A DNA stretch of 64,000 bases from Algibacter marinivivus (GTDB taxonomy: Bacteria; Bacteroidota; Bacteroidia; Flavobacteriales; Flavobacteriaceae), in assembly GCF_003143755.1 (NCBI RefSeq), contig NZ_QFRI01000002.1, positions 186,001 through 250,000 of the forward strand, written 5' to 3'. The notes under the pieces are model-generated. The model was not told the DNA's origin. It was given only the letters and a program-made list of their open reading frames with translations, and did no database searches. Every line of letters begins with the position of its first letter. Positions within the stretch are counted from its first letter, which is position 1. The position numbers and the translations under genes were made by a program. Shown piece after piece: positions 1-64,000 of the stretch.

Positions 1-238
1 TATGGTCTGAATGCTCATGAGTAAACAAAATCCCATCTATACGCTTCACATTCTCCCTTAGCATTTGATAACGAAAATCTGGCCCGCAATCAACAACATA
101 CGTATAACCATCCCATTCAACTAAAACAGAAACACGCAAACGTTTATCTTTAAAATCATTACTTAAACACACAGGATGATCGCTTCCAATTATCGGAATA
201 CCTTGCGATGTACCAGTACCAAGAAAAGTAATTTTCAA
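1..238 (-). CDS. MBL-fold metallo-hydrolase, 3' end outside window
   Basis: About 79 N-terminal residues of a metallo-beta-lactamase-fold hydrolase are visible, reading left out of the window. The N-terminus reads KITFLGTGTSQGIP, the usual first strand and glycine-rich turn of the PhnP-like branch, and the last visible residues are THEHSDH, the HxHxDH motif that binds the two metal ions. The substrate cannot be told from this fragment. The start is set at a TTG codon because the conserved KITFLGTG strand begins directly after it and no ATG lies nearby. It is divergent from the next gene, with its own -7 box TATTTTTG at 262-255. Confidence 0.85.
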   Translation of the reverse strand, partial: MKITFLGTGTSQGIPIIGSDHPVCLSNDFKDKRLRVSVLVEWDGYTYVVDCGPDFRYQMLRENVKRIDGILFTHEHSDH

Positions 239-271
239 TTGCTGAGATTTTAAACAAAAATAAGTTTATTT

Positions 272-302
272 TTTTGTTTGCTATACATATTTGATACCTT
301 TG
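272..302 (+). promoter_or_regulatory. Bacteroidota-type promoter for the 331-1806 gene
   Basis: A TTTTG element (272-276) is followed after 18 bases by TACCTTTG (295-302). This matches the Bacteroidota consensus of a -33 TTG and a -7 TAnnTTTG. A divergent -7 box TATTTTTG for the MBL-fold gene lies on the other strand at 262-255, so this 92-base gap serves both genes. Confidence 0.6.
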
Positions 303-330
303 TAAATACAAGACGTAACCTATACACAAC

Positions 331-1806
331 ATGGAAATTACCATAACTGGAGATAAAGAATTTGATGATATTCCATCATTAAAATCAAAAGCACTTCGCA
401 TAAACTTAAACGAAAATATTTACGGAACCTTTGCTGAAATTGGTGCAGGACAAGAAACTTGTCGTCATTTTTTCAGGGCTGGTGGAGCATCTGGAACTAT
501 TGCAAAAGCAATGTCTGCTTATGATAAAGACTTTAGTGACGCCATTTATGGAGCAGAAGACGACGGACGTTATGTAACCGAAGCACGTTTAAGAAAAATG
601 CTTGCTCATGAAATGGACCTCATGGAAAATAGGTTAACTCGTGAAAAAAACCCTAACAAAATATTCTTTACTTACGCCAACACTGTTGCTACTATTGATT
701 TTGCTAAACAATTTAAAGGTCATGGATGGGTAGGAATAAAATACCAAGTTGAAGCTGGCGCTAACTACAATGAGATTATTCTTCACGTAAGATTCAAAGA
801 AACTGATGCTAGGTTACAACAAGAAACATTAGGTATATTAGGAACAAACTTAATTTACGGAGCATTTTACAAGTACAATGAGCCCAAAAAATTACTTCGC
901 TATTTATATGATCATTTAGATAAAGATCAAATAGAGATTGATACTATAAATTTCTCAGGACCTGTTTTTGAAAATATAGACAACAGATTGATGAGTTTGC
1001 AATTAGTTAAAAACGGCATGACGGATGCTGTAATGTTTGGACCTGACGGAACAAACGTTCTTCCTGCTAGAATTTTTTACAAGAAAAATATTTTGGCATT
1101 ACGTGGAAGCTTTAGACCAGTAACTAAAGTAAACATGGCTATGTATGAGAAATCATATAAAATGTTTATCAAAGAAAATAAAGTTGACGAAAAGAAAACC
1201 GTTGTAGTTTTTGAAATTACACTCTCTAATTTAAGAGCTGAAGGTGAAATTGACGAACAAGATTTTATAGATAGAGCAGATTTATTATGCTCTCTGGGAC
1301 AATCTGTTATGATATCCAACTTTCAAGAATACTTTAAGGTAGTTGAATACTTCTCAAACTACACAAAAGCAAGAATGGGGTTAGCCATGGGAGTTAGTAA
1401 TTTAGTTGATATTTTTGATGAAAAATATTATCGTCATATTAGTGGTGGTATACTTGAAGCCTTTGGAAAATTATTCTTCAAAGATTTAAAAGTATACTTA
1501 TACCCTATGAAGGATCCTGAAACAGGAGAGCTTATTAACAGCGAAAACCTAAAAGTATATCCTCGTATGAAAGAATTATACAAATTCTTTAAATACAACG
1601 GAAAAGTTATAGATATTACTGATTACGATGAAAGTATTATGAGTATTTTCTCTAGAGAAATATTACAAATGATATCTGAAGGTGAAAAAGGTTGGGAAAA
1701 CATGGTCCCTGATGGAACCGCCGAATTAATTAAAGATTATAGATTATTTGGCTACACTAGAAGACCTTTAACTCTGAGCAGAAATATAAAACGGAAAAAA
1801 AAGTAA
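331..1806 (+). CDS. conserved Bacteroidota protein of unknown function, 491 aa
   Basis: A soluble 491-residue protein with no signal peptide, no membrane segment and a lysine-rich C-terminal tail (RNIKRKKK). I do not recognise a characterised family. Near the N-terminus it has the segment IYGTFAEIGAGQE, then a central region ending in FGPDGTNVLPARIFYKKN around residues 235-255. From memory, relatives carry inconsistent database labels, including nicotinate-nucleotide adenylyltransferase; I see no HxGH nucleotidyltransferase motif and do not adopt that name. The gene is monocistronic: it has its own promoter just upstream and a strong hairpin terminator right after the stop. The ordinary base composition and solitary control suggest a core gene. 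Confidence 0.85.
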   Translation: MEITITGDKEFDDIPSLKSKALRINLNENIYGTFAEIGAGQETCRHFFRAGGASGTIAKAMSAYDKDFSDAIYGAEDDGRYVTEARLRKMLAHEMDLMENRLTREKNPNKIFFTYANTVATIDFAKQFKGHGWVGIKYQVEAGANYNEIILHVRFKETDARLQQETLGILGTNLIYGAFYKYNEPKKLLRYLYDHLDKDQIEIDTINFSGPVFENIDNRLMSLQLVKNGMTDAVMFGPDGTNVLPARIFYKKNILALRGSFRPVTKVNMAMYEKSYKMFIKENKVDEKKTVVVFEITLSNLRAEGEIDEQDFIDRADLLCSLGQSVMISNFQEYFKVVEYFSNYTKARMGLAMGVSNLVDIFDEKYYRHISGGILEAFGKLFFKDLKVYLYPMKDPETGELINSENLKVYPRMKELYKFFKYNGKVIDITDYDESIMSIFSREILQMISEGEKGWENMVPDGTAELIKDYRLFGYTRRPLTLSRNIKRKKK

Positions 1807-1817
1807 ATAAAATTAAA

Positions 1818-1846
1818 AACGGCTATTAATAATAGCCGTTTTTTTT
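1818..1846. terminator. bidirectional terminator between the 331-1806 gene and bcp
   Basis: A perfect 10-bp stem (AACGGCTATT, 1818-1827, pairing with 1831-1840) and a 3-base loop are followed by a T run to 1846. The A run on the left lets it act on both strands. The T run overlaps the bcp stop codon at 1845-1847. Confidence 0.9.
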
Positions 1847-2297
1847 ATGCCAATATTTGTGCAGCGTGGTCTTTTGTCTTTACTTTTTCAATAACACGAT
1901 CAACAATACCTTCTTCATTAATTAAAAAGGTCATTCTATGAATTCCATCATACTCTCTACCCATAAATTTCTTTGGTCCCCAAACACCAAAAGCATTAAT
2001 AACAGCTTTGTCTTCATCTGCCAAAAGTGGAAAAGGAAATTCGTATTTATTTTTGAAATTAGATTGTCGCTTTGCTGAATCAGCGCTTACACCCAACAAC
2101 TCATAACCTTGTTCTTGAAGGACTTCATAATTATCTCTTAAATTACAAGCCTCAACAGTACAACCTGGAGTACTTGCTTTTGGATAAAAGAACACCACTA
2201 GCTTTTTTCCTTTATAATCACTTAAAGAAATTGAGTTTCCTTGTTCATCTTTTGCTGTGAAATTAGGAACAGCATCACCTTGTTTTAATGTATTCAT
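1845..2297 (-). CDS. bcp: thioredoxin-dependent thiol peroxidase Bcp (PrxQ type)
   Basis: A 150-residue peroxiredoxin that reduces hydrogen peroxide and organic hydroperoxides in the cytoplasm at the expense of thioredoxin. The active-site segment YPKASTPGCTVEAC gives peroxidatic Cys46 and a resolving Cys51 five residues later, the spacing typical of the two-cysteine Bcp/PrxQ class. The length equals that of characterised Bcp proteins. The start codon lies just ahead of the conserved GDAVPNFTAKD strand. It stands alone, convergent with the preceding gene through a shared terminator and divergent from nth. Confidence 0.96.
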   Translation of the reverse strand: MNTLKQGDAVPNFTAKDEQGNSISLSDYKGKKLVVFFYPKASTPGCTVEACNLRDNYEVLQEQGYELLGVSADSAKRQSNFKNKYEFPFPLLADEDKAVINAFGVWGPKKFMGREYDGIHRMTFLINEEGIVDRVIEKVKTKDHAAQILA

Positions 2298-2393
2298 TTA
2301 TGATTTCATTTTTATAAATTGGTCAAATGTAATTCACACAACAATAATTTTTATTACGATTAAAAATTATTAGTTATGCTCATTTCATAGTCT

Positions 2394-2401
2394 TAACTTT
2401 G
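2394..2401 (+). promoter_or_regulatory. -7 promoter box for nth
   Basis: TAACTTTG matches TAnnTTTG and lies 23 bases ahead of the nth ATG. No clear -33 TTG is visible at the usual distance. Confidence 0.45.
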
Positions 2402-2424
2402 ATTTTTTATCAAAAATACAACTT

Positions 2425-3084
2425 ATGACTAAACAAGAAAAGGTAAAATTTGTTATAAACACACTATACAAACTCTACCCGGAAATCCCTATCCCTTTAG
2501 ATCATAAAGACCCTTATACTTTATTAGTAGCTGTATTACTATCTGCACAATGCACTGATGTTAGGGTGAATAAAATAACACCAATTCTTTTTGAAGTAGC
2601 AGATAACCCTTATGAAATGATTAAACTATCAGTAGACGAAATAAAACAAATCATTAAACCTTGTGGGCTTTCTCCAATGAAAAGTAAAGGTATTTACGGT
2701 TTATCAAAAATTCTTATAGAAAAACATAATGGAAAAGTTCCGCAAAGTTTTGATGCTCTAGAAGAACTACCAGCGGTGGGACACAAAACTGCCAGTGTTG
2801 TTATGTCACAAGCTTTTGGAGTACCTGCATTTCCCGTAGATACACACATTCACAGACTAATGTATCGATGGAATTTAAGTAATGGTAAAAACGTTATTCA
2901 AACCGAAAAAGATGCTAAGCGTTTATTCCCAAAGGATTTATGGAACGATTTACATTTGCAGATTATTTGGTATGGTCGTGAATACTCCCCAGCACGTGGG
3001 TGGGATTTAGAGAAAGACATTATCACTAAAACAATTGGAAGACAATCTGTTTTAAACGATTACTATAAAACAAAAAAGTCCTAA
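2425..3084 (+). CDS. nth: endonuclease III-type DNA glycosylase lacking the 4Fe-4S cysteines
   Basis: A 219-residue base-excision-repair glycosylase/AP lyase of the HhH-GPD family, which removes oxidised pyrimidines from DNA. The helix-hairpin-helix and catalytic lysine lie in LPAVGHKTASVV (Lys121), and the catalytic aspartate in VDTHIHRL (Asp139), one residue later than Lys120 and Asp138 of E. coli Nth. The usual C-terminal C-X6-C-X2-C-X5-C iron-sulfur loop is absent: the matching segment reads YGREYSPARGWDLEKD, and the only cysteines are at positions 43 and 80. The enzyme should therefore fold without the cluster. The 3' end overlaps a bidirectional hairpin. Confidence 0.93.
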   Translation: MTKQEKVKFVINTLYKLYPEIPIPLDHKDPYTLLVAVLLSAQCTDVRVNKITPILFEVADNPYEMIKLSVDEIKQIIKPCGLSPMKSKGIYGLSKILIEKHNGKVPQSFDALEELPAVGHKTASVVMSQAFGVPAFPVDTHIHRLMYRWNLSNGKNVIQTEKDAKRLFPKDLWNDLHLQIIWYGREYSPARGWDLEKDIITKTIGRQSVLNDYYKTKKS

Positions 3085-3105
3085 TTTTAAAAAATCAGGA
3101 CTTTT
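3074..3105. terminator. bidirectional terminator between nth and the small sigma-linked gene
   Basis: AAAAGTCCT (3074-3082) pairs with AGGACTTTT (3097-3105) across a 14-base loop. The hairpin overlaps the nth stop codon at 3082-3084 and serves the minus-strand gene that ends at 3112. Confidence 0.75.
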
Positions 3106-3111
3106 AGAAAC

Positions 3112-3258
3112 TTAATTCAGAAGCGCTTCAAACTTCATTTTATTACAATTTATAACACTTAAAGCCTTAGAATAATTTAGAAGAAAATTAACCGTTTCTT
3201 CTCGCGGTTCAAGATTTTCTATGTTTTTAATAGAATTTTCAGAGTAAATTTTTGCCAT
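3112..3258 (-). CDS. small 48-aa protein encoded downstream of the ECF sigma factor
   Basis: A 48-codon frame from ATG at 3258 to TAA at 3112, beginning MAKIYSENSIKNIENL and containing EPREETVNFLLNYSKAL. It has no signal peptide and no membrane segment, and looks like a compact, mostly helical acidic-to-neutral protein. I judge it real because it sits in line with, and 57 bases behind, the sigma factor gene, fills the gap, and ends just at a shared terminator. From memory, similar short proteins follow this sigma gene in other flavobacteria. The function is unknown; a role tied to the sigma factor is a guess from position only. Confidence 0.7.
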   Translation of the reverse strand: MAKIYSENSIKNIENLEPREETVNFLLNYSKALSVINCNKMKFEALLN

Positions 3259-3315
3259 GTTTTAAAGTTAAGGGTTTATTTATACCGATAACGCAACAAA
3301 ATTTACTTTATTGTA

Positions 3316-3900
3316 TTAATTAGTTAAAACAATATTATGTTTATCTATAATCTTACGTAAATTAATTAACGCATAACGCATTCTCCCTAGAGCAGTATTA
3401 ATACTAACACCTGTTCTGTCTGATATTTCTTTAAAACTCATATCATTATAAATACGTAACATTAAAACTTCTTTTTGATCATCTGGAAGCTCATCTACTA
3501 AACGTCTCACATCATTTTCAACCTGTTCCTTTATAATTGTTTTTTCTGCATTTAGACTTGTATCGCTTAAAACAGAAAAAATACTAAATTCTCCTGTATT
3601 ATCGAATTTAGGCATTCGGCTATTTTTCCTGAAGTAATCAATAACTAAATTATGCGAAATACGCATTACCCAAGGCAAAAATTTTCCTTCTTCATTATAA
3701 GCACCACGCTTAAGAGTACGTATTACTTTAATAAATGTGTCCTGAAAAATATCCTCAGCAACATCTCTATCGTATACTTTGGAATAAATAAAACTGTAAA
3801 TTCTTTGTTTGTGTCTCTTAATTAGAGTTTCTAAAGCGCCTTCGTTTCCTTTGATGTAATTACTAACTAATGTAGCATCTGTAATAATTTCTCGTTGCAT
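3316..3900 (-). CDS. ECF-type RNA polymerase sigma factor
   Basis: A 194-residue sigma-70 family factor of the extracytoplasmic-function group. Region 2 spans about residues 22-95, with AEDIFQDTFIKVIRTL for core binding and the -10 contact and FLPWVMRISHNLVIDYFRK as region 2.4. Region 4 spans about residues 130-185, with the helix-turn-helix MSFKEISDRTGVSINTALGRMRYAL. There is no FecR-like or zinc anti-sigma gene next to it; only a 48-residue reading frame follows on the same strand. It resembles the widespread stand-alone flavobacterial RpoE-like sigma rather than a FecI-type factor. A 235-base gap separates it from divergent uvrA. Confidence 0.93.
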   Translation of the reverse strand: MQREIITDATLVSNYIKGNEGALETLIKRHKQRIYSFIYSKVYDRDVAEDIFQDTFIKVIRTLKRGAYNEEGKFLPWVMRISHNLVIDYFRKNSRMPKFDNTGEFSIFSVLSDTSLNAEKTIIKEQVENDVRRLVDELPDDQKEVLMLRIYNDMSFKEISDRTGVSINTALGRMRYALINLRKIIDKHNIVLTN

Positions 3901-4103
3901 AATCTTTACTTTTAACGCACGAAGTAAGGGCTTCGTTGCTTGGGGTTATTAAGTTTAAAAGTAATTTTATGCTATAGATAGGCGTATTTTAAGTTATTAT
4001 AATTTCAAATATAACAACAATCATTCCTAAAAAGCAAAGATTCATATCTTTTTTTAACAATTTATTCGACGAACGGTCATTTCAAAACCTCGATTAGTTG
4101 TCT

Positions 4104-4111
4104 TATCTTTG
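4104..4111 (+). promoter_or_regulatory. -7 promoter box for uvrA
   Basis: TATCTTTG matches TAnnTTTG. It overlaps the TTG (4109) that would open the longest reading frame, which argues that translation of uvrA starts further down at ATG 4136. Confidence 0.55.
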
Positions 4112-4135
4112 CTAGATTATTCTCTTAAAAAACCT

Positions 4136-6919
4136 ATGAACACTACTATTTCTGAAGTAAATCCTAAAGAAAACATCATAATAAAAGGTGCAAAACTGCA
4201 TAATCTTAAAAATATTGATGTTGTAATCCCTAGAAACAAGTTAGTAGTTATTACTGGGTTATCTGGATCTGGCAAGTCAAGTTTGGCTTTTGACACGCTT
4301 TATGCTGAAGGACAAAGACGCTATGTAGAAAGCTTATCAAGTTATGCTCGCCAATTTCTAGGAAGATTAAACAAACCAAAAGTTGATTACATTAAAGGCA
4401 TTGCCCCTGCAATAGCTATTGAACAAAAAGTAAATTCAACAAATCCTCGATCAACAGTCGGAACAACTACAGAAATTTACGACTACTTAAAGCTATTATT
4501 TGCAAGAATTGGAAAAACCTATTCCCCAGTCTCTGGGTTAGAAGTTAAAAAAGATATCGTTTCAGATGTTATTAATTACATAAAAACATTTGCTGATGGT
4601 GAAAAAATGCTACTCCTTGCCCCTATTTATTTAGAAGAAGGACGTACTATTGAAGACAAACTAAAAACACTTCAACAACAAGGGTACGCCAGAATAAAAG
4701 TTAATAAAGATGTTTTAAGAATTGATGAAGCAACATCATTCTCTAAAAAGGATACTATTTTATTAGTTGTAGACCGAATTATAACCAAAAATGATGAAGA
4801 TTTTTTTAATAGACTAGCAGACGCAGCTCAAACTGCATTCTTTGAGGGTAAAGGAGAATGCCTCATAGAAACTCTAAGCAACAACAAACAGCGTCATTTT
4901 AGTAATAACTTTGAATTAGATGGTATTACCTTTTTAGAGCCAAACGTTCATTTATTCAGTTTCAACAATCCTTATGGTGCTTGCCCTAAATGTGAAGGTT
5001 ATGGTGACATAATAGGAATAGACGAAGATTTAGTTATTCCTAACACAGGTCTTTCAGTTTATGACAGCGCTATTTTTCCTTGGCGTGGAGAAAGCATGAG
5101 TTGGTACAAAGACCAATTAGTTAATAACTCTCACAAATTTGATTTTCCTATTCATAAACCATATTTTGAGTTAACAGAAGCTCAAAAAAAATTAGTTTGG
5201 ACAGGTAATAAACATTTTGAAGGTTTAAATTCATTTTTTTCTGAATTAGAATCAAAAGCATACAAAATCCAAAATCGTGTTATGCTTTCGCGTTACCGCG
5301 GAAAAACTAAATGCAAAACTTGTAATGGCAAACGCTTACGAGTTGAAACTAATTATGTAAAAATAGCTGAATCTACTCTAACCGATTTGGTAGAAATGCC
5401 TCTAGATAAGCTTAACAACTTTTTTAAACAACTTGAATTAAACGATTACGATACACAAATAGCAAACCGCTTATTAAAGGAAATTAACAATAGATTATCT
5501 TTTTTATCCAATGTTGGTTTAGACTATTTAACGCTTAACAGAAAATCAAATACCTTATCAGGAGGAGAAAGTCAACGTATTAACCTAGCAACGTCTCTTG
5601 GAAGTAGCTTAGTAGGTTCTATGTATATATTAGACGAACCTAGCATTGGCTTACACCCAAAAGATACAGAGCGTTTAATATCTGTTTTAAAATCACTACG
5701 CAATTTAGGAAACACAGTTATTGTTGTAGAACATGATGAGGATATTATGAAAGCCGCAGATACCATTATAGATATTGGTCCAGAAGCAGGTACTTTTGGA
5801 GGTCATGTAGTTGCAGAAGGTACTTTTACTGATATTTTAGCCTCAGAATCCTTAACTGCTAAATACTTAAACGAAGATTTAAAAATTGAAATTCCAAAAA
5901 TAAGAAGAACTTCAAAGTATCATGTAGATATTATTGGTGCACGAGAAAACAATTTAAAAAATATTGATGTTAGTTTCCCATTGGGTATGCTAACTATTGT
6001 TACTGGTGTTTCAGGAAGCGGGAAAAGCACATTAGTTAAGAAAATATTATTTCCAGCACTACAAAAAAAGCTAACAGATTTTGGAGATAAACCAGGGCAA
6101 TTCTCATCACTAGAAGGCAATTTTAGCAATATCAATCATATAGAGTTTGTAGACCAAAATCCAATTGGGAGATCTTCTAGATCCAATCCTGTAACCTATA
6201 TAAAGGCCTATGATGATATTCGTGCGTTGTTTTCAAAACAAAAACTGAGTAAAATCAGAAACTACCAAGCAAAACATTTTTCTTTCAATGTAGATGGTGG
6301 TCGCTGTGAAACTTGTAAAGGTGAAGGTCAAGTAACTATAGAGATGCAATTTATGGCTGATGTGCATCTAGAATGTGAAACCTGCAAAGGCAAACGCTTT
6401 AAAAAAGAAGTATTAGAAGTCACTTTTTCAGGCAAAAACATAGACGATATTCTCAACTCAACAATAGATGATGCTATTGCTTTTTTTGAAGAAACTGAGC
6501 AGGCTAAAATTAAAAACAAACTCCAACCATTACAAGATGTTGGATTAGGCTATGTTACCCTAGGTCAAAGTTCCTCAACCCTTTCTGGCGGTGAAGCGCA
6601 ACGTATAAAACTAGCATCATTTTTAGGAAAAGGAAATAATAAGGAAAAGGCACTTTTTATTTTTGATGAACCAACAACCGGACTACATTTTCATGATATT
6701 CAAAAACTATTAAAGTCTTTTAATGCGCTAATTGAAAAAGGGCATTCTATTATAGTAGTTGAACATAATATAGATTTAATAAAATGTGCTGATTATATTA
6801 TAGACTTAGGGCCAACTGGAGGTGAAAAAGGCGGTAATCTTGTTGCTTCTGGAACCCCAGAAGACATTATAAAAGTAAAAGCTTCTGAAACGGGAAAATA
6901 TTTAGTAGAAAAATTATAA
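4136..6919 (+). CDS. uvrA: excinuclease ABC subunit UvrA
   Basis: The 927-residue damage-recognition ATPase of nucleotide excision repair, which loads UvrB at lesions. It has two ABC modules. The first has Walker A GLSGSGKSS near residue 45 and signature LSGGESQRINLA; the second has Walker A GVSGSGKST and signature LSGGEAQRIKLA. Zinc-binding CxxC pairs are in place (CPKC and CKTC in the first module; CETC twice in the second). The length fits the 940-residue E. coli protein. The start is placed at ATG 4136 instead of the frame-extending TTG at 4109 because a promoter -7 box covers that TTG. A small membrane-protein gene follows after 3 bases and is probably cotranscribed. Confidence 0.97.
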   Translation: MNTTISEVNPKENIIIKGAKLHNLKNIDVVIPRNKLVVITGLSGSGKSSLAFDTLYAEGQRRYVESLSSYARQFLGRLNKPKVDYIKGIAPAIAIEQKVNSTNPRSTVGTTTEIYDYLKLLFARIGKTYSPVSGLEVKKDIVSDVINYIKTFADGEKMLLLAPIYLEEGRTIEDKLKTLQQQGYARIKVNKDVLRIDEATSFSKKDTILLVVDRIITKNDEDFFNRLADAAQTAFFEGKGECLIETLSNNKQRHFSNNFELDGITFLEPNVHLFSFNNPYGACPKCEGYGDIIGIDEDLVIPNTGLSVYDSAIFPWRGESMSWYKDQLVNNSHKFDFPIHKPYFELTEAQKKLVWTGNKHFEGLNSFFSELESKAYKIQNRVMLSRYRGKTKCKTCNGKRLRVETNYVKIAESTLTDLVEMPLDKLNNFFKQLELNDYDTQIANRLLKEINNRLSFLSNVGLDYLTLNRKSNTLSGGESQRINLATSLGSSLVGSMYILDEPSIGLHPKDTERLISVLKSLRNLGNTVIVVEHDEDIMKAADTIIDIGPEAGTFGGHVVAEGTFTDILASESLTAKYLNEDLKIEIPKIRRTSKYHVDIIGARENNLKNIDVSFPLGMLTIVTGVSGSGKSTLVKKILFPALQKKLTDFGDKPGQFSSLEGNFSNINHIEFVDQNPIGRSSRSNPVTYIKAYDDIRALFSKQKLSKIRNYQAKHFSFNVDGGRCETCKGEGQVTIEMQFMADVHLECETCKGKRFKKEVLEVTFSGKNIDDILNSTIDDAIAFFEETEQAKIKNKLQPLQDVGLGYVTLGQSSSTLSGGEAQRIKLASFLGKGNNKEKALFIFDEPTTGLHFHDIQKLLKSFNALIEKGHSIIVVEHNIDLIKCADYIIDLGPTGGEKGGNLVASGTPEDIIKVKASETGKYLVEKL

Positions 6920-6922
6920 ATC

Positions 6923-7534
6923 TTGTCTGAGGAAGAATTAAAGAATTTAAAAGAAAAAATTGCTATTAAACCTCTTGTAAAGGGAGGTTCAAATTTTGAC
7001 ACCAATGTACTAGTTGAAGTTTCAAGTAACAGACTTCAGTTTAAACCTACTACAGGTTATGCTTTATTTTGTGGTGCTTTCTCATTAGTTCCTGCTATAT
7101 TTTTAAGTATTGGGATTTATAATTATTCAGAAAATAGGAATTTCAATTTTCTATATGACAATATTTTTACTGTTATTATCGCTTCTATCTTCTCTGTAGC
7201 AGTCTTTTTTTTACTTCGGGAATTCTTTAAACCAATAGTATTTGATAAGTCAATTAATAGGTATTATAAAGGTTTTTACAGAAATAAAGTCGAAAAATCA
7301 AAAAATAACATAGCACTTTCAAGAATTTGTGCTTTACAAATTATTGGAGAAATTGTAAAAGGTGATGACCATACTTATAAAAGCTATGAATTAAATATAG
7401 TTTTAGATGACGCTACACGCTTAAACGTAATAGACCATGGCAATCTCAAAGGCATTATTCAAGATGCTAAATGGCTCAGTGAGTTTTTAAATATTCCAAT
7501 TTGGCATGCTGGCTCAAATAAAAAAGAGAAGTAG
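6923..7534 (+). CDS. two-TM membrane protein of unknown function
   Basis: A 203-residue protein starting at a TTG three bases after the uvrA stop, so it is probably translationally coupled. Two hydrophobic segments lie around residues 46-66 and 80-98, followed by a soluble C-terminal part with SRICALQIIGEIVKG and SYELNIVLDDATRLNVIDHG. The beta-rich look of that part resembles the bacterial PH-like domains attached to paired membrane helices, but I cannot confirm this. No DNA-repair motif is visible. The stop codon lies within the following bidirectional terminator. Confidence 0.8.
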   Translation: MSEEELKNLKEKIAIKPLVKGGSNFDTNVLVEVSSNRLQFKPTTGYALFCGAFSLVPAIFLSIGIYNYSENRNFNFLYDNIFTVIIASIFSVAVFFLLREFFKPIVFDKSINRYYKGFYRNKVEKSKNNIALSRICALQIIGEIVKGDDHTYKSYELNIVLDDATRLNVIDHGNLKGIIQDAKWLSEFLNIPIWHAGSNKKEK

Positions 7535-7553
7535 AATAACTACCTCTCTTTTT
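7521..7553. terminator. bidirectional terminator at 7.5 kb
   Basis: AAAAAGAGAAGTAG (7521-7534) pairs with CTACCTCTCTTTTT (7540-7553), with one mismatch and a 5-base loop. It covers the stop codon of the preceding gene and serves the convergent gene at 7574-8164. Confidence 0.8.
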
Positions 7554-7573
7554 AAAATCATATCTAAGACATT

Positions 7574-8164
7574 CTAATTAAACTTATAACCCACTCCTAT
7601 TTGGATGTTATTAAGTTTTACTGAACTTCCTCCAACACTGTTTTCTTGTAAGTTACTTAAGCCTTTATTATATCTAGCAGAAACAAGAATTTTTTCAGTA
7701 ATATCATAAGTAGCACCCAAATCAAAGCCAATATTAAATGATTTAATACCATCAGGTGCATCTAATAAGAAACCAAGATTTGGTCCTGCTACAAGATTTA
7801 ACTTGTCTGCAACTTCATACTTAGCTAAAATAGGGGCCTGAAGTTGATTTAAATCATCTTTAATTGCTAAAAAATTTAGCTCAGGCTGTAATTCAAACTT
7901 CTCACTTAAATTAATATCAGTAAAAAATACGCCTAAATAGAAACCAGACCTGTTGGTTCTATTTTTACTATTATTTAAATTACTGGTGGTTACTGCTTCA
8001 GATTTTGCAGCAGTAGCAGATTTAGAAGCAACAACAGATGTTGAGGACGACCTTGGATAATCAAAAACATCTGAGTTACCAACATAACCAAAACCTAAAG
8101 CGGCACAGGAACTTAATAAAATAGCGGCAAAACAAAATGAAATAAGGGTAATGAAATTTTTCAT
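7574..8164 (-). CDS. putative outer-membrane beta-barrel with lipoprotein-type signal
   Basis: A 196-residue exported protein. The start is placed at ATG 8164 because the lysine-hydrophobic signal MKNFITLISFCFAAILLSSC begins there; the frame extends 16 codons upstream without homology-like sequence. The signal ends in a lipobox-like LSSC. After a serine/alanine-rich stretch to about residue 60, the rest is made of alternating strands typical of small porin-like barrels (YLGVFFTDINLSEKFELQPEL) and ends with VGYKFN, an aromatic end as in outer-membrane proteins. A lipobox on a barrel is unusual; Cys20 may be a coincidence. The ligand is unknown. Confidence 0.8.
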   Translation of the reverse strand: MKNFITLISFCFAAILLSSCAALGFGYVGNSDVFDYPRSSSTSVVASKSATAAKSEAVTTSNLNNSKNRTNRSGFYLGVFFTDINLSEKFELQPELNFLAIKDDLNQLQAPILAKYEVADKLNLVAGPNLGFLLDAPDGIKSFNIGFDLGATYDITEKILVSARYNKGLSNLQENSVGGSSVKLNNIQIGVGYKFN

Positions 8165-8260
8165 AATTTGGTTGTTTTTAGGATTAATACCTTTCAATAT
8201 ACTAAAAATCAAACACTTAACGAAAAATCACCGTTCAAATCAAATAATAAACTTCAAAAA

Positions 8261-9361
8261 TCAATAAAACAGAAACGCAAACATTCCCAATATAAATGCT
8301 GTTAAAGGCGCCACAAACAATAAAAACAAAAAGGACACTACACTAGCTTTTATAAAAGTTTTAAACTTCCCTTGCTGATAAAAACGTCTAAGTGCTAAAA
8401 ACAAGTAGAAAAACGTTGAAAATGCTACTAGCCAATCAATAGAATCATGGATATCTACAATAAAGTTAATTCCTATAATTAGACTAAACACGGTAAATAG
8501 AAACGAAAAATAATAAAAACTGAACACCAAATGATGCGCATACAAGCCACTTTTTCTGTAAAATAGCTTTAATAAAAACGCAAAGATTGGCAAGAGAAAA
8601 AACATGGCAATAGGTATGGTGTCATAAAATGTTTGCAGGATACTTCCACCCTTCCTTGATTTATAAAATTTTAGTGATTGTTTATAAAGTTGTCTTTTTA
8701 TTAAACCAGCATCTTCATCCATTCCCATTTCTTTATAAAGTCTATCATCTGAAGCTCCTAAATCAATTAATGAATCAACAGATTTAGTGTTAAAATCAAA
8801 ACTTGTCATATCATTTTTTCTAAAATCTTCTGCATTAACTAAAGAATCCATTTGCTCCTCAGATAATCCATGAATAAATTTGTTGTCTTCCAAAGCTTTT
8901 CTGATTTCTGCTCTAGCAATAGAGTCGTCTTCCTTTTTTTGAATTAATTGAGCAGCATTAATCGAATCTTTAACACCTTTATCAGTTATCGTATCAACTA
9001 CAGTTTCTTTTTTTAAAGTTTGAGCTAATTTTTCATCCAAAGTTTGTACTTGACTGCGTTGAATAAATGAAAACAAAAAGAAAAACACCACAGCTATAAA
9101 CAAATACATTTGTGCGGGATGTAAATACAACAGACGCTTACCTTCAATAAACTTACTTGCTAAATACCCTGGCTTAATTAACAAAGGAATAAAACTCTTA
9201 AAAAAGCGCGCATCAAAAGAAAAATAATTGCTAATGGTGTTATAAAATAACACTTTTACAGTAAGTTCATCTTTTGCCTGTTGCCCGCAATGTGGACAAA
9301 ACTTAAAACTATCTTTAAACTGCTTTTCGCAATTTTTACAAGTTTCCTTTTGCTTTTTCAT
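8261..9361 (-). CDS. DUF3667-type membrane protein with N-terminal zinc ribbon
   Basis: A 366-residue integral membrane protein. The N-terminus holds a zinc ribbon, CKNCEKQF then CPHCGQQ (four cysteines, residues 8-27), followed by the conserved FSFDARFFKSFIPLLIKPGYLASKF region that defines the DUF3667 family. One hydrophobic segment follows (near residues 86-103), then a long charged soluble loop of about 130 residues, then four or five helices at the C-terminus. The function is not known for the family. It is monocistronic on the minus strand, divergent from the sigma-54-like promoter of the next gene. Confidence 0.87.
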   Translation of the reverse strand: MKKQKETCKNCEKQFKDSFKFCPHCGQQAKDELTVKVLFYNTISNYFSFDARFFKSFIPLLIKPGYLASKFIEGKRLLYLHPAQMYLFIAVVFFFLFSFIQRSQVQTLDEKLAQTLKKETVVDTITDKGVKDSINAAQLIQKKEDDSIARAEIRKALEDNKFIHGLSEEQMDSLVNAEDFRKNDMTSFDFNTKSVDSLIDLGASDDRLYKEMGMDEDAGLIKRQLYKQSLKFYKSRKGGSILQTFYDTIPIAMFFLLPIFAFLLKLFYRKSGLYAHHLVFSFYYFSFLFTVFSLIIGINFIVDIHDSIDWLVAFSTFFYLFLALRRFYQQGKFKTFIKASVVSFLFLLFVAPLTAFILGMFAFLFY

Positions 9362-9445
9362 TTAAAATGATTGGTCTCATAAAAATATAAAAAAGATTTC
9401 ACACAAGCAGATTATTATAAAACTGAAAGACAACCACTTACATCT

Positions 9446-9462
9446 TTGGCACGTAAATTGAA
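9446..9462 (+). promoter_or_regulatory. sigma-54-like promoter (-24/-12) for the 9526 gene
   Basis: TTGGCACGTAAATTGAA fits the RpoN consensus TTGGCACG-N4-TTGCW, with GG (9448-9449) and the -12 G (9460) at the required spacing of 12. The predicted transcript start is near 9472, about 54 bases before the ATG. No Bacteroidota TAnnTTTG box is seen in this gap. The matching site ahead of the paralogous gene strengthens the call. Confidence 0.65.
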
Positions 9463-9525
9463 AACTAATAAACAATAGCGAAAGCCGAAAAGCTAAAGAG
9501 TAGGCAAAATGAAAATCCTAAGATT

Positions 9526-10305
9526 ATGAAAAGAGTATTACTAGTATTTGCAAGTTTGTTGATAGGATTAACAACTGCATCCGCAACTGAATTAAACCAC
9601 ACCAAATCAAAAATAAAATTAGATAAAAAAACAAATTATCGCTATGCACAACCCATTATGTTCATTGAGCGTGGTGTTGAGTTTATAATTTTTCCTGACG
9701 GAAGTTTCGATTTTAACACCAATATTAATAATGGATATTATGATGATGTTTACTACAGAAGTAATTCTAGAAGAAGTAATGTAAATGTGTCTTATCGAGG
9801 ACCAAATTCAAGAATCAAATACAGTTCTTCTCGTTACCCAAATAGAGGCGTTTCAATATCTCGCGATAGAGACGGAACAGTAAGGCGCATTGGGAATGTA
9901 TATCTAAATTACGATAGATATGGTAGAATTACTCGTGCAGGATCAATTTTTATGAGATATGAAAGAGGAAGACATTCTCAACTATCAAGAGTTGGCGGTT
10001 TGCAAGTTGAATACAACAGATGGGGAGAAATTAAATATACTCGCGGTCAAGTAAACCGTTTTTATAACGACTATTGCAATTTTTGTGGTGTGAATTCTTG
10101 TGGTGTAACACATGATTTTAGAAAAAACAGAGGTAACGGTTATGGACACAGACATGGCAACCATAACAACCATGACGATGACTGGTTTGACAATAATAAT
10201 GACTGGTACAACAACGACGATGGTGTATACGATGACAGCTATTACTACTATAAGCAAAATGGTAAAGTGAAAAAACACAAGAAGAACAAAAAATATAAAA
10301 GATAA
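9526..10305 (+). CDS. secreted protein with Asp/Asn/His-rich tail, paralogue of the 11166 gene
   Basis: A 259-residue exported protein with signal peptide MKRVLLVFASLLIGLTTASA. The mature N-terminal part carries FIERGVEFIIFPDGSFDFN (residues 47-64), then a YGRI/GGL repeat-like beta region (residues 125-170: YDRYGRITRAG, RVGGLQVEYNRWGEI). This layout is shared with the neighbour at 11166. The C-terminal 60 residues are low complexity, rich in His, Asp, Asn and Tyr, and end in a lysine cluster. A pair of CxxC-like cysteines occurs in CNFCGVNSCG. The function is unknown. The tail could bind metal or mineral, which is inference only. A sigma-54-like promoter precedes it and a long hairpin follows. 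Confidence 0.88.
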   Translation: MKRVLLVFASLLIGLTTASATELNHTKSKIKLDKKTNYRYAQPIMFIERGVEFIIFPDGSFDFNTNINNGYYDDVYYRSNSRRSNVNVSYRGPNSRIKYSSSRYPNRGVSISRDRDGTVRRIGNVYLNYDRYGRITRAGSIFMRYERGRHSQLSRVGGLQVEYNRWGEIKYTRGQVNRFYNDYCNFCGVNSCGVTHDFRKNRGNGYGHRHGNHNNHDDDWFDNNNDWYNNDDGVYDDSYYYYKQNGKVKKHKKNKKYKR

Positions 10306-10334
10306 TTTTTGAAATTAGTAATTAGTCAAAAACT

Positions 10335-10368
10335 AAAACCTCAAAGTTATAATAGCTTTGAGGTTTTT
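10335..10368. terminator. bidirectional terminator at 10.3 kb
   Basis: A perfect 12-bp stem, AAAACCTCAAAG (10335-10346) with CTTTGAGGTTTT (10356-10367), a 9-base loop and T run. It serves the secreted-protein gene and the convergent barrel gene. Confidence 0.9.
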
Positions 10369-10390
10369 ATTATCCTTAAATCAAGTGTGC

Positions 10391-10981
10391 TTATATGGTA
10401 AATCCAACTGATACTCCAAAATAGGCACTATCAACTTCTCCTATTACTTCTCCGTTTGGTATTTCAATATCAGTTTTTGGTATAAAATTATATTCTAACC
10501 CAACTCTTGTTTTTCCCGACTCAAAACCTCCTCTTAAAAGTATACCAATTTTATTTTTCATGTTGCCTTCCAATACGTCTCCAGATCCGTTTCTGCGAAT
10601 AGCATCAACATAACTAAATATATAATATCCTATTCCCAAACCTAAATAAGGGCTATATTTTTCATTATTTAGATAATAGTCAAAAGTTGGTGTAAACGAA
10701 ATAATTGCATTATCAGATTCATTATCAATAAAGAAATTATTACTAATATTTTTAAACCTCAGAGCATTTAATGCTACCCCAAATCGCATTCCGATAGTTT
10801 TATTATCTGAAATTTCAATTTTAGGCTCAACATTAAATAATAATTCTAAATTTTCAGTATTAGAAAGTAAAAGTACTCCAGGTTCTATTCTCAGTTTTAT
10901 ACCCTGACTTTGCTGCGCAGTTAAATTTAACAAACTGAATAATACTATTAAAAAGGATAATATTCTTTTAAATATAGACAA
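10391..10981 (-). CDS. putative outer-membrane beta-barrel protein
   Basis: A 196-residue protein with signal peptide MSIFKRILSFLIVLFSLLNLTAQ and a mature part of alternating amphipathic strands with glycine-rich turns (YLGLGIGYYIFSYVDAI, RGGFESGKTRVGLEYNFIP), ending GVSVGFTI. This is the pattern of small OmpA-like or OmpW-like eight-strand barrels. No specific family is recognised. It lies opposite in direction between two paralogous plus-strand secreted-protein genes and shares a terminator with the first. Confidence 0.8.
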   Translation of the reverse strand: MSIFKRILSFLIVLFSLLNLTAQQSQGIKLRIEPGVLLLSNTENLELLFNVEPKIEISDNKTIGMRFGVALNALRFKNISNNFFIDNESDNAIISFTPTFDYYLNNEKYSPYLGLGIGYYIFSYVDAIRRNGSGDVLEGNMKNKIGILLRGGFESGKTRVGLEYNFIPKTDIEIPNGEVIGEVDSAYFGVSVGFTI

Positions 10982-11115
10982 TGTGATACAGAAGATTTAT
11001 ACCTAAACGAAATTCGATTGTTTTTCTTGTAAAAATCAAATTAATCTTTTACACTCAAATGGAAGTTCAATTATTTCTTCAATAAAAACAAGGCTTTAGA
11101 CCAACTCTATATTTT

Positions 11116-11132
11116 TTGGCACGCTGTTTGTA
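11116..11132 (+). promoter_or_regulatory. sigma-54-like promoter (-24/-12) for the 11166 gene
   Basis: TTGGCACGCTGTTTGTA has the RpoN -24 GG (11118-11119) and -12 TTG (11128-11130) at correct spacing. The transcript would begin near 11142, 24 bases before the ATG. It is nearly identical in its TTTGGCACG core to the site at 9446. Confidence 0.65.
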
Positions 11133-11165
11133 AATACATAATCGTAACCCTTAAAATTTACAATT

Positions 11166-12371
11166 ATGAAAAAGATAGCATTTTTATTAGCAAGTTTACT
11201 CCTAGCAGGATTTACTGTTAATGCAGACACAAACAACGCAGAATTAAATTCTACAGCTACATATTATGGAGGCTATAGCAATTCTTTCATATTTGTAGAA
11301 GATGGTATTGAATTTTCTGTTTTCAGAGATGGTCAATTTGATTTTAATATTTTAAGAGGTAACTCTCGAATAGGTGTTAATATTAATACTCGAAATACAA
11401 ATATTAGTTTTAACTCTGGTTTTGATTATAGCGCTTATGTACAGTATGATGAGTTTGGAGCTATTATCCAAATAGAAAATATTCCCATTTTTTATGATTT
11501 TTACGGACGTGTAAATCAAGTTGGCAACGTAAATATATATTATAACAACTTTGGTTATATAAACCGTATTGGTGGGTTGAATGTTTATTATAGAAACAAC
11601 GTGTATTCACATTACACAGGTTTTATAAACGTATTTAACAGAGGTTATGTTTACAGACCTTGGCACCGTTTTTATAGCATACCAGCTTACGATTACTGTG
11701 TAGTGTATAATAGGCCTTATAGACAATTTTACAACCCAGTTCGCTATACATATAGAAGACCGTTTTATAACAACTATAGACCTAGAACTGCTATTGCAAC
11801 TAGAAGAGGTAACACAATAAACAGAAATAGAAGTTATGCAACTGTAAATAGAAGCAAAAGAAATGTTACGCAAGTAAATAGACGTGCTACTTCTACAAGA
11901 AGATCTGTTGCAAGTAATAACACAAATTCTAGACTTAATAACAGCTCAGTTAATAAAAATACAAGAAGAGCAGCATCTCCTAATGTTAATAGAGAAGTTA
12001 CTAGAAGAGAAAATACAGTTTCAAGAAGATCTAATTCTGAAAATAATTCTCAAGTAAATAATACTAGAAGAACACGTGAAAGCGTTAATAGAACTAATAA
12101 TAGAACGAGTACAAGAGCTAATGAGGTAAAACGTGAACAAAAAACTAGAACGGTTCAAAAACCAAAAAGCACAAATACTCGTACATATAAAAGAAGCAGT
12201 AATAATACTAGAAATACGCAAGTAGCTCAACGTAGAACAGTTAGTAAACCAAGAACAACGCAACAACGCACCGTTTCAAGGTCTACACAAACTAGAACAC
12301 CAAGAGCAACACAAAGTAGAAGTAGTTCTAGTAAAAATACAAGATCGACATCTACAAGAAGACGATCATAA
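11166..12371 (+). CDS. secreted protein with Arg/Thr/Ser/Asn-rich disordered tail, paralogue of the 9526 gene
   Basis: A 401-residue exported protein with signal peptide ending near FTVNADT (residue 20). Residues 40-62 (FIFVEDGIEFSVFRDGQFDFN) and 92-150 (YDEFGAI, YDFYGRVNQVG, IGGLNVYYRN) parallel the paralogue at 9526. From about residue 195 to the end the chain is strongly basic and low complexity, made almost only of Arg, Thr, Ser, Asn, Gln and Val, with repeated units such as RRTVSK and TRRS; it must be disordered. A highly cationic secreted tail suggests binding to nucleic acid, polyanionic polysaccharide or the cell surface, which is inference. It is monocistronic under a sigma-54-like promoter. 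Confidence 0.88.
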   Translation: MKKIAFLLASLLLAGFTVNADTNNAELNSTATYYGGYSNSFIFVEDGIEFSVFRDGQFDFNILRGNSRIGVNINTRNTNISFNSGFDYSAYVQYDEFGAIIQIENIPIFYDFYGRVNQVGNVNIYYNNFGYINRIGGLNVYYRNNVYSHYTGFINVFNRGYVYRPWHRFYSIPAYDYCVVYNRPYRQFYNPVRYTYRRPFYNNYRPRTAIATRRGNTINRNRSYATVNRSKRNVTQVNRRATSTRRSVASNNTNSRLNNSSVNKNTRRAASPNVNREVTRRENTVSRRSNSENNSQVNNTRRTRESVNRTNNRTSTRANEVKREQKTRTVQKPKSTNTRTYKRSSNNTRNTQVAQRRTVSKPRTTQQRTVSRSTQTRTPRATQSRSSSSKNTRSTSTRRRS

Positions 12372-12397
12372 AAATTTTGGTTGGTTAGTTTGGAAAG

Positions 12398-12439
12398 CCC
12401 TACGAGTAGTTCGCCTCAAAGCAACATCGTGGGGTTTTT
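12398..12439 (+). terminator. terminator after the 11166 gene
   Basis: CCCTACGA (12398-12405) pairs with TCGTGGGG (12427-12434) with one G-T wobble across a 21-base loop, followed by five T residues. Confidence 0.6.
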
Positions 12440-12455
12440 CGTTTTCAATTAATTC

Positions 12456-13913
12456 CTATTTCAGTTTCAAATACTTCTTTATAAGTATTGATATATCTTC
12501 AGAAAAATTATACCTATATACTACATAAACATAAAGTATTGCAACAAGCAAAGACTTTAAAGCAATATTAATTATTGGGTTAAACGGAAATTCCCAAAAA
12601 TAAAAGAGCAACAAACTAATTAATAAGAGTACTACTATTTTTAAAGTAGAACTTGTAAAAGGAAAGATTTTAAACTTCTTATAAACAAAGAATAGCTTAA
12701 TGGTATTATACAGAAAAATAGCTATAAATGTTGCTATACCAGCTCCATTGATTCCTAAAATTGGTATAAAAATAATGTTTAAGAGTATCATGATGATTAC
12801 TAAGAATACCCCTAAAACAAGTACTATTCGGTAATAATCGCTATTAAATAAAATGGCGTTATTACTACCCATTGCATTGTCGTAAAGCTTTGACATGCTT
12901 ATTAAGAACACCACAATTAATCCGCCACTAAACTCTTTAGGAATAACAAGGTATAACTGATTTATATTTAACACAATCAATAAAAAGATAAAACCACCAA
13001 CAATAAATAAATTTAAAGAGCTTCGTTTGTATAAATCTTCTAAAGCATCAAAATCCTTTTCATTAAGGAATTTTGCAGATAATGGTAATAAAATTTGATG
13101 CATAGAACGTTGTGGCACTGCAATTACTGTTGCTATAAAAATGGCCACATTATAATATGCAATCTCTTTAATATCAATATAATAACCAAGCATAACTTTA
13201 TCCACATCTAAAAGAATTGTAGCTATAGAACCTGCTATAATAATTAAAAAAGAATATTTTAATATACTCTTTAATCCTGGAACACGTTTAAAAATAATTA
13301 CTGGCAACTTAACACTAAACGCATAAACACTCATCACTAACATCCTCAAAACATATACTACCACCAAACCAATCATAAATTGCTCTAGATCTATAGCTTT
13401 AAAATACAGCAAAAACAGTAATGTCATGGTTCCTACCCTATGAAACACTTCTTTCATAAAATTTCCAAAAACGGTTTGCATTTGCACTTTTGCCCAAGCA
13501 AAAAACACCTCAAAATACGCTAAAGCTATAGCAATAATTACTGTGTGCCATAAATAACCCTTTATAATTTCATTCTTCTTTGATAGAAAGCTTGCAAACG
13601 TATCATGGCTTACGTAAATAATTAATATCAAAGGTATTATGATACAAAAAGGCAACACCAGCATAAGCGTCAAAAAACTATTTAAAGATACTCTAGTTTT
13701 AAAAGTAGAATAGAATTTCACTAACGTATTATGCATGCCAAAAGCCATCAAAGGCATAATTACATAAGCCAGAGATAACATATATCCTACCATTCCATAA
13801 TAAGAATCGCTTAAAAATTCTGTGTAAAGAAATAAAGTATTAATAGCGCCTATAAAAAACCCTAAATAGGTAGAAATAATGTTTTTAAAGGATTGTGACG
13901 CTACGACTCCCAT
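12456..13913 (-). CDS. polysaccharide/lipid-linked sugar flippase (Wzx/MATE-like)
   Basis: A 485-residue integral membrane protein with about 14 hydrophobic segments spread over the full length, a C-terminal lysine-rich end and no signal peptide. The pattern, including the N-terminal SQSFKNIISTYLGFFIGAINTLFL, fits the oligosaccharidyl-lipid flippase group of the MOP superfamily, which moves lipid-linked glycans across the inner membrane. It is the last gene of a four-gene minus-strand operon; its ATG shares one base with the stop of the upstream glycosyltransferase gene (TAATG), a sign of translational coupling. The cargo is unknown. Confidence 0.9.
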   Translation of the reverse strand: MGVVASQSFKNIISTYLGFFIGAINTLFLYTEFLSDSYYGMVGYMLSLAYVIMPLMAFGMHNTLVKFYSTFKTRVSLNSFLTLMLVLPFCIIIPLILIIYVSHDTFASFLSKKNEIIKGYLWHTVIIAIALAYFEVFFAWAKVQMQTVFGNFMKEVFHRVGTMTLLFLLYFKAIDLEQFMIGLVVVYVLRMLVMSVYAFSVKLPVIIFKRVPGLKSILKYSFLIIIAGSIATILLDVDKVMLGYYIDIKEIAYYNVAIFIATVIAVPQRSMHQILLPLSAKFLNEKDFDALEDLYKRSSLNLFIVGGFIFLLIVLNINQLYLVIPKEFSGGLIVVFLISMSKLYDNAMGSNNAILFNSDYYRIVLVLGVFLVIIMILLNIIFIPILGINGAGIATFIAIFLYNTIKLFFVYKKFKIFPFTSSTLKIVVLLLISLLLFYFWEFPFNPIINIALKSLLVAILYVYVVYRYNFSEDISILIKKYLKLK

Positions 13914-15193
13914 TAGATTAAGTTAGCTAGAGATTTTGTAAGTGCTTTTCTGTGATATTTTTGCAAGCCTATTGGGTGTGATTGCAAAGTGTTATTTTGA
14001 AACGCTTTATAATGTTCTAAGATAATTCTTTTTAACGATTCGTAATCTGAGTAATTAAAATAGTGTCCCGTATTGGTTTCTTTGATGATTTTTTCAACAT
14101 CAGAACCATTTGGTCCAATAGCAACCATTGGTCTATTTGAAACCATGTACTCAAATAATTTTCCAGGAATAATGCATTTGGTATCTTCAGAATCTATCTC
14201 AATAAGCAAAAGTAATTGTGACTTTTTCTGGTATTTAATTGCCTCTTTATGTGAAATATAACCTAATTCATTTATATAATCACTTAAATCATAATATTTA
14301 AGTGATTTCAATACATTTTTACTTACTGAACCAATAAGATTAAGCTGAAAATCTTTTGAGAAATCAACATTTTCATTCACCAATTCATTCAAAACTCGCC
14401 AAAGTATTTCTGGATTTCGTTTTGATAATAAAGAACCTATATGCGATAATGTGAACTTAGAATCCATTTCAAAATCTACAGTAGATTCATTATCATAACC
14501 GTTTGTAATAACTTCAATTGGCTTATTAGTAATATTTTGAAACTCAGTTTTAGTTACAGAACTTGTAACTATAATTTGATCGGAAGTATTTAAAACTTGC
14601 TTTTCAAGTGATTTATGTTTTGCTTTTGAAGCTGAAGTTAATTTAAGTTGTTTATGATAACCAATGGTTGTCCATGGGTCTCTAAAATCCACTAGCCACT
14701 TTACACCTAGTTTCTGCTTTAATTGTAGCCCAATCAAATGCACACTGTGTGGCGGACCTGTAGTAATAATTTTTTCAATGCTTTCTTTTTTAATATAATC
14801 TATAAGAAAAGACACCGAAGGTTTTACCCAACCTACTCTGGCATCAGGAATAAAAAAATTTCCTCGAATATAAAGCATCAATTTTTCAATAAGAGATTGC
14901 TCTTTTTCATCTGCAATAATACCTTTACTTATGGTTTTTGACGATTTATTTGAAAAGAATCCAGCCCATTTATAGGGCTCATTTATTGGATGATTAATAA
15001 TAGTAACATCTTTTGAAACTTCAGACACTAAACTATCATCTACAATAGGGTAATTAGGGTTTTTAGGAACAAAAACAATGGGCTCAACATCAAATTCTGG
15101 CAAATACTTTACAAATTTTAACCAGCGTTGTACTCCAGGACCTCCTGCTGGTGGCCAATAATACGTTATGATGAGTACTTTTTTTTTATTCAT
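13913..15193 (-). CDS. glycosyltransferase family 4-like protein
   Basis: A 426-residue GT-B fold glycosyltransferase. The N-terminal domain opens with KKVLIITYYWPPAGGPGVQR, a glycine-rich acceptor-site loop, and holds FRDPW; the C-terminal domain has EVITNGYD, SHIGSLLSKRNPE and the nucleotide-sugar site IPGKLFEYMVSNRP, as in GT4 enzymes. The start is placed at ATG 15193 because homology-like sequence begins there; it overlaps the end of the YfhO gene by 8 bases, while two earlier ATGs would lengthen the overlap. It probably acts in the cytoplasm on a glycan that the neighbouring flippase exports. The sugar is unknown. Confidence 0.9.
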   Translation of the reverse strand: MNKKKVLIITYYWPPAGGPGVQRWLKFVKYLPEFDVEPIVFVPKNPNYPIVDDSLVSEVSKDVTIINHPINEPYKWAGFFSNKSSKTISKGIIADEKEQSLIEKLMLYIRGNFFIPDARVGWVKPSVSFLIDYIKKESIEKIITTGPPHSVHLIGLQLKQKLGVKWLVDFRDPWTTIGYHKQLKLTSASKAKHKSLEKQVLNTSDQIIVTSSVTKTEFQNITNKPIEVITNGYDNESTVDFEMDSKFTLSHIGSLLSKRNPEILWRVLNELVNENVDFSKDFQLNLIGSVSKNVLKSLKYYDLSDYINELGYISHKEAIKYQKKSQLLLLIEIDSEDTKCIIPGKLFEYMVSNRPMVAIGPNGSDVEKIIKETNTGHYFNYSDYESLKRIILEHYKAFQNNTLQSHPIGLQKYHRKALTKSLANLI

Positions 15194-17609
15194 CCTTTCT
15201 TTTGAACTCATAAAACAATCCACCAATCACTAATAATCCTAATAAAATAGAACTCGCTAAAGATATTTTAATACCTGTTTTAACAACATCTGGATCAAAT
15301 TTAAATTCTATAGTGTGATTCCCTGCTGGAATTTGCATGCCTCTTAAAATATAATTAACTCGTATATGATTGGTTTCTTTACCATTTATAAACGTTTTCC
15401 AACCTTTTGGATAGTAAATCTCTGAAAAGACCGCAAATCCATCTTTAGTATTGTTTGATTTGTATTTTAAATAGTTAGGTTTAACTTCTGTAAGTTTTAT
15501 TGTTGCAAGTGAATCAACCTTATAACTACTCTTTAAATTAGACTTAGAAAATAAAGGCTTCATAAAAATTGCCTTATTAGCAGAATCTAGACTATCTAAA
15601 GCTTTTATTTCAGCATCAGCAGTATTTACTTCTTCTAAAGACTTTACAAACCAAGCATTTCCATTGGCGCTTTCATTTTCATAAGGAAACGGATTTCCTT
15701 TTTCATCTTGAGCTACAATATATTTTGTATTCAACATATTCAATACATTGATATTGTTTTGAGTAACATAGAAATTATACACTTCACTATAACGTCTTAA
15801 CTCTGCTGCATTGTAGCCATTTAAAGAATTATGATAATACGATGGTTTTGAGGGTCCAGAAATCAAATCATAAACACGATAATGACTCTTATCATTTAAA
15901 ATATACTTATCAACATCGCTTGCTTGAAAAGGTTTGCTCATTTTCGCACCAGAAACAAAATCATCGTTATTAACATAACGTCTATCAACACCAACTAAAT
16001 CGAATAAGATTAAAGCAGCAAAAGCCACAATAAGCCATTTTTCTTTTAGTTTTTCTTTCAAAAAGAAATAGATAACTCCAGCAGATAATAGCACTAAAAC
16101 TAAAGTCCGGATAGTATCTTGAGTGAATATTGATTTTCTATCTGTTTTTAAAGCATCAACAAAGTCCTGTCCATAATTTTGGCGGTAAAACCCGTCATTA
16201 ACACCAACAAAATCAAATAAAGAGCTCTTAAAAAGAAGGAAGACTAATGCTATACCACCAGTGATGATTGTTGAATATTTCAGCGCATTAAGCTTATCTT
16301 CTTTCTGTTCAAAATCATTAAAAAGTCTTACTAACCCGAAAATAGCTAAAGCTGGAATACATAATTCTAAAATAACTTGGAAAGAGCTTACTGCTCTAAA
16401 CTTGTTATATAATGGCACATAATCAATAAAAAAATCGGTTAAAAAACCTAAGTTCTTTCCGTAAGACAGTAATAACGACAAAATTGTCCCACCCAAGAGC
16501 CACCATTTCAATCGTCCTTTAACCAAAAGCAAAGCAAAAACAAATAAGAATAAAATAACCGCTCCAACATAAGCAGGCGCTTCTACAATAGGCTGTTTTC
16601 CCCAATAGGTTGGCGCACGTTTTGCTTCTTGAGCTGCTTGTGTTGTGGTTGCACCTAATTTCCTGTAGGCTTCATAAGTAGCAGACTCTTTACCTACATT
16701 TTCAGCATTACCACCTCCAGTAAATCGAGGTATAAATAAGTTAAAGGTTTCCAATATACCATAGCTATACTGTGTAATATACTCTCTATCTAAACCATCA
16801 GTAACTTCTTTTGGAGTACCATCAGGGTTTATAGTAAGTTCGCTTTTACCTCTCTTACTCTCTTTAACGTATTCATTTGTAGCTAAAAAATTAGTTGCAT
16901 TTAAAGCTATTGATAAAATTACAGCTACTACCAAAACACCAATAGACTTAAAATAATGCGGGAGCATCTGTTTTCTATATGCATCAATGAAATAGGCTAT
17001 TCCTAAAACAATAACTAAAAACATGAGATAGTAGGTCATTTGGAAATGATTAGCCACTAATTCAAGTCCCATAGCCACCGTAGTAAGTAAAAACCCAATA
17101 ATATACCGCTTCTGAAAAACCAATAGAATTCCACTTAAAACCAAGGGCATATAAGCAATAGCATGTGCTTTACTATTATGGCCTACACCAAGTATGATTA
17201 TTAAATAAGTTGAAAACCCAAAGGCCAATGCACCAAGAGCAGCCAATTTTAAATCTACCTTAAGCACTAATAAAAAAAAGTAAAAACTTAATAAATAGAG
17301 AAATAGATAATCTGCAGGTCTTGGTAAAAAGCGTAAAGCTGAATCAAGTTTTTTAACGTAATTGTGTGGATAACGTGCTCCTAATTGATAGGTTGGCATG
17401 CCTCCAAACGCACTGTTAGTCCAATAGGTCTCTTCTCCTGTTTCAGCTTTAAAATCCTTTTGCTGCTTACTCATACCAATATACTGCACAATATCGTGTT
17501 GGTATATCGCTTTCCCTTTTAAAACAGGATTAAAATAAGCTAAAGAAATTATTATAAAACCTAGTAAAACTAATACGTGAGGTAATAATTTTTTAATTGA
17601 AAATTGCAT
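15186..17609 (-). CDS. YfhO-family multi-TM membrane protein
   Basis: An 807-residue membrane protein with about 12 hydrophobic segments and a large C-terminal extracytoplasmic domain (about residues 565-775) before a last helix. The N-terminal part has HDIVQYIGMSK and WTNSAFGGMPTYQ, where the acidic residues after the first helix resemble the catalytic region of GT-C glycosyltransferases and match the YfhO (PF09586) family; YfhO of Bacillus is linked to glycosylation of lipoteichoic acid. It is transcribed between a DUF4834 gene and a glycosyltransferase gene, so a role in placing sugars on an envelope glycan is likely but not proven. Confidence 0.9.
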   Translation of the reverse strand: MQFSIKKLLPHVLVLLGFIIISLAYFNPVLKGKAIYQHDIVQYIGMSKQQKDFKAETGEETYWTNSAFGGMPTYQLGARYPHNYVKKLDSALRFLPRPADYLFLYLLSFYFFLLVLKVDLKLAALGALAFGFSTYLIIILGVGHNSKAHAIAYMPLVLSGILLVFQKRYIIGFLLTTVAMGLELVANHFQMTYYLMFLVIVLGIAYFIDAYRKQMLPHYFKSIGVLVVAVILSIALNATNFLATNEYVKESKRGKSELTINPDGTPKEVTDGLDREYITQYSYGILETFNLFIPRFTGGGNAENVGKESATYEAYRKLGATTTQAAQEAKRAPTYWGKQPIVEAPAYVGAVILFLFVFALLLVKGRLKWWLLGGTILSLLLSYGKNLGFLTDFFIDYVPLYNKFRAVSSFQVILELCIPALAIFGLVRLFNDFEQKEDKLNALKYSTIITGGIALVFLLFKSSLFDFVGVNDGFYRQNYGQDFVDALKTDRKSIFTQDTIRTLVLVLLSAGVIYFFLKEKLKEKWLIVAFAALILFDLVGVDRRYVNNDDFVSGAKMSKPFQASDVDKYILNDKSHYRVYDLISGPSKPSYYHNSLNGYNAAELRRYSEVYNFYVTQNNINVLNMLNTKYIVAQDEKGNPFPYENESANGNAWFVKSLEEVNTADAEIKALDSLDSANKAIFMKPLFSKSNLKSSYKVDSLATIKLTEVKPNYLKYKSNNTKDGFAVFSEIYYPKGWKTFINGKETNHIRVNYILRGMQIPAGNHTIEFKFDPDVVKTGIKISLASSILLGLLVIGGLFYEFKRKDE

Positions 17610-17640
17610 GAAACAGTTTTAAGAAAAATGATTTCGGAAA

Positions 17641-17904
17641 TTAATCAATTTCTTCGTAATCTACATAATCCCCAACATCTTTATTTGAAGCTTTTGTGTT
17701 TGGAATTTTATCAATAGTAACTTCACCCTCTTTTTTTGGAGCTTCTTTCCTATGTTGGCTACCAAATTGACCAAACTGTTCACCAAAACGTTGTTCCGCT
17801 TTTTTTGCTGCGAATTTAATCAGAAAAGGAGCAAAAATTCTTGAAAGTACTTTAATTCCGTAGTATACTAATGCTATTATAAGTATGGTTTTTAATAAAC
17901 CCAT
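17641..17904 (-). CDS. DUF4834-type small membrane protein
   Basis: An 87-residue protein with one N-terminal transmembrane helix (LLKTILIIALVYYGIKVL), a basic cytoplasmic segment, and an acidic end (VGDYVDYEEID). This layout fits the DUF4834 family, which is found in flavobacteria ahead of yfhO-like genes. It is the first gene of the four-gene envelope-glycan operon, 31 bases ahead of the YfhO gene. The role is unknown; an assembly or scaffold function for the membrane glycosyltransferases is possible. Confidence 0.85.
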   Translation of the reverse strand: MGLLKTILIIALVYYGIKVLSRIFAPFLIKFAAKKAEQRFGEQFGQFGSQHRKEAPKKEGEVTIDKIPNTKASNKDVGDYVDYEEID

Positions 17905-17992
17905 TTTTTAATTTTTATTAATAATATTAACAAAAATACAATTCTATTGGCTTAAAAAACGTTGAAGAATGATAAAAAAAGCATAAAATATC

Positions 17993-18000
17993 TATATTTG
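17993..18000 (+). promoter_or_regulatory. -7 promoter box for the 18043 gene
   Basis: TATATTTG matches TAnnTTTG. It lies inside the longest version of the reading frame (TTG at 17962), which supports a start at the downstream ATG 18043. Confidence 0.5.
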
Positions 18001-18042
18001 AAAAAGCCTTCAGTATGTTTTATTGAAGAACTAATTAAACTT

Positions 18043-19071
18043 ATGATTATGACCCCATTTAAATCTATTTTGTTTTTACTATTAACTTTAACAACTACTC
18101 AAGTCTTTTGCCAATACACTGATGTTATAAACTCTAACAGACCCGGTGTGTCTAGAAGCGCATTTTCAGTTGGTACTAATGTTGCGCAACTTGAAGTAGG
18201 CCCTTATATTATAAAAGAAGAACGTACACCCGCAGCAGCTTACGAAGTATCAGGATTTGGAGTTGACTTTGCATTACGCTACGGATTACTACTAGAAGAA
18301 CTTGAATTAAACATAGAGGGAAACTATCAAAATGACACAAAAACCTTCTCATCAAATTTTTCTTCTGAAGAAAATAGAGCTAATTTCAAGTTTTTAGCTA
18401 TTGGAGCAAAATATCTGGTTTTTGACCCTTACAAGAATGCAGAAGAAGACAAGCCAAATCTTTACAGTTGGAAAGCTAATAGACAGTTTAAATGGAAATC
18501 TTTAATTCCAGCTGTTTCAGTATATGTTGGTGCTAATTATGACACAAAGCCTAATCCTTACACGTTTACAGGCATTGAAGGACTGAGTCCAAAAGTAATG
18601 ATTGCTACACAAAACAATTTTGCTGGCGGTTGGGTTTTTGTAATGAACTTAATTAAAGACAGGATAGGTACAGATCAATCAGATTTTCAATACATCTTAA
18701 CCTTAACACATTCTTTCAGCCCTAAGTGGGTTATTTTTGGAGAAACACAAGGTATACAAAGTGATTTTTATGCAGACAATCTTTTTAGATTTGGTGGCGC
18801 ATATTTAATGGGGAAAGATTTTCAATTAGACACAGCAATTACATTTAACACTAAAGACACGCCTTCTGTTTTTAGCGTGAATCTTGGAGCTTCTTACAGA
18901 TTAGATTTTCACAAAGACAAAGAAATAGATAACGGAACTTCAGCTGAAGATGAAGGTGAAAGAAGAGCTAACAAAAAAGGAAAGAATAAAAAGAAAAAGA
19001 AGAAGAAAAACGAAGACGTTACAGGTAAAAAAAACAACAAACAAAAAAAGAAAGATATCGATTTTGATTAA
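18043..19071 (+). CDS. outer-membrane transporter-like beta-barrel with lysine-rich tail
   Basis: A 342-residue exported protein. The start is set at ATG 18043, which gives a proper signal peptide (MTPFKSILFLLLTLTTTQVFCQ); the frame is open to a TTG at 17962 but a promoter box lies in that extension. The mature part opens with SNRPGVSRSAFSVGTNVAQLEVGP, as in the barrel family typified by phenol-degradation meta-pathway porins (PF13557), and continues in strand-rich sequence to VNLGASYRLDF. The last 55 residues are low complexity and very basic (runs of up to seven lysines) and end in DIDFD. The substrate is unknown. Confidence 0.82.
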   Translation: MIMTPFKSILFLLLTLTTTQVFCQYTDVINSNRPGVSRSAFSVGTNVAQLEVGPYIIKEERTPAAAYEVSGFGVDFALRYGLLLEELELNIEGNYQNDTKTFSSNFSSEENRANFKFLAIGAKYLVFDPYKNAEEDKPNLYSWKANRQFKWKSLIPAVSVYVGANYDTKPNPYTFTGIEGLSPKVMIATQNNFAGGWVFVMNLIKDRIGTDQSDFQYILTLTHSFSPKWVIFGETQGIQSDFYADNLFRFGGAYLMGKDFQLDTAITFNTKDTPSVFSVNLGASYRLDFHKDKEIDNGTSAEDEGERRANKKGKNKKKKKKKNEDVTGKKNNKQKKKDIDFD

Positions 19072-19101
19072 TAAAACTAATCAAATTGCAAGCAATAGCC
19101 A

Positions 19102-20223
19102 ATGATTAAACTTAAAGAAGTACAAACCAAAAAAGACCTAAAAAACTTCGTAAAGTTTCCTTTTAAACTCTACAAAGATTCTAAATATTGGGTTCCTCCT
19201 ATCATAAATCAAGAAATAAAAACATTTAGTAAAAAAGAAAATCCAGTATTTAATGATGCAGATGCTAGACTCTTTCTTGCCTATAAAAATGGAGAAATAG
19301 TAGGAAGAATTGCATGTATAGTTAATTGGCTTGAGGTAAAAGAACAAAGTCAAAAAAAAATGCGCTTTGGATGGTTTGATTTTATTGATGATTTTGAAGT
19401 TTCACAAACTCTACTAAATGAAGTTGAAAAAATAGGTAAATCACACAACTTAGAGTATAGTGAAGGTCCGGTTGGTTTTTCAAACTTAGACAAGGTTGGT
19501 GTTATGACAGAAGGATTTGAATCTATAGCCCCAATGATAACTTGGTATAATCATGCTTATTATGTAAAACATTATGAATCCGCAGGTTATCAAGTGGAAA
19601 AATCATATTCTGAAAGTAAATTTCCTTTTGAAAATGTAAAACCAGAGTTTTTCAAAAAAGCACAAGAACTTATTAAAAGACGCTATCATCTAACCCCTTT
19701 AAAGCTAACTAAGACGGAAGAGGTTATGCCTTATGCAGATAAAATGTTTGACTTGTTTAATGAGAGTTACGCTTCCCTCTCATCTTTTGTTGCTATTAAT
19801 GATGTTCAAAAAGAATATTTCAAAAAAAAGTTTATCAGCTTTGTAAACCCTGAATACATCAAATTTGTAGTTGATAAAGATGATAATATGGTAGGTTTTG
19901 CTATTGTAATGCCAGCATTTGCAAAGGCTTTACAAAAAATGAATGGTAAATTATTTCCATTTGAATTTAGGCATATTATAAATGCAAAAAAGAACAGTAA
20001 GGATGTTATCTTTTATTTAATAGGTATTCATCCAGATTATCAAAATAAAGGTGTCCATGCCGTAATATTTAACGAATACTACGAAACATTTAAAGAAAAA
20101 GGGATTGAAACGTGTTATAGAACACCTGAGCTTGAAGACAACGAAGCTATCCATAAAATATGGAAGCACTTCTCCCCAGAAGTATATAAGCGTAGAAAAA
20201 CATTTAGAAAGAATATAGCATAA
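19102..20223 (+). CDS. GNAT-superfamily acyltransferase-like protein, 373 aa
   Basis: A soluble 373-residue protein of the acyl-CoA N-acyltransferase superfamily, larger than ordinary GNATs. The N-terminal part has VGRIACIVNWLE and GFSNLDKVGVMTEGFE; the C-terminal part holds a core strand and acyl-CoA loop in FYLIGIHPDYQNKGVHAVIFNEYY (about residues 312-335), close to the QxxGxG/A motif. No membrane segment is visible. It is convergent with the alpha-oxoamine synthase gene across one long shared terminator. Because known bacterial ceramide synthases are large GNAT-like proteins, N-acylation of the sulfonolipid base made by the neighbours is a reasonable but unproven guess. Confidence 0.82.
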   Translation: MIKLKEVQTKKDLKNFVKFPFKLYKDSKYWVPPIINQEIKTFSKKENPVFNDADARLFLAYKNGEIVGRIACIVNWLEVKEQSQKKMRFGWFDFIDDFEVSQTLLNEVEKIGKSHNLEYSEGPVGFSNLDKVGVMTEGFESIAPMITWYNHAYYVKHYESAGYQVEKSYSESKFPFENVKPEFFKKAQELIKRRYHLTPLKLTKTEEVMPYADKMFDLFNESYASLSSFVAINDVQKEYFKKKFISFVNPEYIKFVVDKDDNMVGFAIVMPAFAKALQKMNGKLFPFEFRHIINAKKNSKDVIFYLIGIHPDYQNKGVHAVIFNEYYETFKEKGIETCYRTPELEDNEAIHKIWKHFSPEVYKRRKTFRKNIA

Positions 20224-20256
20224 AAAAATCCGATTCAAAATTGAATCGGATTTTTT
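20223..20256. terminator. bidirectional terminator at 20.2 kb
   Basis: A perfect inverted repeat: A6TCCGATTCAA (20223-20238) faces TTGAATCGGAT6 (20241-20256), separated by two A. It overlaps the stop of the GNAT-like gene and serves the convergent synthase gene. Confidence 0.92.
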
Positions 20257-20275
20257 ATATCAAATAGTAATATTT

Positions 20276-21535
20276 TTATTCGCCCATAGCCGCCATTAAA
20301 GCTGCTGATAAGCGCTTGTATGTTCCGTTATCTAAACGCGCTCTAATTGCATCAAAAGCATCTAGAGTTTCTTCAACATCTTGTAGAGTATGTGTAGCAG
20401 TAGGAATCATTCTTAGTAAAATTAACCCTTTAGGTATTACAGGATAAACCACTATAGAACAGAATATTCCATAATTTTCACGTAAGTCTTTCACTAAAGC
20501 CATAGCTTCTGGAATACTACCTTTTAAGTATACTGGAGTTACACAACTTTGAGTTGTACCAATATCAAACCCACGAGATTTTAATCCTGATTGTAATGCA
20601 TCAACAACTGTCCATAAATTTTTCTTTAATTCAGGCATTGTTTTAAGCATCTCTAAACGCTTAAGCGCTCCAACTACAAGTTGCATTTGCAAAGATTTTG
20701 CAAACATTTGAGAACGTAAGTTGTATTTTAAATAATCAATTATTTCTTTATCTCCAGCAATAAAAGCGCCAGTACTTGCCATGGATTTAGCAAATGTTGC
20801 AAAATACACATCAATATCATCTTGAACACCTTGCTCTTCTCCTGCTCCTGCTCCAGTTGCTCCTAAAGTTCCAAAACCATGAGCATCATCGACAAATAAT
20901 CTGAAATTAAATTCCTTCTTAAGCTCAACAATTTCTTTTAAACGTCCTTGTTCTCCTCGCATTCCAAAAACACCTTCAGAAATAACAAGAATTCCTCCTC
21001 CGGTTTGTTCTGCCATTTTTGTGGCACGCTCTAAGTTTTTTTCTAAACTTTCAACGTCATTATGCTTATATGTAAAACGTTTACCCATATGTAAACGTAC
21101 ACCATCAATAATACATGCGTGAGCATCAACATCGTAAACAATAATATCATCCTTAGCAACCAAAGCATCAATTGTAGACACCATACCTTGGTAACCAAAA
21201 TTTAAAAGATAAGATGCTTCTTTACTAACAAAATCTGCTAATTCATTTTGAAGCTTTTCATGTAAGTCTGTATGACCAGACATCATTCTTGCTCCCATTG
21301 GATAAGCAGAGCCGTATTTAGCTGCAGCTTCAGCATCAACTTTACGAACTTCTGGGTGATTTGCAAGCCCTAAATAATCATTAATACTCCACGTAATAAC
21401 ATCCTTTCCTTGAAATTTCATGCGATTAGAAATCTCTCCTTCTAACTTAGGAAACACAAAGTAACCTTCGGCTTGGGAAGCCCATTTACCTAAAGGTCCT
21501 TTATCTTTATAAATTTTTTCGAATAAATCTTTCAT
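20276..21535 (-). CDS. capB: alpha-oxoamine synthase, probable cysteate fatty acyltransferase (CapB/Cfat type)
   Basis: A 419-residue PLP enzyme of the alpha-oxoamine synthase family (serine palmitoyltransferase, KBL, BioF, HemA). It joins an amino acid to a fatty acyl thioester with loss of CO2. Visible residues are PLP-stacking His139 (VDAHACI), the cofactor aspartate and histidine in FVDDAHGFG (Asp216, His219), and the Schiff-base lysine in TFAKSMASTGAF (Lys250). In Flavobacterium johnsoniae the homologous enzyme makes capnine from cysteate and is needed for efficient gliding. The cysteine-synthase-like gene 249 bases upstream on the same strand fits that pathway. Serine palmitoyltransferase is the main alternative. 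A terminator and its own -7 box separate it from the upstream gene. Confidence 0.85.
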   Translation of the reverse strand: MKDLFEKIYKDKGPLGKWASQAEGYFVFPKLEGEISNRMKFQGKDVITWSINDYLGLANHPEVRKVDAEAAAKYGSAYPMGARMMSGHTDLHEKLQNELADFVSKEASYLLNFGYQGMVSTIDALVAKDDIIVYDVDAHACIIDGVRLHMGKRFTYKHNDVESLEKNLERATKMAEQTGGGILVISEGVFGMRGEQGRLKEIVELKKEFNFRLFVDDAHGFGTLGATGAGAGEEQGVQDDIDVYFATFAKSMASTGAFIAGDKEIIDYLKYNLRSQMFAKSLQMQLVVGALKRLEMLKTMPELKKNLWTVVDALQSGLKSRGFDIGTTQSCVTPVYLKGSIPEAMALVKDLRENYGIFCSIVVYPVIPKGLILLRMIPTATHTLQDVEETLDAFDAIRARLDNGTYKRLSAALMAAMGE

Positions 21536-21658
21536 TTATATAATAATCTTATTGCTATTAATTTAAGACATAACTAAAGTTGGAAATGCTTTTCAGGAAA
21601 TTAACTCACATCCTTTTTGAGGATTTGAAGAAGCTCTTAATTTTTAGTTAGTTTGGTG

Positions 21659-21666
21659 CAAAATTA
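21659..21666 (-). promoter_or_regulatory. -7 promoter box for the alpha-oxoamine synthase gene
   Basis: On the minus strand TAATTTTG matches TAnnTTTG and lies about 124 bases upstream of the start codon. With the terminator at 21717-21762, this suggests separate transcription from the upstream gene. Confidence 0.4.
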
Positions 21667-21716
21667 AATATTTATCTGGTTTGAACATAATTTTTAATGC
21701 TCTATTATCAACAAAA

Positions 21717-21762
21717 CAAAAAAAGAGGTAAAATTTTAACCACAAAGTCAAATTTCACCTCT
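21717..21762 (-). terminator. terminator after the cysteine-synthase-like gene
   Basis: On the minus strand AGAGGTGAAATTT (21762-21750) pairs with AAATTTTACCTCT (21736-21724), with one mismatch and a 13-base loop, followed by a run of seven T. Confidence 0.75.
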
Positions 21763-21783
21763 ATTATATTGAGTTTTATAGTA

Positions 21784-22824
21784 TTATTTTATGTATTGTA
21801 TGTTTTCAGCAGCAGCTTCATTTATACTATCAAAGAAACCTTGATCGTTCATCCATTTATCACTATAGACTTTACTCATATACCTTGCTCCATGATCTGG
21901 ATATATAACAACTACATAGTCATCTTTTTTAAACCTTCCTTCATCTCCAAGTTGCAACAAAGCCTGAGTAACAGCGCCAGAAGTGTACCCTACAAACATA
22001 CCTTCAGTTTTTGCAATTAATCTAGCAGTATGAGCACTATCTTCATCTGTAACTTTAACAAACTCATCAATAACATCAAAATCTGTAGCTGTAGGTATTA
22101 AGTTTTTTCCTAAACCTTCAATTCTGTATGGATATATTTCTTTTTCATCAAACTCTCTCGTTTCATGATATTTTTTTATAACAGATCCAAAAGCATCAAC
22201 ACCAATAACTTTAATATCTGGGTTTTGCTCTTTTAAATATTTAGCTGTACCAGAAATAGTACCACCAGTACCACTACAAGCTACCAAATGTGTTATTTTA
22301 CCTTTAGTTTGTTCCCAAATTTCAGGTCCGGTAGATTTATAATGTGCATCAATGTTTAATTGATTGAAATACTGATTTATATAAACTGAGCCTTTAATTT
22401 CGCTATGTAGTCGCTTAGCTACTTCATAATAAGATCTTGGATCATCTGCACTAACATGAGCTGGACAAACATAAACCTTTGCCCCCATTGTTTTGAGCAT
22501 ATCTATCTTATCCGGAGATGATTTAGAACTTACAGCTAAAACACAATCATATCCTTTAATGATACTTACCATAGCAATACTAAATCCCGTATTACCAGAA
22601 GTAGTTTCAATAATAGTATCACCAGGAGAAAGAATACCTTTTCTTTCGGCTTCTTCAATTATATAAAGTGCTATTCTATCTTTGGATGAGTGCCCAGGAT
22701 TAAAAGATTCTACTTTTGCGTAAAAATCTCCTTTAAACTTAGAAGCTATTCTATTAAGTTTAACAAGCGGAGTATTGCCTACTAAATCTAATACATTATC
22801 AAATACTTGATTTCTGTGTTTCAT
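21784..22824 (-). CDS. capA: cysteine-synthase-family PLP enzyme, probable cysteate synthase (CapA type)
   Basis: A 346-residue fold-type II PLP enzyme of the cysteine synthase/cystathionine beta-synthase family. The Schiff-base lysine is Lys48 in [12 protein letters not shown], the substrate loop is TSGNTG (residues 75-80), and the PLP-phosphate loop is GTGGTISG. There are no C-terminal CBS domains, so it is not a full-length cystathionine synthase. CapA enzymes described from capnine producers use O-phosphoserine and sulfite to make cysteate, and this gene lies directly upstream of a capnine-synthase-like gene, so cysteate synthase is the favoured call. Cysteine or cystathionine synthesis is the alternative and cannot be excluded from sequence. 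Confidence 0.8.
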
Positions 22825-22902
22825 ATAAGCTTTTTATAAACCAATGATTATATCAAATATAATCATGATTTAAACCGCACAAAAATAAAACATTTTTTTT
22901 TA

Positions 22903-24963
22903 TTAACCATGAATTCCTTCCAAATCTAGTAAAAACGCATATTCAAGAGCAACTTCTTTTAAACTTTCAAAACGCCCTGAAGCACCACCATGACCAGAAT
23001 CCATATCAGTATGAAGCAATAATTTATTAGAGTCTGTCTTTAATTCTCTTAATTTTGCTACCCATTTCGCAGGCTCCCAATATTGTACTTGAGAATCGTG
23101 TAAACCTGTTGTAACAAGCATATTTGGATAATCTTTAGCTTCTACATTATCATAAGGTGAATACGATTTCATGTATTTATAATACATAATCTCGTTTGGG
23201 TTACCCCATTCATCATACTCACCAGTGGTTAAAGGGATAGAATCATCTAACATTGTAGTAACCACGTCAACAAATGGAACTGCTGCCAGAATACCTTTAT
23301 AGAGTTCTGGGTTCATATTAATAATAGCACCCATAAGCAAGCCTCCTGCCGAACCTCCATAGGCATATAAATGCTGATTTGATGTGTACTTTTGCTCAAT
23401 TAAATACTTTGAACAATCAATAAAATCTGTAAATGTGTTTGTTTTAGTTAAAAGCTTTCCATTCTCATACCATTCACGTCCTAAATACTCTCCACCTCTT
23501 ATATGAGAAATTGCGTAAATAAAACCTCTATCCAATAAACTTAAACGAATACTAGAAAATGATGGGTCTACGGTTGATCCGTAAGAACCATAAGCATATT
23601 GAAGTAATGGATTAGAGCCATCTAGTTTGATTCCTTTTTTATAAACTAATGATATGGGAACTTTTACTCCATCTCTAGCAATTGCCCAAATACGCTTAGA
23701 TTCATAATTTTCTTTTAAAAATTTTCCTCCAAGTACCTCCTGCTCCTTCTTAACCTCACTTTGTTTGGTTTTTAGGTTGTAATCAATAATTGAACTTGGT
23801 GACGTTAATGAGTTGTAACCATAACGTAACCACTCACTTTCAAAATCTGGATTGTTTCCTATAAAGGTTGTATATGTCTCAGAATCAAATAGCAAATAAT
23901 AGTCATCACTTCCATCCCAACTTATAATTCTAAGTCGGTTTAATCCGTTTTCACGTTCATTAACTACCAAATAGTCTTTAAATATCTCAATATCTTCAAT
24001 TAAAACAGATTTTCTATGCGCTATAACATCTTTCCAATTTTCTTTAGAAGTACTATTCTCTTGAGTTTTTGAAACTTTAAAGTTTGTAGATTCATCTATA
24101 TTAGAAACAATATAGAAGCTATCATTATAATGCGCAATGTTGTATTCTAAGTCTTGAGTTCTTTCTTGAAAAACTTTAAAATTTCCATCAGGTGAATCAG
24201 CTTTTAAAATACGATACTCAGAAGATAATGTACTCGAAGATCCAATTATAAGGTATTTCTTGGATTTAGATTTATACACAAAAGTGTTAAAGGTCTCATC
24301 TTCTTCATGATAAACCTCTTCATCAGCATTAGGTTTAGAATGCAATTTATGCTTAAATATTTTATGAGAACGCAATGTAACTTCGTCCTTCATAGCATAA
24401 AACAACGTTTTGTTATCATTTGCCCAAGTAGCACTTCCAGTTGTATTTAATATTTTATCTGAATAAATTTCTCCTGTAACTAAATTTTTTATTTGGACAG
24501 TATACTGTCTTCTACTAACAGTATCTGTTGAAAAAGCTGCTAGTGTATTATCAGGACTTATTGAAATACCACCCAAATTAAAATATGAATGATTTTTTGC
24601 TAGTTCATTACAATCAAATAATATTTCTTCTTCTGCATCTAATGTTTCTTTTTTACGAACATAAATTGGATAATCTTTTCCTGATTTATATTTAGTTAAA
24701 TACCAATAGCCATTTAATTTATATGGCACAGAAGTATCATCTTCTTTAATTCTTCCCTTCATTTCTTCGAATAATACTTTCTGAAAACTTTCAGTATGCT
24801 GCATCATTTGCTTTGTATGAGCGTTTTCAGCATTTAAATAATCTATTACCTCTGCATTTTCTCTATCATTTAACCAGTAATAGTTATCTATTCTAACATC
24901 GTTATGAATTTTTAATTCTTTAAAAACTTGTTTAGCTTTTGGTATTGAGGAAGTTGTTTTCAA
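22903..24963 (-). CDS. ptrB: oligopeptidase B (S9 family serine peptidase)
   Basis: A 686-residue cytoplasmic prolyl-oligopeptidase-family enzyme; the length is the same as E. coli PtrB. Residues 1-75 and about 410-686 form the alpha/beta-hydrolase part, and the middle forms a beta-propeller lid that admits only short peptides. The catalytic triad is visible: Ser538 in YGGSAGG, Asp623 in LHDSQVQYWEP and His658 in SGHGG. No signal peptide is seen. The enzyme cuts peptides after basic residues. It is divergent from ybaB, with -7 box TATTTTTG on its own strand at 25004-24997. Confidence 0.94.
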   Translation of the reverse strand: MKTTSSIPKAKQVFKELKIHNDVRIDNYYWLNDRENAEVIDYLNAENAHTKQMMQHTESFQKVLFEEMKGRIKEDDTSVPYKLNGYWYLTKYKSGKDYPIYVRKKETLDAEEEILFDCNELAKNHSYFNLGGISISPDNTLAAFSTDTVSRRQYTVQIKNLVTGEIYSDKILNTTGSATWANDNKTLFYAMKDEVTLRSHKIFKHKLHSKPNADEEVYHEEDETFNTFVYKSKSKKYLIIGSSSTLSSEYRILKADSPDGNFKVFQERTQDLEYNIAHYNDSFYIVSNIDESTNFKVSKTQENSTSKENWKDVIAHRKSVLIEDIEIFKDYLVVNERENGLNRLRIISWDGSDDYYLLFDSETYTTFIGNNPDFESEWLRYGYNSLTSPSSIIDYNLKTKQSEVKKEQEVLGGKFLKENYESKRIWAIARDGVKVPISLVYKKGIKLDGSNPLLQYAYGSYGSTVDPSFSSIRLSLLDRGFIYAISHIRGGEYLGREWYENGKLLTKTNTFTDFIDCSKYLIEQKYTSNQHLYAYGGSAGGLLMGAIINMNPELYKGILAAVPFVDVVTTMLDDSIPLTTGEYDEWGNPNEIMYYKYMKSYSPYDNVEAKDYPNMLVTTGLHDSQVQYWEPAKWVAKLRELKTDSNKLLLHTDMDSGHGGASGRFESLKEVALEYAFLLDLEGIHG

Positions 24964-24996
24964 TTAAAGTGTATTTATTCTTAAAATTTAAGCCTT

Positions 24997-25004
24997 CAAA
25001 AATA
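24997..25004 (-). promoter_or_regulatory. -7 promoter box for ptrB
   Basis: TATTTTTG on the minus strand matches TAnnTTTG, 33 bases ahead of the ptrB ATG. The 85-base gap holds both divergent promoters. Confidence 0.5.
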
Positions 25005-25015
25005 GAAAAATTAAA

Positions 25016-25023
25016 TAGCTTTG
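25016..25023 (+). promoter_or_regulatory. -7 promoter box for the ybaB-family gene
   Basis: TAGCTTTG matches TAnnTTTG, 25 bases ahead of the ATG at 25049. Confidence 0.5.
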
Positions 25024-25048
25024 TATTGTAATAATTAAATTTAAAATT

Positions 25049-25372
25049 ATGTTTGGAGATATGATGAATATGATGGGAAAGCTAAAAGAAACCCAAAAAA
25101 AAGTTGAAGAAACTAAAAAACGTTTAGATACTGTTTTAATTGATGAGGCAAGTAACGATAGCAAACTTAAAATTACATTAACAGCAAACAGAACTATAAA
25201 AGCTATTGAAATTGATACTGAACTTCTTCAAGACAAAGAACAACTAGAAGACTATCTAATAATCACTTTAAACAAAGCCATAGAAAAAGCAACAAAAGTT
25301 AATGAAGCAGAATTAGGAGCAGTTGCAAAAGAGGGCATGCCAAATATTCCAGGAATGGATTTATTTAAATGA
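25049..25372 (+). CDS. YbaB/EbfC-family nucleoid-associated protein
   Basis: A 107-residue protein with the family's N-terminal coiled helix ([20 protein letters not shown]), a central beta sheet ([18 protein letters not shown]) and a C-terminal helix ending GMPNIPGM. Relatives form dimers shaped like tweezers that bind DNA. In many bacteria ybaB lies between dnaX and recR; here neither is present and the gene stands alone, divergent from ptrB. The start is fixed by the conserved [11 protein letters not shown]. Confidence 0.93.
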
Positions 25373-25618
25373 AAATTAAAAAAAGACGTCCTTAATATAT
25401 ATTCAAACTAAAACTCATTTGAATAAAAAGTCTTCATTAAAAACAAGAAATACTGTGAATTTTATCGTTTTTCGATTTAAATCCTGGTTTTAAAATCAAA
25501 ATTCAATTATCAAAATCTTATCAAATGTAAATAAAATCGACAAAAAGCAATTAGAGTTTCATAAATCTAATAGTTTGGTATTTAATCTAAAAAAACAGAT
25601 GTCAAATGACTCTTCCGA

Positions 25619-25626
25619 TATATTTG
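25619..25626 (+). promoter_or_regulatory. -7 promoter box for the 25660 lipoprotein gene
   Basis: TATATTTG matches TAnnTTTG, 33 bases before the ATG. The rest of the 287-base gap behind ybaB is AT-rich and shows no other gene; an 8-codon frame overlapping the ybaB stop is not credible. Confidence 0.5.
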
Positions 25627-25659
25627 TATCTGTAAATTGTAAAAAACTAATTTTATATT

Positions 25660-26880
25660 ATGAAAAATCTTACCAAACTTTTTTTATTGGCAATGCTTGT
25701 TGTATTTGCTTCGTGTCAAAATGAGACACTAACAGAGGGAGCTTCTTCAAGAGTTGAAGAAGAACTATCTATGGAAGACGAAATCTTAGTCTCTGACGGG
25801 GAAGAAGATGAAACATTTATTTTAAATAATGACCTAGAAGGTGAAATGCCAGCTCAACCGCTTACATTTTCAATGTCTAGTGCTTTAACTAGTGCTCCTG
25901 AAGCAGACCTTGAAGGATTTGAATTAAGCTTACCAGATGTTGTTAGCATTCAAACTACTGAAAAACCAACTGATGCAGCTTACTTTGCATTAGATGTTTT
26001 AAACACAAACTTAGCTGGGACAAACCTTGAGGGATGGTGTGTTGATGTTGATTTAAGCTTAGGTGTTGAAGGACCTTTAGACTTTGATGTGTACTCAAGC
26101 TACGAAGAATTACCTGCAGGTAAATTTGAAAATCCACAAAACTTTGATTTAGTTAACTATATAATGAATCAAAACTATGTTGGTAAAGCTAGTCCAAGTG
26201 GAGGTGCTTATACTTTTGGCCATGTACAATGGGCAATCTGGGAACTTATTGATGACAGAAACTGTCAATCATGTACTTATTTAACTAATCCTACTGGAGA
26301 TTGGAGAGATGATGCAAGCAACATTACCAAAGGACAAGAAATTGTTGATGCTGCTCTTGCTAACGGAGAAGGCTTTACTCCTGCTGTTGGCCAAAAAATA
26401 GCTGTAGTTTTAATTCCTGAAGGAAAGCAATCTATAATCATTATGAAAGATGTTCCTGCTAAGGAAGTACCTTGTAGTGATTGTGAAGGAGAAGTTACAA
26501 AGTTAGAATTAGAATTTGACTGGGGTTGTGCTAAAAAGATTGATATTTTACAAAGAGACGAAGATACCTGCTACGGTAAATGGATATACTGTAACAGAAA
26601 TGCTCAACCTGGTGAAATAATCAATATCTCTGGTGGAAATCATGATGGAACTTTTGGAAGATATATCTATATCTACATAAACAACTGTTACTACACTAAA
26701 ATTAAAACTAACTGTTACTTAAAAATTGGTCCTGGGTATACTAAAGGAGTATTTAATGTAATTAGTGGTGAGAGTAGTCATGGTGGTGAATTATGTGAAT
26801 ATGTAAAACCAGACACAAAATGTTACAGACACTGGAATTGTTATAATTACTATAACTACTGTATATATGGCTATTATTAA
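25660..26880 (+). CDS. surface lipoprotein with possible thioester-like domain and Cys/Tyr-rich tail
   Basis: A 406-residue lipoprotein. The signal MKNLTKLFLLAMLVVFASC has a lipobox cysteine at 19, followed by a very acidic linker (residues 33-65). Residues 118-200 read GWCVDVD, then YSSYEELPAG, then FGHVQWAIWELID: a cysteine after an aromatic (Cys127) and a VQWAIW motif (Gln190) as in the thioester domains of Gram-positive adhesins, where Cys and Gln form an internal thioester. A beta-rich domain follows from residue 279 (VTKLELEFDWG). The last 20 residues are Cys/Tyr/Asn-rich. I recognise no named family. An adhesive or surface-linking role is inference. It is monocistronic with a strong terminator. 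Confidence 0.82.
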   Translation: MKNLTKLFLLAMLVVFASCQNETLTEGASSRVEEELSMEDEILVSDGEEDETFILNNDLEGEMPAQPLTFSMSSALTSAPEADLEGFELSLPDVVSIQTTEKPTDAAYFALDVLNTNLAGTNLEGWCVDVDLSLGVEGPLDFDVYSSYEELPAGKFENPQNFDLVNYIMNQNYVGKASPSGGAYTFGHVQWAIWELIDDRNCQSCTYLTNPTGDWRDDASNITKGQEIVDAALANGEGFTPAVGQKIAVVLIPEGKQSIIIMKDVPAKEVPCSDCEGEVTKLELEFDWGCAKKIDILQRDEDTCYGKWIYCNRNAQPGEIINISGGNHDGTFGRYIYIYINNCYYTKIKTNCYLKIGPGYTKGVFNVISGESSHGGELCEYVKPDTKCYRHWNCYNYYNYCIYGYY

Positions 26881-26902
26881 AAATGACTATACATAAAATT
26901 AT

Positions 26903-26937
26903 AAAAAAGAGAAGCAAATTTTGCTTCTCTTTTTTTT
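26903..26937. terminator. bidirectional terminator at 26.9 kb
   Basis: An A-rich arm followed by GAGAAGCAAA (26909-26918) pairs with TTTGCTTCTC (26920-26929), and a long T run follows. It serves the lipoprotein gene and the convergent threonine aldolase gene. Confidence 0.9.
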
Positions 26938-26956
26938 ATTAAAATATATACATTTT

Positions 26957-27973
26957 CTATAAAGATTTCAATTCTTTAATTAGTTTCTCGTGCATAACGT
27001 TAGTATAATCTAAATGAGTAACCATTCTAAGCTTACCGCCTCCCATGCTTATAATATGAATATCTTTATTTGCTAACTGTTCAACAAACAATTTTTCATC
27101 AACATCATTATTAACTTCAAAAATCACAATATTTGTTTCAATAGGCTCCACAGATTTTATAAAAGATAATCTTTCCATCACCTCTCCTATTTCATTTGCT
27201 TTTATATGATCTTCTTTTAGTCTATCCATATTATTATCTAAAGCATATAACCCAGCAGCAGCTAAATAACCAGCTTGTCTCATATTACCTCCAAAGATTT
27301 TTCTAATTCGTAAAGCATCTTCCATAATTTTAGAATCGCCCACTAAAACAGAACCAACAGGACAACCTAAACCTTTACTTAAGCATATAGAAATTGTGTC
27401 AAAAACTTCACCATACTGTTCAGTAGTTTCATTTTTTGAAACTAATGTATTCCATAAACGTGCACCATCTAAATGAAACCCTAAATTGTTTTCATTACAA
27501 ACTCCTTTTATCTTTAAAATTTCATCAAAGTCCCAACAAGCCCCACCTCCTTTATTAGTTGTATTTTCAATCTCAACTAAGCTTGTTTTACTATAATAAT
27601 ATGCCTCAGGGTTTATAGCCTCTTCAACTTGTTTAGCAGTAAACATACCTCTATCCCCATCAATCAGTTTACAAGATACACCACTATTAAATGAAGCACC
27701 ACCAGACTCATAATTATAAATATGCGCATACTTATCACATATAACTTGATCTCCGGTGTTAGTATGTAACTTTAATGCAGTTTGGTTAGCCATAGTACCG
27801 CTAGGAAAAAACAATGCTTGGTCTTTACCAAACATTTTTGCTATTTTTTTCTCTAATTGATTAACGGTTTCATCTTCTCTAAAAACATCATCTCCAACTT
27901 TAGCCTGCATCATTGCTTCTAACATATTTTCGGATGGTTTTGTTATAGTATCACTTCTAAGGTCTATTATCAT
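26957..27973 (-). CDS. ltaE: low-specificity L-threonine aldolase
   Basis: A 338-residue fold-type I PLP enzyme that cleaves L-threonine or L-allo-threonine into glycine and acetaldehyde. It begins with IDLRSDTITKP, the family's N-terminal signature; LDGARLWN provides the cofactor aspartate; and the Schiff-base lysine lies in CLSKGLGCPVGSVLVG (about residue 200). The length fits the family (about 340). It is monocistronic, with a 246-base AT-rich gap behind its start. Confidence 0.94.
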   Translation of the reverse strand: MIIDLRSDTITKPSENMLEAMMQAKVGDDVFREDETVNQLEKKIAKMFGKDQALFFPSGTMANQTALKLHTNTGDQVICDKYAHIYNYESGGASFNSGVSCKLIDGDRGMFTAKQVEEAINPEAYYYSKTSLVEIENTTNKGGGACWDFDEILKIKGVCNENNLGFHLDGARLWNTLVSKNETTEQYGEVFDTISICLSKGLGCPVGSVLVGDSKIMEDALRIRKIFGGNMRQAGYLAAAGLYALDNNMDRLKEDHIKANEIGEVMERLSFIKSVEPIETNIVIFEVNNDVDEKLFVEQLANKDIHIISMGGGKLRMVTHLDYTNVMHEKLIKELKSL

Positions 27974-28219
27974 ATCTTAAATTACTTAATAACAAATCTA
28001 TATATTTTATTCAAAATATGTTATTTATCACATCAAATCATTATGAAAACAATTCAATTCAAAAAAATAATAAGCATAAAAATATATTTCAAATTTTAAG
28101 CATAAAGGATAAATGTGCGGATTATCTTATTTTTTTTAAATAAAAAAATTCTTAACATATATTAGCAAGTCATTATACCAACCTTAGCATTACTAAAATT
28201 CTTTAAACAAATTTAACCC

Positions 28220-29575
28220 ATGTTTAAAAGCTTTAACATTAGAAAAAAAATTTATTATTTAAGTGATACCATTAAACGTAAAAATGTAAGTAATCATTTA
28301 AAGGAAATAAACTTTATACTAAATAATCCTGAAAGTAATAAATCTAAAATCATTCAAAAAAGCAACCTTAATAATATTTTAAATCACGCTACAAACACTA
28401 CTCCATTTTACAAAAAATTCAGAAACTTTGATTCCATTTTAGATTTTCCAGTTATAAAAAAATTAGTTATTCAAGATAATTTTAATGAGTTTCAGTCTTA
28501 TCCTCATAAGGATAAAAATAATTTCAAAGTATCTACAAGTGGATCAACAGGTGTTCCGTTTTTTTTATTTCAAGATGAAGTAAAAAGAAATAGAAATAAA
28601 GCCGATGTATTACATTTTTTAAAACGCAGTAATTATGAAGTTGGTCATAGACTTTTTTACTTAGGTGTCAGATTAAATCAGAAATTCTCTTTAAAATCAT
28701 TAATACAAAATGTTAGTCTTATTGATATTTCTAAACTAACTGACAAAGCAATAGAAGATTTCCTTGAAAAAGTAGCAAAAGACAAAAATTCCAATAAAAT
28801 ACTATTAGGGCATGTCTCAGCTTTTGAAACTATATTAAAATATCTAGACAGGAAAAACAAAGATATTACCAATATCAAATTGAATTCAATCATCACTAAT
28901 TCTGAGCATTTAAGTGTTGAAACAAAAACTAAATTAGAAAACTATTTTAATACTCCTGCGCTATCAAGATACTCTAGTGAAGAAGCTGGAATTATCGCAC
29001 ATCAAACTATTGATTCTCCTGATACTTTCGTTGTAAATCATGCAAGTTATTATATAGAAGTACTTAATTTAAATAATAATACTCCAGTAAAACCAGGTGA
29101 AATAGGAAGAATAGTACTAACAGATTTATTTAATTACGCTATGCCTTTAATTAGGTACGATACTGGAGATATAGCTAAAACTAAAGTCTGTGATAACGGT
29201 AGTATTCAATTTGAAAGTGTTGAAGGCAGAAAAATGGATTTGGTTTATGATACTCAAGGAAACGTTCTATCATCATATGTATTTAATAAAATAATTTATA
29301 AGCACTACAAAAAAATAAAACAGTACCAATTTATTCAACAAGACAAAAAAGAGTATGAAATAAAACTCAATTTACAAGAGGATAAATTTCCTTTTGAAAA
29401 AGAACTTATTAGTGAAGTAAAAGAGGATTTTGGTAAAGATGCAAATGTAAATATTACTTATGTAAATGAAATTCCACCTTTAGCATCAGGTAAAAGACGA
29501 AAAGTCATTAATAATTATAACAAAAATAATTCATTAATAAACCCTGCTTTAAGTAAACATGAAAGCATTACTTAG
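28220..29575 (+). CDS. CapK/PaaK-like adenylate-forming enzyme (orphan)
   Basis: A 451-residue member of the ANL superfamily close to phenylacetate-CoA ligase and to CapK proteins of polysaccharide clusters. The ATP-binding loop STSGSTGVP lies at residues 105-113, SRYSSEEAG is the A5-like motif, and RYDTGDIA is the A8-region aspartate. A C-terminal domain with PLASGKRRKV ends the protein and offers a candidate catalytic lysine. CapK-like genes normally sit with glycosyltransferases, but this one stands alone between threonine aldolase and prfB, with AT-rich flanks of 246 and 101 bases and a more A-rich codon use than its neighbours, as if acquired. The substrate is unknown. Confidence 0.82.
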   Translation: MFKSFNIRKKIYYLSDTIKRKNVSNHLKEINFILNNPESNKSKIIQKSNLNNILNHATNTTPFYKKFRNFDSILDFPVIKKLVIQDNFNEFQSYPHKDKNNFKVSTSGSTGVPFFLFQDEVKRNRNKADVLHFLKRSNYEVGHRLFYLGVRLNQKFSLKSLIQNVSLIDISKLTDKAIEDFLEKVAKDKNSNKILLGHVSAFETILKYLDRKNKDITNIKLNSIITNSEHLSVETKTKLENYFNTPALSRYSSEEAGIIAHQTIDSPDTFVVNHASYYIEVLNLNNNTPVKPGEIGRIVLTDLFNYAMPLIRYDTGDIAKTKVCDNGSIQFESVEGRKMDLVYDTQGNVLSSYVFNKIIYKHYKKIKQYQFIQQDKKEYEIKLNLQEDKFPFEKELISEVKEDFGKDANVNITYVNEIPPLASGKRRKVINNYNKNNSLINPALSKHESIT

Positions 29576-29676
29576 TAAAAATTTGGTTTTAACATAACTC
29601 TTTCATCAGCAACAATTATTTTTTTTATTTTATTAAATCAATACAGATATCTATTTTTGTTCAAAACAAATAATCT

Positions 29677-30787
29677 ATGATTACATCAGATCAGATTAAA
29701 GATCTAAATACCCGCCTCGATAAACTTAGGCACTACCTTTGACATTGATGCAAAACTTATAGAAATACAAAACGAAGAAGAACAAACCTTCGATCCCAAT
29801 TTCTGGAATGACTCCAAGGCAGCAGAAATTACAATGAAATCACTTCGTGTTAAGAAAAAATGGATTCAAGATTTTAACGACGCTAAAACTTTAGTTGAAG
29901 ATCTCGAGGTTATTTATGAGTTTTTCAAAGAAGAAGAGGCTACCTTAGAAGATGTTGAAAAACGTTTTGATAAAGCATCTACACTACTTGAAGATATTGA
30001 ATTTAGAAACATGCTTTCTGATGAAGGTGATAGCTTAAGTGCTGTACTTCAAATTACTGCTGGTGCTGGTGGAACCGAAAGTTGCGATTGGGCAAGTATG
30101 CTTATGCGCATGTACTTAATGTTTGCTGAAAAAAGCGGATTTAAAGTAAAAGAATTAAACTACCAAGAAGGGGATGTAGCTGGTATAAAAACGGTGACTT
30201 TAGAAATTGAAGGCGATTTTGCATTTGGGTGGTTGAAAGGAGAAAATGGTGTACATCGTTTGGTACGTATCTCTCCTTTTGATAGTAATGCGAAACGACA
30301 TACAAGTTTTGCCTCAGTATATGTGTATCCACTTGTTGACGATACTATTGAAATTGAAATAAACCCTGCAGATATTGAAATTACCACCGCTCGCTCTAGC
30401 GGTGCTGGAGGGCAAAATGTAAATAAAGTTGAAACTAAAGTTCAATTAACTCATAAACCAACAGGCATACAAATTTCTTGCTCTGAAACACGTTCTCAAC
30501 ATGATAACAGGTCTAGAGCTATGCAAATGCTAAAGTCTCAGTTATATGAAATAGAGCTTCAAAAACAACTCTCACAACGTGAAGATATTGAAGCTGGTAA
30601 AATGAAAATTGAATGGGGAAGTCAAATAAGAAATTATGTGATGCATCCATACAAATTAGTAAAAGATGTAAGAACAGCTCATGAAACAGGAAATGTAGAT
30701 GCAGTAATGGATGGAAATATAGATGCTTTCTTAAAATCTTATTTAATGATGATGGGACAACACGTTGAAGACAATAATCAATTATGA
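29677..30787 (+). CDS. prfB: peptide chain release factor 2, with programmed +1 frameshift
   Basis: RF2 recognises UGA and UAA stop codons. The gene opens at ATG 29677 with 21 codons ([21 protein letters not shown]), then meets an in-frame TGA at 29740-29742 in the slippery sequence CTT-TGA-C. A +1 shift that skips T29740 continues with GAC (29741) to the stop at 30785-30787, giving 369 residues. The stop-codon-reading tripeptide is SPF (199-201) and the peptidyl-hydrolysis motif GGQ is at 244-246, both as in RF2 and about six residues earlier than in E. coli. The stop overlaps the next ATG (ATGA). A search for simple open frames would miss the N-terminal 52 residues. Confidence 0.96.
29728..29743 (+). 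promoter_or_regulatory. prfB +1 programmed frameshift site
   Basis: The site is AGG CAC TAC CTT TGA C. The CTT-TGA-C slip sequence equals the E. coli one, and an AGG begins nine bases before CTT exactly as in E. coli, where it belongs to a stronger AGGGGG. Slow reading of UGA when RF2 is scarce lets tRNA-Leu slip forward, giving autoregulation. Confidence 0.93.
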
Positions 30788-31401
30788 GTAAAATAGACAC
30801 CATAATATTCGACCTTGGAGGCGTTTTAATCGATTGGAATCCAGAATATGTATTCTTAGATGTTTTTCATGGAAATAGAGAAAAGATGCAATGGTTTTTC
30901 GACAATATTTGCACAAATGATTGGAATGAAAACCAAGATGCAGGTTATCCTATGGCAAAAGCTACTGAAGAACGTGTAGCGCTTTTTCCTGAATACGAAA
31001 AAGAAATACGTATGTTCTACGGACGTTGGGTTGAAATGCTTGGAGATGCCATAACTGGTACAGTCAATATTTTAAAACATTTTGTAGAATCAAGTGATTA
31101 TAAAGTTGTCGCATTAACAAATTGGAGTGCAGAAACCTTCCCGATTGCTTTAGAGCGCTTTGAGTTTTTACATTGGTTTGAAGGCATCATCGTTTCTGGC
31201 GAAGAAAAAACTAGAAAACCTTTTGATGAGATTTATAATTTAACTCTAGAAAGGTTTAATATAAAAGCTAAAAATTCAATTTTTATTGATGATAATCTCA
31301 GAAATATCGAAGCTGCTAACAATCTTGGTATTAACGGAATTCGTTTTGAATCACCAGAACAACTTATTCTAGAATTAAAAACTTTTAATATCCATTTATA
31401 A
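30784..31401 (+). CDS. HAD-superfamily hydrolase (HAD-IA, YihX-like)
   Basis: A 205-residue phosphatase-like protein. Motif I is [13 protein letters not shown], with a nucleophile aspartate but Gly in place of the common second aspartate (DLGG), as in YihX-type sugar-phosphate phosphatases. Motif II is ALTNWS, motif III holds the lysine in EKTRKP, and motif IV is [12 protein letters not shown]. The start overlaps the prfB stop by four bases and the end overlaps the next gene by one base, so the three genes form a coupled operon. The substrate is unknown. Confidence 0.92.
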
Positions 31402-31742
31402 TGATAAAAATATACCATAACAATAGATGTAGAAAATCCCGTTGTGGACTTGACATTTTAGAGCAGTCTGGTAAGGAATTTACAGTAGTAAGGTATTTAG
31501 AAGATGTACCTTCAGAAAAGGAATTAAGAGATATCATAAAGCTTTTAGATATAAAACCCATTCAATTAGTTAGAAAAAACGAAGCTATTTGGAAAGAAAA
31601 CTTTAAAAATAAAGAGTTGAGTGATTCTGAAGTTATTTCAGCTATGGTAAAATACCCAAAGCTTATTGAACGTCCAATTATCATAAATGGAAATAAAGCA
31701 ATTATTGGAAGGCCGCCTGAATTGATATTAGATATTTTATAA
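31401..31742 (+). CDS. ArsC/Spx-family arsenate reductase-like protein
   Basis: A 113-residue thioredoxin-fold protein of the glutaredoxin-coupled ArsC family. HNNRCRKSR matches the arsenate-binding HX3CX3R motif (His6, Cys10, Arg14). The C-terminal RPIIINGNKAIIGRPPE contains the arginine and cis-proline region that completes the oxyanion site. Many such proteins (YffB, ArsC-like) have other thiol-related roles, and no ars operon genes (efflux pump, ArsR) are adjacent, so arsenate as the real substrate is uncertain. It is translationally coupled to the HAD gene through TAATG. Confidence 0.9.
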   Translation: MIKIYHNNRCRKSRCGLDILEQSGKEFTVVRYLEDVPSEKELRDIIKLLDIKPIQLVRKNEAIWKENFKNKELSDSEVISAMVKYPKLIERPIIINGNKAIIGRPPELILDIL

Positions 31743-31800
31743 TTATTTTAAACAAATTACAGTTAACATAACTTTAACCATTAGCCAGTAAACCATAGCT

Positions 31801-31808
31801 TAAATTTG
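31801..31808 (+). promoter_or_regulatory. -7 promoter box for the TonB-dependent receptor-like gene
   Basis: TAAATTTG matches TAnnTTTG, 25 bases ahead of the ATG at 31834. Confidence 0.5.
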
Positions 31809-31833
31809 CAGTCATAATGTCTAAAAATTATTC

Positions 31834-34260
31834 ATGACTAAAAACAGCTACCTTCCTCTAATTTTTTACTTACTATTTGTTAGTTTAACTTTTGCACAAA
31901 GACCTGAAAGTAAAGAAGTGAAAATCTCGGGAAATGTAATTGATAAAGAGACTAAACTTCCCCTTGAATATGCAACTATTGCTTTTTTAAATAAAAGTCA
32001 AAACAAAATAATAACAGGAGGAATAACTGATGTAAAAGGTGATTTTAGCATTCCAGTACCTACTGGAATCTATGACATTACTATTGAGTATATTTCTTTT
32101 AAAACCATTACAATTTCAAACAAAAGAATAACCAAAAATGAAAATTTAGGCGTGTTTTCTTTAGAAATAAGTGCTGAATCTTTGGAGGCTGTTGAAATTA
32201 TTGCAGAAAAAACCACCGTTGAAATAAAGCTTGATAAAAAAATCTATAACGTAGGTAAAGATTTAACCGTTAGCGGAGGAAATGTAAGTGATGTTCTAGA
32301 TAATGTCCCTTCAGTTTCAGTTGATGCAGAAGGTAATGTAGCATTAAGAGGAAACGATAATGTACGAATACTTATAAATGGAAAACCTTCTGGTTTAGTG
32401 GGGCTAAATTCTACTGAAGCTTTAAGACAGTTACCTGCTGAAGCGATTCAAAAGGTTGAAGTTATCACTTCTCCATCTGCTAGATATGAAGCTGAAGGTA
32501 CAGCTGGAATATTAAATATCATTTTACGACGCAGTAAATTACAAGGATTAAATGGTTCTATAACCTCTAATATAGGACATCCAAATTCTGCTGGAATCTC
32601 AGGAAATATAAATTATAGAACTGGTAATGTAAATATTTTTAACACCACTGCATACCGTTATACAGAAAGATTAGGGAGGTGGTATAATGATGTTAAATAT
32701 TTTGATATAAATACACCAGATTTGGACGAAAAACGTAATTGGACAGATACAAGAAAAGGTATTACAACAAACACTGGTATAGAGTGGTATATTAACGATT
32801 CAGCTTCAATAACGTCTTCATTAGTATATCGAGATAATGATTCTGAAAACAACTCAATTAACAAACTCGTACAATTCAATAAAATTAATAATACGTCAAG
32901 TGAAAGTGAACGACGAGATCCAGAACAAGAGGATGATAAAACTATTCAATATGCTTTCAATTTCACAAAGAATTTTAAGGAAAGTGATCATAAATTAACT
33001 TTCGATTTTCAATATGAAGATTCTAGCGAGAATCAAAACTCATTAATTACAGTTGATGGTGTTGAAAGTGAAATGGTATCTACTCTTGAAGATCAGACTA
33101 ATATTCTGTTACAGACAGATTACGTTGTACCAGTTGGAGGAATGAGTCAACTAGAATTTGGTTATCGTGGTGATTTTACAACTAGATCTACAGATTTTGA
33201 AGTCTCTATTTTTGATTCCAATTCTGGTAATTTTATAGTAAATAATAATTTGACTAATTTATTTAACTTCAAACAATATAATACTGCTGTTTATTCTCAA
33301 TTTGGAAGTAAAATAAATAAATTCTCATACTTACTAGGTTTAAGAATGGAAAACACTAGAATCAATCTAGACCAACCAACAACTGGAGATTTCAATAGAA
33401 AAAAAATAAACGGTTTATTCCCTACGGTAAACATTAATTATGAATTAAGCGAAAAACAAAGTTTTAGTTTAGGGTATAATAGAAGAATTAGAAGACCAAG
33501 AGGTTTTATGCTTAACCCCTTCCCTTCTCGATCTAGTGTTACCAATGTATTTCAGGGGAATCCAGATTTAAATCCAACATTTGCAAGTACTTTTGAATTA
33601 GGGTATTTAAACAAACTAGATAAGTTAACAATCTCCTCATCTATATACTTCTCTCGTGCAACAGATATTTTGACTTTTGTTAGTAGACGTACTGGTGAAT
33701 CTGTAATTGTTGATGGTGAAGAATTCCCAGTAATTGAAAGAGGCCCTGTGAATCTTGGTTCTGATAAACGCTATGGCTTTGAATTGAACTTAAATTTCAA
33801 CCCTTCAAAAAAGTGGCGTATAAATACAGATTTCAACATTTTCAAATTTGAAAGAGATGGCGATTTCAATGGTGTAGATTTAAGCGCAAATAACTTAACA
33901 TGGACAGCAAGATTAACTAATAAATTAACTTTGCCATATGATATAGATTGGCAAACTAATATAAATTATAGAGGTCCTAGTGAAGATGCACAAAATAATA
34001 GAAGAGGTGTTTTTTCTACCAATTTAGCATTAAGTAAGGATTTATTTAAAGAAAAAGCTTCAATAGCTTTTAATGTTAGAGATCTTTTTAATACTGCTTT
34101 TTTTAGTAATAATATTACAGCCCAAACATTTACAGCTTATCAAGAAATTCAGTTTAGAGGCGGACGTATTTTTAACTTAGCATTTACCTACAGGTTTAAC
34201 CAGAAGAAAAAACGTGAGCGCCAAGGCGGATTTGATGGTGGCGGTGGTATGGATATGTAA
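31834..34260 (+). CDS. TonB-dependent receptor-like outer-membrane protein
   Basis: An 808-residue outer-membrane protein with signal peptide ending near FAQRPE (residue 21). Domains in order: carboxypeptidase-regulatory-like beta sandwich (about residues 28-112, starting VKISGNVIDKETKLPLEYATI), TonB plug (about 135-230, with VLDNVPSVSVDAEGNVALRGN and SARYEAEGTAGILNIILRR), then a long barrel of the outer-membrane beta-barrel family PF14905. The protein ends in a Gly/Met-rich tail (GGFDGGGGMDM) in place of the usual terminal aromatic. There is no SusD partner or sigma/anti-sigma pair next to it, so it is unlikely to be a polysaccharide-utilisation receptor. The ligand is unknown. Confidence 0.92.
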   Translation: MTKNSYLPLIFYLLFVSLTFAQRPESKEVKISGNVIDKETKLPLEYATIAFLNKSQNKIITGGITDVKGDFSIPVPTGIYDITIEYISFKTITISNKRITKNENLGVFSLEISAESLEAVEIIAEKTTVEIKLDKKIYNVGKDLTVSGGNVSDVLDNVPSVSVDAEGNVALRGNDNVRILINGKPSGLVGLNSTEALRQLPAEAIQKVEVITSPSARYEAEGTAGILNIILRRSKLQGLNGSITSNIGHPNSAGISGNINYRTGNVNIFNTTAYRYTERLGRWYNDVKYFDINTPDLDEKRNWTDTRKGITTNTGIEWYINDSASITSSLVYRDNDSENNSINKLVQFNKINNTSSESERRDPEQEDDKTIQYAFNFTKNFKESDHKLTFDFQYEDSSENQNSLITVDGVESEMVSTLEDQTNILLQTDYVVPVGGMSQLEFGYRGDFTTRSTDFEVSIFDSNSGNFIVNNNLTNLFNFKQYNTAVYSQFGSKINKFSYLLGLRMENTRINLDQPTTGDFNRKKINGLFPTVNINYELSEKQSFSLGYNRRIRRPRGFMLNPFPSRSSVTNVFQGNPDLNPTFASTFELGYLNKLDKLTISSSIYFSRATDILTFVSRRTGESVIVDGEEFPVIERGPVNLGSDKRYGFELNLNFNPSKKWRINTDFNIFKFERDGDFNGVDLSANNLTWTARLTNKLTLPYDIDWQTNINYRGPSEDAQNNRRGVFSTNLALSKDLFKEKASIAFNVRDLFNTAFFSNNITAQTFTAYQEIQFRGGRIFNLAFTYRFNQKKKRERQGGFDGGGGMDM

Positions 34261-34271
34261 AATGCAATCAT

Positions 34272-34307
34272 AAAAAAAAGGAAGCTAAATAGCTTCCTTT
34301 TTTTTAT
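34272..34307. terminator. bidirectional terminator at 34.3 kb
   Basis: An A8 run and GGAAGCTA (34280-34287) face TAGCTTCC (34290-34297) and a T8 run. It serves the receptor gene and the small convergent gene ending at 34320. Confidence 0.9.
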
Positions 34308-34319
34308 CTAAAATTATGT

Positions 34320-34493
34320 TTAAGCTTGACGCTTAGCTTTCTTTTCTTCTCTAATTTCTTTTAATCTTTCAATTAAAGAACCTCCAATCCAATAAGGAAT
34401 AACAAAGGTTAATAAAAATATCATTAGCCAAAAACCTATTGTCAAAATAGTTAAGAACGCTAAGAAACCTAAATACTGGTCAAAATCAAACAT
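34320..34493 (-). CDS. small 57-aa membrane protein
   Basis: A 57-codon frame from ATG 34493 to TAA 34320. It starts MFDFDQYLGFLAFLTILTIG, carries one or two hydrophobic helices (residues 8-36, with a possible kink at IPYWIGG), and ends in a charged amphipathic helix (LIERLKEIREEKKAKRQA). The regular hydrophobic-then-charged layout, the position between a terminator and the peroxiredoxin gene, and clean start and stop codons make a real gene likely. I do not recognise the family; it resembles many short inner-membrane proteins of unknown role. Confidence 0.72.
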   Translation of the reverse strand: MFDFDQYLGFLAFLTILTIGFWLMIFLLTFVIPYWIGGSLIERLKEIREEKKAKRQA

Positions 34494-34586
34494 AATGGAA
34501 ATTGTCTTTTATAAATACCATGCAAAGATAATGCAAAGGTATTTCTTATACAATATCAAGTTAAAAATTATTAACAGACTTTTTAA

Positions 34587-35228
34587 CTAATCTAAATTTG
34601 GTTGTGGAGTCATCCTTAAGTAAGGCTTTATTTCATCAACTCCTTTTGTAAAAATACCCTTAGCATCTTCAGTTGAAATAGCTGGACTTATAACTACATC
34701 CTCACCATGTTTCCAATTTGCAGGTGTAGCAACTTTATGGTAAGCCGTTAATTGAAGTGAATCTATAACACGTAAAAGTTCATCAAAGTTCCTCCCAGTA
34801 GATGCTGGATAAGTTATAATCAGTTTCACTTTTTTATCATTACCAATAACAAAAACAGAACGTACCGTTAGTTTACTATCTGCATTAGGGTGAATCATAT
34901 CATAAAGTTCAGAAACTTTTCTGTCTTCATCAGCAATTATAGGAAAATTAACTGTTGTGTCTTGCGTTTCATTTATATCATTTACCCAACCTTTATGAGA
35001 CTCTAAACCATCAACACTAAGTGCTACTACTTTAACATTTCTCTTATCAAAATCTCCTTTATATTTTGCTACAGTTCCTAATTCAGTTGTGCAAACTGGA
35101 GTATAATCTGCAGGGTGAGAAAACAAAATCCCCCAACCATCTCCTAACCAATCATGAAAGTTAATAATCCCTTCTGTTGATTGAGCTGTAAAATTTGGAG
35201 CTTCATCTCCTAATCTAATTGTTGCCAT
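34587..35228 (-). CDS. 1-Cys peroxiredoxin (Prx6 type)
   Basis: A 213-residue peroxiredoxin with peroxidatic Cys46 in HPADYTPVCTTELG; it has no other cysteine, which fits the one-cysteine Prx6 class, where the oxidised enzyme is reduced by an external thiol. The C-terminal extension with ATPANWKHGEDVVI and KPYLRMTPQP is the Prx6-specific dimerisation region. Together with Bcp at 1845 it gives the window two unlike hydroperoxide reductases. It is monocistronic, divergent from fumC across 179 AT-rich bases. Confidence 0.95.
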   Translation of the reverse strand: MATIRLGDEAPNFTAQSTEGIINFHDWLGDGWGILFSHPADYTPVCTTELGTVAKYKGDFDKRNVKVVALSVDGLESHKGWVNDINETQDTTVNFPIIADEDRKVSELYDMIHPNADSKLTVRSVFVIGNDKKVKLIITYPASTGRNFDELLRVIDSLQLTAYHKVATPANWKHGEDVVISPAISTEDAKGIFTKGVDEIKPYLRMTPQPNLD

Positions 35229-35407
35229 ATTAATTGTGTTTATATGATTTTAAATTTAATCCTACTAAATTAATAGATTTAAACTAATTAGAGTAATAAT
35301 ATCAGTTATATAATTGTTAAAAAGAAGTCATAAAAACTAACAAAAATCATAATCAAAAAAGCAGTAAATGAATTACCTTAGCAACTCAAAAATTTAAGAC
35401 TTTTAAG

Positions 35408-36805
35408 ATGAGTTACAGAATAGAAAAAGATACAATGGGCGAGGTAAAAGTACCCGCTGATAAACTTTGGGGAGCACAAACAGAACGCTCTAGAAATAAC
35501 TTTAAAATTGGTCCTGCTGCGTCTATGCCATTAGAGATCGTTTATGGTTTTGCATACTTAAAAAAAGCAGCAGCTTATACAAACTGTGAACTAGGTGCAT
35601 TAGCTGAGGAAAAAAGAGATTTAATAGCGCAAGTTTGTGATGAGATTTTGGAAGGCAAACACGATAATCAATTTCCATTAGTTATCTGGCAAACCGGTTC
35701 TGGTACGCAAAGTAATATGAATGTTAATGAGGTTATCGCTAACAGAGCGCATCAAATAGCTGGTAAAGTTATAGGCGAAGGTGAAAAAACAATTCAGCCA
35801 AATGATGATGTAAACAAGTCTCAGTCTTCAAACGACACCTTCCCCACTGGGATGCATATTGCCGCTTATAAAAAAGTAGTAGAAAACACAATTCCTGGTG
35901 TAAAACAATTACGAAACACACTTAACGAAAAATCGATAGCATTTAAAGATGTTGTTAAAATAGGTAGAACTCATCTAATGGATGCTACACCTATTACTTT
36001 AGGTCAAGAATTATCTGGTTATGTAGCACAATTAGATCATGGCTTAAAAGCTTTAGAAAACACATTGGCTCATTTAAGCGAATTAGCACTTGGAGGGACC
36101 GCTGTTGGAACCGGTTTAAATACACCAAAAGGTTATAGTAAACTAGTAGCAAGTTATATTGCAGAATTTACAGGACTACCTTTTGTAACTGCTCCAAATA
36201 AATTTGAAGCTTTAGCTGCACATGATGCTTTGGTTGAAACGCACGGTGCTTTAAAGCAATTAGCTGTATCATTAAATAAAATTGCCAATGATATTAGATT
36301 AATGGCATCTGGACCTCGTTCTGGTATTGGAGAAATTACCATTCCTGCTAACGAACCTGGCAGTTCTATAATGCCTGGGAAAGTTAACCCAACACAATGT
36401 GAAGCTTTAACTATGGTTTGTGCACAAGTTATGGGTAATGATGTTGCAGTTTCTGTTGGTGGTTTACAAGGACATTACGAACTAAATGTTTTTAAACCTG
36501 TTATGGCTGCTAACATATTGCAATCAGCTCAATTAATTGGGGATGCTTGTGTAAGTTTTGAAGAAAATTGTGCTGTAGGAATTGAACCAAATCAGGAAGT
36601 TATTACTAAGTTATTAAATAATTCATTAATGCTTGTAACCGCTTTAAATACAAAAATTGGATATTATAAAGCTGCTGAAATTGCTAATACAGCGCATAAA
36701 AACGGAACTACTCTAAAAGAAGAAGCTATAAATTTAGGCTATGTAACTGCTGAAGACTATGATGCTTGGGTAAAACCTGAAGTTATGGTTGGTAGCCTTA
36801 AGTAA
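35408..36805 (+). CDS. fumC: class II fumarate hydratase
   Basis: A 465-residue, oxygen-stable, iron-free fumarase of the citric-acid cycle that interconverts fumarate and malate. The mobile catalytic loop is [11 protein letters not shown] (residues 318-328), the active-site [10 protein letters not shown] lies at 97-106, and [10 protein letters not shown] supplies the histidine near residue 189. The length agrees with E. coli FumC (467). Aspartase and argininosuccinate lyase share the fold but differ in these loops. It is monocistronic with a strong terminator. Confidence 0.96.
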
Positions 36806-36828
36806 AAACTTTTCAATATAGATTAAAT

Positions 36829-36862
36829 AAAAAGACAGGTAAATAATTTTACCTGTCTTTTT
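36829..36862. terminator. terminator after fumC
   Basis: A perfect 15-bp stem, AAAAAGACAGGTAAA (36829-36843) with TTTACCTGTCTTTTT (36848-36862), and a 4-base loop. The following 160 bases up to the Crp-type gene are AT-rich and I see nothing in them. Confidence 0.93.
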
Positions 36863-37023
36863 GGTTGGTTAGCTATCAATCCTTTGTAAATTGTAATCCA
36901 TAAAGGAAATCGAGTCAAATATATAACTAACTACACATATTGAAATTAACATTTGTTAAATTCTATACAAAAAACAACTTTAAATAAAAAGCAACTCAAT
37001 TTTCGTTTATAAATAAGAATTAT

Positions 37024-37614
37024 CTATTTATCCCTTTTTTCTTCTTTTTTTATTCTTCTTCTAATTCTACTCAATTGTACTGGAGTAATACTTAAATATG
37101 AAGCAATTTGATATTGTGGAATAAGTTCATCTATAGTTGGAATCTTTTTCTTTAGTGTAAGATATCTATCTTTTGCATCCATAGAAATAAGCTCCAATTG
37201 GCGCTCTTCATATCGTATATATACATGTTCTAGTATTCTGTTGTAGAGATTACTTATATTAATATCCTCCTTACAAAGATCAATAATATCAGTAAAACTC
37301 ACTTCATAAACATTACACTTAGTAAGTGTTTCATATGTTAATTTGGAAGGTTGCTTTTGTATTAAAGCTGTAAGTGCGCCAACAAAACTAAATGGCATAA
37401 AAAAGTTTTTATTAAACTCTTTCCCATTTTCTGAGCTTAGATATGCTCGCATCATCCCAGATACAAGCATATATATCTTGTTGGGAACTTCACCAGGTTT
37501 AGCAATTAGCTCACCGGCGTTGAGTTTTTTGTATACCGCTATCCTCGTAAGTTTAGAAAATGTTTCTTCAGAAACGTCTAAAAACGAGTTTAGAAATACT
37601 AAGTTAGGGTTCAT
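37024..37614 (-). CDS. Crp/Fnr-family transcriptional regulator
   Basis: A 196-residue regulator. Residues about 18-110 form the cyclic-nucleotide-binding-like jelly roll (KLNAGELIAKPGEVPNKIYMLVSGMMRAYL), joined by a long helix to a C-terminal helix-turn-helix in QYQIASYLSITPVQLSRIRRR (about 166-186). The arginine-rich recognition helix and lack of an Fnr iron-sulfur motif place it in the large Bacteroidota group whose effectors are mostly unknown. It is the second gene after the racemase gene, 5 bases away, so it may control that operon. Confidence 0.93.
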   Translation of the reverse strand: MNPNLVFLNSFLDVSEETFSKLTRIAVYKKLNAGELIAKPGEVPNKIYMLVSGMMRAYLSSENGKEFNKNFFMPFSFVGALTALIQKQPSKLTYETLTKCNVYEVSFTDIIDLCKEDINISNLYNRILEHVYIRYEERQLELISMDAKDRYLTLKKKIPTIDELIPQYQIASYLSITPVQLSRIRRRIKKEEKRDK

Positions 37615-37619
37615 ACTAT

Positions 37620-38312
37620 TTAAGTTTTTAGCACATCCATAAACGATTTGGTGGCGTGTATGGTTGTGGTGTCAAAAACAGGTGCCGAAACATCTGGTTG
37701 GTTAATTAGTAATGGTATTTCTGTACACCCTAAAATAATACCTTCTGCTCCATCTTCAATTAATTTATCTATAATTTGCAAATAAACTTGTTTAGATGCA
37801 TCTTTTAATAAGCCTTTAGAGAGTTCATCGTAGATTATTCGATGAACTTCATTCCTATCTTCTAAACCAGGAACAATCGTTTTTATACCAAAAGAGGTCA
37901 AAACTTTAATATAGAAATCTTTTTCCATGGTGTATTTAGTTCCTAAAAGCGCAACTGTGTTTAATTTCTTTTCTATAATTTTTTCGGCAGTGGCTTCAGC
38001 TATATGAATTACTGGAATTTTCACAACAGCTCTTATAGCATCAATAGTCAAATGCATAGTATTAGCACAAATTAGAATACACTTTGCCCCTGCAAGTTCT
38101 AAACTTTTTCCAGCATCAGCCATTATTTCATCAAGCTTATCCCATCTATTTTCCTTTTGATATTTTGATATTTCAGCAAAATTAACAGAGTTGATAATTA
38201 CCTTACAGGAATGATTCTCACCAAAATGTTCAGCAGCCAATTTATTTAAAACTTCATAATACATAATTGTAGACTGTGGTGTTATCCCTCCAATTAATCC
38301 TATTGTTTCCAT
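37620..38312 (-). CDS. aspartate/glutamate racemase-family protein
   Basis: A 230-residue PLP-independent racemase of the YgeA/RacX type. The two catalytic cysteines are Cys82 in CANTMH and Cys196 in LGCTEIPLL, in the two mirror-related domains, with GLIGGITPQSTIMYYEVLN at the N-terminus. The family interconverts L- and D-amino acids such as aspartate; the exact substrate is not determined by sequence. Cys82 lies in CANTMH where many members have CNTAH, which might alter specificity. It is transcribed ahead of the Crp/Fnr-type gene. Confidence 0.93.
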   Translation of the reverse strand: METIGLIGGITPQSTIMYYEVLNKLAAEHFGENHSCKVIINSVNFAEISKYQKENRWDKLDEIMADAGKSLELAGAKCILICANTMHLTIDAIRAVVKIPVIHIAEATAEKIIEKKLNTVALLGTKYTMEKDFYIKVLTSFGIKTIVPGLEDRNEVHRIIYDELSKGLLKDASKQVYLQIIDKLIEDGAEGIILGCTEIPLLINQPDVSAPVFDTTTIHATKSFMDVLKT

Positions 38313-38368
38313 TATATCTAATATTTTGTACCTAAATTTATAGCTTTAATTGTATTAAACAGTATTTC

Positions 38369-39607
38369 ATGTCAATTTTAATTACCAATATCAAAAATCT
38401 TATTCAAGTTAGAGATCAAAATGTTTTAAAAGTCTTTGGTAAAGACATGCAACAGTTACCTTCCATTAAAAATGCTTTTCTTTTAATTAAAAATGATAAA
38501 ATTGTTGATTATGGATCAATGGATAATTTTAAAGATTATGCTGCAGATAAAATTATTGATGCTACTGGTAAGATTGTGTTACCAACATGGTGTGATTCTC
38601 ATACACATATTGTTTATGCTGGAAATAGAGAACAAGAGTTTGTTGATAGAATAAATGGATTAAGTTATACTGAAATTGCAAGTCGTGGTGGCGGTATTTT
38701 AAACTCTGCAAAAACATTACAAAACACTACTGAAGAAGATTTATACAAACAATCAATTGAGCGAATTAAAAATGTTATGAGGCTTGGTACCGGGGCTTTA
38801 GAAATTAAATCTGGTTACGGGCTATCTGTTGAATCTGAGCTTAAAATACTTCGTGTTATTAAACGAATTAAATCTGAATTCCCTCTAGAAGTTAAAGCTA
38901 CTTTTTTAGGAGCTCATGCTTTTCCTGAAGCGTATTTAAATAACAAAAAGGCTTATATAGATTTAATTATAAATGAAATGCTACCAAAAGTAGCTAATGA
39001 AAATCTAGCTGATTTTATTGATGTATTTTGTGAAGAAGGTTATTTTTCAATAGAAAACACCGAAACTATTCTTTCTGCAGGAAAAGAATATGGGTTAACA
39101 CCAAAAATACATGTCAATCAGTTTAATGCTTTTGGTGGTGTAGCGCTTGGAGTAAAACACAATGCATTATCCGTTGATCATCTAGAAGAATTAAATCAAG
39201 AAGATATTGATGTATTAAAAGACAGCAAAACTATACCAGTGGCGCTTCCTTCCTGTTCTTTTTTCTTAAGTATTCCATACACGCCTGCTAGAAAAATTAT
39301 TGATGCTGGTCTACCCTTAGCCCTGGCAACTGATTACAACCCAGGTTCTACACCTAGTGGTAATATGAATTTTGTAGTAAGTACAGCTTGTATAAAAATG
39401 AAAATGACTCCAGAAGAAGCTATAAATGCAGCTACCATTAATGGTGCTTATGCTATGGGTGTATCTGAAGAATATGGTAGTATTACAAAAGGTAAAAAGG
39501 CTAATATTATTATTACTAAACAAATTCCTAGCTACAATTATTTACCATATTCATTTGGAGAAAACAATATTGACACAGTTATAATTAATGGTGAAATTAT
39601 TGAATAA
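38369..39607 (+). CDS. hutI: imidazolonepropionase
   Basis: A 412-residue amidohydrolase that opens the imidazolone ring of imidazolonepropionate to give N-formimino-L-glutamate, the third step of histidine breakdown. The metal site motif is CDSHTHIVYAGNR (His78, His80), with further ligands in FLGAHAFP, the histidine of HVNQFNAFGG and the aspartate of ATDYNPGS. The length matches the family. The genes for histidase and urocanase are not in the window; hutG lies 1 kb downstream with one opposing gene between. Confidence 0.96.
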   Translation: MSILITNIKNLIQVRDQNVLKVFGKDMQQLPSIKNAFLLIKNDKIVDYGSMDNFKDYAADKIIDATGKIVLPTWCDSHTHIVYAGNREQEFVDRINGLSYTEIASRGGGILNSAKTLQNTTEEDLYKQSIERIKNVMRLGTGALEIKSGYGLSVESELKILRVIKRIKSEFPLEVKATFLGAHAFPEAYLNNKKAYIDLIINEMLPKVANENLADFIDVFCEEGYFSIENTETILSAGKEYGLTPKIHVNQFNAFGGVALGVKHNALSVDHLEELNQEDIDVLKDSKTIPVALPSCSFFLSIPYTPARKIIDAGLPLALATDYNPGSTPSGNMNFVVSTACIKMKMTPEEAINAATINGAYAMGVSEEYGSITKGKKANIIITKQIPSYNYLPYSFGENNIDTVIINGEIIE

Positions 39608-39640
39608 AAAAAGCCTCAAACTTTACGTTTGAGACTTTTT
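39608..39640. terminator. bidirectional terminator after hutI
   Basis: AAAAAGCCTCAAAC (39608-39621) pairs with GTTTGAGACTTTTT (39627-39640) with one mismatch and a 5-base loop. It serves the convergent coiled-coil gene as well. Confidence 0.85.
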
Positions 39641-39663
39641 GCTCTTAAGTGTTATAATTCGGT

Positions 39664-40548
39664 TTACTTTAAAGTAAACTCAGAGCTAGATACTAAATCT
39701 TTAGCGTTAAAAACATTTACAACATAACGCCCTTTTTCAAATTTGCTATCTCCTTTTGAAGCTACAAACTCACATATGTTAAGGCTAGCATTTTCGTAGT
39801 TAAACTTACTAATCATACTATAGTTTAAAGTTTTTTCACCAAAAGTTACTTGCTCATTTAAACCTAAAGTATTGTTTTTAGGATCTATAACCTGAACATA
39901 TAATTCTTCATCACCAGCTTGCACTAAAGCATTTTTTGCTACAGTAAAACAAACTCTAATTTTATCAGCTCTACTAGCTCTTTCTGTAGGTATTAATTTT
40001 CCAGAAGTTCTTTCAATAACTCCAAATCCTTTTAAACCTACTGTATTTAATATTGCAGCATTCTCAACAACTTCAGCTAATGCATTATTTTGCACTAATA
40101 AAGAATCTGTAAATACCGCACGTTCTTCTAAACGAACACGAGTACTATCTAAAGATGTTGCTAAATAAGAATTCTCAACTCTTAACGAATCATTTTGAGC
40201 TAATAACACATCCATTTCTTTTTGAAGTGAAGCATATTTTCTTTTGTATCTCCATAAACTCTTTACATTTGTTTCAGAAATTTTTAATGAATCTATTAAT
40301 CCTTGAATACGTGCTCTTGCTTCAACAAGGTTAGAATTTGCAACTTCATTTTCACCTATAGCATCATCATATTGTTTAGCCATAGCGTTTAAATCGTTCA
40401 TTACTAATTGCTTCTCTTCAGTTAATTCAGTCTGCACTTTCTTGCTACTGTTGTACAAATTCATGGTATAAAACCCTGTAGCTAAAAATAAAACTAATGC
40501 AATCCCCAATCCTACTTTAAGTCCTGTGTTACTGTTGTTGTTGTCCAT
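39664..40548 (-). CDS. membrane-anchored coiled-coil protein of unknown function
   Basis: A 294-residue protein with a single N-terminal transmembrane helix (LKVGLGIALVLFLATGFYTM, residues 10-29), a coiled coil of about 115 residues (about 33-150, with heptad-like DSLRVENSYLATSLDSTRVRLEER), and a C-terminal beta-rich domain (about 165-294, with YVQVIDPKNNTLG). The bulk should lie in the periplasm. From memory, similar proteins are common in flavobacteria near hut genes; the function is unknown. It is oriented against hutI and hutG. Confidence 0.85.
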   Translation of the reverse strand: MDNNNSNTGLKVGLGIALVLFLATGFYTMNLYNSSKKVQTELTEEKQLVMNDLNAMAKQYDDAIGENEVANSNLVEARARIQGLIDSLKISETNVKSLWRYKRKYASLQKEMDVLLAQNDSLRVENSYLATSLDSTRVRLEERAVFTDSLLVQNNALAEVVENAAILNTVGLKGFGVIERTSGKLIPTERASRADKIRVCFTVAKNALVQAGDEELYVQVIDPKNNTLGLNEQVTFGEKTLNYSMISKFNYENASLNICEFVASKGDSKFEKGRYVVNVFNAKDLVSSSEFTLK

Positions 40549-40667
40549 AATTACTTGTTTTTTAATGTTAAGGTTAATCTAAATTTTGTTTCTTTTTTAA
40601 TTGTTAGTTGTAATGCTGTAAAAAAATAATGATGTATTTTTATTAATCAAAATTTATTTTACTTTTC

Positions 40668-41681
40668 ATGGATAAACTAGTTTTATTTAACAACACTATA
40701 CGTAATAAATTATTAAACAAACGCTCTGGTGAATCCAAATTCGGTCAACACGTTCAAATATTAACCGGCATTTCTAACATATACGAACAACTTGAAAATT
40801 TGGATGTTACACATGTTATTTTAGGTTTACCTGAAGATGTTGGAGTTTTTGCTAATCATGGAAGGACAGGTACAGCAAAGGCTTGGGATGCCACACTTAA
40901 AGTTTTGTTAAACATCCAAAGTAATGTCTTTACAAAAGCTAGCAACGTTTTGATTTTAGGGCAATTAGACTTTACAGAAGAAATGCAAGCCGTTTTAAAG
41001 TTAAGCCCTTCAAAGAAAAAAGATATTTTAAAAGCTAGAAAATTAGTAACCGAAATTGATGATTATACAACACATATTATTCACCAAATAATTTTGGCGG
41101 GTAAAAAACCAATTATAATTGGTGGTGGGCATAATAATGCATATGGTAATATAAAAGGTGCTTCACTAGCATTAGGAAAACCAATTAATGTAGTCAACTT
41201 TGATGCACATTCAGATTTTAGAAGTGAAGAAGGCCGCCATAGTGGTAATGGTTTTAGTTATGCTTCTGCAGAAGGGCTTTTAGCTAATTACTTTATTTTT
41301 GGCTTGCATGAAAACTACACTTCTAATAAGATTTTTAAAGTGCTAGATAATTCTAATACTATATCATACAACACATTTGATGCTTTAGAAATTAGAAAAG
41401 AACTTAAATTTAAAAAAGAATTAAAGCGTACTTCTGAACATATTTGTAATAATAGTTTTGGAATTGAAATCGATTGTGATGCTATTGAAAGCATACCAAG
41501 TAGTGCGATGACTCCTAGTGGTTTTAGCGTAAATAAAACAAGACAGTTTCTAAGCTATTTTGCAAAACAAAAAAATGCCATATATCTTCATATATGTGAA
41601 GCTGCACCTACAAAAAAAACTACTACTCAAGTTGGTAAACTTATCACCTATTTAATTACAGATTTTATAAAATCTTCATAA
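40668..41681 (+). CDS. hutG: formimidoylglutamase (arginase/ureohydrolase family)
   Basis: A 337-residue binuclear manganese enzyme that hydrolyses N-formimino-L-glutamate to glutamate and formamide, the last step of the short histidine pathway. All metal ligands of the arginase fold are present: His155 in GGGHNNAYG, Asp179/His181/Asp183 in FDAHSDFR, and Asp269/Asp271 in EIDCDAIES. Arginase and agmatinase share these residues; the nearby hutI and overall resemblance to flavobacterial HutG favour formimidoylglutamase. It is divergent from the coiled-coil gene. Confidence 0.88.
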   Translation: MDKLVLFNNTIRNKLLNKRSGESKFGQHVQILTGISNIYEQLENLDVTHVILGLPEDVGVFANHGRTGTAKAWDATLKVLLNIQSNVFTKASNVLILGQLDFTEEMQAVLKLSPSKKKDILKARKLVTEIDDYTTHIIHQIILAGKKPIIIGGGHNNAYGNIKGASLALGKPINVVNFDAHSDFRSEEGRHSGNGFSYASAEGLLANYFIFGLHENYTSNKIFKVLDNSNTISYNTFDALEIRKELKFKKELKRTSEHICNNSFGIEIDCDAIESIPSSAMTPSGFSVNKTRQFLSYFAKQKNAIYLHICEAAPTKKTTTQVGKLITYLITDFIKSS

Positions 41682-41742
41682 ATAATTTGTTTGAATTAAA
41701 ATAAAATATTAATTTTACATAAGTACTTATATAACTATAAAT

Positions 41743-42693
41743 ATGGATGCTTTAAGAGGTTACGGAGAATTAGGTTTAGGATCACGTTTAAAGCGTGTTA
41801 GCGAATTTATGATGAAAGAAACACAACTAGTTTATAATCATTTTAATATTGATTTCGACCCTTACTTATTTCCAATATTTAAAATAATAGCTAATAAAAA
41901 CGGTGTAACCAATTCTGAAATTCAAAATTCATTAAAGTTTTCTCAACCTGCAATAACACAAGCATTAAACAAACTGAATGATAAAGGCTTGATAATTTAC
42001 AAAGGTGATAAGTTAGATAAAAGAAAAAAAATAATATCCCTATCAGAAAAAGGAAAAAAAACATTAACTCAATTAAAACCTTTATGGAAAAGTATTGATG
42101 AAGTTATAAAAGAGTACACCTTGGAAAAATCATCTTCACTTATAGAACACCTTAATAGTCTTGAAAACAAATTCAATAAAAAAAGTTTTAGTAACACCAT
42201 TATAGAAAACGTGAAAATGGAAGTAAAACAAGATATAGATATTGTATTATATAAAGAAGAATACGCTACACATTTTTATGATTTAAATGTAGAGTGGCTT
42301 AAAACCTATTTTTATGTTGAACCCTATGATAAAGAAGTATTAAATAATCCAGAAAAATATATTATTAATAAAGGTGGGCATATATTTTTCGCTCGTTTAA
42401 ACAAACAGGTTGTAGGTACAGTTGCGCTAATGCCTATTGGTGAGGATGGACTTTACGAACTGACTAAAATGGCAGTATCTCCTAAACACAGAGGTCATAA
42501 AATAGGACAGCAACTCATGCAATTCTGCATTGATTATGCTAAGTCAATGGGATTACCTAAGTTAATTCTCTACTCTAACAGAAAATTAGAAAACGCCATT
42601 TATATTTACAGAAAATATGGTTTTATTGAATTAGAAATTGAATCGAATAGCCCTTATAAACGTAGTGATATTAAGATGGAATTAATATTTTAG
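41743..42693 (+). CDS. MarR-type HTH regulator fused to GNAT acetyltransferase
   Basis: A 316-residue two-domain protein. Residues about 10-150 form a MarR winged helix (ITNSEIQ-type helices in NGVTNSEIQNSLKFSQPAITQALNKL, wing KGDKLDKRKKIISLS). Residues about 165-316 form a GNAT domain with MAVSPKHRGHKIGQQLMQF, the acetyl-CoA loop, and the terminal YRKYGFIELEI. Such fusions are known as bifunctional regulator/acetyltransferase proteins, where the enzyme domain may sense or modify the effector. A second GNAT gene follows after 7 bases. Target and substrate are unknown. Confidence 0.92.
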   Translation: MDALRGYGELGLGSRLKRVSEFMMKETQLVYNHFNIDFDPYLFPIFKIIANKNGVTNSEIQNSLKFSQPAITQALNKLNDKGLIIYKGDKLDKRKKIISLSEKGKKTLTQLKPLWKSIDEVIKEYTLEKSSSLIEHLNSLENKFNKKSFSNTIIENVKMEVKQDIDIVLYKEEYATHFYDLNVEWLKTYFYVEPYDKEVLNNPEKYIINKGGHIFFARLNKQVVGTVALMPIGEDGLYELTKMAVSPKHRGHKIGQQLMQFCIDYAKSMGLPKLILYSNRKLENAIYIYRKYGFIELEIESNSPYKRSDIKMELIF

Positions 42694-42700
42694 CTTACTC

Positions 42701-43213
42701 ATGAAATTAATAAAGGCAACATTAAACGATATCAAATCACTTCAAGAAATTTGTATTGAAGCCTATTCAAAAAGCTTTAAAGACCATTGGATAAAAAATG
42801 GATTTGATTTATACATTGATAACCAGTTTAATGAAACAAAATTAACTGAAGACATAACTAACCCAAATACAGATTACTATTTCATCTCCTTTGAAAGTAA
42901 CAATGTTGGATTTTTAAAAATTAAATACTCCATTAATAACACTTTAAATAATGATTCTGAGCTGGTAAAAATTTATATACTACCTGAATATAAAGGTAAA
43001 GGGATTGGAAAATTAGCTTTAAATCAAATTATAAACAAGCTATGCTCTATTGGTAAAAAGACTCTAATACTAGATGTTATAGATACAAACACTAATTCTA
43101 TATTCTTTTATGAAAAAATGGGATTTAAAAAAACTGGGGTTACAACTTTAGAAGAGCCCTTTTTTAGAGATGAATTAAGAGGTATGTTTGTTATGAAATT
43201 AGAATTGAGTTAA
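42701..43213 (+). CDS. GNAT-family N-acetyltransferase
   Basis: A 170-residue single-domain GNAT. The acetyl-CoA-binding loop is LPEYKGKGIGKLAL (Q/RxxGxG type) and the conserved C-terminal strand reads FFYEKMGFKKTG. The N-terminal SKSFKDHWIKNG and DNQFNETKL resemble diamine acetyltransferase-like GNATs (PaiA group), but the substrate is not certain. It lies 7 bases behind the MarR-GNAT fusion, so the two are probably cotranscribed. Its 3' end overlaps the convergent 564-residue gene by four bases with no hairpin between. Confidence 0.9.
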   Translation: MKLIKATLNDIKSLQEICIEAYSKSFKDHWIKNGFDLYIDNQFNETKLTEDITNPNTDYYFISFESNNVGFLKIKYSINNTLNNDSELVKIYILPEYKGKGIGKLALNQIINKLCSIGKKTLILDVIDTNTNSIFFYEKMGFKKTGVTTLEEPFFRDELRGMFVMKLELS

Positions 43214-44904
43214 TTTTGTACTGCCTTCAAAGAATCAATCTGTTTCTGTAATCTTTCAATTTCTTCAGCTTTCTTATCATCTTGAGGAACTACTTTAATA
43301 GAATCAATAGGTTGTTGAACCATATCAATAGTTTTAGTTTCTTCAACAAAATAATAACCAATCTTTTCGCTAGAACGCCATGCTTCATTAAGTTGATCAT
43401 AGACGGTTTTGTTCCATTGACTTGGATGTTTAACGTCTATCCAAACCACATCACGATATTCACTATCAATCAATACTAAATCTGGAGTTGCAGAACCATC
43501 AAATTGTTTAGAATCTGTATCGCTAATTGAAGATACCGTACCCATAAAAAACATACGTTTTTTGCCAGCAATATCTTTTATGTATGGTCTAAATTCAACA
43601 GGTGTGTTAGCTGTCCAATCATATTCTTTTCTAGACTCTTTCACTTTTAAAGGCATAGCAGAAACACCAGCGTATCCTTGTTTTTTAGCAGCGTGATTGT
43701 AATAATATAACTTATCAGTACCATCAGCAGGAACAAAAACACTAAAACTTAAACTAGTACGCTCATCGCCTACTGGCTCTAACCCAAACCAATGATACAA
43801 GCCACTAAAAGCACCTGTATCGGTATCTGAAAAATCAAAATCTGTTACATAAGGCTGTTGGTTTTGATCTTTTGGCATTTCAGGAATTTTAACCGCAGTT
43901 TCCATATTCCATGGTAATGGATCACTAAATCCTCCTAAAAACTTTAAAGACTCAGCTTGTAGTCTTGATACTTTTTCAGCTAAAGTATTTTGTCTGGTTA
44001 AATATTTATGATTCCTCATATTTTCAGGACTTACATAAGTTCCCTTTCCAATGAGAATACGCTCTATATAATCGTTAAAATCATGCTCTCCGTTATCTAC
44101 AACCATCACACCTCCAAAAGTTGGATAAGGAAATAGAAAACCCTTCCATTTAATTAAGCTCACTACTTGCACCCAATTTCCTGAATCGTTTTTCATATAA
44201 TACGTATCGCTAGGTTCCATGGTAAACAATTGGAAAAAGTTGAAACGTTGTACTACGGCATTATAGGTGTTTCTACTAAACTTTAAAGATTCCCCAATTG
44301 AAAAGGTTACTGGAATTCTATTTTCGCTTGAAAATCTTGGGAATGGCGTTGTACTAGATACTGCAAAAACTTCCTCGGTATTATCAGTCATACCTTGCCA
44401 CATGTATTTTTCAGTAGGTTGAATAGCCATGGTCCATTTATTCTCCTCTCCAATTCTAACTAAATGCGGAAGAGATACATCTTTAGTCTCTCCTACACTT
44501 TCATTAGCCATAGAAAAGACATTACGTAGCGGTTGAATACGTTCGTTTTGCGTTAACGGTAATTCAGCAATTTCTACTTTATTAAGGTGATTAAAAACAT
44601 TATATGTTTTCATGTAATCATACATTTTAAAGTACCAACCAACTGTATACAATATCCCAAAGAAGACAACCAAAAGTCCCAAAATTGCTAATCGTCCTGC
44701 AGAACTTGCTGATTTTCGAAATTTCCTCAAACCAAAAAACAGTACGATACCACTAAGAAGAATTATGAAAATAAATTTCCTAAAAAATAGCAATGCAGGT
44801 TGATAATCATCTCGTAATACAAATAATGCTACAAGTAAAATTAATGAAACAATAATGGTAATTGTTTTTTGCTTTTTTCCTTTATTCCAGTAGTTTTTTA
44901 TCAT
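43210..44904 (-). CDS. membrane-anchored protein of unknown function, last gene of the AAA/coiled-coil cluster
   Basis: A 564-residue protein with three N-terminal hydrophobic segments (about residues 15-31, 40-58 and 72-92), then a large globular region of about 440 residues without recognised motifs (WYFKMYDYMKTYNVFNHLN, then strand-rich sequence with many aromatics), and a C-terminal coiled segment (AEEIERLQKQIDSLKAVQ). The globular part is predicted to face one side of the inner membrane. I do not recognise the family. It is the last of seven same-strand genes and follows a second membrane-protein gene by 42 bases, so the pair may form the membrane end of the system. Confidence 0.82.
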   Translation of the reverse strand: MIKNYWNKGKKQKTITIIVSLILLVALFVLRDDYQPALLFFRKFIFIILLSGIVLFFGLRKFRKSASSAGRLAILGLLVVFFGILYTVGWYFKMYDYMKTYNVFNHLNKVEIAELPLTQNERIQPLRNVFSMANESVGETKDVSLPHLVRIGEENKWTMAIQPTEKYMWQGMTDNTEEVFAVSSTTPFPRFSSENRIPVTFSIGESLKFSRNTYNAVVQRFNFFQLFTMEPSDTYYMKNDSGNWVQVVSLIKWKGFLFPYPTFGGVMVVDNGEHDFNDYIERILIGKGTYVSPENMRNHKYLTRQNTLAEKVSRLQAESLKFLGGFSDPLPWNMETAVKIPEMPKDQNQQPYVTDFDFSDTDTGAFSGLYHWFGLEPVGDERTSLSFSVFVPADGTDKLYYYNHAAKKQGYAGVSAMPLKVKESRKEYDWTANTPVEFRPYIKDIAGKKRMFFMGTVSSISDTDSKQFDGSATPDLVLIDSEYRDVVWIDVKHPSQWNKTVYDQLNEAWRSSEKIGYYFVEETKTIDMVQQPIDSIKVVPQDDKKAEEIERLQKQIDSLKAVQN

Positions 44905-44946
44905 CTAAAATTTTATTTTTCATTTCCGCAAAAAACGGAATGACAG

Positions 44947-45462
44947 TTACATTAGGCCTTTATCCTTTAAACGTTGTCTAGCACTCTTCTCTTCTACTTT
45001 TGGTGCTTCTTTATCCTGCTCAACAACTTCTTCTACATCTTTAGTTTTCAAGTCTTCAATAAAGTCTTTTCCTTTTTCGATGGTATCTTGAACCATATCC
45101 TCAATGGAATCACTTTTTTCATCAATGACTTCACTAGATTTAAAAATAAAATTTGCTAAATATGTTCCTGCTATTGTTCCTACTATCATAGACGCAAAAA
45201 TGGAGATTGTTGCAATATCAATAGGAATTAAAAAACGTGTTACAACTATTCCGATTAAAAACAGAAACCCAATAAAAACCAATCGTAGTAAAAATGTTTG
45301 CTGATATACAAAGCCTGTTTTGTCTTCAGGCTTCATTTGAAGCTCTTTAGAGTTAATTATTTTATTAAAAAATCGATAAAGCCCGTTACCTTTAGATTCT
45401 CTCCAATACAAAAAGATTCCGAAAAGTATAGCACCAATAAATACAATGAGTTCTAGTGTCAT
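44947..45462 (-). CDS. small three-TM membrane protein with acidic/charged tail
   Basis: A 171-residue protein with hydrophobic helices at about residues 2-19, 57-77 and 84-106, then a charged C-terminal tail of about 60 residues (SSEVIDEKSDSIEDMVQDTIEKGKD) ending in SARQRLKDKGLM. No family is recognised. It lies between the DUF6638-like gene (45 bases upstream) and the 564-residue membrane-protein gene (42 bases downstream), in the same seven-gene cluster. The charged tail could be a docking site for soluble partners from the cluster; this is inference. Confidence 0.82.
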   Translation of the reverse strand: MTLELIVFIGAILFGIFLYWRESKGNGLYRFFNKIINSKELQMKPEDKTGFVYQQTFLLRLVFIGFLFLIGIVVTRFLIPIDIATISIFASMIVGTIAGTYLANFIFKSSEVIDEKSDSIEDMVQDTIEKGKDFIEDLKTKDVEEVVEQDKEAPKVEEKSARQRLKDKGLM

Positions 45463-45507
45463 GATGTTTTATATGAAGTTGTTTTCTATAAAATTAGTCT
45501 ATAATTA

Positions 45508-46743
45508 TTAAATATTGTTACTAATTGTTTCAATTGCCCAGTCTTTTAATGAATCATCCCAAGTTTTAAAACTGGCATAAAACGCTTCTTTATCATACCA
45601 ATACCAATATAAAACGTCTTTTTCTGAAATATTAACGAGTAACTTCCAGATTAAATCTTGATGTTTAGCATCTAATGAAGAATGCGGTTGGTGCAAGGCT
45701 TCAAAAAGTTTTTCATCAACAATATCAGCTATTTTAAATTGATTGCTCGTTTCTAATTTCTCTAAATAGCGTTCAACACTCATTACTTTTTTTCTAGCCT
45801 TAATATCAAGTTTATTTAAATAACTCTTAAATAATATAGGATCGTTTAAAATATCTTTTATTGGATGTTGAGGCTTTTTAAGATGTTGAACCATTTCAAA
45901 TTTTTTGATACGTTCATAACGTTTAGTCTCAACTACTTTTTCTAAATCATATTCAATAATCACATGATCTTTGAGCTTATCCATAAGTTCAGATTGTTCA
46001 ATATGATAAATCAGTACATCATAATTCGTATCCTTTATAGCCTCTTTATGCCATTCTTCATCTTCAAAAACAACTATGGGTTTTATAAAATCTCTCAACA
46101 CATAAACGCCTCCAAATGCTCTTGTATAAAATGAATCAGTTTCAAATTGTAATTGATGTAAATCTAAATCGCGTTCTCTCAAATCTCCGTAAGTCTTAGC
46201 CGAATCTAAAAGCTCTTGATGCAAATTTTCATCTATAAAATTATTACCAGTATTAAACTTTTTAACAAGTTGCAACTGCTCTTTTTGAATATACCAAAGT
46301 CTATCAATCAAGTGGAAATTGATAGTCACTTTATTGTATTTTAAAACATCTAAAGGTTCATAAAAGGCATCAATGCCTTGATCGAAATCTAAACATATAG
46401 CACAATCTCTTGTGATGTCTTTAATCTTTTCGCCATGAATTTTGAAAACAAATTTCATGATATCCCTATCAAACGTATGAAAAGGCAAATACACAGGTTT
46501 ACCTTTTTGAAGTGGAGAAATTATAATCCCATGCGGATTTGCTTCACCATTATTTAGATAACTATTATTTTTTTTTTCTTCAGCAACCTCAGGACTCCAA
46601 CCAATACCATCAATATGAAAATTTTTAAGTTTAGTTTCTGTGAAACCAAGTTTTACTAGACATTTATTGTAACGCTCAACGAGTTTTCCACTTATTGGAA
46701 TGAGTTCGCTTCTATATAATTTTGCTTGTTTTAATTTATCCAT
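45508..46743 (-). CDS. DUF6638-like protein
   Basis: A 411-residue soluble protein without signal or membrane segments. It opens with LYRSELIPISGKLVERYNKCL and continues FHIDGIGWSPEVAEEK, sequence that I associate from memory with flavobacterial proteins of the DUF6638 family; I cannot verify that here. Many aromatic and acidic residues and no known catalytic motif are seen. Its ATG directly follows the NUDIX-gene stop with no spacer, so the two are coupled. Function unknown. Confidence 0.82.
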   Translation of the reverse strand: MDKLKQAKLYRSELIPISGKLVERYNKCLVKLGFTETKLKNFHIDGIGWSPEVAEEKKNNSYLNNGEANPHGIIISPLQKGKPVYLPFHTFDRDIMKFVFKIHGEKIKDITRDCAICLDFDQGIDAFYEPLDVLKYNKVTINFHLIDRLWYIQKEQLQLVKKFNTGNNFIDENLHQELLDSAKTYGDLRERDLDLHQLQFETDSFYTRAFGGVYVLRDFIKPIVVFEDEEWHKEAIKDTNYDVLIYHIEQSELMDKLKDHVIIEYDLEKVVETKRYERIKKFEMVQHLKKPQHPIKDILNDPILFKSYLNKLDIKARKKVMSVERYLEKLETSNQFKIADIVDEKLFEALHQPHSSLDAKHQDLIWKLLVNISEKDVLYWYWYDKEAFYASFKTWDDSLKDWAIETISNNI

Positions 46744-47334
46744 TTAATCTAATAACTTATGAATTATAGCATACTGCAACAATACAATTGTTCTTGTATC
46801 TACAATTTCTCCATTATTCAACATTTTAGTAGCTTCTTCAAAAGAAATTTCCAATACCTCAATATCTTCATGCTCTGAATCTAAACCACCACCTTCATTC
46901 ACTTTCATATCACCGGTGTATTCACCAACAAAAAAGTGCATTTTCTCTGTCATTACTCCCGGCGAAGAATAGGCTTCATATACTTTTTTTACTTCTTTTA
47001 ACCTATAACCAACTTCTTCTTCAGTTTCTCTAATTATACAAGCTTCAGGGTTATCTTTATCCAACATGCCTGCAGCAACTTCAACCAACATACCATCTTT
47101 ATTATCATTCAAATAGGTTGGCATTCTAAATTGCTTAGTTAAAATAACAGTTTGTTTTTCCTTATTATAAAGAAGAATTCCTGCACCATCTCCTCTATCA
47201 TAAACCTCGCGCATTTGGTTTACCCATTTGCCATTAGGCATCAAATAATCAAAATTGACTCTATTGAGAATATAATAGTTGTCCGAAAGTAACTTTTTCT
47301 GTATGTTTTTTATTTGCTTATCACTCATTTTCAA
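46744..47334 (-). CDS. nudK: NudK-like NUDIX hydrolase
   Basis: A 196-residue NUDIX pyrophosphatase. The NUDIX box is AGMLDKDNPEACIIRETEEEVGYR, with the spacing and AG-LLD start of the E. coli NudK (GDP-mannose pyrophosphatase) and ADP-ribose pyrophosphatase group; the metal-binding REXXEE glutamates are intact. The N-terminal YNKEKQTVILTKQFRMPTYLN also fits that group. Likely substrates are nucleotide sugars or ADP-ribose. It overlaps the AAA ATPase gene by 14 bases and abuts the DUF6638-like gene, so it is locked into the operon, which suggests a role in that system beyond housekeeping. Confidence 0.88.
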   Translation of the reverse strand: MKMSDKQIKNIQKKLLSDNYYILNRVNFDYLMPNGKWVNQMREVYDRGDGAGILLYNKEKQTVILTKQFRMPTYLNDNKDGMLVEVAAGMLDKDNPEACIIRETEEEVGYRLKEVKKVYEAYSSPGVMTEKMHFFVGEYTGDMKVNEGGGLDSEHEDIEVLEISFEEATKMLNNGEIVDTRTIVLLQYAIIHKLLD

Positions 47335-49282
47335 AAGTTCTTCTTGCTTCAGTTTCTATATTTAACTGATTTACTCTAGCATCTACTTTTCGTTTAAAGT
47401 CAGTATCGGCAATAGTTGCTACGTTATCTAAATAGCGCACAACTTCTTGTCTTCTAATCTCTGAGAAATCTAAGCCTTTCATATTACCTCTCATTAATTC
47501 TTGAAGCATATTAAATTTGGTATCATAATCTTGCTTGAAATAGATTTCTGGATTTTCAAACCAATCTTCTTCCAAATCAAAATCGGTTAATCGCAATGAA
47601 ATAGCCGATTGAATATTACGAACATCACGAGATGAAAAGAACGGAAACACCGCTTGCATTTCTTTATACAAATTCGCATAAAACAAATGCTGATTTGTTT
47701 TAAAATGTTTTTCTACATTATCATAAACCTCATGAACACGAGCTTCAGTAGGTTTATCAACGTTACTCAAAATATCTCCCATATTTTTTGCTAAGCCTTG
47801 ATCTTGCAGATAACTATAATTTTCTGGTCCTTGCATATTTACAAAATCTGGCATGGTGTCATCTAATTTTCGCCACCATAAATGATCTTGATCTAGAAAA
47901 TCATGTTCTGTTCTTGCTCCATCAATTTTAAAACGCCCTTGTACACGAGAAATAACTGCTTTATCTAGCATTTCTGGCAAGTTTGTAAATAAACCTATAG
48001 AACTATTACCATAGTTAACCGCATAAGCGCCTTCAGTATATCTTAAAAACACACCAATAACTTCTTTCACGCCAGCCGAAACACCTTGAGCAGTTCGTTC
48101 TTGTAAATTATTTTCGGCATCATCTATAGGTGCAAAAATTAATTTTGAAGGATCTTGCATCGGTTTCATCCACTCCACCATTTTTTCAGCTGAACCCCCT
48201 TGAAATGTTGAAATTAAGGTATCTGGCATAGGGTGAAACAAAAAAGGAATATCTAAAGTATCACAATGTTCTTTTAATCTTGTAGCAATAGCTGCTATCA
48301 ACATACTTTTTCCTGTTCCAGGAATACCGTATCCCATAAATACAGGCATAAAACCACCTAGTTCTTGAAACGGATTTTTCTTAGCAGTAAAATCGTAGCT
48401 TAACATACGTTCTGTTAAACGACGTGCAAAATGTTTTGCATCACGATTACCAACAATTTGTTCAAATTGAATTTTATTAAATTCTACACTTTTTGCTGTA
48501 CCTTGAAATACGTTATTCCAACCTGAAACTGCAAACTCCGATTTTTCTAACTTATACGTTCTGTCTTCAATAGTTTCAGTATATTCTAAACTACTTTTTC
48601 GTAACTGAATCTCATCAATTAAAGCTTCGAAATACACTACCGTGAAATCGATAACATCTTTATCCGATTTGATAATTTCTGGATGATCTAAATACTTATC
48701 ATAATAAAACAAACTGCAAGAAATTCCTTTAATAGGAGACATTAAAGATACCTCTGGAATACCTGCAAACTTTTGCTTCATAACACTTAAATCGTCTGAC
48801 GCATGTGGTTTTAGATCGTGTAATATCTTATAAGCTTGAGCAAACAACATAAACGCTGTTGCAGTATGCATTTTACTTTCAAATTCTCGTTTTCCGCTAC
48901 TATCTAGAGCCGATTTATTTTCATTTAAGCTAGATAATCCTGATGCATCATAATAACTGTCTTTTATCCAAATCCCAAGTGTAATCCCTTCTTGAACCGC
49001 GTATAATGTTTGATTCAAATAAATAGGAATAGCAACTGAATCTGGTAATAAACGCTTTTTTAAAGCTAAAATGGTTTTTGAAACCGAAGTGATTTCTGCC
49101 GAATCTGTTCCATTATTAGCTCTTGATAAATACAACAAGATAGATTCATCCTTTCCATCTTTATCTCTATTTTTAGCCCGAGCACCTTGCTCCCATTGTA
49201 TGCTTTTCAAATATGAAGCTGCTTCATCTCGAAGCATATCTAATTCTGATAATTTTATTGGGAATGTTGAGTTGTGTTCCAT
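47321..49282 (-). CDS. AAA ATPase (classic AAA clade) of the coiled-coil cluster
   Basis: A 653-residue protein with an N-terminal domain of about 270 residues, an AAA module (about 275-460) and a helical C-terminal part. Walker A is GYGIPGTGKSM (residues 317-327); the Walker B strand LIFAPIDDAE (381-390) ends DDAE; sensor 1 is the asparagine in LFTNLPEMLD; and SRVQGRF gives arginine fingers (Arg446, Arg450). The string TNLPEMLDKAVISRVQGRF resembles the second region of homology of classic AAA proteins such as p97, spastin and Vps4, which remodel protein complexes. No protease or DNA-binding domain is seen. The likely clients are the coiled-coil or membrane proteins of this operon; that is inference. 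Confidence 0.88.
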   Translation of the reverse strand: MEHNSTFPIKLSELDMLRDEAASYLKSIQWEQGARAKNRDKDGKDESILLYLSRANNGTDSAEITSVSKTILALKKRLLPDSVAIPIYLNQTLYAVQEGITLGIWIKDSYYDASGLSSLNENKSALDSSGKREFESKMHTATAFMLFAQAYKILHDLKPHASDDLSVMKQKFAGIPEVSLMSPIKGISCSLFYYDKYLDHPEIIKSDKDVIDFTVVYFEALIDEIQLRKSSLEYTETIEDRTYKLEKSEFAVSGWNNVFQGTAKSVEFNKIQFEQIVGNRDAKHFARRLTERMLSYDFTAKKNPFQELGGFMPVFMGYGIPGTGKSMLIAAIATRLKEHCDTLDIPFLFHPMPDTLISTFQGGSAEKMVEWMKPMQDPSKLIFAPIDDAENNLQERTAQGVSAGVKEVIGVFLRYTEGAYAVNYGNSSIGLFTNLPEMLDKAVISRVQGRFKIDGARTEHDFLDQDHLWWRKLDDTMPDFVNMQGPENYSYLQDQGLAKNMGDILSNVDKPTEARVHEVYDNVEKHFKTNQHLFYANLYKEMQAVFPFFSSRDVRNIQSAISLRLTDFDLEEDWFENPEIYFKQDYDTKFNMLQELMRGNMKGLDFSEIRRQEVVRYLDNVATIADTDFKRKVDARVNQLNIETEARRTFENE

Positions 49283-49414
49283 GTTTTTTTTAGTATTCAG
49301 TCTCGGTCACGGTTAACAGTGATTACTAAACTCTGTTTACTCTAACTTAAACTGTTTATATTTTATAATTTAAATCGCAATACTGAAAACTGAGACTGCG
49401 ACTGTAAACTCTAT
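49283..49414. repeat. intergenic CAGTCTCAGT-type repeat tract
   Basis: This 132-base gap begins with GTATTCAGTCTCGGTCACGG (49293-49312) and ends with an inverted relative on the other strand, reading AGTCTCAGTTTTCAGTATT (49396-49378). The same words occur again at 56851-56869 and, in part, near 50510. I know similar low-complexity tracts as dispersed flavobacterial intergenic repeats. No gene is seen here. Confidence 0.5.
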
Positions 49415-50470
49415 TTATTTTATTTTTAATTCTGCAATTTCAATAGGAGCTTTAGCCAAATTATTCATCATTTCTGGTGTTTTGTTATAGAGCAATTGAA
49501 TAATACGATGTGGCGCTAAAACGTACTTCTGTTTAAAAACATCATCCCATTTTTGTAAAATTTGTTTACTAAAAAAACCACCTTCTTTAAATTCACTTTT
49601 AGAACTAACTTCATCTACGCGTAATGAAAGCGCATACGATTCTAAAGGTATTTCTTTTTTGCCAATACTTTCTAAAATAGTGTGGGTTACTTCATGCTCA
49701 TCTTTTGCAAAAACGTTGTGTAAAGGCCCTAAATCTATTCGTTTAATACGTTTTGGTGATACTTTAGGGAGTTTTCTATCAATAGTATACGCCATAGCGT
49801 CTAAAGACATATCTCTGTCTGCAACGGTTTTTAAAACTGTGTAAATTTCATCTCTGTAATCGTTTATTTTATTACCATCATAATTAAAATACATGAAACA
49901 GACGAAAGGACGATTATGAGATACGTCATAAAAACTCCAACTTGTAACTAAATCTGCTTCTGCATTTTCTGGAGCTCCAAGAATTTTACCTTGCACAAAT
50001 CGATTAAAAATGTATTGTTTATTTACAGACGAATAATATACTATGGATGCAGCTTGAAACAGTTTGCTTTTTTTAACTGGTTGCTTTTTTCGCATAAGCG
50101 CATCTAGAAACTCCTCTTTTAGCGTTGCTATTGGTGTTAATCTTTCAAGATATTCATCGCGTAATTCTAAATCGTTAAACAAATATCTAAACTCTAAATA
50201 ATTTGGAAATCCAGAATCTGTTAAATCAACCTTCATGTTATCCTCATCATCATACATATACTTAACACGCATGGCTTCGATAGAATACAACAGTAAATCG
50301 CAATATTGTTTAAACAATTGTACCTCAATACCATTACATATTTCTTCTCTTTGAACAGCTACAATTAATTCTTTAAAAGCAAAGTCTACCATTTTATGAT
50401 AGAAAACATAATGCTCTTTGGAATCGAGTATTGCAGAATCTAAAGGTGTAACTATGTGGTTGATTGACAT
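49415..50470 (-). CDS. protein of unknown function in the AAA/coiled-coil cluster
   Basis: A 351-residue soluble protein with no signal peptide, membrane helix or known catalytic motif. The N-terminal part is helical (VFYHKMVDFAFKELIVAVQREE), the middle contains SWSFYDVSHNRPFVCFMYFNYDG, and the C-terminal part ends LLYNKTPEMMNNLAKAPIEIAELKIK. I do not recognise the family. It lies between the coiled-coil gene and the AAA gene on the same strand, with gaps of 165 and 132 bases that contain dispersed repeats, so promoters may occur within the cluster. Confidence 0.82.
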   Translation of the reverse strand: MSINHIVTPLDSAILDSKEHYVFYHKMVDFAFKELIVAVQREEICNGIEVQLFKQYCDLLLYSIEAMRVKYMYDDEDNMKVDLTDSGFPNYLEFRYLFNDLELRDEYLERLTPIATLKEEFLDALMRKKQPVKKSKLFQAASIVYYSSVNKQYIFNRFVQGKILGAPENAEADLVTSWSFYDVSHNRPFVCFMYFNYDGNKINDYRDEIYTVLKTVADRDMSLDAMAYTIDRKLPKVSPKRIKRIDLGPLHNVFAKDEHEVTHTILESIGKKEIPLESYALSLRVDEVSSKSEFKEGGFFSKQILQKWDDVFKQKYVLAPHRIIQLLYNKTPEMMNNLAKAPIEIAELKIK

Positions 50471-50537
50471 TTTTATAATTAAAAGTGAACAATTAAAAGT
50501 TAAAAGTTCTTACTGAAAACTAGAAAGTTAATTGAAT

Positions 50538-50630
50538 GGTGCGTTAAGGGTTGAGGCATTGTTGAAGCTCATCGCAGAGAGCGACTACCGAAAGCCTGAC
50601 CCCGATTTTTTTATCGGGGTAACGCCCTAG
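50538..50630. repeat. dispersed flavobacterial palindromic repeat, copy 1
   Basis: Read on the minus strand it starts GGGCGTTACC, forms an 8-bp hairpin (ACCCCGAT at 50599-50606 with ATCGGGGT at 50613-50620), continues with a GGCTTTCGGTAGTCGCTCT stretch, and ends CAACCCTTAACGCACC. Both ends and the order of words match the copy at 55249-55352. It lies between the coiled-coil gene and the next gene of the cluster. Confidence 0.75.
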
Positions 50631-50635
50631 TTATT

Positions 50636-51979
50636 TTAAGACAGTAAATCGTCGTCGTTTGCTTCTGGTTTTGGTTTTCCTTCTGGCTCACCATCATCTC
50701 CTGAAGGTTGGTTGGCATCAGCATTGTAATAGTCTTCAAAAATCTCTTTCATATCGATACCATAACGCTCTGCAAAATTCTTTTGGATCTCGCCATCCTT
50801 AGCACGAATTTCTTGTAAAGCCTCAGCATAACTACTATAAACGCCTTGCATTACTTTCTCGTGAACTGGAATATTATCCATCATATCTTGACGCGCTTTA
50901 GCACTTGCGGTGTGCATTGAAGCCAATGTTTCACCGATATGCTCATCGGTCTTTACGCCTAAATGCTCTAAAATAGCAGCGAATTCCTGATCGGTTCTTG
51001 CTTTTAATGCCACTACATAACCATCATAATATTTAAGACGCTCTTCTGTATCAGACTTTAACTTAGCACGGTGTGTTTGAAGATTGCTACGTAAAGAGGT
51101 TAGCACCTTAATAGTTAAATTATGCTTATGAACAAAACTATCTTTACTGGCAGCTAATGTTGTGTATGCGTTTTTAAGACCTTCAAGTTCTTCAACTTTT
51201 TGTTCAAGTTGAGTTACTTTACCTATAGCTTCTGCATATTCTGCAGATTGTTTATCGGCAATATCTTCTAACTCTTGGCGCGCTTGTTTTAGTAAAGCAT
51301 ATTGCTCTTCTAACTTCGCCTCTACTTCTTTTTTCTTCTCTAAAGCTTTTGTGTGGTTTTTTGAAGCTTCAACAATGGCATCTTTCAGCTTTTCTTCTAC
51401 TTCTTTAATCTCTACTTCACGATTTTTTAAACGTGTAACAGCTGCTTGAGATTTATATGATAATTCGCTTAAAAGTGTTTGTACATCTGCGCTTTCTATA
51501 CGCTCTTGAAACATAGCTTTAGCCTTATTATCTGCCCCTGCTCTAACTTTTTCAGCTGTTTTTAAAGCATCTTCAGCTTTTTTGATTTTGCTTTTACGCC
51601 CCCAAAGGTTATTCCACCAAGTATCTGGTTTTGCTTGCGCATCTTCTAATTCAATTTTTGCACGCTCTAATGCTTTTTGAGCATCATCAATAACTTTTTG
51701 TTCTGTTGGGTTTAATGCAGAAAATTTTTCGAATATAATTCCTACTTCATCTTGATAATCGGTTAAATCTTTAATAGCATCTAAAAGCGTTGTTCTATCT
51801 TTTTCTGCCATGTGCACCACATCATCCAAAGTGGCATTCAATATTTTTTGACGCACTTCTGGGTCATCCTCTTGAGACAATTTAGATTTCATAGTGTCAA
51901 TGGCTTTCCCCCAATTAACATCTACTTTCTCTGTTTTTTCATTGGAATTGGTTTCTAATAAATCAAAATCATCAGACAT
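50636..51979 (-). CDS. long coiled-coil protein, first gene of the AAA cluster
   Basis: A 447-residue soluble protein dominated by coiled coil (about residues 92-118 and 130-275), with a further helical region to about 415 and a disordered acidic tail ending DDDLLS. A tryptophan-rich amphipathic segment DTWWNNLWGRKSKIKKA (119-135) interrupts the coil and could touch a membrane. In my memory relatives are labelled microtubule-binding protein, which has no functional support. It has some resemblance in layout to TelA and PspA-type proteins (long helices, no catalytic site) but no clear motif. It is the first of seven same-strand genes, and a natural partner or substrate for the AAA ATPase two genes downstream; this is inference. 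Confidence 0.83.
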   Translation of the reverse strand: MSDDFDLLETNSNEKTEKVDVNWGKAIDTMKSKLSQEDDPEVRQKILNATLDDVVHMAEKDRTTLLDAIKDLTDYQDEVGIIFEKFSALNPTEQKVIDDAQKALERAKIELEDAQAKPDTWWNNLWGRKSKIKKAEDALKTAEKVRAGADNKAKAMFQERIESADVQTLLSELSYKSQAAVTRLKNREVEIKEVEEKLKDAIVEASKNHTKALEKKKEVEAKLEEQYALLKQARQELEDIADKQSAEYAEAIGKVTQLEQKVEELEGLKNAYTTLAASKDSFVHKHNLTIKVLTSLRSNLQTHRAKLKSDTEERLKYYDGYVVALKARTDQEFAAILEHLGVKTDEHIGETLASMHTASAKARQDMMDNIPVHEKVMQGVYSSYAEALQEIRAKDGEIQKNFAERYGIDMKEIFEDYYNADANQPSGDDGEPEGKPKPEANDDDLLS

Positions 51980-52171
51980 GTATATTTTATGTTTTTAAGT
52001 TGAACAATTTTATGGATAAGCAATTTCGTTAAAAAATCTCAATTTTGAAACGTAAAAAGCTATTTACTTTTTAAATTTCATGATTATTACTCATTGCTCA
52101 AATTATTGGTATTATAAATTATGAAATTGTTACAGTTAATAAAAAATTTCAGACATTTTGAAAGAATGTAC

Positions 52172-52179
52172 TATATTTG
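52172..52179 (+). promoter_or_regulatory. -7 promoter box for the 52211 small membrane protein gene
   Basis: TATATTTG matches TAnnTTTG, 31 bases before the ATG. The gap from 51980 to here is AT-rich with no other gene visible. Confidence 0.5.
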
Positions 52180-52210
52180 TTAATAACCAAACACCAATGA
52201 TGCATTAACT

Positions 52211-52453
52211 ATGCTACAAAACAACTTACTTACATTTCTAATAGGAATTCCTTTGATAAATCAATCAGATATAGTGACTATGCTTATTATTGTCACTGTT
52301 TTTTTTGGAATTTTACTGCTTCTAGGCATTAGAAAGTCTTATAAACTTAAAAAGGAAAATGAGCGTTTAGATGCTATGAATAAAAAGATTGCTGAAGATG
52401 AAGATAAGCCTTATCAAGATTTTACTGATGGGCATATGTATGGAGGAAATTAA
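52211..52453 (+). CDS. small 80-aa membrane protein
   Basis: An 80-residue protein with one clear transmembrane helix (VTMLIIVTVFFGILLLLGI, about residues 22-40), preceded by a weaker hydrophobic stretch, then a basic coiled segment (KSYKLKKENERLDAMNKKIAE) and an acidic-aromatic end (DFTDGHMYGGN). It has its own promoter box and a weak hairpin after the stop, and is divergent from the coiled-coil operon. No family is recognised. Confidence 0.78.
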   Translation: MLQNNLLTFLIGIPLINQSDIVTMLIIVTVFFGILLLLGIRKSYKLKKENERLDAMNKKIAEDEDKPYQDFTDGHMYGGN

Positions 52454-52473
52454 GACTTAATTGTATATTAAAA

Positions 52474-52500
52474 ACGCCCACTTTTCAGTGAGCGTCTTTC
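52474..52500. terminator. terminator between the small membrane protein and ettA
   Basis: ACGCCCACT (52474-52482) pairs with AGTGAGCGT (52487-52495) with one mismatch and a 4-base loop, with a short T run after it and A residues before it. Confidence 0.6.
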
Positions 52501-52505
52501 TAAAA

Positions 52506-54197
52506 CTATCTTACTAATTTTTTGTACTTAATACGTTTCGGCATCAAATCTCCACCTAAACGTTTCTTCTTATTTTCTTCGTAATCAGAAAAACTGCCCT
52601 CAAAGAAATACACTTGAGAATCCCCTTCAAAAGCTAAAATATGTGTACATATTCTATCTAAGAACCAACGGTCGTGACTAATAACCACTGCACAACCAGC
52701 AAAGTTTTCTAAACCTTCTTCTAAAGCTCGTAAAGTATTCACATCAAGATCGTTAGTAGGCTCATCTAAAAGCAATACGTTACCTTCTTCTTTAAGTGTC
52801 ATAGCTAAATGTAAACGGTTACGCTCTCCACCAGATAATAATTTAACTTTCTTATTTTGTTCACCTCCAGAAAAATTAAATCTGCTTAAATAAGCCCTAG
52901 AATTTACTTCTTTACCTCCCATCATTATCAACTCTTGCTCATCACTAAAGTTTTGCCAAATGGTTTTTTCAGGGTCAATATTAGAATGCTTTTGATCTAC
53001 ATAAGCTAGTTGAGCGGTATCTCCAACAACAAACTCTCCTTTATCAGGAGTCTCTTCTCCCATTATCATTCTGAAAATAGTGGTTTTACCAGCACCGTTT
53101 GGACCAATAATCCCAACAATTCCTGCTTGTGGCAAATTGAAGTTTAAGTCGTCATACAACAACTTATCATCATATCCCTTAGCAACACCTTTAGCTTCTA
53201 TTACATTGGTTCCTAAACGCGGACCGTTAGGAATGTATATTTCTAATTTTTCGTCAAGTTGTTTTTGGTCTTGACTCATTAACTTATCGTAATTCTTTAA
53301 ACGTGCTTTTTGTTTGGTTTGTCGTCCTTTAGCACCTTGACGTACCCAATCCAACTCACGCTCTAATGTTTTTTGACGTTTAGAAGCCGCTTTACCTTCC
53401 TGCGCCATACGTTTAGATTTTTGGTCTAACCAAGACGAGTAGTTTCCTTTCCAAGGAATCCCTTCCCCTCTATCCAACTCTAAAATCCAACCTGCTACAT
53501 TATCTAAAAAGTATCTATCGTGCGTTACAGCAATTACAGTTCCTTTATATTGTGCTAAATGATGCTCTAACCAATGTACAGATTCTGCATCCAAATGGTT
53601 GGTAGGTTCATCCAATAATAAAACATCTGGTTCTTTTAAAAGCAAACGACATAAAGCCACACGACGTTTTTCTCCACCAGAAAGCACACCTATTTTCTTG
53701 TCTCCATCAGGCGTTCGTAACGCATCCATGGCAATTTCTAGTTTGGTATCTAACTCCCAAGCATTTGCAGCATCAATTTGATCTTGTAATTCCGCTTGTC
53801 TGTTCATCAACTTTTCCATCTTATCTGGATCGCTATAAACTTCCTCTAAACCAAATTGGTCGTTAATCTTATTGTATTCATCAAGAATAGCTACAGTTTC
53901 AGCAGCACCTTCACGAACCACTTCCATAACCGTTTTATCATCATCAAGCTGTGGTTCTTGCTCTAAGTACCCTACAGTGTAATCTTGAGAAAATACCACA
54001 TCGCCTTGGTAATTCTTATCAACACCAGCAATAATTTTTAATAAAGTAGATTTACCAGAACCATTAAGCCCTAAAATTCCAATCTTAGCACCATAGAAAA
54101 AACTCAAGTATATATTTTTCAATACTGGCGTATTGGCACTTGGGAATGTCTTGGTTAAACCAGACATTGAGAAAATTATCTTTTTATCGTCACTCAT
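52506..54197 (-). CDS. ettA: energy-dependent translational throttle protein EttA (ABC-F)
   Basis: A 563-residue ABC-F ATPase that binds the ribosomal E site and gates the start of elongation according to the ATP/ADP ratio. Two ABC domains are joined by the P-site tRNA interaction motif. The first has Walker A GLNGSGKST, signature LSGGEKRRVALC and DEPTNHLD; the second has GPNGAGKTT, signature LSGGERNRLHLA and DEPTNDLD. There are no membrane segments. The length and the C-terminal KRIKYKKL fit EttA rather than Uup or YheS. It is monocistronic on the minus strand, 35 bases ahead of which lies the CAL67264-type gene end. Confidence 0.96.
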   Translation of the reverse strand: MSDDKKIIFSMSGLTKTFPSANTPVLKNIYLSFFYGAKIGILGLNGSGKSTLLKIIAGVDKNYQGDVVFSQDYTVGYLEQEPQLDDDKTVMEVVREGAAETVAILDEYNKINDQFGLEEVYSDPDKMEKLMNRQAELQDQIDAANAWELDTKLEIAMDALRTPDGDKKIGVLSGGEKRRVALCRLLLKEPDVLLLDEPTNHLDAESVHWLEHHLAQYKGTVIAVTHDRYFLDNVAGWILELDRGEGIPWKGNYSSWLDQKSKRMAQEGKAASKRQKTLERELDWVRQGAKGRQTKQKARLKNYDKLMSQDQKQLDEKLEIYIPNGPRLGTNVIEAKGVAKGYDDKLLYDDLNFNLPQAGIVGIIGPNGAGKTTIFRMIMGEETPDKGEFVVGDTAQLAYVDQKHSNIDPEKTIWQNFSDEQELIMMGGKEVNSRAYLSRFNFSGGEQNKKVKLLSGGERNRLHLAMTLKEEGNVLLLDEPTNDLDVNTLRALEEGLENFAGCAVVISHDRWFLDRICTHILAFEGDSQVYFFEGSFSDYEENKKKRLGGDLMPKRIKYKKLVR

Positions 54198-54232
54198 TAT
54201 TGTTAATTGTAATTATTAAGTTATTAAGCCAA

Positions 54233-54415
54233 TTAAACACGGCCTTTTAAAGCATTAAACACCCATGCAATTGCAAAAAAGCCAATACCTACGGTTGCAA
54301 ACCCCCATCCAGCAACATCATCGTATCGATAAGCTCCCATTAAAATAAGCACTACACCCATTATAATCATTAAAATGGTTGCCCATGCTAAAACTGTATT
54401 TTTATTCATCGCCAT
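54233..54415 (-). CDS. CAL67264-family small membrane protein
   Basis: A 60-residue protein with two transmembrane helices (VLAWATILMIIMGVVLILMG and GWGFATVGIGFFAIAWVFNAL) and a short basic end. The wording is nearly invariant in flavobacteria, known from memory as the CAL67264 family. The start is placed at ATG 54415 (or two codons later, at 54409); the longer frame to 54475 would begin inside the preceding gene's terminator. Function unknown. It is followed by ettA after 35 bases and may share its transcript. Confidence 0.85.
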   Translation of the reverse strand: MAMNKNTVLAWATILMIIMGVVLILMGAYRYDDVAGWGFATVGIGFFAIAWVFNALKGRV

Positions 54416-54466
54416 AATCTTTTCTTTTTTGGTTAGTTGAAAAGCAAATATCGTAGTTTTAAATAA

Positions 54467-54494
54467 AAAAAGCATCCAAAATTGGGTGCTTTTT
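54467..54494 (-). terminator. terminator after the 54514 pirin gene
   Basis: A 13-bp stem, AAAAAGCATCCAA (54467-54479) with TTGGGTGCTTTTT (54482-54494), including one wobble pair. On the minus strand it follows the pirin stop and ends in a T run. Confidence 0.8.
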
Positions 54495-54513
54495 CGCTAT
54501 TAATCAACATTAC

Positions 54514-55230
54514 CTAATGCATAGGCACTTCCACAATAATAATTTCAGATGCTTCTCGCGCCAATATTTCAGTACTTTCAATATCCCAAACACCAATAGC
54601 ATCTCGCGTTTCAAGAGCCTCATTATTAATTTCAATCTCTCCTTTAACCACAAACACATAAATCCCATGATGCTCATTTTTAACAGTTAATGAAATCGAT
54701 TTTCCACCATCCAAATCAGCCCTATATATATAAGCCTGTTGGCTAATTGGCAATGCGTTACCTTCCAATTTATCCTTTGGAGCAACCACCGTTTGCAACT
54801 TGTTTTTCTGATGTTCAACATCAAATTTACGTTGGTCATAATTAGGTGCAACACCCATTTCTTCTGGGATTAACCAAAGTTGTAAAAAATTAACGGCATC
54901 CGTTTTACTATCATTAAATTCCGAATGTGTTAAACCCGTTCCAGCACTCATCACTTGCACTTCTCCCACCTCAATCGCACGGGTATTCCCCATATTATCC
55001 TTGTGTGATAATGCGCCTTTTAGTGGAATAGAAATAATCTCCATATTCTGATGCGGATGCGTGCCAAACCCCATTTTAGGTTGCACCACATCGTCATTCA
55101 ACACCCGCAACATGCCAAAATTATTACGCGCTGCATTCTGGTAACTTGCAAAACTAAACGTATGATACGATTTTAACCAACCATGGTTTGCAAAACCTCT
55201 AGTCTCTGCTCTGTGAATTGTTGTTTTCAT
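54514..55230 (-). CDS. pirin family protein (YhhW-like)
   Basis: A 238-residue bicupin of the pirin family. The N-terminal cupin carries the metal site in FGTHPHQNMEIISIPLKG (two histidines, then a glutamate) and the later GTGLTHSEFN histidine; the opening RGFANHGWLKSYHTFSFASY is typical of YhhW-type proteins, which show quercetin 2,3-dioxygenase activity in vitro. The C-terminal cupin lacks metal ligands, as is usual. The physiological substrate is unknown. A dispersed repeat and a hairpin separate it from the second pirin gene, so it is probably a separate unit. Confidence 0.92.
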   Translation of the reverse strand: MKTTIHRAETRGFANHGWLKSYHTFSFASYQNAARNNFGMLRVLNDDVVQPKMGFGTHPHQNMEIISIPLKGALSHKDNMGNTRAIEVGEVQVMSAGTGLTHSEFNDSKTDAVNFLQLWLIPEEMGVAPNYDQRKFDVEHQKNKLQTVVAPKDKLEGNALPISQQAYIYRADLDGGKSISLTVKNEHHGIYVFVVKGEIEINNEALETRDAIGVWDIESTEILAREASEIIIVEVPMH

Positions 55231-55248
55231 TTTTTTTATGTTTTATTT

Positions 55249-55352
55249 GGGCGTTACCACAAGGGTCGGGCTTTATGCTATAAGTCCTCGCACCTCTCCC
55301 GATAGCTATCGGGATCGAGCTGTGGGCTATCCGCTGCAATCCCTAACGCGCC
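55249..55352. repeat. dispersed flavobacterial palindromic repeat, copy 2
   Basis: It starts GGGCGTTACC, then GGGTCGGGCTTT, contains a perfect 18-bp palindrome TCCCGATAGCTATCGGGA (55297-55314), and ends CAATCCCTAACGCGCC. The end words and order match copy 1 at 50538-50630 read on the minus strand. It lies between the two pirin genes. Confidence 0.78.
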
Positions 55353-55383
55353 ACTGTTATGTTATTACTCAATCTCTTAAATA

Positions 55384-55414
55384 AACCTGCAAGGTTTTTA
55401 AAACCTTGTAGGTT
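55384..55414. terminator. long inverted repeat/terminator after the 55421 pirin gene
   Basis: AACCTGCAAGGTTTT (55384-55398) faces AAAACCTTGTAGGTT (55400-55414) with a single wobble pair. It sits 6 bases beyond the pirin stop. From memory, this hairpin is also a recurring intergenic element in flavobacteria. Confidence 0.65.
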
Positions 55415-55420
55415 CAACTT

Positions 55421-56293
55421 CTAATTAGCAGGAAGAAATCCCATTTTCCCCATTTGATAATCGCGCATAGCCTCCATAATTTCAGTTTGCGTGTTCATCA
55501 CATACGGGCCATAAGTGGTTACAGGTTCATTAAAAGGAACCCCCGAAAGAAACAATAGTTTACTAATTTCATTTCCTGCAATTGAAAACCCTTCTCCATC
55601 CTGATTAAATTGAATTAACTGATTTTCATTAAACTTCAAATGTTCAGCACCATTCACAACCACATCACCTTTTAATAAATAAATACTCGATTGATGTGAA
55701 TTAGGTACTTTAATATCAAACGTTCCACCAGCTTCAACATCCAGTATAAAAGCATTTACAGAAGTTTGTGTTTTAATACGTCCGTAAACTCCATCAAGCT
55801 CTCCAGCAATAATCTGAATCTTAACTTTACCATCATCAGATTTAACCACTCTAAAATCTTCATGTTTAACATGTTGATAATTCGCTTCAATCATTTTCTT
55901 TTCCGCAGGTAAATTCAACCATAACTGAATCCCTTCCAAAGTGCCGCCTTTTTGTACAAAAGCTTTTGTTGGTGCTTCAGCATGTATAATACCTCTACCT
56001 GCCGTAGTCCATTGTACATCACCTGCTTTTACAACGCTTTCATTTCCAAGCGAATCTCTGTGTAACTGCTCGCCTTGAATCAAAAATGTTATCGGTTCAA
56101 AACCACGATGCGGATGCGGCCCTAAATCAAACGGATTATTCTGTTCAGAAATCTCATAAGGTCCGTAATGATGTAATAATATAAACGGATCTATATTGTC
56201 AATCATTCTTGCTGGTATGGGCTGCCGTAATTGAATTGGGCCCATATTCACAAAATCACTTCTACCTACTCTTTTTATTGTATTTACTTTCAT
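55421..56293 (-). CDS. pirin family protein
   Basis: A 290-residue bicupin with the N-terminal metal site in GPHPHRGFEPITFLIQG and the histidine of GRGIIHAEAP. The opening IKRVGRSDFVNMGPIQLRQPIP is typical of the longer pirins. The start is set at ATG 56293; an earlier in-frame ATG at 56320 lies in the centre of a 24-bp palindrome that looks like a regulator-binding site, so translation from there is unlikely. The two pirins here belong to different subfamilies. The gene follows the MarR-type gene on the same strand; the palindrome suggests MarR control. Confidence 0.92.
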   Translation of the reverse strand: MKVNTIKRVGRSDFVNMGPIQLRQPIPARMIDNIDPFILLHHYGPYEISEQNNPFDLGPHPHRGFEPITFLIQGEQLHRDSLGNESVVKAGDVQWTTAGRGIIHAEAPTKAFVQKGGTLEGIQLWLNLPAEKKMIEANYQHVKHEDFRVVKSDDGKVKIQIIAGELDGVYGRIKTQTSVNAFILDVEAGGTFDIKVPNSHQSSIYLLKGDVVVNGAEHLKFNENQLIQFNQDGEGFSIAGNEISKLLFLSGVPFNEPVTTYGPYVMNTQTEIMEAMRDYQMGKMGFLPAN

Positions 56294-56307
56294 AATAATT
56301 ACTTTTA

Positions 56308-56331
56308 AATTATTTTCCATGGAAAATAATT
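56308..56331. promoter_or_regulatory. palindromic operator candidate ahead of the 55421 pirin gene
   Basis: A perfect palindrome: AATTATTTTCC (56308-56318), AT, GGAAAATAATT (56321-56331). Its core TTTCC-NN-GGAAA matches the second palindrome at 57847-57864. It lies 14 bases upstream of the chosen pirin start, next to a MarR-family gene. Confidence 0.65.
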
Positions 56332-56362
56332 GATTAAAAAAATACGCTATCTATTTTAGGAG

Positions 56363-56405
56363 ATACTGAAAACAAGTTCAGTATAACAAACAAGAAGTTT
56401 GTTAT
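56363..56405. repeat. two adjacent hairpins behind the MarR-type gene
   Basis: ATACTGAA (56363-56370) pairs with TTCAGTAT (56377-56384), and ATAACAAAC (56383-56391) pairs with GTTTGTTAT (56397-56405), the latter overlapping the MarR stop codon. Neither has a T run, so these may be processing or attenuation hairpins or remnants of a dispersed repeat. Confidence 0.5.
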
Positions 56406-56839
56406 CGCATTTTATCAAGCAGATTACTTAATTGTTCTGCTTCTTCTTCACTCAAATTCTTCAATAATGTTCTGTTAAAGTTATTTGGAATAGATTCTAA
56501 AAACGCCTTTCCTTCATTAGTTATAGCGATCTTAACTACACGTCTGTCGTGTTCAGAAGGGCAACGTTCTATGTATTGCTTAGCACATAATTTATCCATT
56601 AAACGCGTAGCATTTGGCGAACGCTCAATCATTCTATCTTTTATCGTTTGAACATTTAAGGGTTCATCTGCACCTTTTAATATTCTTAAAATATTATACT
56701 GCTGTGGCGAGATCCCAAAAGACTTAAAAAACTCATTCTGGTGACTCATTATCCAATTTGATGTATAAATAATGTTCAATAAAGCCTTTACTCTATTGTT
56801 ATCAAATTTAGAATTTATGTCTTTTGATAAATCGCCCAT
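56402..56839 (-). CDS. MarR-family transcriptional regulator
   Basis: A 145-residue winged-helix repressor. The HTH lies in EPLNVQTIKDRMIERSPNATRLMDKL and the wing in CPSEHDRRVVKIAITNEG, with the conserved DRR. A cysteine in LCAKQYIERCPSE (two cysteines near residues 86-95) could act as a redox or electrophile sensor, as in OhrR/YodB-like proteins. It is the last gene behind a DoxX-like gene and a flavin-reductase gene, with palindromes before the operon and before the pirin gene; autoregulation is likely. Confidence 0.93.
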   Translation of the reverse strand: MGDLSKDINSKFDNNRVKALLNIIYTSNWIMSHQNEFFKSFGISPQQYNILRILKGADEPLNVQTIKDRMIERSPNATRLMDKLCAKQYIERCPSEHDRRVVKIAITNEGKAFLESIPNNFNRTLLKNLSEEEAEQLSNLLDKMR

Positions 56840-56868
56840 ATTAAAAAATTTTCAGTCTCAGTATTCAG

Positions 56869-57399
56869 TTATAAAGAATCTTTAAATACGTTTACTTTTT
56901 CTTTTAAAGCAGTATTCAAATCCTCATTAGTTATTTTTCCGTCTGAAAAATTATCAAAAAATGATGGAAAACTAAAATCTGCAACAATATTACCACCCAT
57001 GTAAGGAAAACGTCCTTTTGCAATTTCTAAAACAGTTGCTCCTCCTCTAGCACCAGGAGAGGTTGCCATTAAAAGCATGGGGTTTTCGCTCCAAAGTTTG
57101 CCGTCTATTCTAGACATCCAATCAAAAATATTTTTAAAAACTGTAGCATAAGCACCATTATGTTCTGCTAATGATAATATTATCCCATCTGATGATTTTA
57201 TATTATCTAAAAATTTCTGTGCATTATCTGGTATGCCCTTATCTTCTTCTAAATCTATACCATATACTGGCAATTCAAAATCGTTTAAATCTAAAATAGT
57301 AGTTTCAACATCTTCAACTAAACTAGCTGCATAAGTTGCTAACTGTTTATTAATTGAAACTTTACTATTACTTCCTGCAAATGCTATTATTTTTTTCAT
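56869..57399 (-). CDS. NADPH-dependent FMN reductase-type oxidoreductase
   Basis: A 176-residue flavodoxin-fold protein. The FMN-phosphate loop is AGSNSKVSINKQLATYAA at the N-terminus, the family's LAEHNGAYATVFKNIFDW stretch is at about 78-95, and SPGARGGATVL forms the second flavin contact. Members reduce quinones, azo compounds, chromate or flavin with NAD(P)H. The operon setting with a DoxX-like membrane protein and a MarR regulator suggests quinone or electrophile detoxification. It starts 47 bases behind the DoxX-like gene. Confidence 0.93.
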   Translation of the reverse strand: MKKIIAFAGSNSKVSINKQLATYAASLVEDVETTILDLNDFELPVYGIDLEEDKGIPDNAQKFLDNIKSSDGIILSLAEHNGAYATVFKNIFDWMSRIDGKLWSENPMLLMATSPGARGGATVLEIAKGRFPYMGGNIVADFSFPSFFDNFSDGKITNEDLNTALKEKVNVFKDSL

Positions 57400-57446
57400 T
57401 GAATTATTTTTTTAATCATTTCCTCGAAAGAGAAAATCAAATCATT

Positions 57447-57803
57447 TTATTTATTTATTCTTTTGTAAAATATGTAAGATACAGCTAAAGCTATTAATGC
57501 CACTATTGCTGTCCCTTGTTGCCCATCTCCAATCATATAATGTGCAAAAAAGGCTAATACAAATGCGTAAAAGAAACCTGCATAAGCCCACTCTTTTAAT
57601 GTTTTATACCCAGGCAACCATAATGCTACTAGCCCTAGTAATTTGGCTACAGCATAAGGATATATAATATATGTTGGATACCCAAAACTCTCAAAAGCAC
57701 CTTTAATCATGTCGTGCTTAAAGAAATACATACTTACCGAAAACAGCATTACGGCTGTTAATATTGCAGTAGCAATATAATAGATTATTTTATTTGTTTT
57801 CAT
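57447..57803 (-). CDS. DoxX-like membrane protein
   Basis: A 118-residue protein with four transmembrane helices (about residues 7-25, 44-64, 71-88 and 94-113), fitting the DoxX_2 family in length and layout, including FGYPTYIIYPYAVAKLLGLVALW. DoxX relatives are linked with oxidative-stress systems and membrane quinones. It is the first gene of the DoxX, FMN reductase, MarR operon and has a well-formed promoter overlapped by the palindromic operator. Confidence 0.9.
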   Translation of the reverse strand: MKTNKIIYYIATAILTAVMLFSVSMYFFKHDMIKGAFESFGYPTYIIYPYAVAKLLGLVALWLPGYKTLKEWAYAGFFYAFVLAFFAHYMIGDGQQGTAIVALIALAVSYIFYKRINK

Positions 57804-57825
57804 CTTGTTATTTTAAATTATGATA

Positions 57826-57864
57826 CAAAATTAATAAAAATAAATTTATATTCCAAGGAATATA
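57826..57864 (-). promoter_or_regulatory. promoter and overlapping palindromic operator of the DoxX operon
   Basis: On the minus strand a -33 TTG (57856-57854) is followed after 20 bases by -7 TAATTTTG (57833-57826). The TTG is the centre of an 18-base palindrome with half-sites TATATTCC and GGAATATA (57847-57864). A repressor bound there would block the -33 element. The core TTCC-NN-GGAA matches the palindrome at 56308-56331. Confidence 0.7.
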
Positions 57865-57946
57865 TTTCCATGTTATGTATTTTTAACAAAATATTCACTT
57901 TTAATACAGGAATTGGTTTTGTAAATTCGTAACAAATAATCAATGT

Positions 57947-59590
57947 ATGGATATCAACTTCAATAAAAACGAAGATCATAATAAACTCTTAGTCTCAGAA
58001 TTACAAAAACGACTTGCTAAAGTAAGCTTAGGTGGTGGAAAATCACGTATTGAAAAACTTCACAGCAAAGGTAAAATGACAGCTAGAGAGCGTATTGATT
58101 ACTTGTTGGATGCTAAATCAAAATCGATTGAAATTGCTGCTTTTGCTGGAGAAGATATGTATCAAGAGCATGGTGGATGCCCTTCAGCTGGTGTAGTTGT
58201 AAAAATGGGTTACATTAAAGGTAAGCAATGTATTGTTGTGGCAAATGATGCTACGGTTAAGGCAGGTGCATGGTTCCCCATTACAGGTAAAAAGAACCTT
58301 CGCGCACAAGAAATAGCCATAGAAAATAAATTACCTATTATATATTTAGTGGATTCTGCAGGCGTCTATTTGCCTTTACAAGATGAAATTTTCCCTGACA
58401 AAGAACATTTCGGACGCATTTTTAGAAACAATGCCATTATGAGCAGTATGGGGATTACCCAAATTGCAGCAGTTATGGGAAGCTGTGTTGCTGGTGGTGC
58501 TTACCTCCCTATTATGAGTGACGAAGCTTTAATAGTTGACAAAACAGGAAGCATTTTTTTAGCAGGAAGTTATTTGGTAAAAGCAGCTATTGGAGAAAGT
58601 ATTGATAATGAAACCCTAGGCGGTGCAACAACACATTGCGAAGTTTCTGGTGTTACAGATTATAAAGCCAAAAATGATAAAGATGCTTTAGATAAAATAA
58701 AAAATATTATTGATAAAATTGGAGATTACGATAAAGCTGGTTTTAATAGAATTGATGCAAAAAAACCTTCAGAAAACCCAGAAGACATCTTTGGTATTCT
58801 TCCCAAAAGTCGCGCCGACCAATATGATATGTATGAAATTATTAAACGCTTAGTTGATAATTCGGAATACGAGGAATATAAAGCAGGCTATGGACAAACC
58901 ATAATAACGTGTTACGCCCGTATTGATGGTTGGGCAGTTGGAATTGTGGCAAATCAACGTCAGATTGTAAAAACTACAGGTTCTAAAACCAAACCTACCG
59001 AAATGCAATTTGGGGGTGTGATTTACAATGATTCTGCTGATAAAGCTACGCGTTTTATTGCCAATTGCAACCAGAAAAAAATACCATTAGTATTTCTACA
59101 AGATGTAACTGGTTTTATGGTGGGTAGCAAAAGTGAACATGGTGGAATTATAAAAGATGGTGCTAAAATGGTAAATGCCGTTAGCAATTCGGTAGTACCA
59201 AAATTGACGGTTATTATTGGTAATAGTTATGGTGCTGGTAATTATGCCATGTGTGGTAAAGCTTATGATCCAAGATTAATTTTTGCATGGCCTAGTGCAG
59301 AACTAGCTGTTATGAGTGGAAATTCTGCAGCTAAAGTTTTACTTCAAATAGAAAAGGCATCACTCCAAAAACAAGGCGAGAAAATTACTCCTGAAAAAGA
59401 AGAAGAATTATTCAATAAAATAAAAGACCGTTACGATAACCAAGTATCTCCATATTATGCAGCTGCTAGAATATGGACTGATGCCGTTATTAATCCGTTA
59501 GATACTAGAACTTGGATTTCCATGGGTATTGAGGCTGCTAACCACGCTCCTATTGAAAAGCAATTTAATTTGGGGGTTTTGCAGGTTTAG
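57947..59590 (+). CDS. acyl-CoA carboxylase beta (carboxyltransferase) subunit
   Basis: A 547-residue biotin-dependent carboxyltransferase subunit of the crotonase superfamily. It has GKMTARERIDYLLD at the N-terminus, the N-domain oxyanion region in VMGSCVAGGAYLPIMSDE, and the C-domain in LQDVTGFMVG and GNSYGAGNYAMCG. These features fit methylcrotonoyl-CoA or propionyl-CoA carboxylase beta subunits; the closest appearance is to the methylcrotonoyl type used in leucine breakdown. No biotin-carrying alpha subunit lies next to it, so the partner is encoded elsewhere. Its stop codon overlaps the convergent gene's stop by four bases. Confidence 0.92.
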   Translation: MDINFNKNEDHNKLLVSELQKRLAKVSLGGGKSRIEKLHSKGKMTARERIDYLLDAKSKSIEIAAFAGEDMYQEHGGCPSAGVVVKMGYIKGKQCIVVANDATVKAGAWFPITGKKNLRAQEIAIENKLPIIYLVDSAGVYLPLQDEIFPDKEHFGRIFRNNAIMSSMGITQIAAVMGSCVAGGAYLPIMSDEALIVDKTGSIFLAGSYLVKAAIGESIDNETLGGATTHCEVSGVTDYKAKNDKDALDKIKNIIDKIGDYDKAGFNRIDAKKPSENPEDIFGILPKSRADQYDMYEIIKRLVDNSEYEEYKAGYGQTIITCYARIDGWAVGIVANQRQIVKTTGSKTKPTEMQFGGVIYNDSADKATRFIANCNQKKIPLVFLQDVTGFMVGSKSEHGGIIKDGAKMVNAVSNSVVPKLTVIIGNSYGAGNYAMCGKAYDPRLIFAWPSAELAVMSGNSAAKVLLQIEKASLQKQGEKITPEKEEELFNKIKDRYDNQVSPYYAAARIWTDAVINPLDTRTWISMGIEAANHAPIEKQFNLGVLQV

Positions 59591-60192
59591 TCTTTTAAAA
59601 CTGAAATAATCTCTGGTAAAAGAGTTATTGCTGTTAAAACAATGGCATTATTTTTCTTTTTCTTTTTTACAGTAGAGACATTTTGAGTTTTAGCTGTATT
59701 TTGTGAATTTGGCATTCTAATCATGATGACTTTGTTTACTGCTTCTTCTTTAAAATTTTCGTTTACATAATCATATGCTAACGAGATTCCATCTGGATGA
59801 AACTCTTTAATACTTGATTTAAAATTATTAAGCGTATAAAGAATCTTTTTCAAATTTTTAATTGATTCCTCCTCTAAAGCTACGCCATTCAAACCTGAAT
59901 ATCCAATAATAGAAATGGAATCATCTTCAGTAAGTCTTTTTGATAATAGCTTAAATCCTTGCTTTAGAACGACTTCATCTTCTAATGAATAACCGTTTTC
60001 AGAAACTTGAATTAAAAAAATCAGATTATAGATACCAGAATCGCCTTCTTCTTTTTTCTTATAATTCTCAACTACAAAAGAAATAAGATTTTCTATTTCT
60101 ACGGATTGCGTTTCAATATTCTTTTCTTGTGAAAACGTTGAGTTTGGCAGAAAATAAAAAGTGAATGCTAGAATAATAAATAATGATTTCAT
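59587..60192 (-). CDS. secreted degenerate vWA-like protein
   Basis: A 201-residue exported protein with signal peptide MKSLFIILAFTFYFLPNSTFSQ. Residues 50-160 follow the vWA strand-helix order: LIFLIQVSENGYS where a vWA domain would have its DxSxS metal motif, LKQGFKLLSKRLTEDDSISIIGYSG for the next helix and strand, then DGISLAYDYVNENF and VIMIRM. The MIDAS aspartate and serines are not conserved, so metal binding is unlikely. After a lysine run (KKKKKNN) a C-terminal hydrophobic helix (AIVLTAITLLPEIISVL) may anchor it. The role is unknown; a pseudo-integrin binding module is a guess. Confidence 0.75.
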   Translation of the reverse strand: MKSLFIILAFTFYFLPNSTFSQEKNIETQSVEIENLISFVVENYKKKEEGDSGIYNLIFLIQVSENGYSLEDEVVLKQGFKLLSKRLTEDDSISIIGYSGLNGVALEEESIKNLKKILYTLNNFKSSIKEFHPDGISLAYDYVNENFKEEAVNKVIMIRMPNSQNTAKTQNVSTVKKKKKNNAIVLTAITLLPEIISVLKD

Positions 60193-60286
60193 AATTTTTG
60201 GTTTTTAGTTTATCATAAAACTATAACCAACTACTACATTATAAAATCAATAATGAGTGAAGTGTGTTTTTGATTGAGTAAAGCCA

Positions 60287-60318
60287 TAAAAAAAAGAGAC
60301 TTCTTAAAAAAGTCTCTT
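60287..60318 (-). terminator. terminator after sppA
   Basis: AAGAGACTT (60294-60302) pairs with AAGTCTCTT (60310-60318) with a 7-base loop. On the minus strand a run of eight T follows the stem. Confidence 0.85.
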
Positions 60319-60358
60319 ATAATTATTATTTTGAGATTCCTGCTTTCACATGAATATG

Positions 60359-62128
60359 TTATTTAATCTCCGTACTAAAAGGAAATAATAACTGGACACC
60401 TTTTTTCTGAGACATCGCTTTTATTTCTTTTAATATTTTATAATTCTCTACACCTAACTCCTCTATTAAAATAGTCTCTTTAGTTTTTGAATTATTCAAA
60501 AATTGATTAATTAAAGCTTTTGTTAAATCATCTTCTTCAAAAATAGGAAATTCTCTTATGGAATACTCTTCAATCTCTGCGGCTTCAGCTGCATATTTTA
60601 GCGCTAAATCTAAACCTCCTAATTCATCAACCAAACCAATCTTTACAGCATCAGCCCCAGTCCATACACGACCTTGAGCAATGTCTTCTACTTGTTCTCT
60701 TGTTAACTTTCTACCTTGAGAAACACGTGTAGAAAACAACTCATAAATATCTAAAATACCTTCCTTAATATATTTACGTTGTCTATCATTTAAAGGCTCA
60801 AAAAAACTATAGGTAACTGCGTTTTGATTTGTAACCACTTGTTCTGCATTGACCCCCATATTATCTGCAAATTCTTTTCCATTTGGTAGCATTCCGAACA
60901 CCCCAATGCTCCCAGTAATTGTAGTAGGTTCAGCTATAATTTTATCAGCATTTGAAGCAATATAATACCCACCAGAAGCTGCTAAATCTCCCATAGAAAC
61001 AATTACGGGTTTTACTTTTTTTGTTAATTCAATTTCTCGCCAAATTAACTCACTAGCCAAAGCACTTCCTCCAGGGGAATTTATTCTTAAAACAACGGCT
61101 TTAATTTTATCATCATTTCGTGCTTTTTGCAATGATTTATTCATACTACCTTGCCCCACGGTATTCTCATCTCCTTCTCCATAAATAATATCGCCTTCGG
61201 CATATATTACTGCTATTCTATCTTTCTTGAAACTGCCAATTTTTTTCGCCGCATATTCTGAGTAATCTGCTATTTTAACAGTATTCAAATCTTTTTTAGA
61301 ATCTACACCAATAGCGTGTTTCATACCACCAACATACTCATCATGGTACCCCACTTTATCAATTAAATTAGAGTTAAAGGCTAAATCTGGTGTTCTACCT
61401 AATAAACTATCTGCAATAACATTCAACTTATCTAAAGGGATGGTTCTACTTTTAGATATATCTTGCTTCATTTCATTCCAAAGCGAATTTAAATACACCG
61501 AAATTTGCTCCCTATTATTGTCACTCATTTCATTATCTATAAAAGGTTCCACAGCACTTTTGTACTTTCCTAACCTTATGACTTCCATTTTTAAACCCGT
61601 TTTTTCTTGAAAATCTTTAAAATACAGACGCTCTGAATACAAGCCTTTAAACTCCATCATACCCACCGGATTTAAATAAATAGTATCAGCCACAGAACTT
61701 AAATAGTAATCTTTCTGAGTATAAATATCGCCGTATGCAACAACAAACTTACCAGACTCTTTAAACTTTAGTAATGCACCTCTTAAAGCCTTGGTTTGAG
61801 ATAAACCGGCATTTATAAAATTATTATCAATTGAAATCCCTTTTATTTTACTATCTGAAGCCGCATAATGTATAGCATCAATAATATTGAATAAGCCATT
61901 CTTTTTATTTTCATTTAAAAATGGATAATCTGAAAATTCTGTTTTACCCGCATAATCTTTTATTGGAAAATCTAGAGTCAATTCTAAAACAGAATTAGAT
62001 TTCACATTAACTACTTCATCTGAATCTGACCCTAGTAATGCACCAAGAAAAATTAATCCAAAAAAACAAATAATTAGGAATACAAAAATCCCTATAACGG
62101 TTGAGAATACTCGTTTTATAAAACTCAT
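60359..62128 (-). CDS. sppA: signal peptide peptidase SppA, 67K type
   Basis: A 589-residue inner-membrane serine protease that degrades cleaved signal peptides. One N-terminal transmembrane helix (about residues 8-32) anchors two tandem ClpP-like domains. Catalytic Lys190 is in GKYKSAVEP of the first domain, and catalytic Ser385 is in GDLAASGGYY of the second, the arrangement of E. coli SppA (Lys209, Ser409). It is 47 bases behind menE on the same strand and ends in a strong terminator, so it may be the last gene of a CPBP, menE, sppA unit. Confidence 0.96.
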   Translation of the reverse strand: MSFIKRVFSTVIGIFVFLIICFFGLIFLGALLGSDSDEVVNVKSNSVLELTLDFPIKDYAGKTEFSDYPFLNENKKNGLFNIIDAIHYAASDSKIKGISIDNNFINAGLSQTKALRGALLKFKESGKFVVAYGDIYTQKDYYLSSVADTIYLNPVGMMEFKGLYSERLYFKDFQEKTGLKMEVIRLGKYKSAVEPFIDNEMSDNNREQISVYLNSLWNEMKQDISKSRTIPLDKLNVIADSLLGRTPDLAFNSNLIDKVGYHDEYVGGMKHAIGVDSKKDLNTVKIADYSEYAAKKIGSFKKDRIAVIYAEGDIIYGEGDENTVGQGSMNKSLQKARNDDKIKAVVLRINSPGGSALASELIWREIELTKKVKPVIVSMGDLAASGGYYIASNADKIIAEPTTITGSIGVFGMLPNGKEFADNMGVNAEQVVTNQNAVTYSFFEPLNDRQRKYIKEGILDIYELFSTRVSQGRKLTREQVEDIAQGRVWTGADAVKIGLVDELGGLDLALKYAAEAAEIEEYSIREFPIFEEDDLTKALINQFLNNSKTKETILIEELGVENYKILKEIKAMSQKKGVQLLFPFSTEIK

Positions 62129-62175
62129 AATATATTTTTTAATCTGTGTTGAAAATTAAGAGAATGTTGCATTAT

Positions 62176-63246
62176 TTAAGTAAGATTAAGCGCATCTAAG
62201 GTGTTTTTACGATGAATTTTACCCGAAGATGTCTCTTTAAACTTTGATATTGCATAAACCGCTTTAGGTTTTTCGTATTTATTTAAGCATTCAAAAATTG
62301 CTTCATCAATATTCTTTTCTTCGCCTTCTAAAACCAAAATTAATTTTTCACCCAAAGCATCATCTTCTTCAGAGGCAATAAAAAATTCACCTGCAATTTT
62401 ATCTTGTAGTTTACTTTCAATTTGTTCTGGAAACAACTTAATACCTCCTGAATTAACAACATTATCAAAGCGTCCTAACCACTCAAAACTAGAATCTGAT
62501 ATAATATTTACAATATCATTTGTTACTATTTTTTTGTCTGATAAATTTGGCGCGTCAATAACCAAGCATCCTCTATCATCTTGAGATACTTTTATTTCTG
62601 GAAGTGTTGTGAAAAAATGATCTGCATCACCTGAAAAATTATTTAATTTTTTAACAGCGATATGAGAAACCGTTTCTGTCATTCCATAAGTTTCGTAAAT
62701 ATTAGGCTTTTTATCTTTTATTAATTCAATAATAGCCTTAGATACACGACCTCCACCAACTATAACCGTCTTAATCTTCTTCAAGTATTTAGCAAAATTC
62801 TTAAGTTGCATTGGTGTAAACGCAGAAAAAACATAATCCTTTTCATAATCAATTAAAGGTAATGCAGCAGGCTCAACCATATCTAACTCTAAACCCAAAA
62901 CGATAGCTCTTACAATCATCATTTTACCCGCAATAAAGTTTGCAGGTAAGCAGTGTAAAACTTTATCACCTGGTTTTAAATTAAAAAAATCTCCAGTAGC
63001 AATGGCAGAATTTACCATAGCTTGTTTTTTAATTTTTATTTTTTTAGGCTTACCAGTAGATCCAGATGTTTTTACAATTACATAGTCTTTATCATCTAAC
63101 CAATCTAATAAAAAGTTTCCGAGTTCTTGTTGATAAGGTAATCCCTCTTTAACATAGCTATAAGCAACCTCCATGAGGTCTTCGTGATTATAACTTAAAT
63201 TATCAAGTTTAAACCTTAAGTGTACATTAGTATAATTAGGAATCAT
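62176..63246 (-). CDS. menE: o-succinylbenzoate-CoA ligase-like AMP-binding enzyme (MenE)
   Basis: A 356-residue compact ANL-superfamily ligase that would activate o-succinylbenzoate to its CoA ester in menaquinone synthesis. The ATP loop is VKTSGSTGKPKKIK (residues 58-71), the A5 motif is YETYGMTETVSHIA, the hinge is around WLGRFDNVVNSGGIKLFPEQIE, and the C-terminal catalytic lysine is in KETSSGKIHRK. It is shorter than E. coli MenE (451), as is common in Bacteroidota. There are no other men genes in view. A CPBP protease gene ends three bases before it on the same strand. Confidence 0.9.
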   Translation of the reverse strand: MIPNYTNVHLRFKLDNLSYNHEDLMEVAYSYVKEGLPYQQELGNFLLDWLDDKDYVIVKTSGSTGKPKKIKIKKQAMVNSAIATGDFFNLKPGDKVLHCLPANFIAGKMMIVRAIVLGLELDMVEPAALPLIDYEKDYVFSAFTPMQLKNFAKYLKKIKTVIVGGGRVSKAIIELIKDKKPNIYETYGMTETVSHIAVKKLNNFSGDADHFFTTLPEIKVSQDDRGCLVIDAPNLSDKKIVTNDIVNIISDSSFEWLGRFDNVVNSGGIKLFPEQIESKLQDKIAGEFFIASEEDDALGEKLILVLEGEEKNIDEAIFECLNKYEKPKAVYAISKFKETSSGKIHRKNTLDALNLT

Positions 63247-63249
63247 ATT

Positions 63250-64000
63250 TTAATCTAAAACTTTATAATCCTCTTTAGGAGGCTCAATTACCTCCCCAAA
63301 AAGCTTGTCTTTCCAATTTGTCCAATTATATTTTTTTGAAAGTATAAAAAGAAGAATAGGAAACACAACAAAAACTGGAACGAATATTTCCATAAGTCCC
63401 ATCTCAGTTGGGTCAGACAAATCTTTTAATATAGAATCTGTTTGAAAAGCTGTCCAATCAGCAGTTACCAAAAGTGCTGTAAATAAATTATTAGCCGCAT
63501 GAAAACCTAAAGCAAGTTCTAAACCATCGTCCATAAGTGTCATGATTCCTAAAAACAATCCTGTTCCTATATAATAAACCATAATAACTGGACCTAATTT
63601 ATCTACTTCAGGGTTAGCAATATGCATCAAACCAAAGCCAACTGATGTAATTAATAGTGGTAACCACTTATTCTTAAAAATTACTCCAAAACCTTGCATT
63701 AAATAGCCTCTAAAAAAGTATTCTTCAAAACTAGTTTGTAATGGAATTAAAAGAATAGCTATAACCGCAAGAATTAGAAAAGGTTCTAGTTTGAAATTTA
63801 ATTGATAATCATCTGGACTCATATAATAATCTAACAATACAAAACCACTAGAAACGATACCCCACAAAATGAATATAAACCAAAATCGCTTCCAATCGAT
63901 TTTCTTTCTTGCCGTAGTTAAGCTAGTTATTGATTGTTTGTGCAATGTTTTAGAGGTTACAAAAACACCAATCAATCCAAAAACAAACGATAATAACATA
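63250..64000 (-). CDS. CPBP-family intramembrane glutamic endopeptidase, 5' end outside window
   Basis: At least 249 residues of a multi-TM protein, cut by the right edge, with the reading frame open there. The three family motifs are visible: SFEEYFFRGYL (catalytic Glu-Glu and Arg), GFGLMHIAN (histidine) and GFHAANNLF (His, Asn). These place it in the CPBP (type II CAAX prenyl endopeptidase-like, Abi) family. In bacteria such proteins act in membrane proteolysis or immunity to bacteriocins; the substrate is unknown. The short soluble tail ends EPPKEDYKVLD. It overlaps the menE transcript, 3 bases upstream. Confidence 0.9.
   Translation of the reverse strand, partial: MLLSFVFGLIGVFVTSKTLHKQSITSLTTARKKIDWKRFWFIFILWGIVSSGFVLLDYYMSPDDYQLNFKLEPFLILAVIAILLIPLQTSFEEYFFRGYLMQGFGVIFKNKWLPLLITSVGFGLMHIANPEVDKLGPVIMVYYIGTGLFLGIMTLMDDGLELALGFHAANNLFTALLVTADWTAFQTDSILKDLSDPTEMGLMEIFVPVFVVFPILLFILSKKYNWTNWKDKLFGEVIEPPKEDYKVLD

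Follow-up and report, generated by a model that had tools for sequence, protein, structure and literature searches.

In the Vps4/ESCRT-III systems of archaea and eukaryotes, a classic AAA ATPase with an aromatic pore loop is encoded alongside an elongated helical protein, and TelA, of the toxic anion resistance family (PF05816), is itself a long helical cytosolic protein. Operons of the PSP/YjfIJKL type are multi-gene clusters that combine a coiled-coil protein with small partners and membrane proteins, some of them with an AAA ATPase in addition (as described in the available portion of PMC11237479). The cluster analysed here, found in a flavobacterial window (the whole analysed stretch of 64,000 nt), shares with Vps4/ESCRT-III the pairing of such an ATPase with an elongated helical protein (CC447), whose flavobacterial versions also end in a short motif after a variable linker; it shares with the PSP/YjfIJKL-type operons the grouping of a coiled-coil protein with small partners and membrane proteins, and with TelA the possession of a long helical cytosolic component.

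Despite these likenesses, the cluster differs from Vps4/ESCRT-III in that its AAA yields no MIT domain match (Pfam, E up to 1), CC447 and its homologues P0001 and P0006 yield no Snf7 (ESCRT-III) or PspA_IM30 profile match at E up to 1, and CC447 has no sequence relative in the PDB, where only a design protein was matched, at E 0.99. It differs from the PSP/YjfIJKL type in that the coiled-coil protein, U351 and DUF6638 show no similarity to single E. coli YjfJ, YjfI and YjfK sequences: kinship with PspA, YjfI or YjfK was rejected on hhalign probabilities of 0.1-0.3% against these single sequences (0.1% for CC447 against YjfJ), and the available portion of PMC11237479 does not describe the present gene set. 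A TelA reading was likewise rejected, as neither CC447 nor its homologues matched PF05816 at E up to 1 and, across 60 family genomes, no match passed the cut-off and one weak match lay below it. With no profile match found, the parallel to PspA and TelA drawn in the sequence-only reading is retained as functional analogy and not as kinship.

Layout and conservation of the cluster

The seven uninterrupted same-strand genes of the sequence-only reading correspond exactly to seven minus-strand ORFs at 43210-51979 in the ORF list of the window (Table 1), which holds no further ORF of at least 100 aa inside this stretch; the end of TM564 shares 4 nt with a plus-strand ORF at 42701-43213. With the TTG start given in the list, the AAA-NUDIX overlap is 14 nt, shrinking to 8 nt with an ATG two codons on, and NUDIX abuts DUF6638, so that the tight packing claimed for these three genes is borne out; the remaining gaps measure 165 nt (CC447-U351), 132 nt (U351-AAA), 45 nt (DUF6638-TM171) and 42 nt (TM171-TM564). 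No Pfam match over cut-off was obtained for CC447, U351, TM171 or TM564.

Table 1. Features of the cluster in window coordinates; membrane spans were counted by eye, without a prediction tool.
Feature	Position	Strand	Evidence
CC447, long coiled-coil protein, first gene	50636..51979	-	ORF; homologues P0001 and P0006
Dispersed genomic repeat copy in the CC447-U351 gap; no machine part	50505..50640	-	
U351, core component, no Pfam family	49415..50470	-	ORF; model pLDDT 84.5, pTM 0.82
Classic AAA ATPase	47321..49282	-	ORF; Pfam; motif alignments
NUDIX hydrolase, YffH/AdpP (NudK-like) subfamily, optional insert between AAA and DUF6638	46744..47334	-	
DUF6638 protein, core component	45508..46743	-	Pfam
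TM171, membrane protein, three spans by eye	44947..45462	-	
TM564, membrane protein, three spans by eye	43210..44904	-	

Within a sample of 397 family genomes, AAA, either complete or truncated by a contig end, and CC447 were found in the same 114 and not found in the other 283, the sameness of the two draws resting on equal settings, size and handles, with 20 negative genomes listed in each search; the AAA and coiled-coil pairing is thereby upheld as a real unit. DUF6638 was detected in all but one of the 53 AAA-positive genomes tested and in none of the 27 AAA-negative ones; of its 52 matches, two are shortened by contig ends (G463, G523) and two others carry a flag for a single stop (G502, G339). 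Order and strand of the six genes other than NUDIX are preserved in 56/60 loci drawn from the 114 AAA-positive genomes, and in 77/80 loci taken as the best 80 of 379 AAA matches, the remaining 299 of which may include generic AAA proteins; the two sets are not independent because they partly overlap; L037 and L108, for instance, are on contigs of equal length, 281,947. TM171 and TM564 accompany the core in nearly all flavobacterial loci read, making the membrane partners regular members of the cluster in this group. For three of four exceptional loci, the missing parts were located elsewhere in the genome. In the adjoining DNA of G233, DUF6638-TM171 had no TM564 next to it, and in that of G415 DUF6638 had neither membrane gene as a neighbour; the membrane part may thus not be an absolute requirement. 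An ABC-F-type gene lies directly upstream of the cluster in 30/60 and 64/80 loci. The grouping of these genes is far beyond chance; they are not mostly scattered in relatives, which leaves the proposed unit standing, and a conserved cluster common to many marine flavobacteria is well supported.

A four-gene core in Vibrio and Rhizobiaceae plasmids

The order CC-U-AAA-DUF6638 recurs in all five plasmid records checked (two from Vibrio, one each from Sinorhizobium, Shinella and Rhizobium), and the four genes occur together in the same 10 of 72,556 plasmid records, through which alone the Pseudomonadota were sampled. Profile comparison supports the link between phyla for AAA (1.3e-51), U (1.5e-17) and CC (2.3e-8, a link that rests on hhalign with two sequences together with gene order), and DUF6638 is supported by tblastn (4e-22) and Pfam; by tblastn, the window CC447 matched no plasmid record. 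CC, U, AAA and DUF6638 are thus shown to form one conserved unit in Bacteroidota and Pseudomonadota. On these comparisons, the homologous four-gene core outside the flavobacteria is new here, and the unit, spanning two phyla, appears without published description in the literature searched.

The membrane gene that follows the core is DUF2333 (PF10095) in Sinorhizobium and Shinella, while none was recognised beside it in the Vibrio and Rhizobium records checked, and DUF2333 was not found in R. leguminosarum TP16 or the Vibrio records. One extra CC was encountered on R. leguminosarum pSK03, at the same locus and with DUF2333 kept; tblastn with U, AAA and DUF6638 found nothing in this record, whose CC is missing 22 residues (about P0006 273-294) from within the best-conserved part of the C-terminal region. 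Three plasmid records have DUF2333 but not the core; in the two examined, genes for sigma-70-family and anti-sigma factors are found nearby. The Sinorhizobium copy makes the system testable in a tractable species. PMC3687685 lists SMc02733 among ChvI-bound fragments; going by locus-tag order only, this may be the S. meliloti AAA, a link that is given no weight here.

Motor, coiled-coil protein and partners

The AAA protein comprises an N-terminal part of about 265 aa, the AAA domain and a C-terminal part, and scores 36.2 bits against PF00004 (gathering score 21.2), with 50.0 and 41.8 bits for its Vibrio and Sinorhizobium homologues. Walker A (GIPGTGKS) is invariant in 31/31 flavobacterial sequences, and Walker B ends in DD, versus the usual DE, invariantly in six sequences from both phyla. 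N434, R446 and R450 are invariant in 31 sequences and fall in the same columns in both phyla; we take them to be the sensor-1 Asn and, for the two arginines, the arginine fingers of the second region of homology. Since the F/Y-containing pore loop is also present, and pore-loop, Walker and arginine-finger positions are conserved across phyla, the protein is on sequence grounds a classic AAA, in agreement with the initial assignment. A profile built from flavobacterial sequences alone matched no solved structure at 0.001; the cross-phylum profile matched VCP-like, Rpt4 and Vps4 chains.

Among the seven genes, CC447 shows the lowest dN/dS in each of the three pairwise comparisons (0.005-0.025), and its residues at about 276-350 are nearly invariant. 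The N-terminal FDLLET is found in 137/137 CC proteins and a C-terminal [DE][DEN]LL[SGN] in 129/137, so that the DDDLLS tail singled out in the window protein belongs to a conserved motif; the terminal motifs are not universal, because the C-terminal DLL is absent from both of the proteobacterial CC proteins aligned. The predicted structure is weak (pTM 0.46), with long helices at modest confidence over most of residues 23-325, and the best fold match of this low-confidence model, at Z 13.3, is within the usual range for helical models. Foldseek/VIA matches to alpha-pore-forming toxins, F-BAR proteins and SMC arms were set aside as generic long-helix similarity, and no PspA, Vipp1 or ESCRT-III chain was among the 50 fold matches listed. 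We regard CC447 as a putative client or scaffold of the AAA.

The U351 model is confident, with a helical N-terminal part and an alpha/beta C-terminal domain whose best fold match is PTPS (Z 8.5, 86 residues, 2.8 A), followed by uricases and GTP cyclohydrolase I, with PP2C phosphatases from rank 14; Foldseek gave a best E of 0.14, and no sequence relative was found among solved structures at E up to 5. The model thus hints at a T-fold-like C-terminal domain, and U351 may be an adaptor. DUF6638 matches PF20343 with 110.6 bits (gathering score 27) and is named in no paper of the literature searched, DUF2333 appears there in one paper in another context, and no described function was found for either.

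TM171 has a variable tail, read as cytosolic, that ends in a conserved KSAR(E/D)RLKDKG kept in 130/134 sequences. The large domain of TM564 is read as periplasmic (topology by eye, positive-inside rule), and the protein has no relative among solved structures (best E 1.5). Homology of TM564 to DUF2333 was considered and rejected at an hhalign probability of 0.5%, obtained with one DUF2333 sequence.

Proposed function and competing explanations

The cluster probably encodes a machine, so far undescribed, for remodelling protein assemblies at the cell envelope, and for its mechanism we tentatively favour, at somewhat short of an even chance, an ATP-driven motor acting on its coiled-coil partner at the inner membrane. 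The AAA would form a hexameric ring whose pore loops engage CC, ATP driving the remodelling or disassembly of CC assemblies, with U and DUF6638 as adaptors or assembly factors that connect the motor to CC. The cytosolic complex may in flavobacteria be tethered to the membrane by TM171, via its C-terminal SARERLKDKG motif, and linked to the periplasm by TM564; in Sinorhizobium and Shinella the membrane role would fall to DUF2333, which is not detectably related to TM564. In outline, this would resemble the working of Vps4 with ESCRT-III or of PSP systems, with no family membership claimed, and the purpose would most likely be envelope maintenance. If the motor does act on the coiled-coil protein in this way at the membrane, bacteria would possess an ESCRT-like machine with no recognisable relation to ESCRT-III/PspA; the fuller version of this idea, a bacterial machine of separate origin in which an AAA ring and two dedicated adaptors (U and DUF6638) act on a new coiled-coil polymer at the inner membrane, with anchors exchangeable across phyla, we consider rather unlikely.

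Alternatively, AAA, U and DUF6638 might extract, degrade or mature a membrane protein (TM564/DUF2333) as an unfoldase or assembly factor, CC being a scaffold or spacer and not the client. A large membrane protein does follow the core in flavobacteria, Sinorhizobium and Shinella, and the motorless pSK03 locus fits a pair of CC and membrane protein; this possibility is nevertheless on the unlikely side, with CC and not TM564 the most constrained gene, and with TM564 and DUF2333 not detectably related, so that one motor would have to serve different clients. The long helices of the CC447 model and the very strong constraint on its gene are also consistent with a cytosolic, cytoskeleton-like scaffold for positioning, cell shape or division, whose coiled-coil filaments the AAA turns over and the membrane proteins only anchor. 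We judge this improbable, as the failure to find the system in 283/397 family genomes argues against a general shape or division function.

An anti-phage or other conflict role, suggested by patchy presence and by a weak PADLOC similarity of AAA to IetA (E 5e-6 for the window, 6.1e-7 for Vibrio), is very improbable: the match lies on the AAA domain, and in a scan of ten proteins, NUDIX left out, the only other match at 0.01 was CC447 to the JetC coiled-coil model (0.0036), while the recurrent position downstream of an ABC-F-type gene, strong purifying selection, the lack of any relative of the Vibrio AAA at 1e-6 among 50,697 phage records, and 57 pattern matches in viral contigs of which none was confirmed all weigh against it.

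Compared with the motor acting on its coiled-coil partner, a system built on a nucleotide signal that NUDIX would remove or sense, as the sequence-only reading had suggested, is scarcely credible and is not supported, because the gene is an optional insert. Where present (24/60 and 59/80 loci), it is, of the seven genes, invariably the one that follows AAA, it is the sole match of its kind in the window genome, and in a Pseudomonas fluorescens locus DUF2333 adjoins a putative NUDIX gene (available portion of PMC5256989), which may be chance. The gene is nonetheless missing from 36/60 and 21/80 loci (a contig end truncates L180, one of the 21), and the AAA-DUF6638 gap is at most 11 nt in 22/35 and 8/20 NUDIX-less loci (mechanical ORF starts). 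In the Vibrio, Shinella and Rhizobium loci this gap, at most about 50 nt, leaves no room for a NUDIX gene and holds none, and the annotation of the Vibrio and Sinorhizobium loci shows none next to the core; such frequent natural absence points to normal cluster function without it. The window protein itself scores 48.7 bits against the NUDIX Pfam model (cut-off 21.1) and 218.6 against the NudK equivalog NF011585, short of its cut-off of 234, and its score of 161.7 against TIGR00052 (cut-off 79.55) assigns it to the YffH/AdpP subfamily.

Gene content and cohesion of the cluster in Flavobacteriaceae

ORF calls in the window agree exactly, in number, strand and extent, with the seven same-strand genes proposed by the sequence-only reading, and give a transcription order of CC447 (a coiled-coil protein), U351, AAA, NUDIX, DUF6638, TM171 and TM564. 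Of the seven proteins, Pfam cut-offs are passed only by AAA, NUDIX and DUF6638, with no Pfam match listed for the AAA protein outside its AAA domain; the NUDIX protein is placed by NCBIfam in the YffH/AdpP subfamily, slightly below the NudK cut-off. Family memberships are established for the classic AAA, DUF6638 and NUDIX proteins only. The upstream ABC-F-type gene marks a stable chromosomal place, being, of the reference genes, the one immediately upstream of CC447 in 30/60 loci of a first set (from AAA-positive family genomes) and in 64/80 of a second, partly overlapping set of named loci (the best 80 of 379).

Features of the cluster and its surroundings, in window coordinates
Feature	Position	Strand	Remark
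MarR-GNAT ORF	41743-42693		resembles a MarR regulator fused to a GNAT acetyltransferase (by eye)
GNAT-like gene	42701-43213		second such gene, adjoining the MarR-GNAT ORF
Seven-gene cluster	43210-51979	minus	CC447 to TM564
Dispersed repeat copy	50505-50640		in the CC447-U351 gap; nine genome matches including itself, the others at 70-87% identity
80-codon ORF	52211-52453	plus	small membrane protein (by eye), divergent, between CC447 and the ABC-F-type gene
ABC-F-type ATPase gene	52506-54197	minus	assigned by eye; 526 nt upstream of the cluster
Pirin-like gene	54514-55230		first of a tandem pair on one common strand (by eye)
Pirin-like gene	55421-56320		second of the pair

We searched 397 genomes of the family for AAA and obtained 124 with matches, from which ten weak partial ones (E 2e-5 to 1e-3) were set aside; the 114 that remain are identical to the 114 matched by the CC447-homologue (CC) profile at 1e-10. 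DUF6638, sought in 80 genomes, was found in 52 of 53 AAA-positive genomes lying outside the 60 loci and in none of 27 AAA-negative ones, the sole exception (G289) being a 73% complete genome whose AAA match covers residues 1-323 only. Phylum-wide samples, which include the window's own genome, yielded full-length AAA in 3/148 genomes and CC447 in 4/296, all from the same family, with PF20343 present in the same four of 296 and in 0/14 control genomes. Named hosts include the marine Flavobacteriaceae Algibacter, Hyunsoonleella, Psychroserpens, Lacinutrix and Tenacibaculum, and a few of the 80 second-set loci come from MAGs whose labels stop at Bacteroidia or Flavobacteriales.

The six genes other than NUDIX retain their order and orientation in 56/60 and 77/80 loci, the three second-set exceptions all being on short contigs. 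Among the first-set exceptions, DUF6638, TM171 and TM564 are displaced by about 9 kb, beyond other genes (L057); DUF6638 and TM171 lie elsewhere in the chromosome, and the 15 kb fetched show no TM564 (L094); CC447 sits at the end of another contig (L090); and neither TM171 nor TM564 was seen next to DUF6638 (L092). NUDIX is optional. It follows AAA, with no other cluster gene in between, in 24/60 and 59/80 loci and is missing in the remainder, where AAA and DUF6638 are separated by at most 11 nt, overlaps included, in 22/35 and 8/20. The A. marinivivus genome contains no second match of this kind. Because the core exists without NUDIX, the earlier suggestion that this protein removes or senses a nucleotide signal loses its basis. 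Four further loci (L059, L060, L095, L096) carry extra ORFs within the cluster with the six genes still in order, among them L060, with an antisense ORF of 937 aa, and L095, where AAA and DUF6638 are about 4 kb apart.

A four-gene core in a second phylum

Searching 72,556 plasmid records by tblastn with DUF6638 and with AAA returned the same ten records for both, namely four Vibrio, four Sinorhizobium, one Shinella and one Rhizobium leguminosarum. Two more genes upstream proved by hhalign to be homologues of CC447 (E 2.3e-8 at 25% identity, the C-terminal half aligning most clearly) and U351 (E 1.5e-17), with AAA aligning at E 1.3e-51, and the order CC-U-AAA-DUF6638 (U being the U351 homologue) holds in 5/5 loci tested. 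The cluster is real, conserved and apparently undescribed, and two phyla share its four-gene core. A DUF2333 gene follows DUF6638 in Sinorhizobium and Shinella; TM564 showed no relationship to it by hhalign (0.5%, one DUF2333 sequence). In S. meliloti Ak57, AAA and DUF6638 are separated by an endonuclease gene and an IS element.

With the Vibrio and Sinorhizobium proteins as queries, U, AAA and DUF6638 each led back to these ten records; CC found one more, R. leguminosarum pSK03, making eleven. The additional record shares its neighbours with S. meliloti (thymidine kinase, choline transporter, formate-THF ligase) and retains CC and DUF2333, but the U, AAA and DUF6638 queries matched nothing in it. 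Its CC protein, 32% identical to that of S. meliloti, lacks 22 residues corresponding approximately to CC447 321-342, within the most conserved stretch; this gap, together with the missing motor genes, suggests from one case that the stretch serves the motor module.

The motor, its candidate substrate and partner proteins

Conserved in the AAA proteins of both phyla are Walker A, a DD Walker B, an F/Y-Q-G-G/K-S pore loop, the sensor-1 Asn and two arginine-finger positions, and the profile built across both phyla picks up VCP-like ATPase, Rpt4 and Vps4, mostly over residues ~304-456 among the 60 matches listed. CC447 is strongly constrained, with a mean column conservation of 0.87 and blocks at 276-350 reaching 0.97-1.00. 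Its dN/dS in three pairs (0.005, 0.016 and 0.025, synonymous sites being partly saturated) ranks lowest in the cluster each time, and is also lower than that of the adjacent ABC-F-type gene in two of the three. FDLLET occurs near the N-terminus in 137/137 CC proteins, and a C-terminal [DE][DEN]LL[SGN] follows a linker of ~20-35 residues in 129/137. The predicted CC447 model is poor (pLDDT 67.4, pTM 0.46), and profile searches linked the protein to none of PspA, Snf7 and TelA.

What the data show is that the genes stay together, that motor residues and terminal motifs are conserved, and that CC447 is under strong constraint. In the model proposed here, the AAA ring would act on the coiled-coil protein, as a putative client or scaffold, near the inner membrane, with U and DUF6638 as putative adaptors and with TM171 and TM564 in flavobacteria, or DUF2333 in Sinorhizobium and Shinella, as candidate anchors. 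By analogy, the cluster probably works in the manner of AAA proteins that remodel coiled-coil assemblies of the cell envelope. TM564, read by eye, is predicted to cross the membrane three times and to carry a large domain in the periplasm, and the variable tail of TM171, which ends SAR.R(L/F)(K/R)(D/N)(K/Q)G in 130/134, is predicted to be cytosolic by the positive-inside rule, also read by eye. Three records carry DUF2333 away from the cluster, and in both of the two examined it lies close to genes for sigma-70-family and anti-sigma factors, which weakly fits an envelope role. The literature searched contains no mention of DUF6638, and DUF2333 appears in a single paper, in the setting of Pseudomonas type VI secretion, where it adjoins a putative NUDIX gene (PMC5256989). 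The accessible text of a PSP study describes PspA partners, AAA proteins included, and the present gene set is not among the systems described there (PMC11237479); Vps4 with ESCRT-III is, in the extract available, confined to archaea and eukaryotes (PMC10936438).

The AlphaFold model of U351 (pLDDT 84.5, pTM 0.82) gave a best Foldseek E of 0.14. Its top VIA-align match is 6-pyruvoyl tetrahydrobiopterin synthase (Z 8.5, 86 residues, 2.8 A), followed mainly by uricases and GTP cyclohydrolase I, with PP2C phosphatases appearing from rank 14. The first three we take to be T-fold enzymes, and since Z 8 is near the usual background the modelled likeness is only a hint. In L090, from a genome where the cluster is split (G363), a folE-like gene (GTP cyclohydrolase I, by eye; locus positions 7129-7725) precedes AAA, probably by chance despite the likeness of U351 to T-fold proteins.
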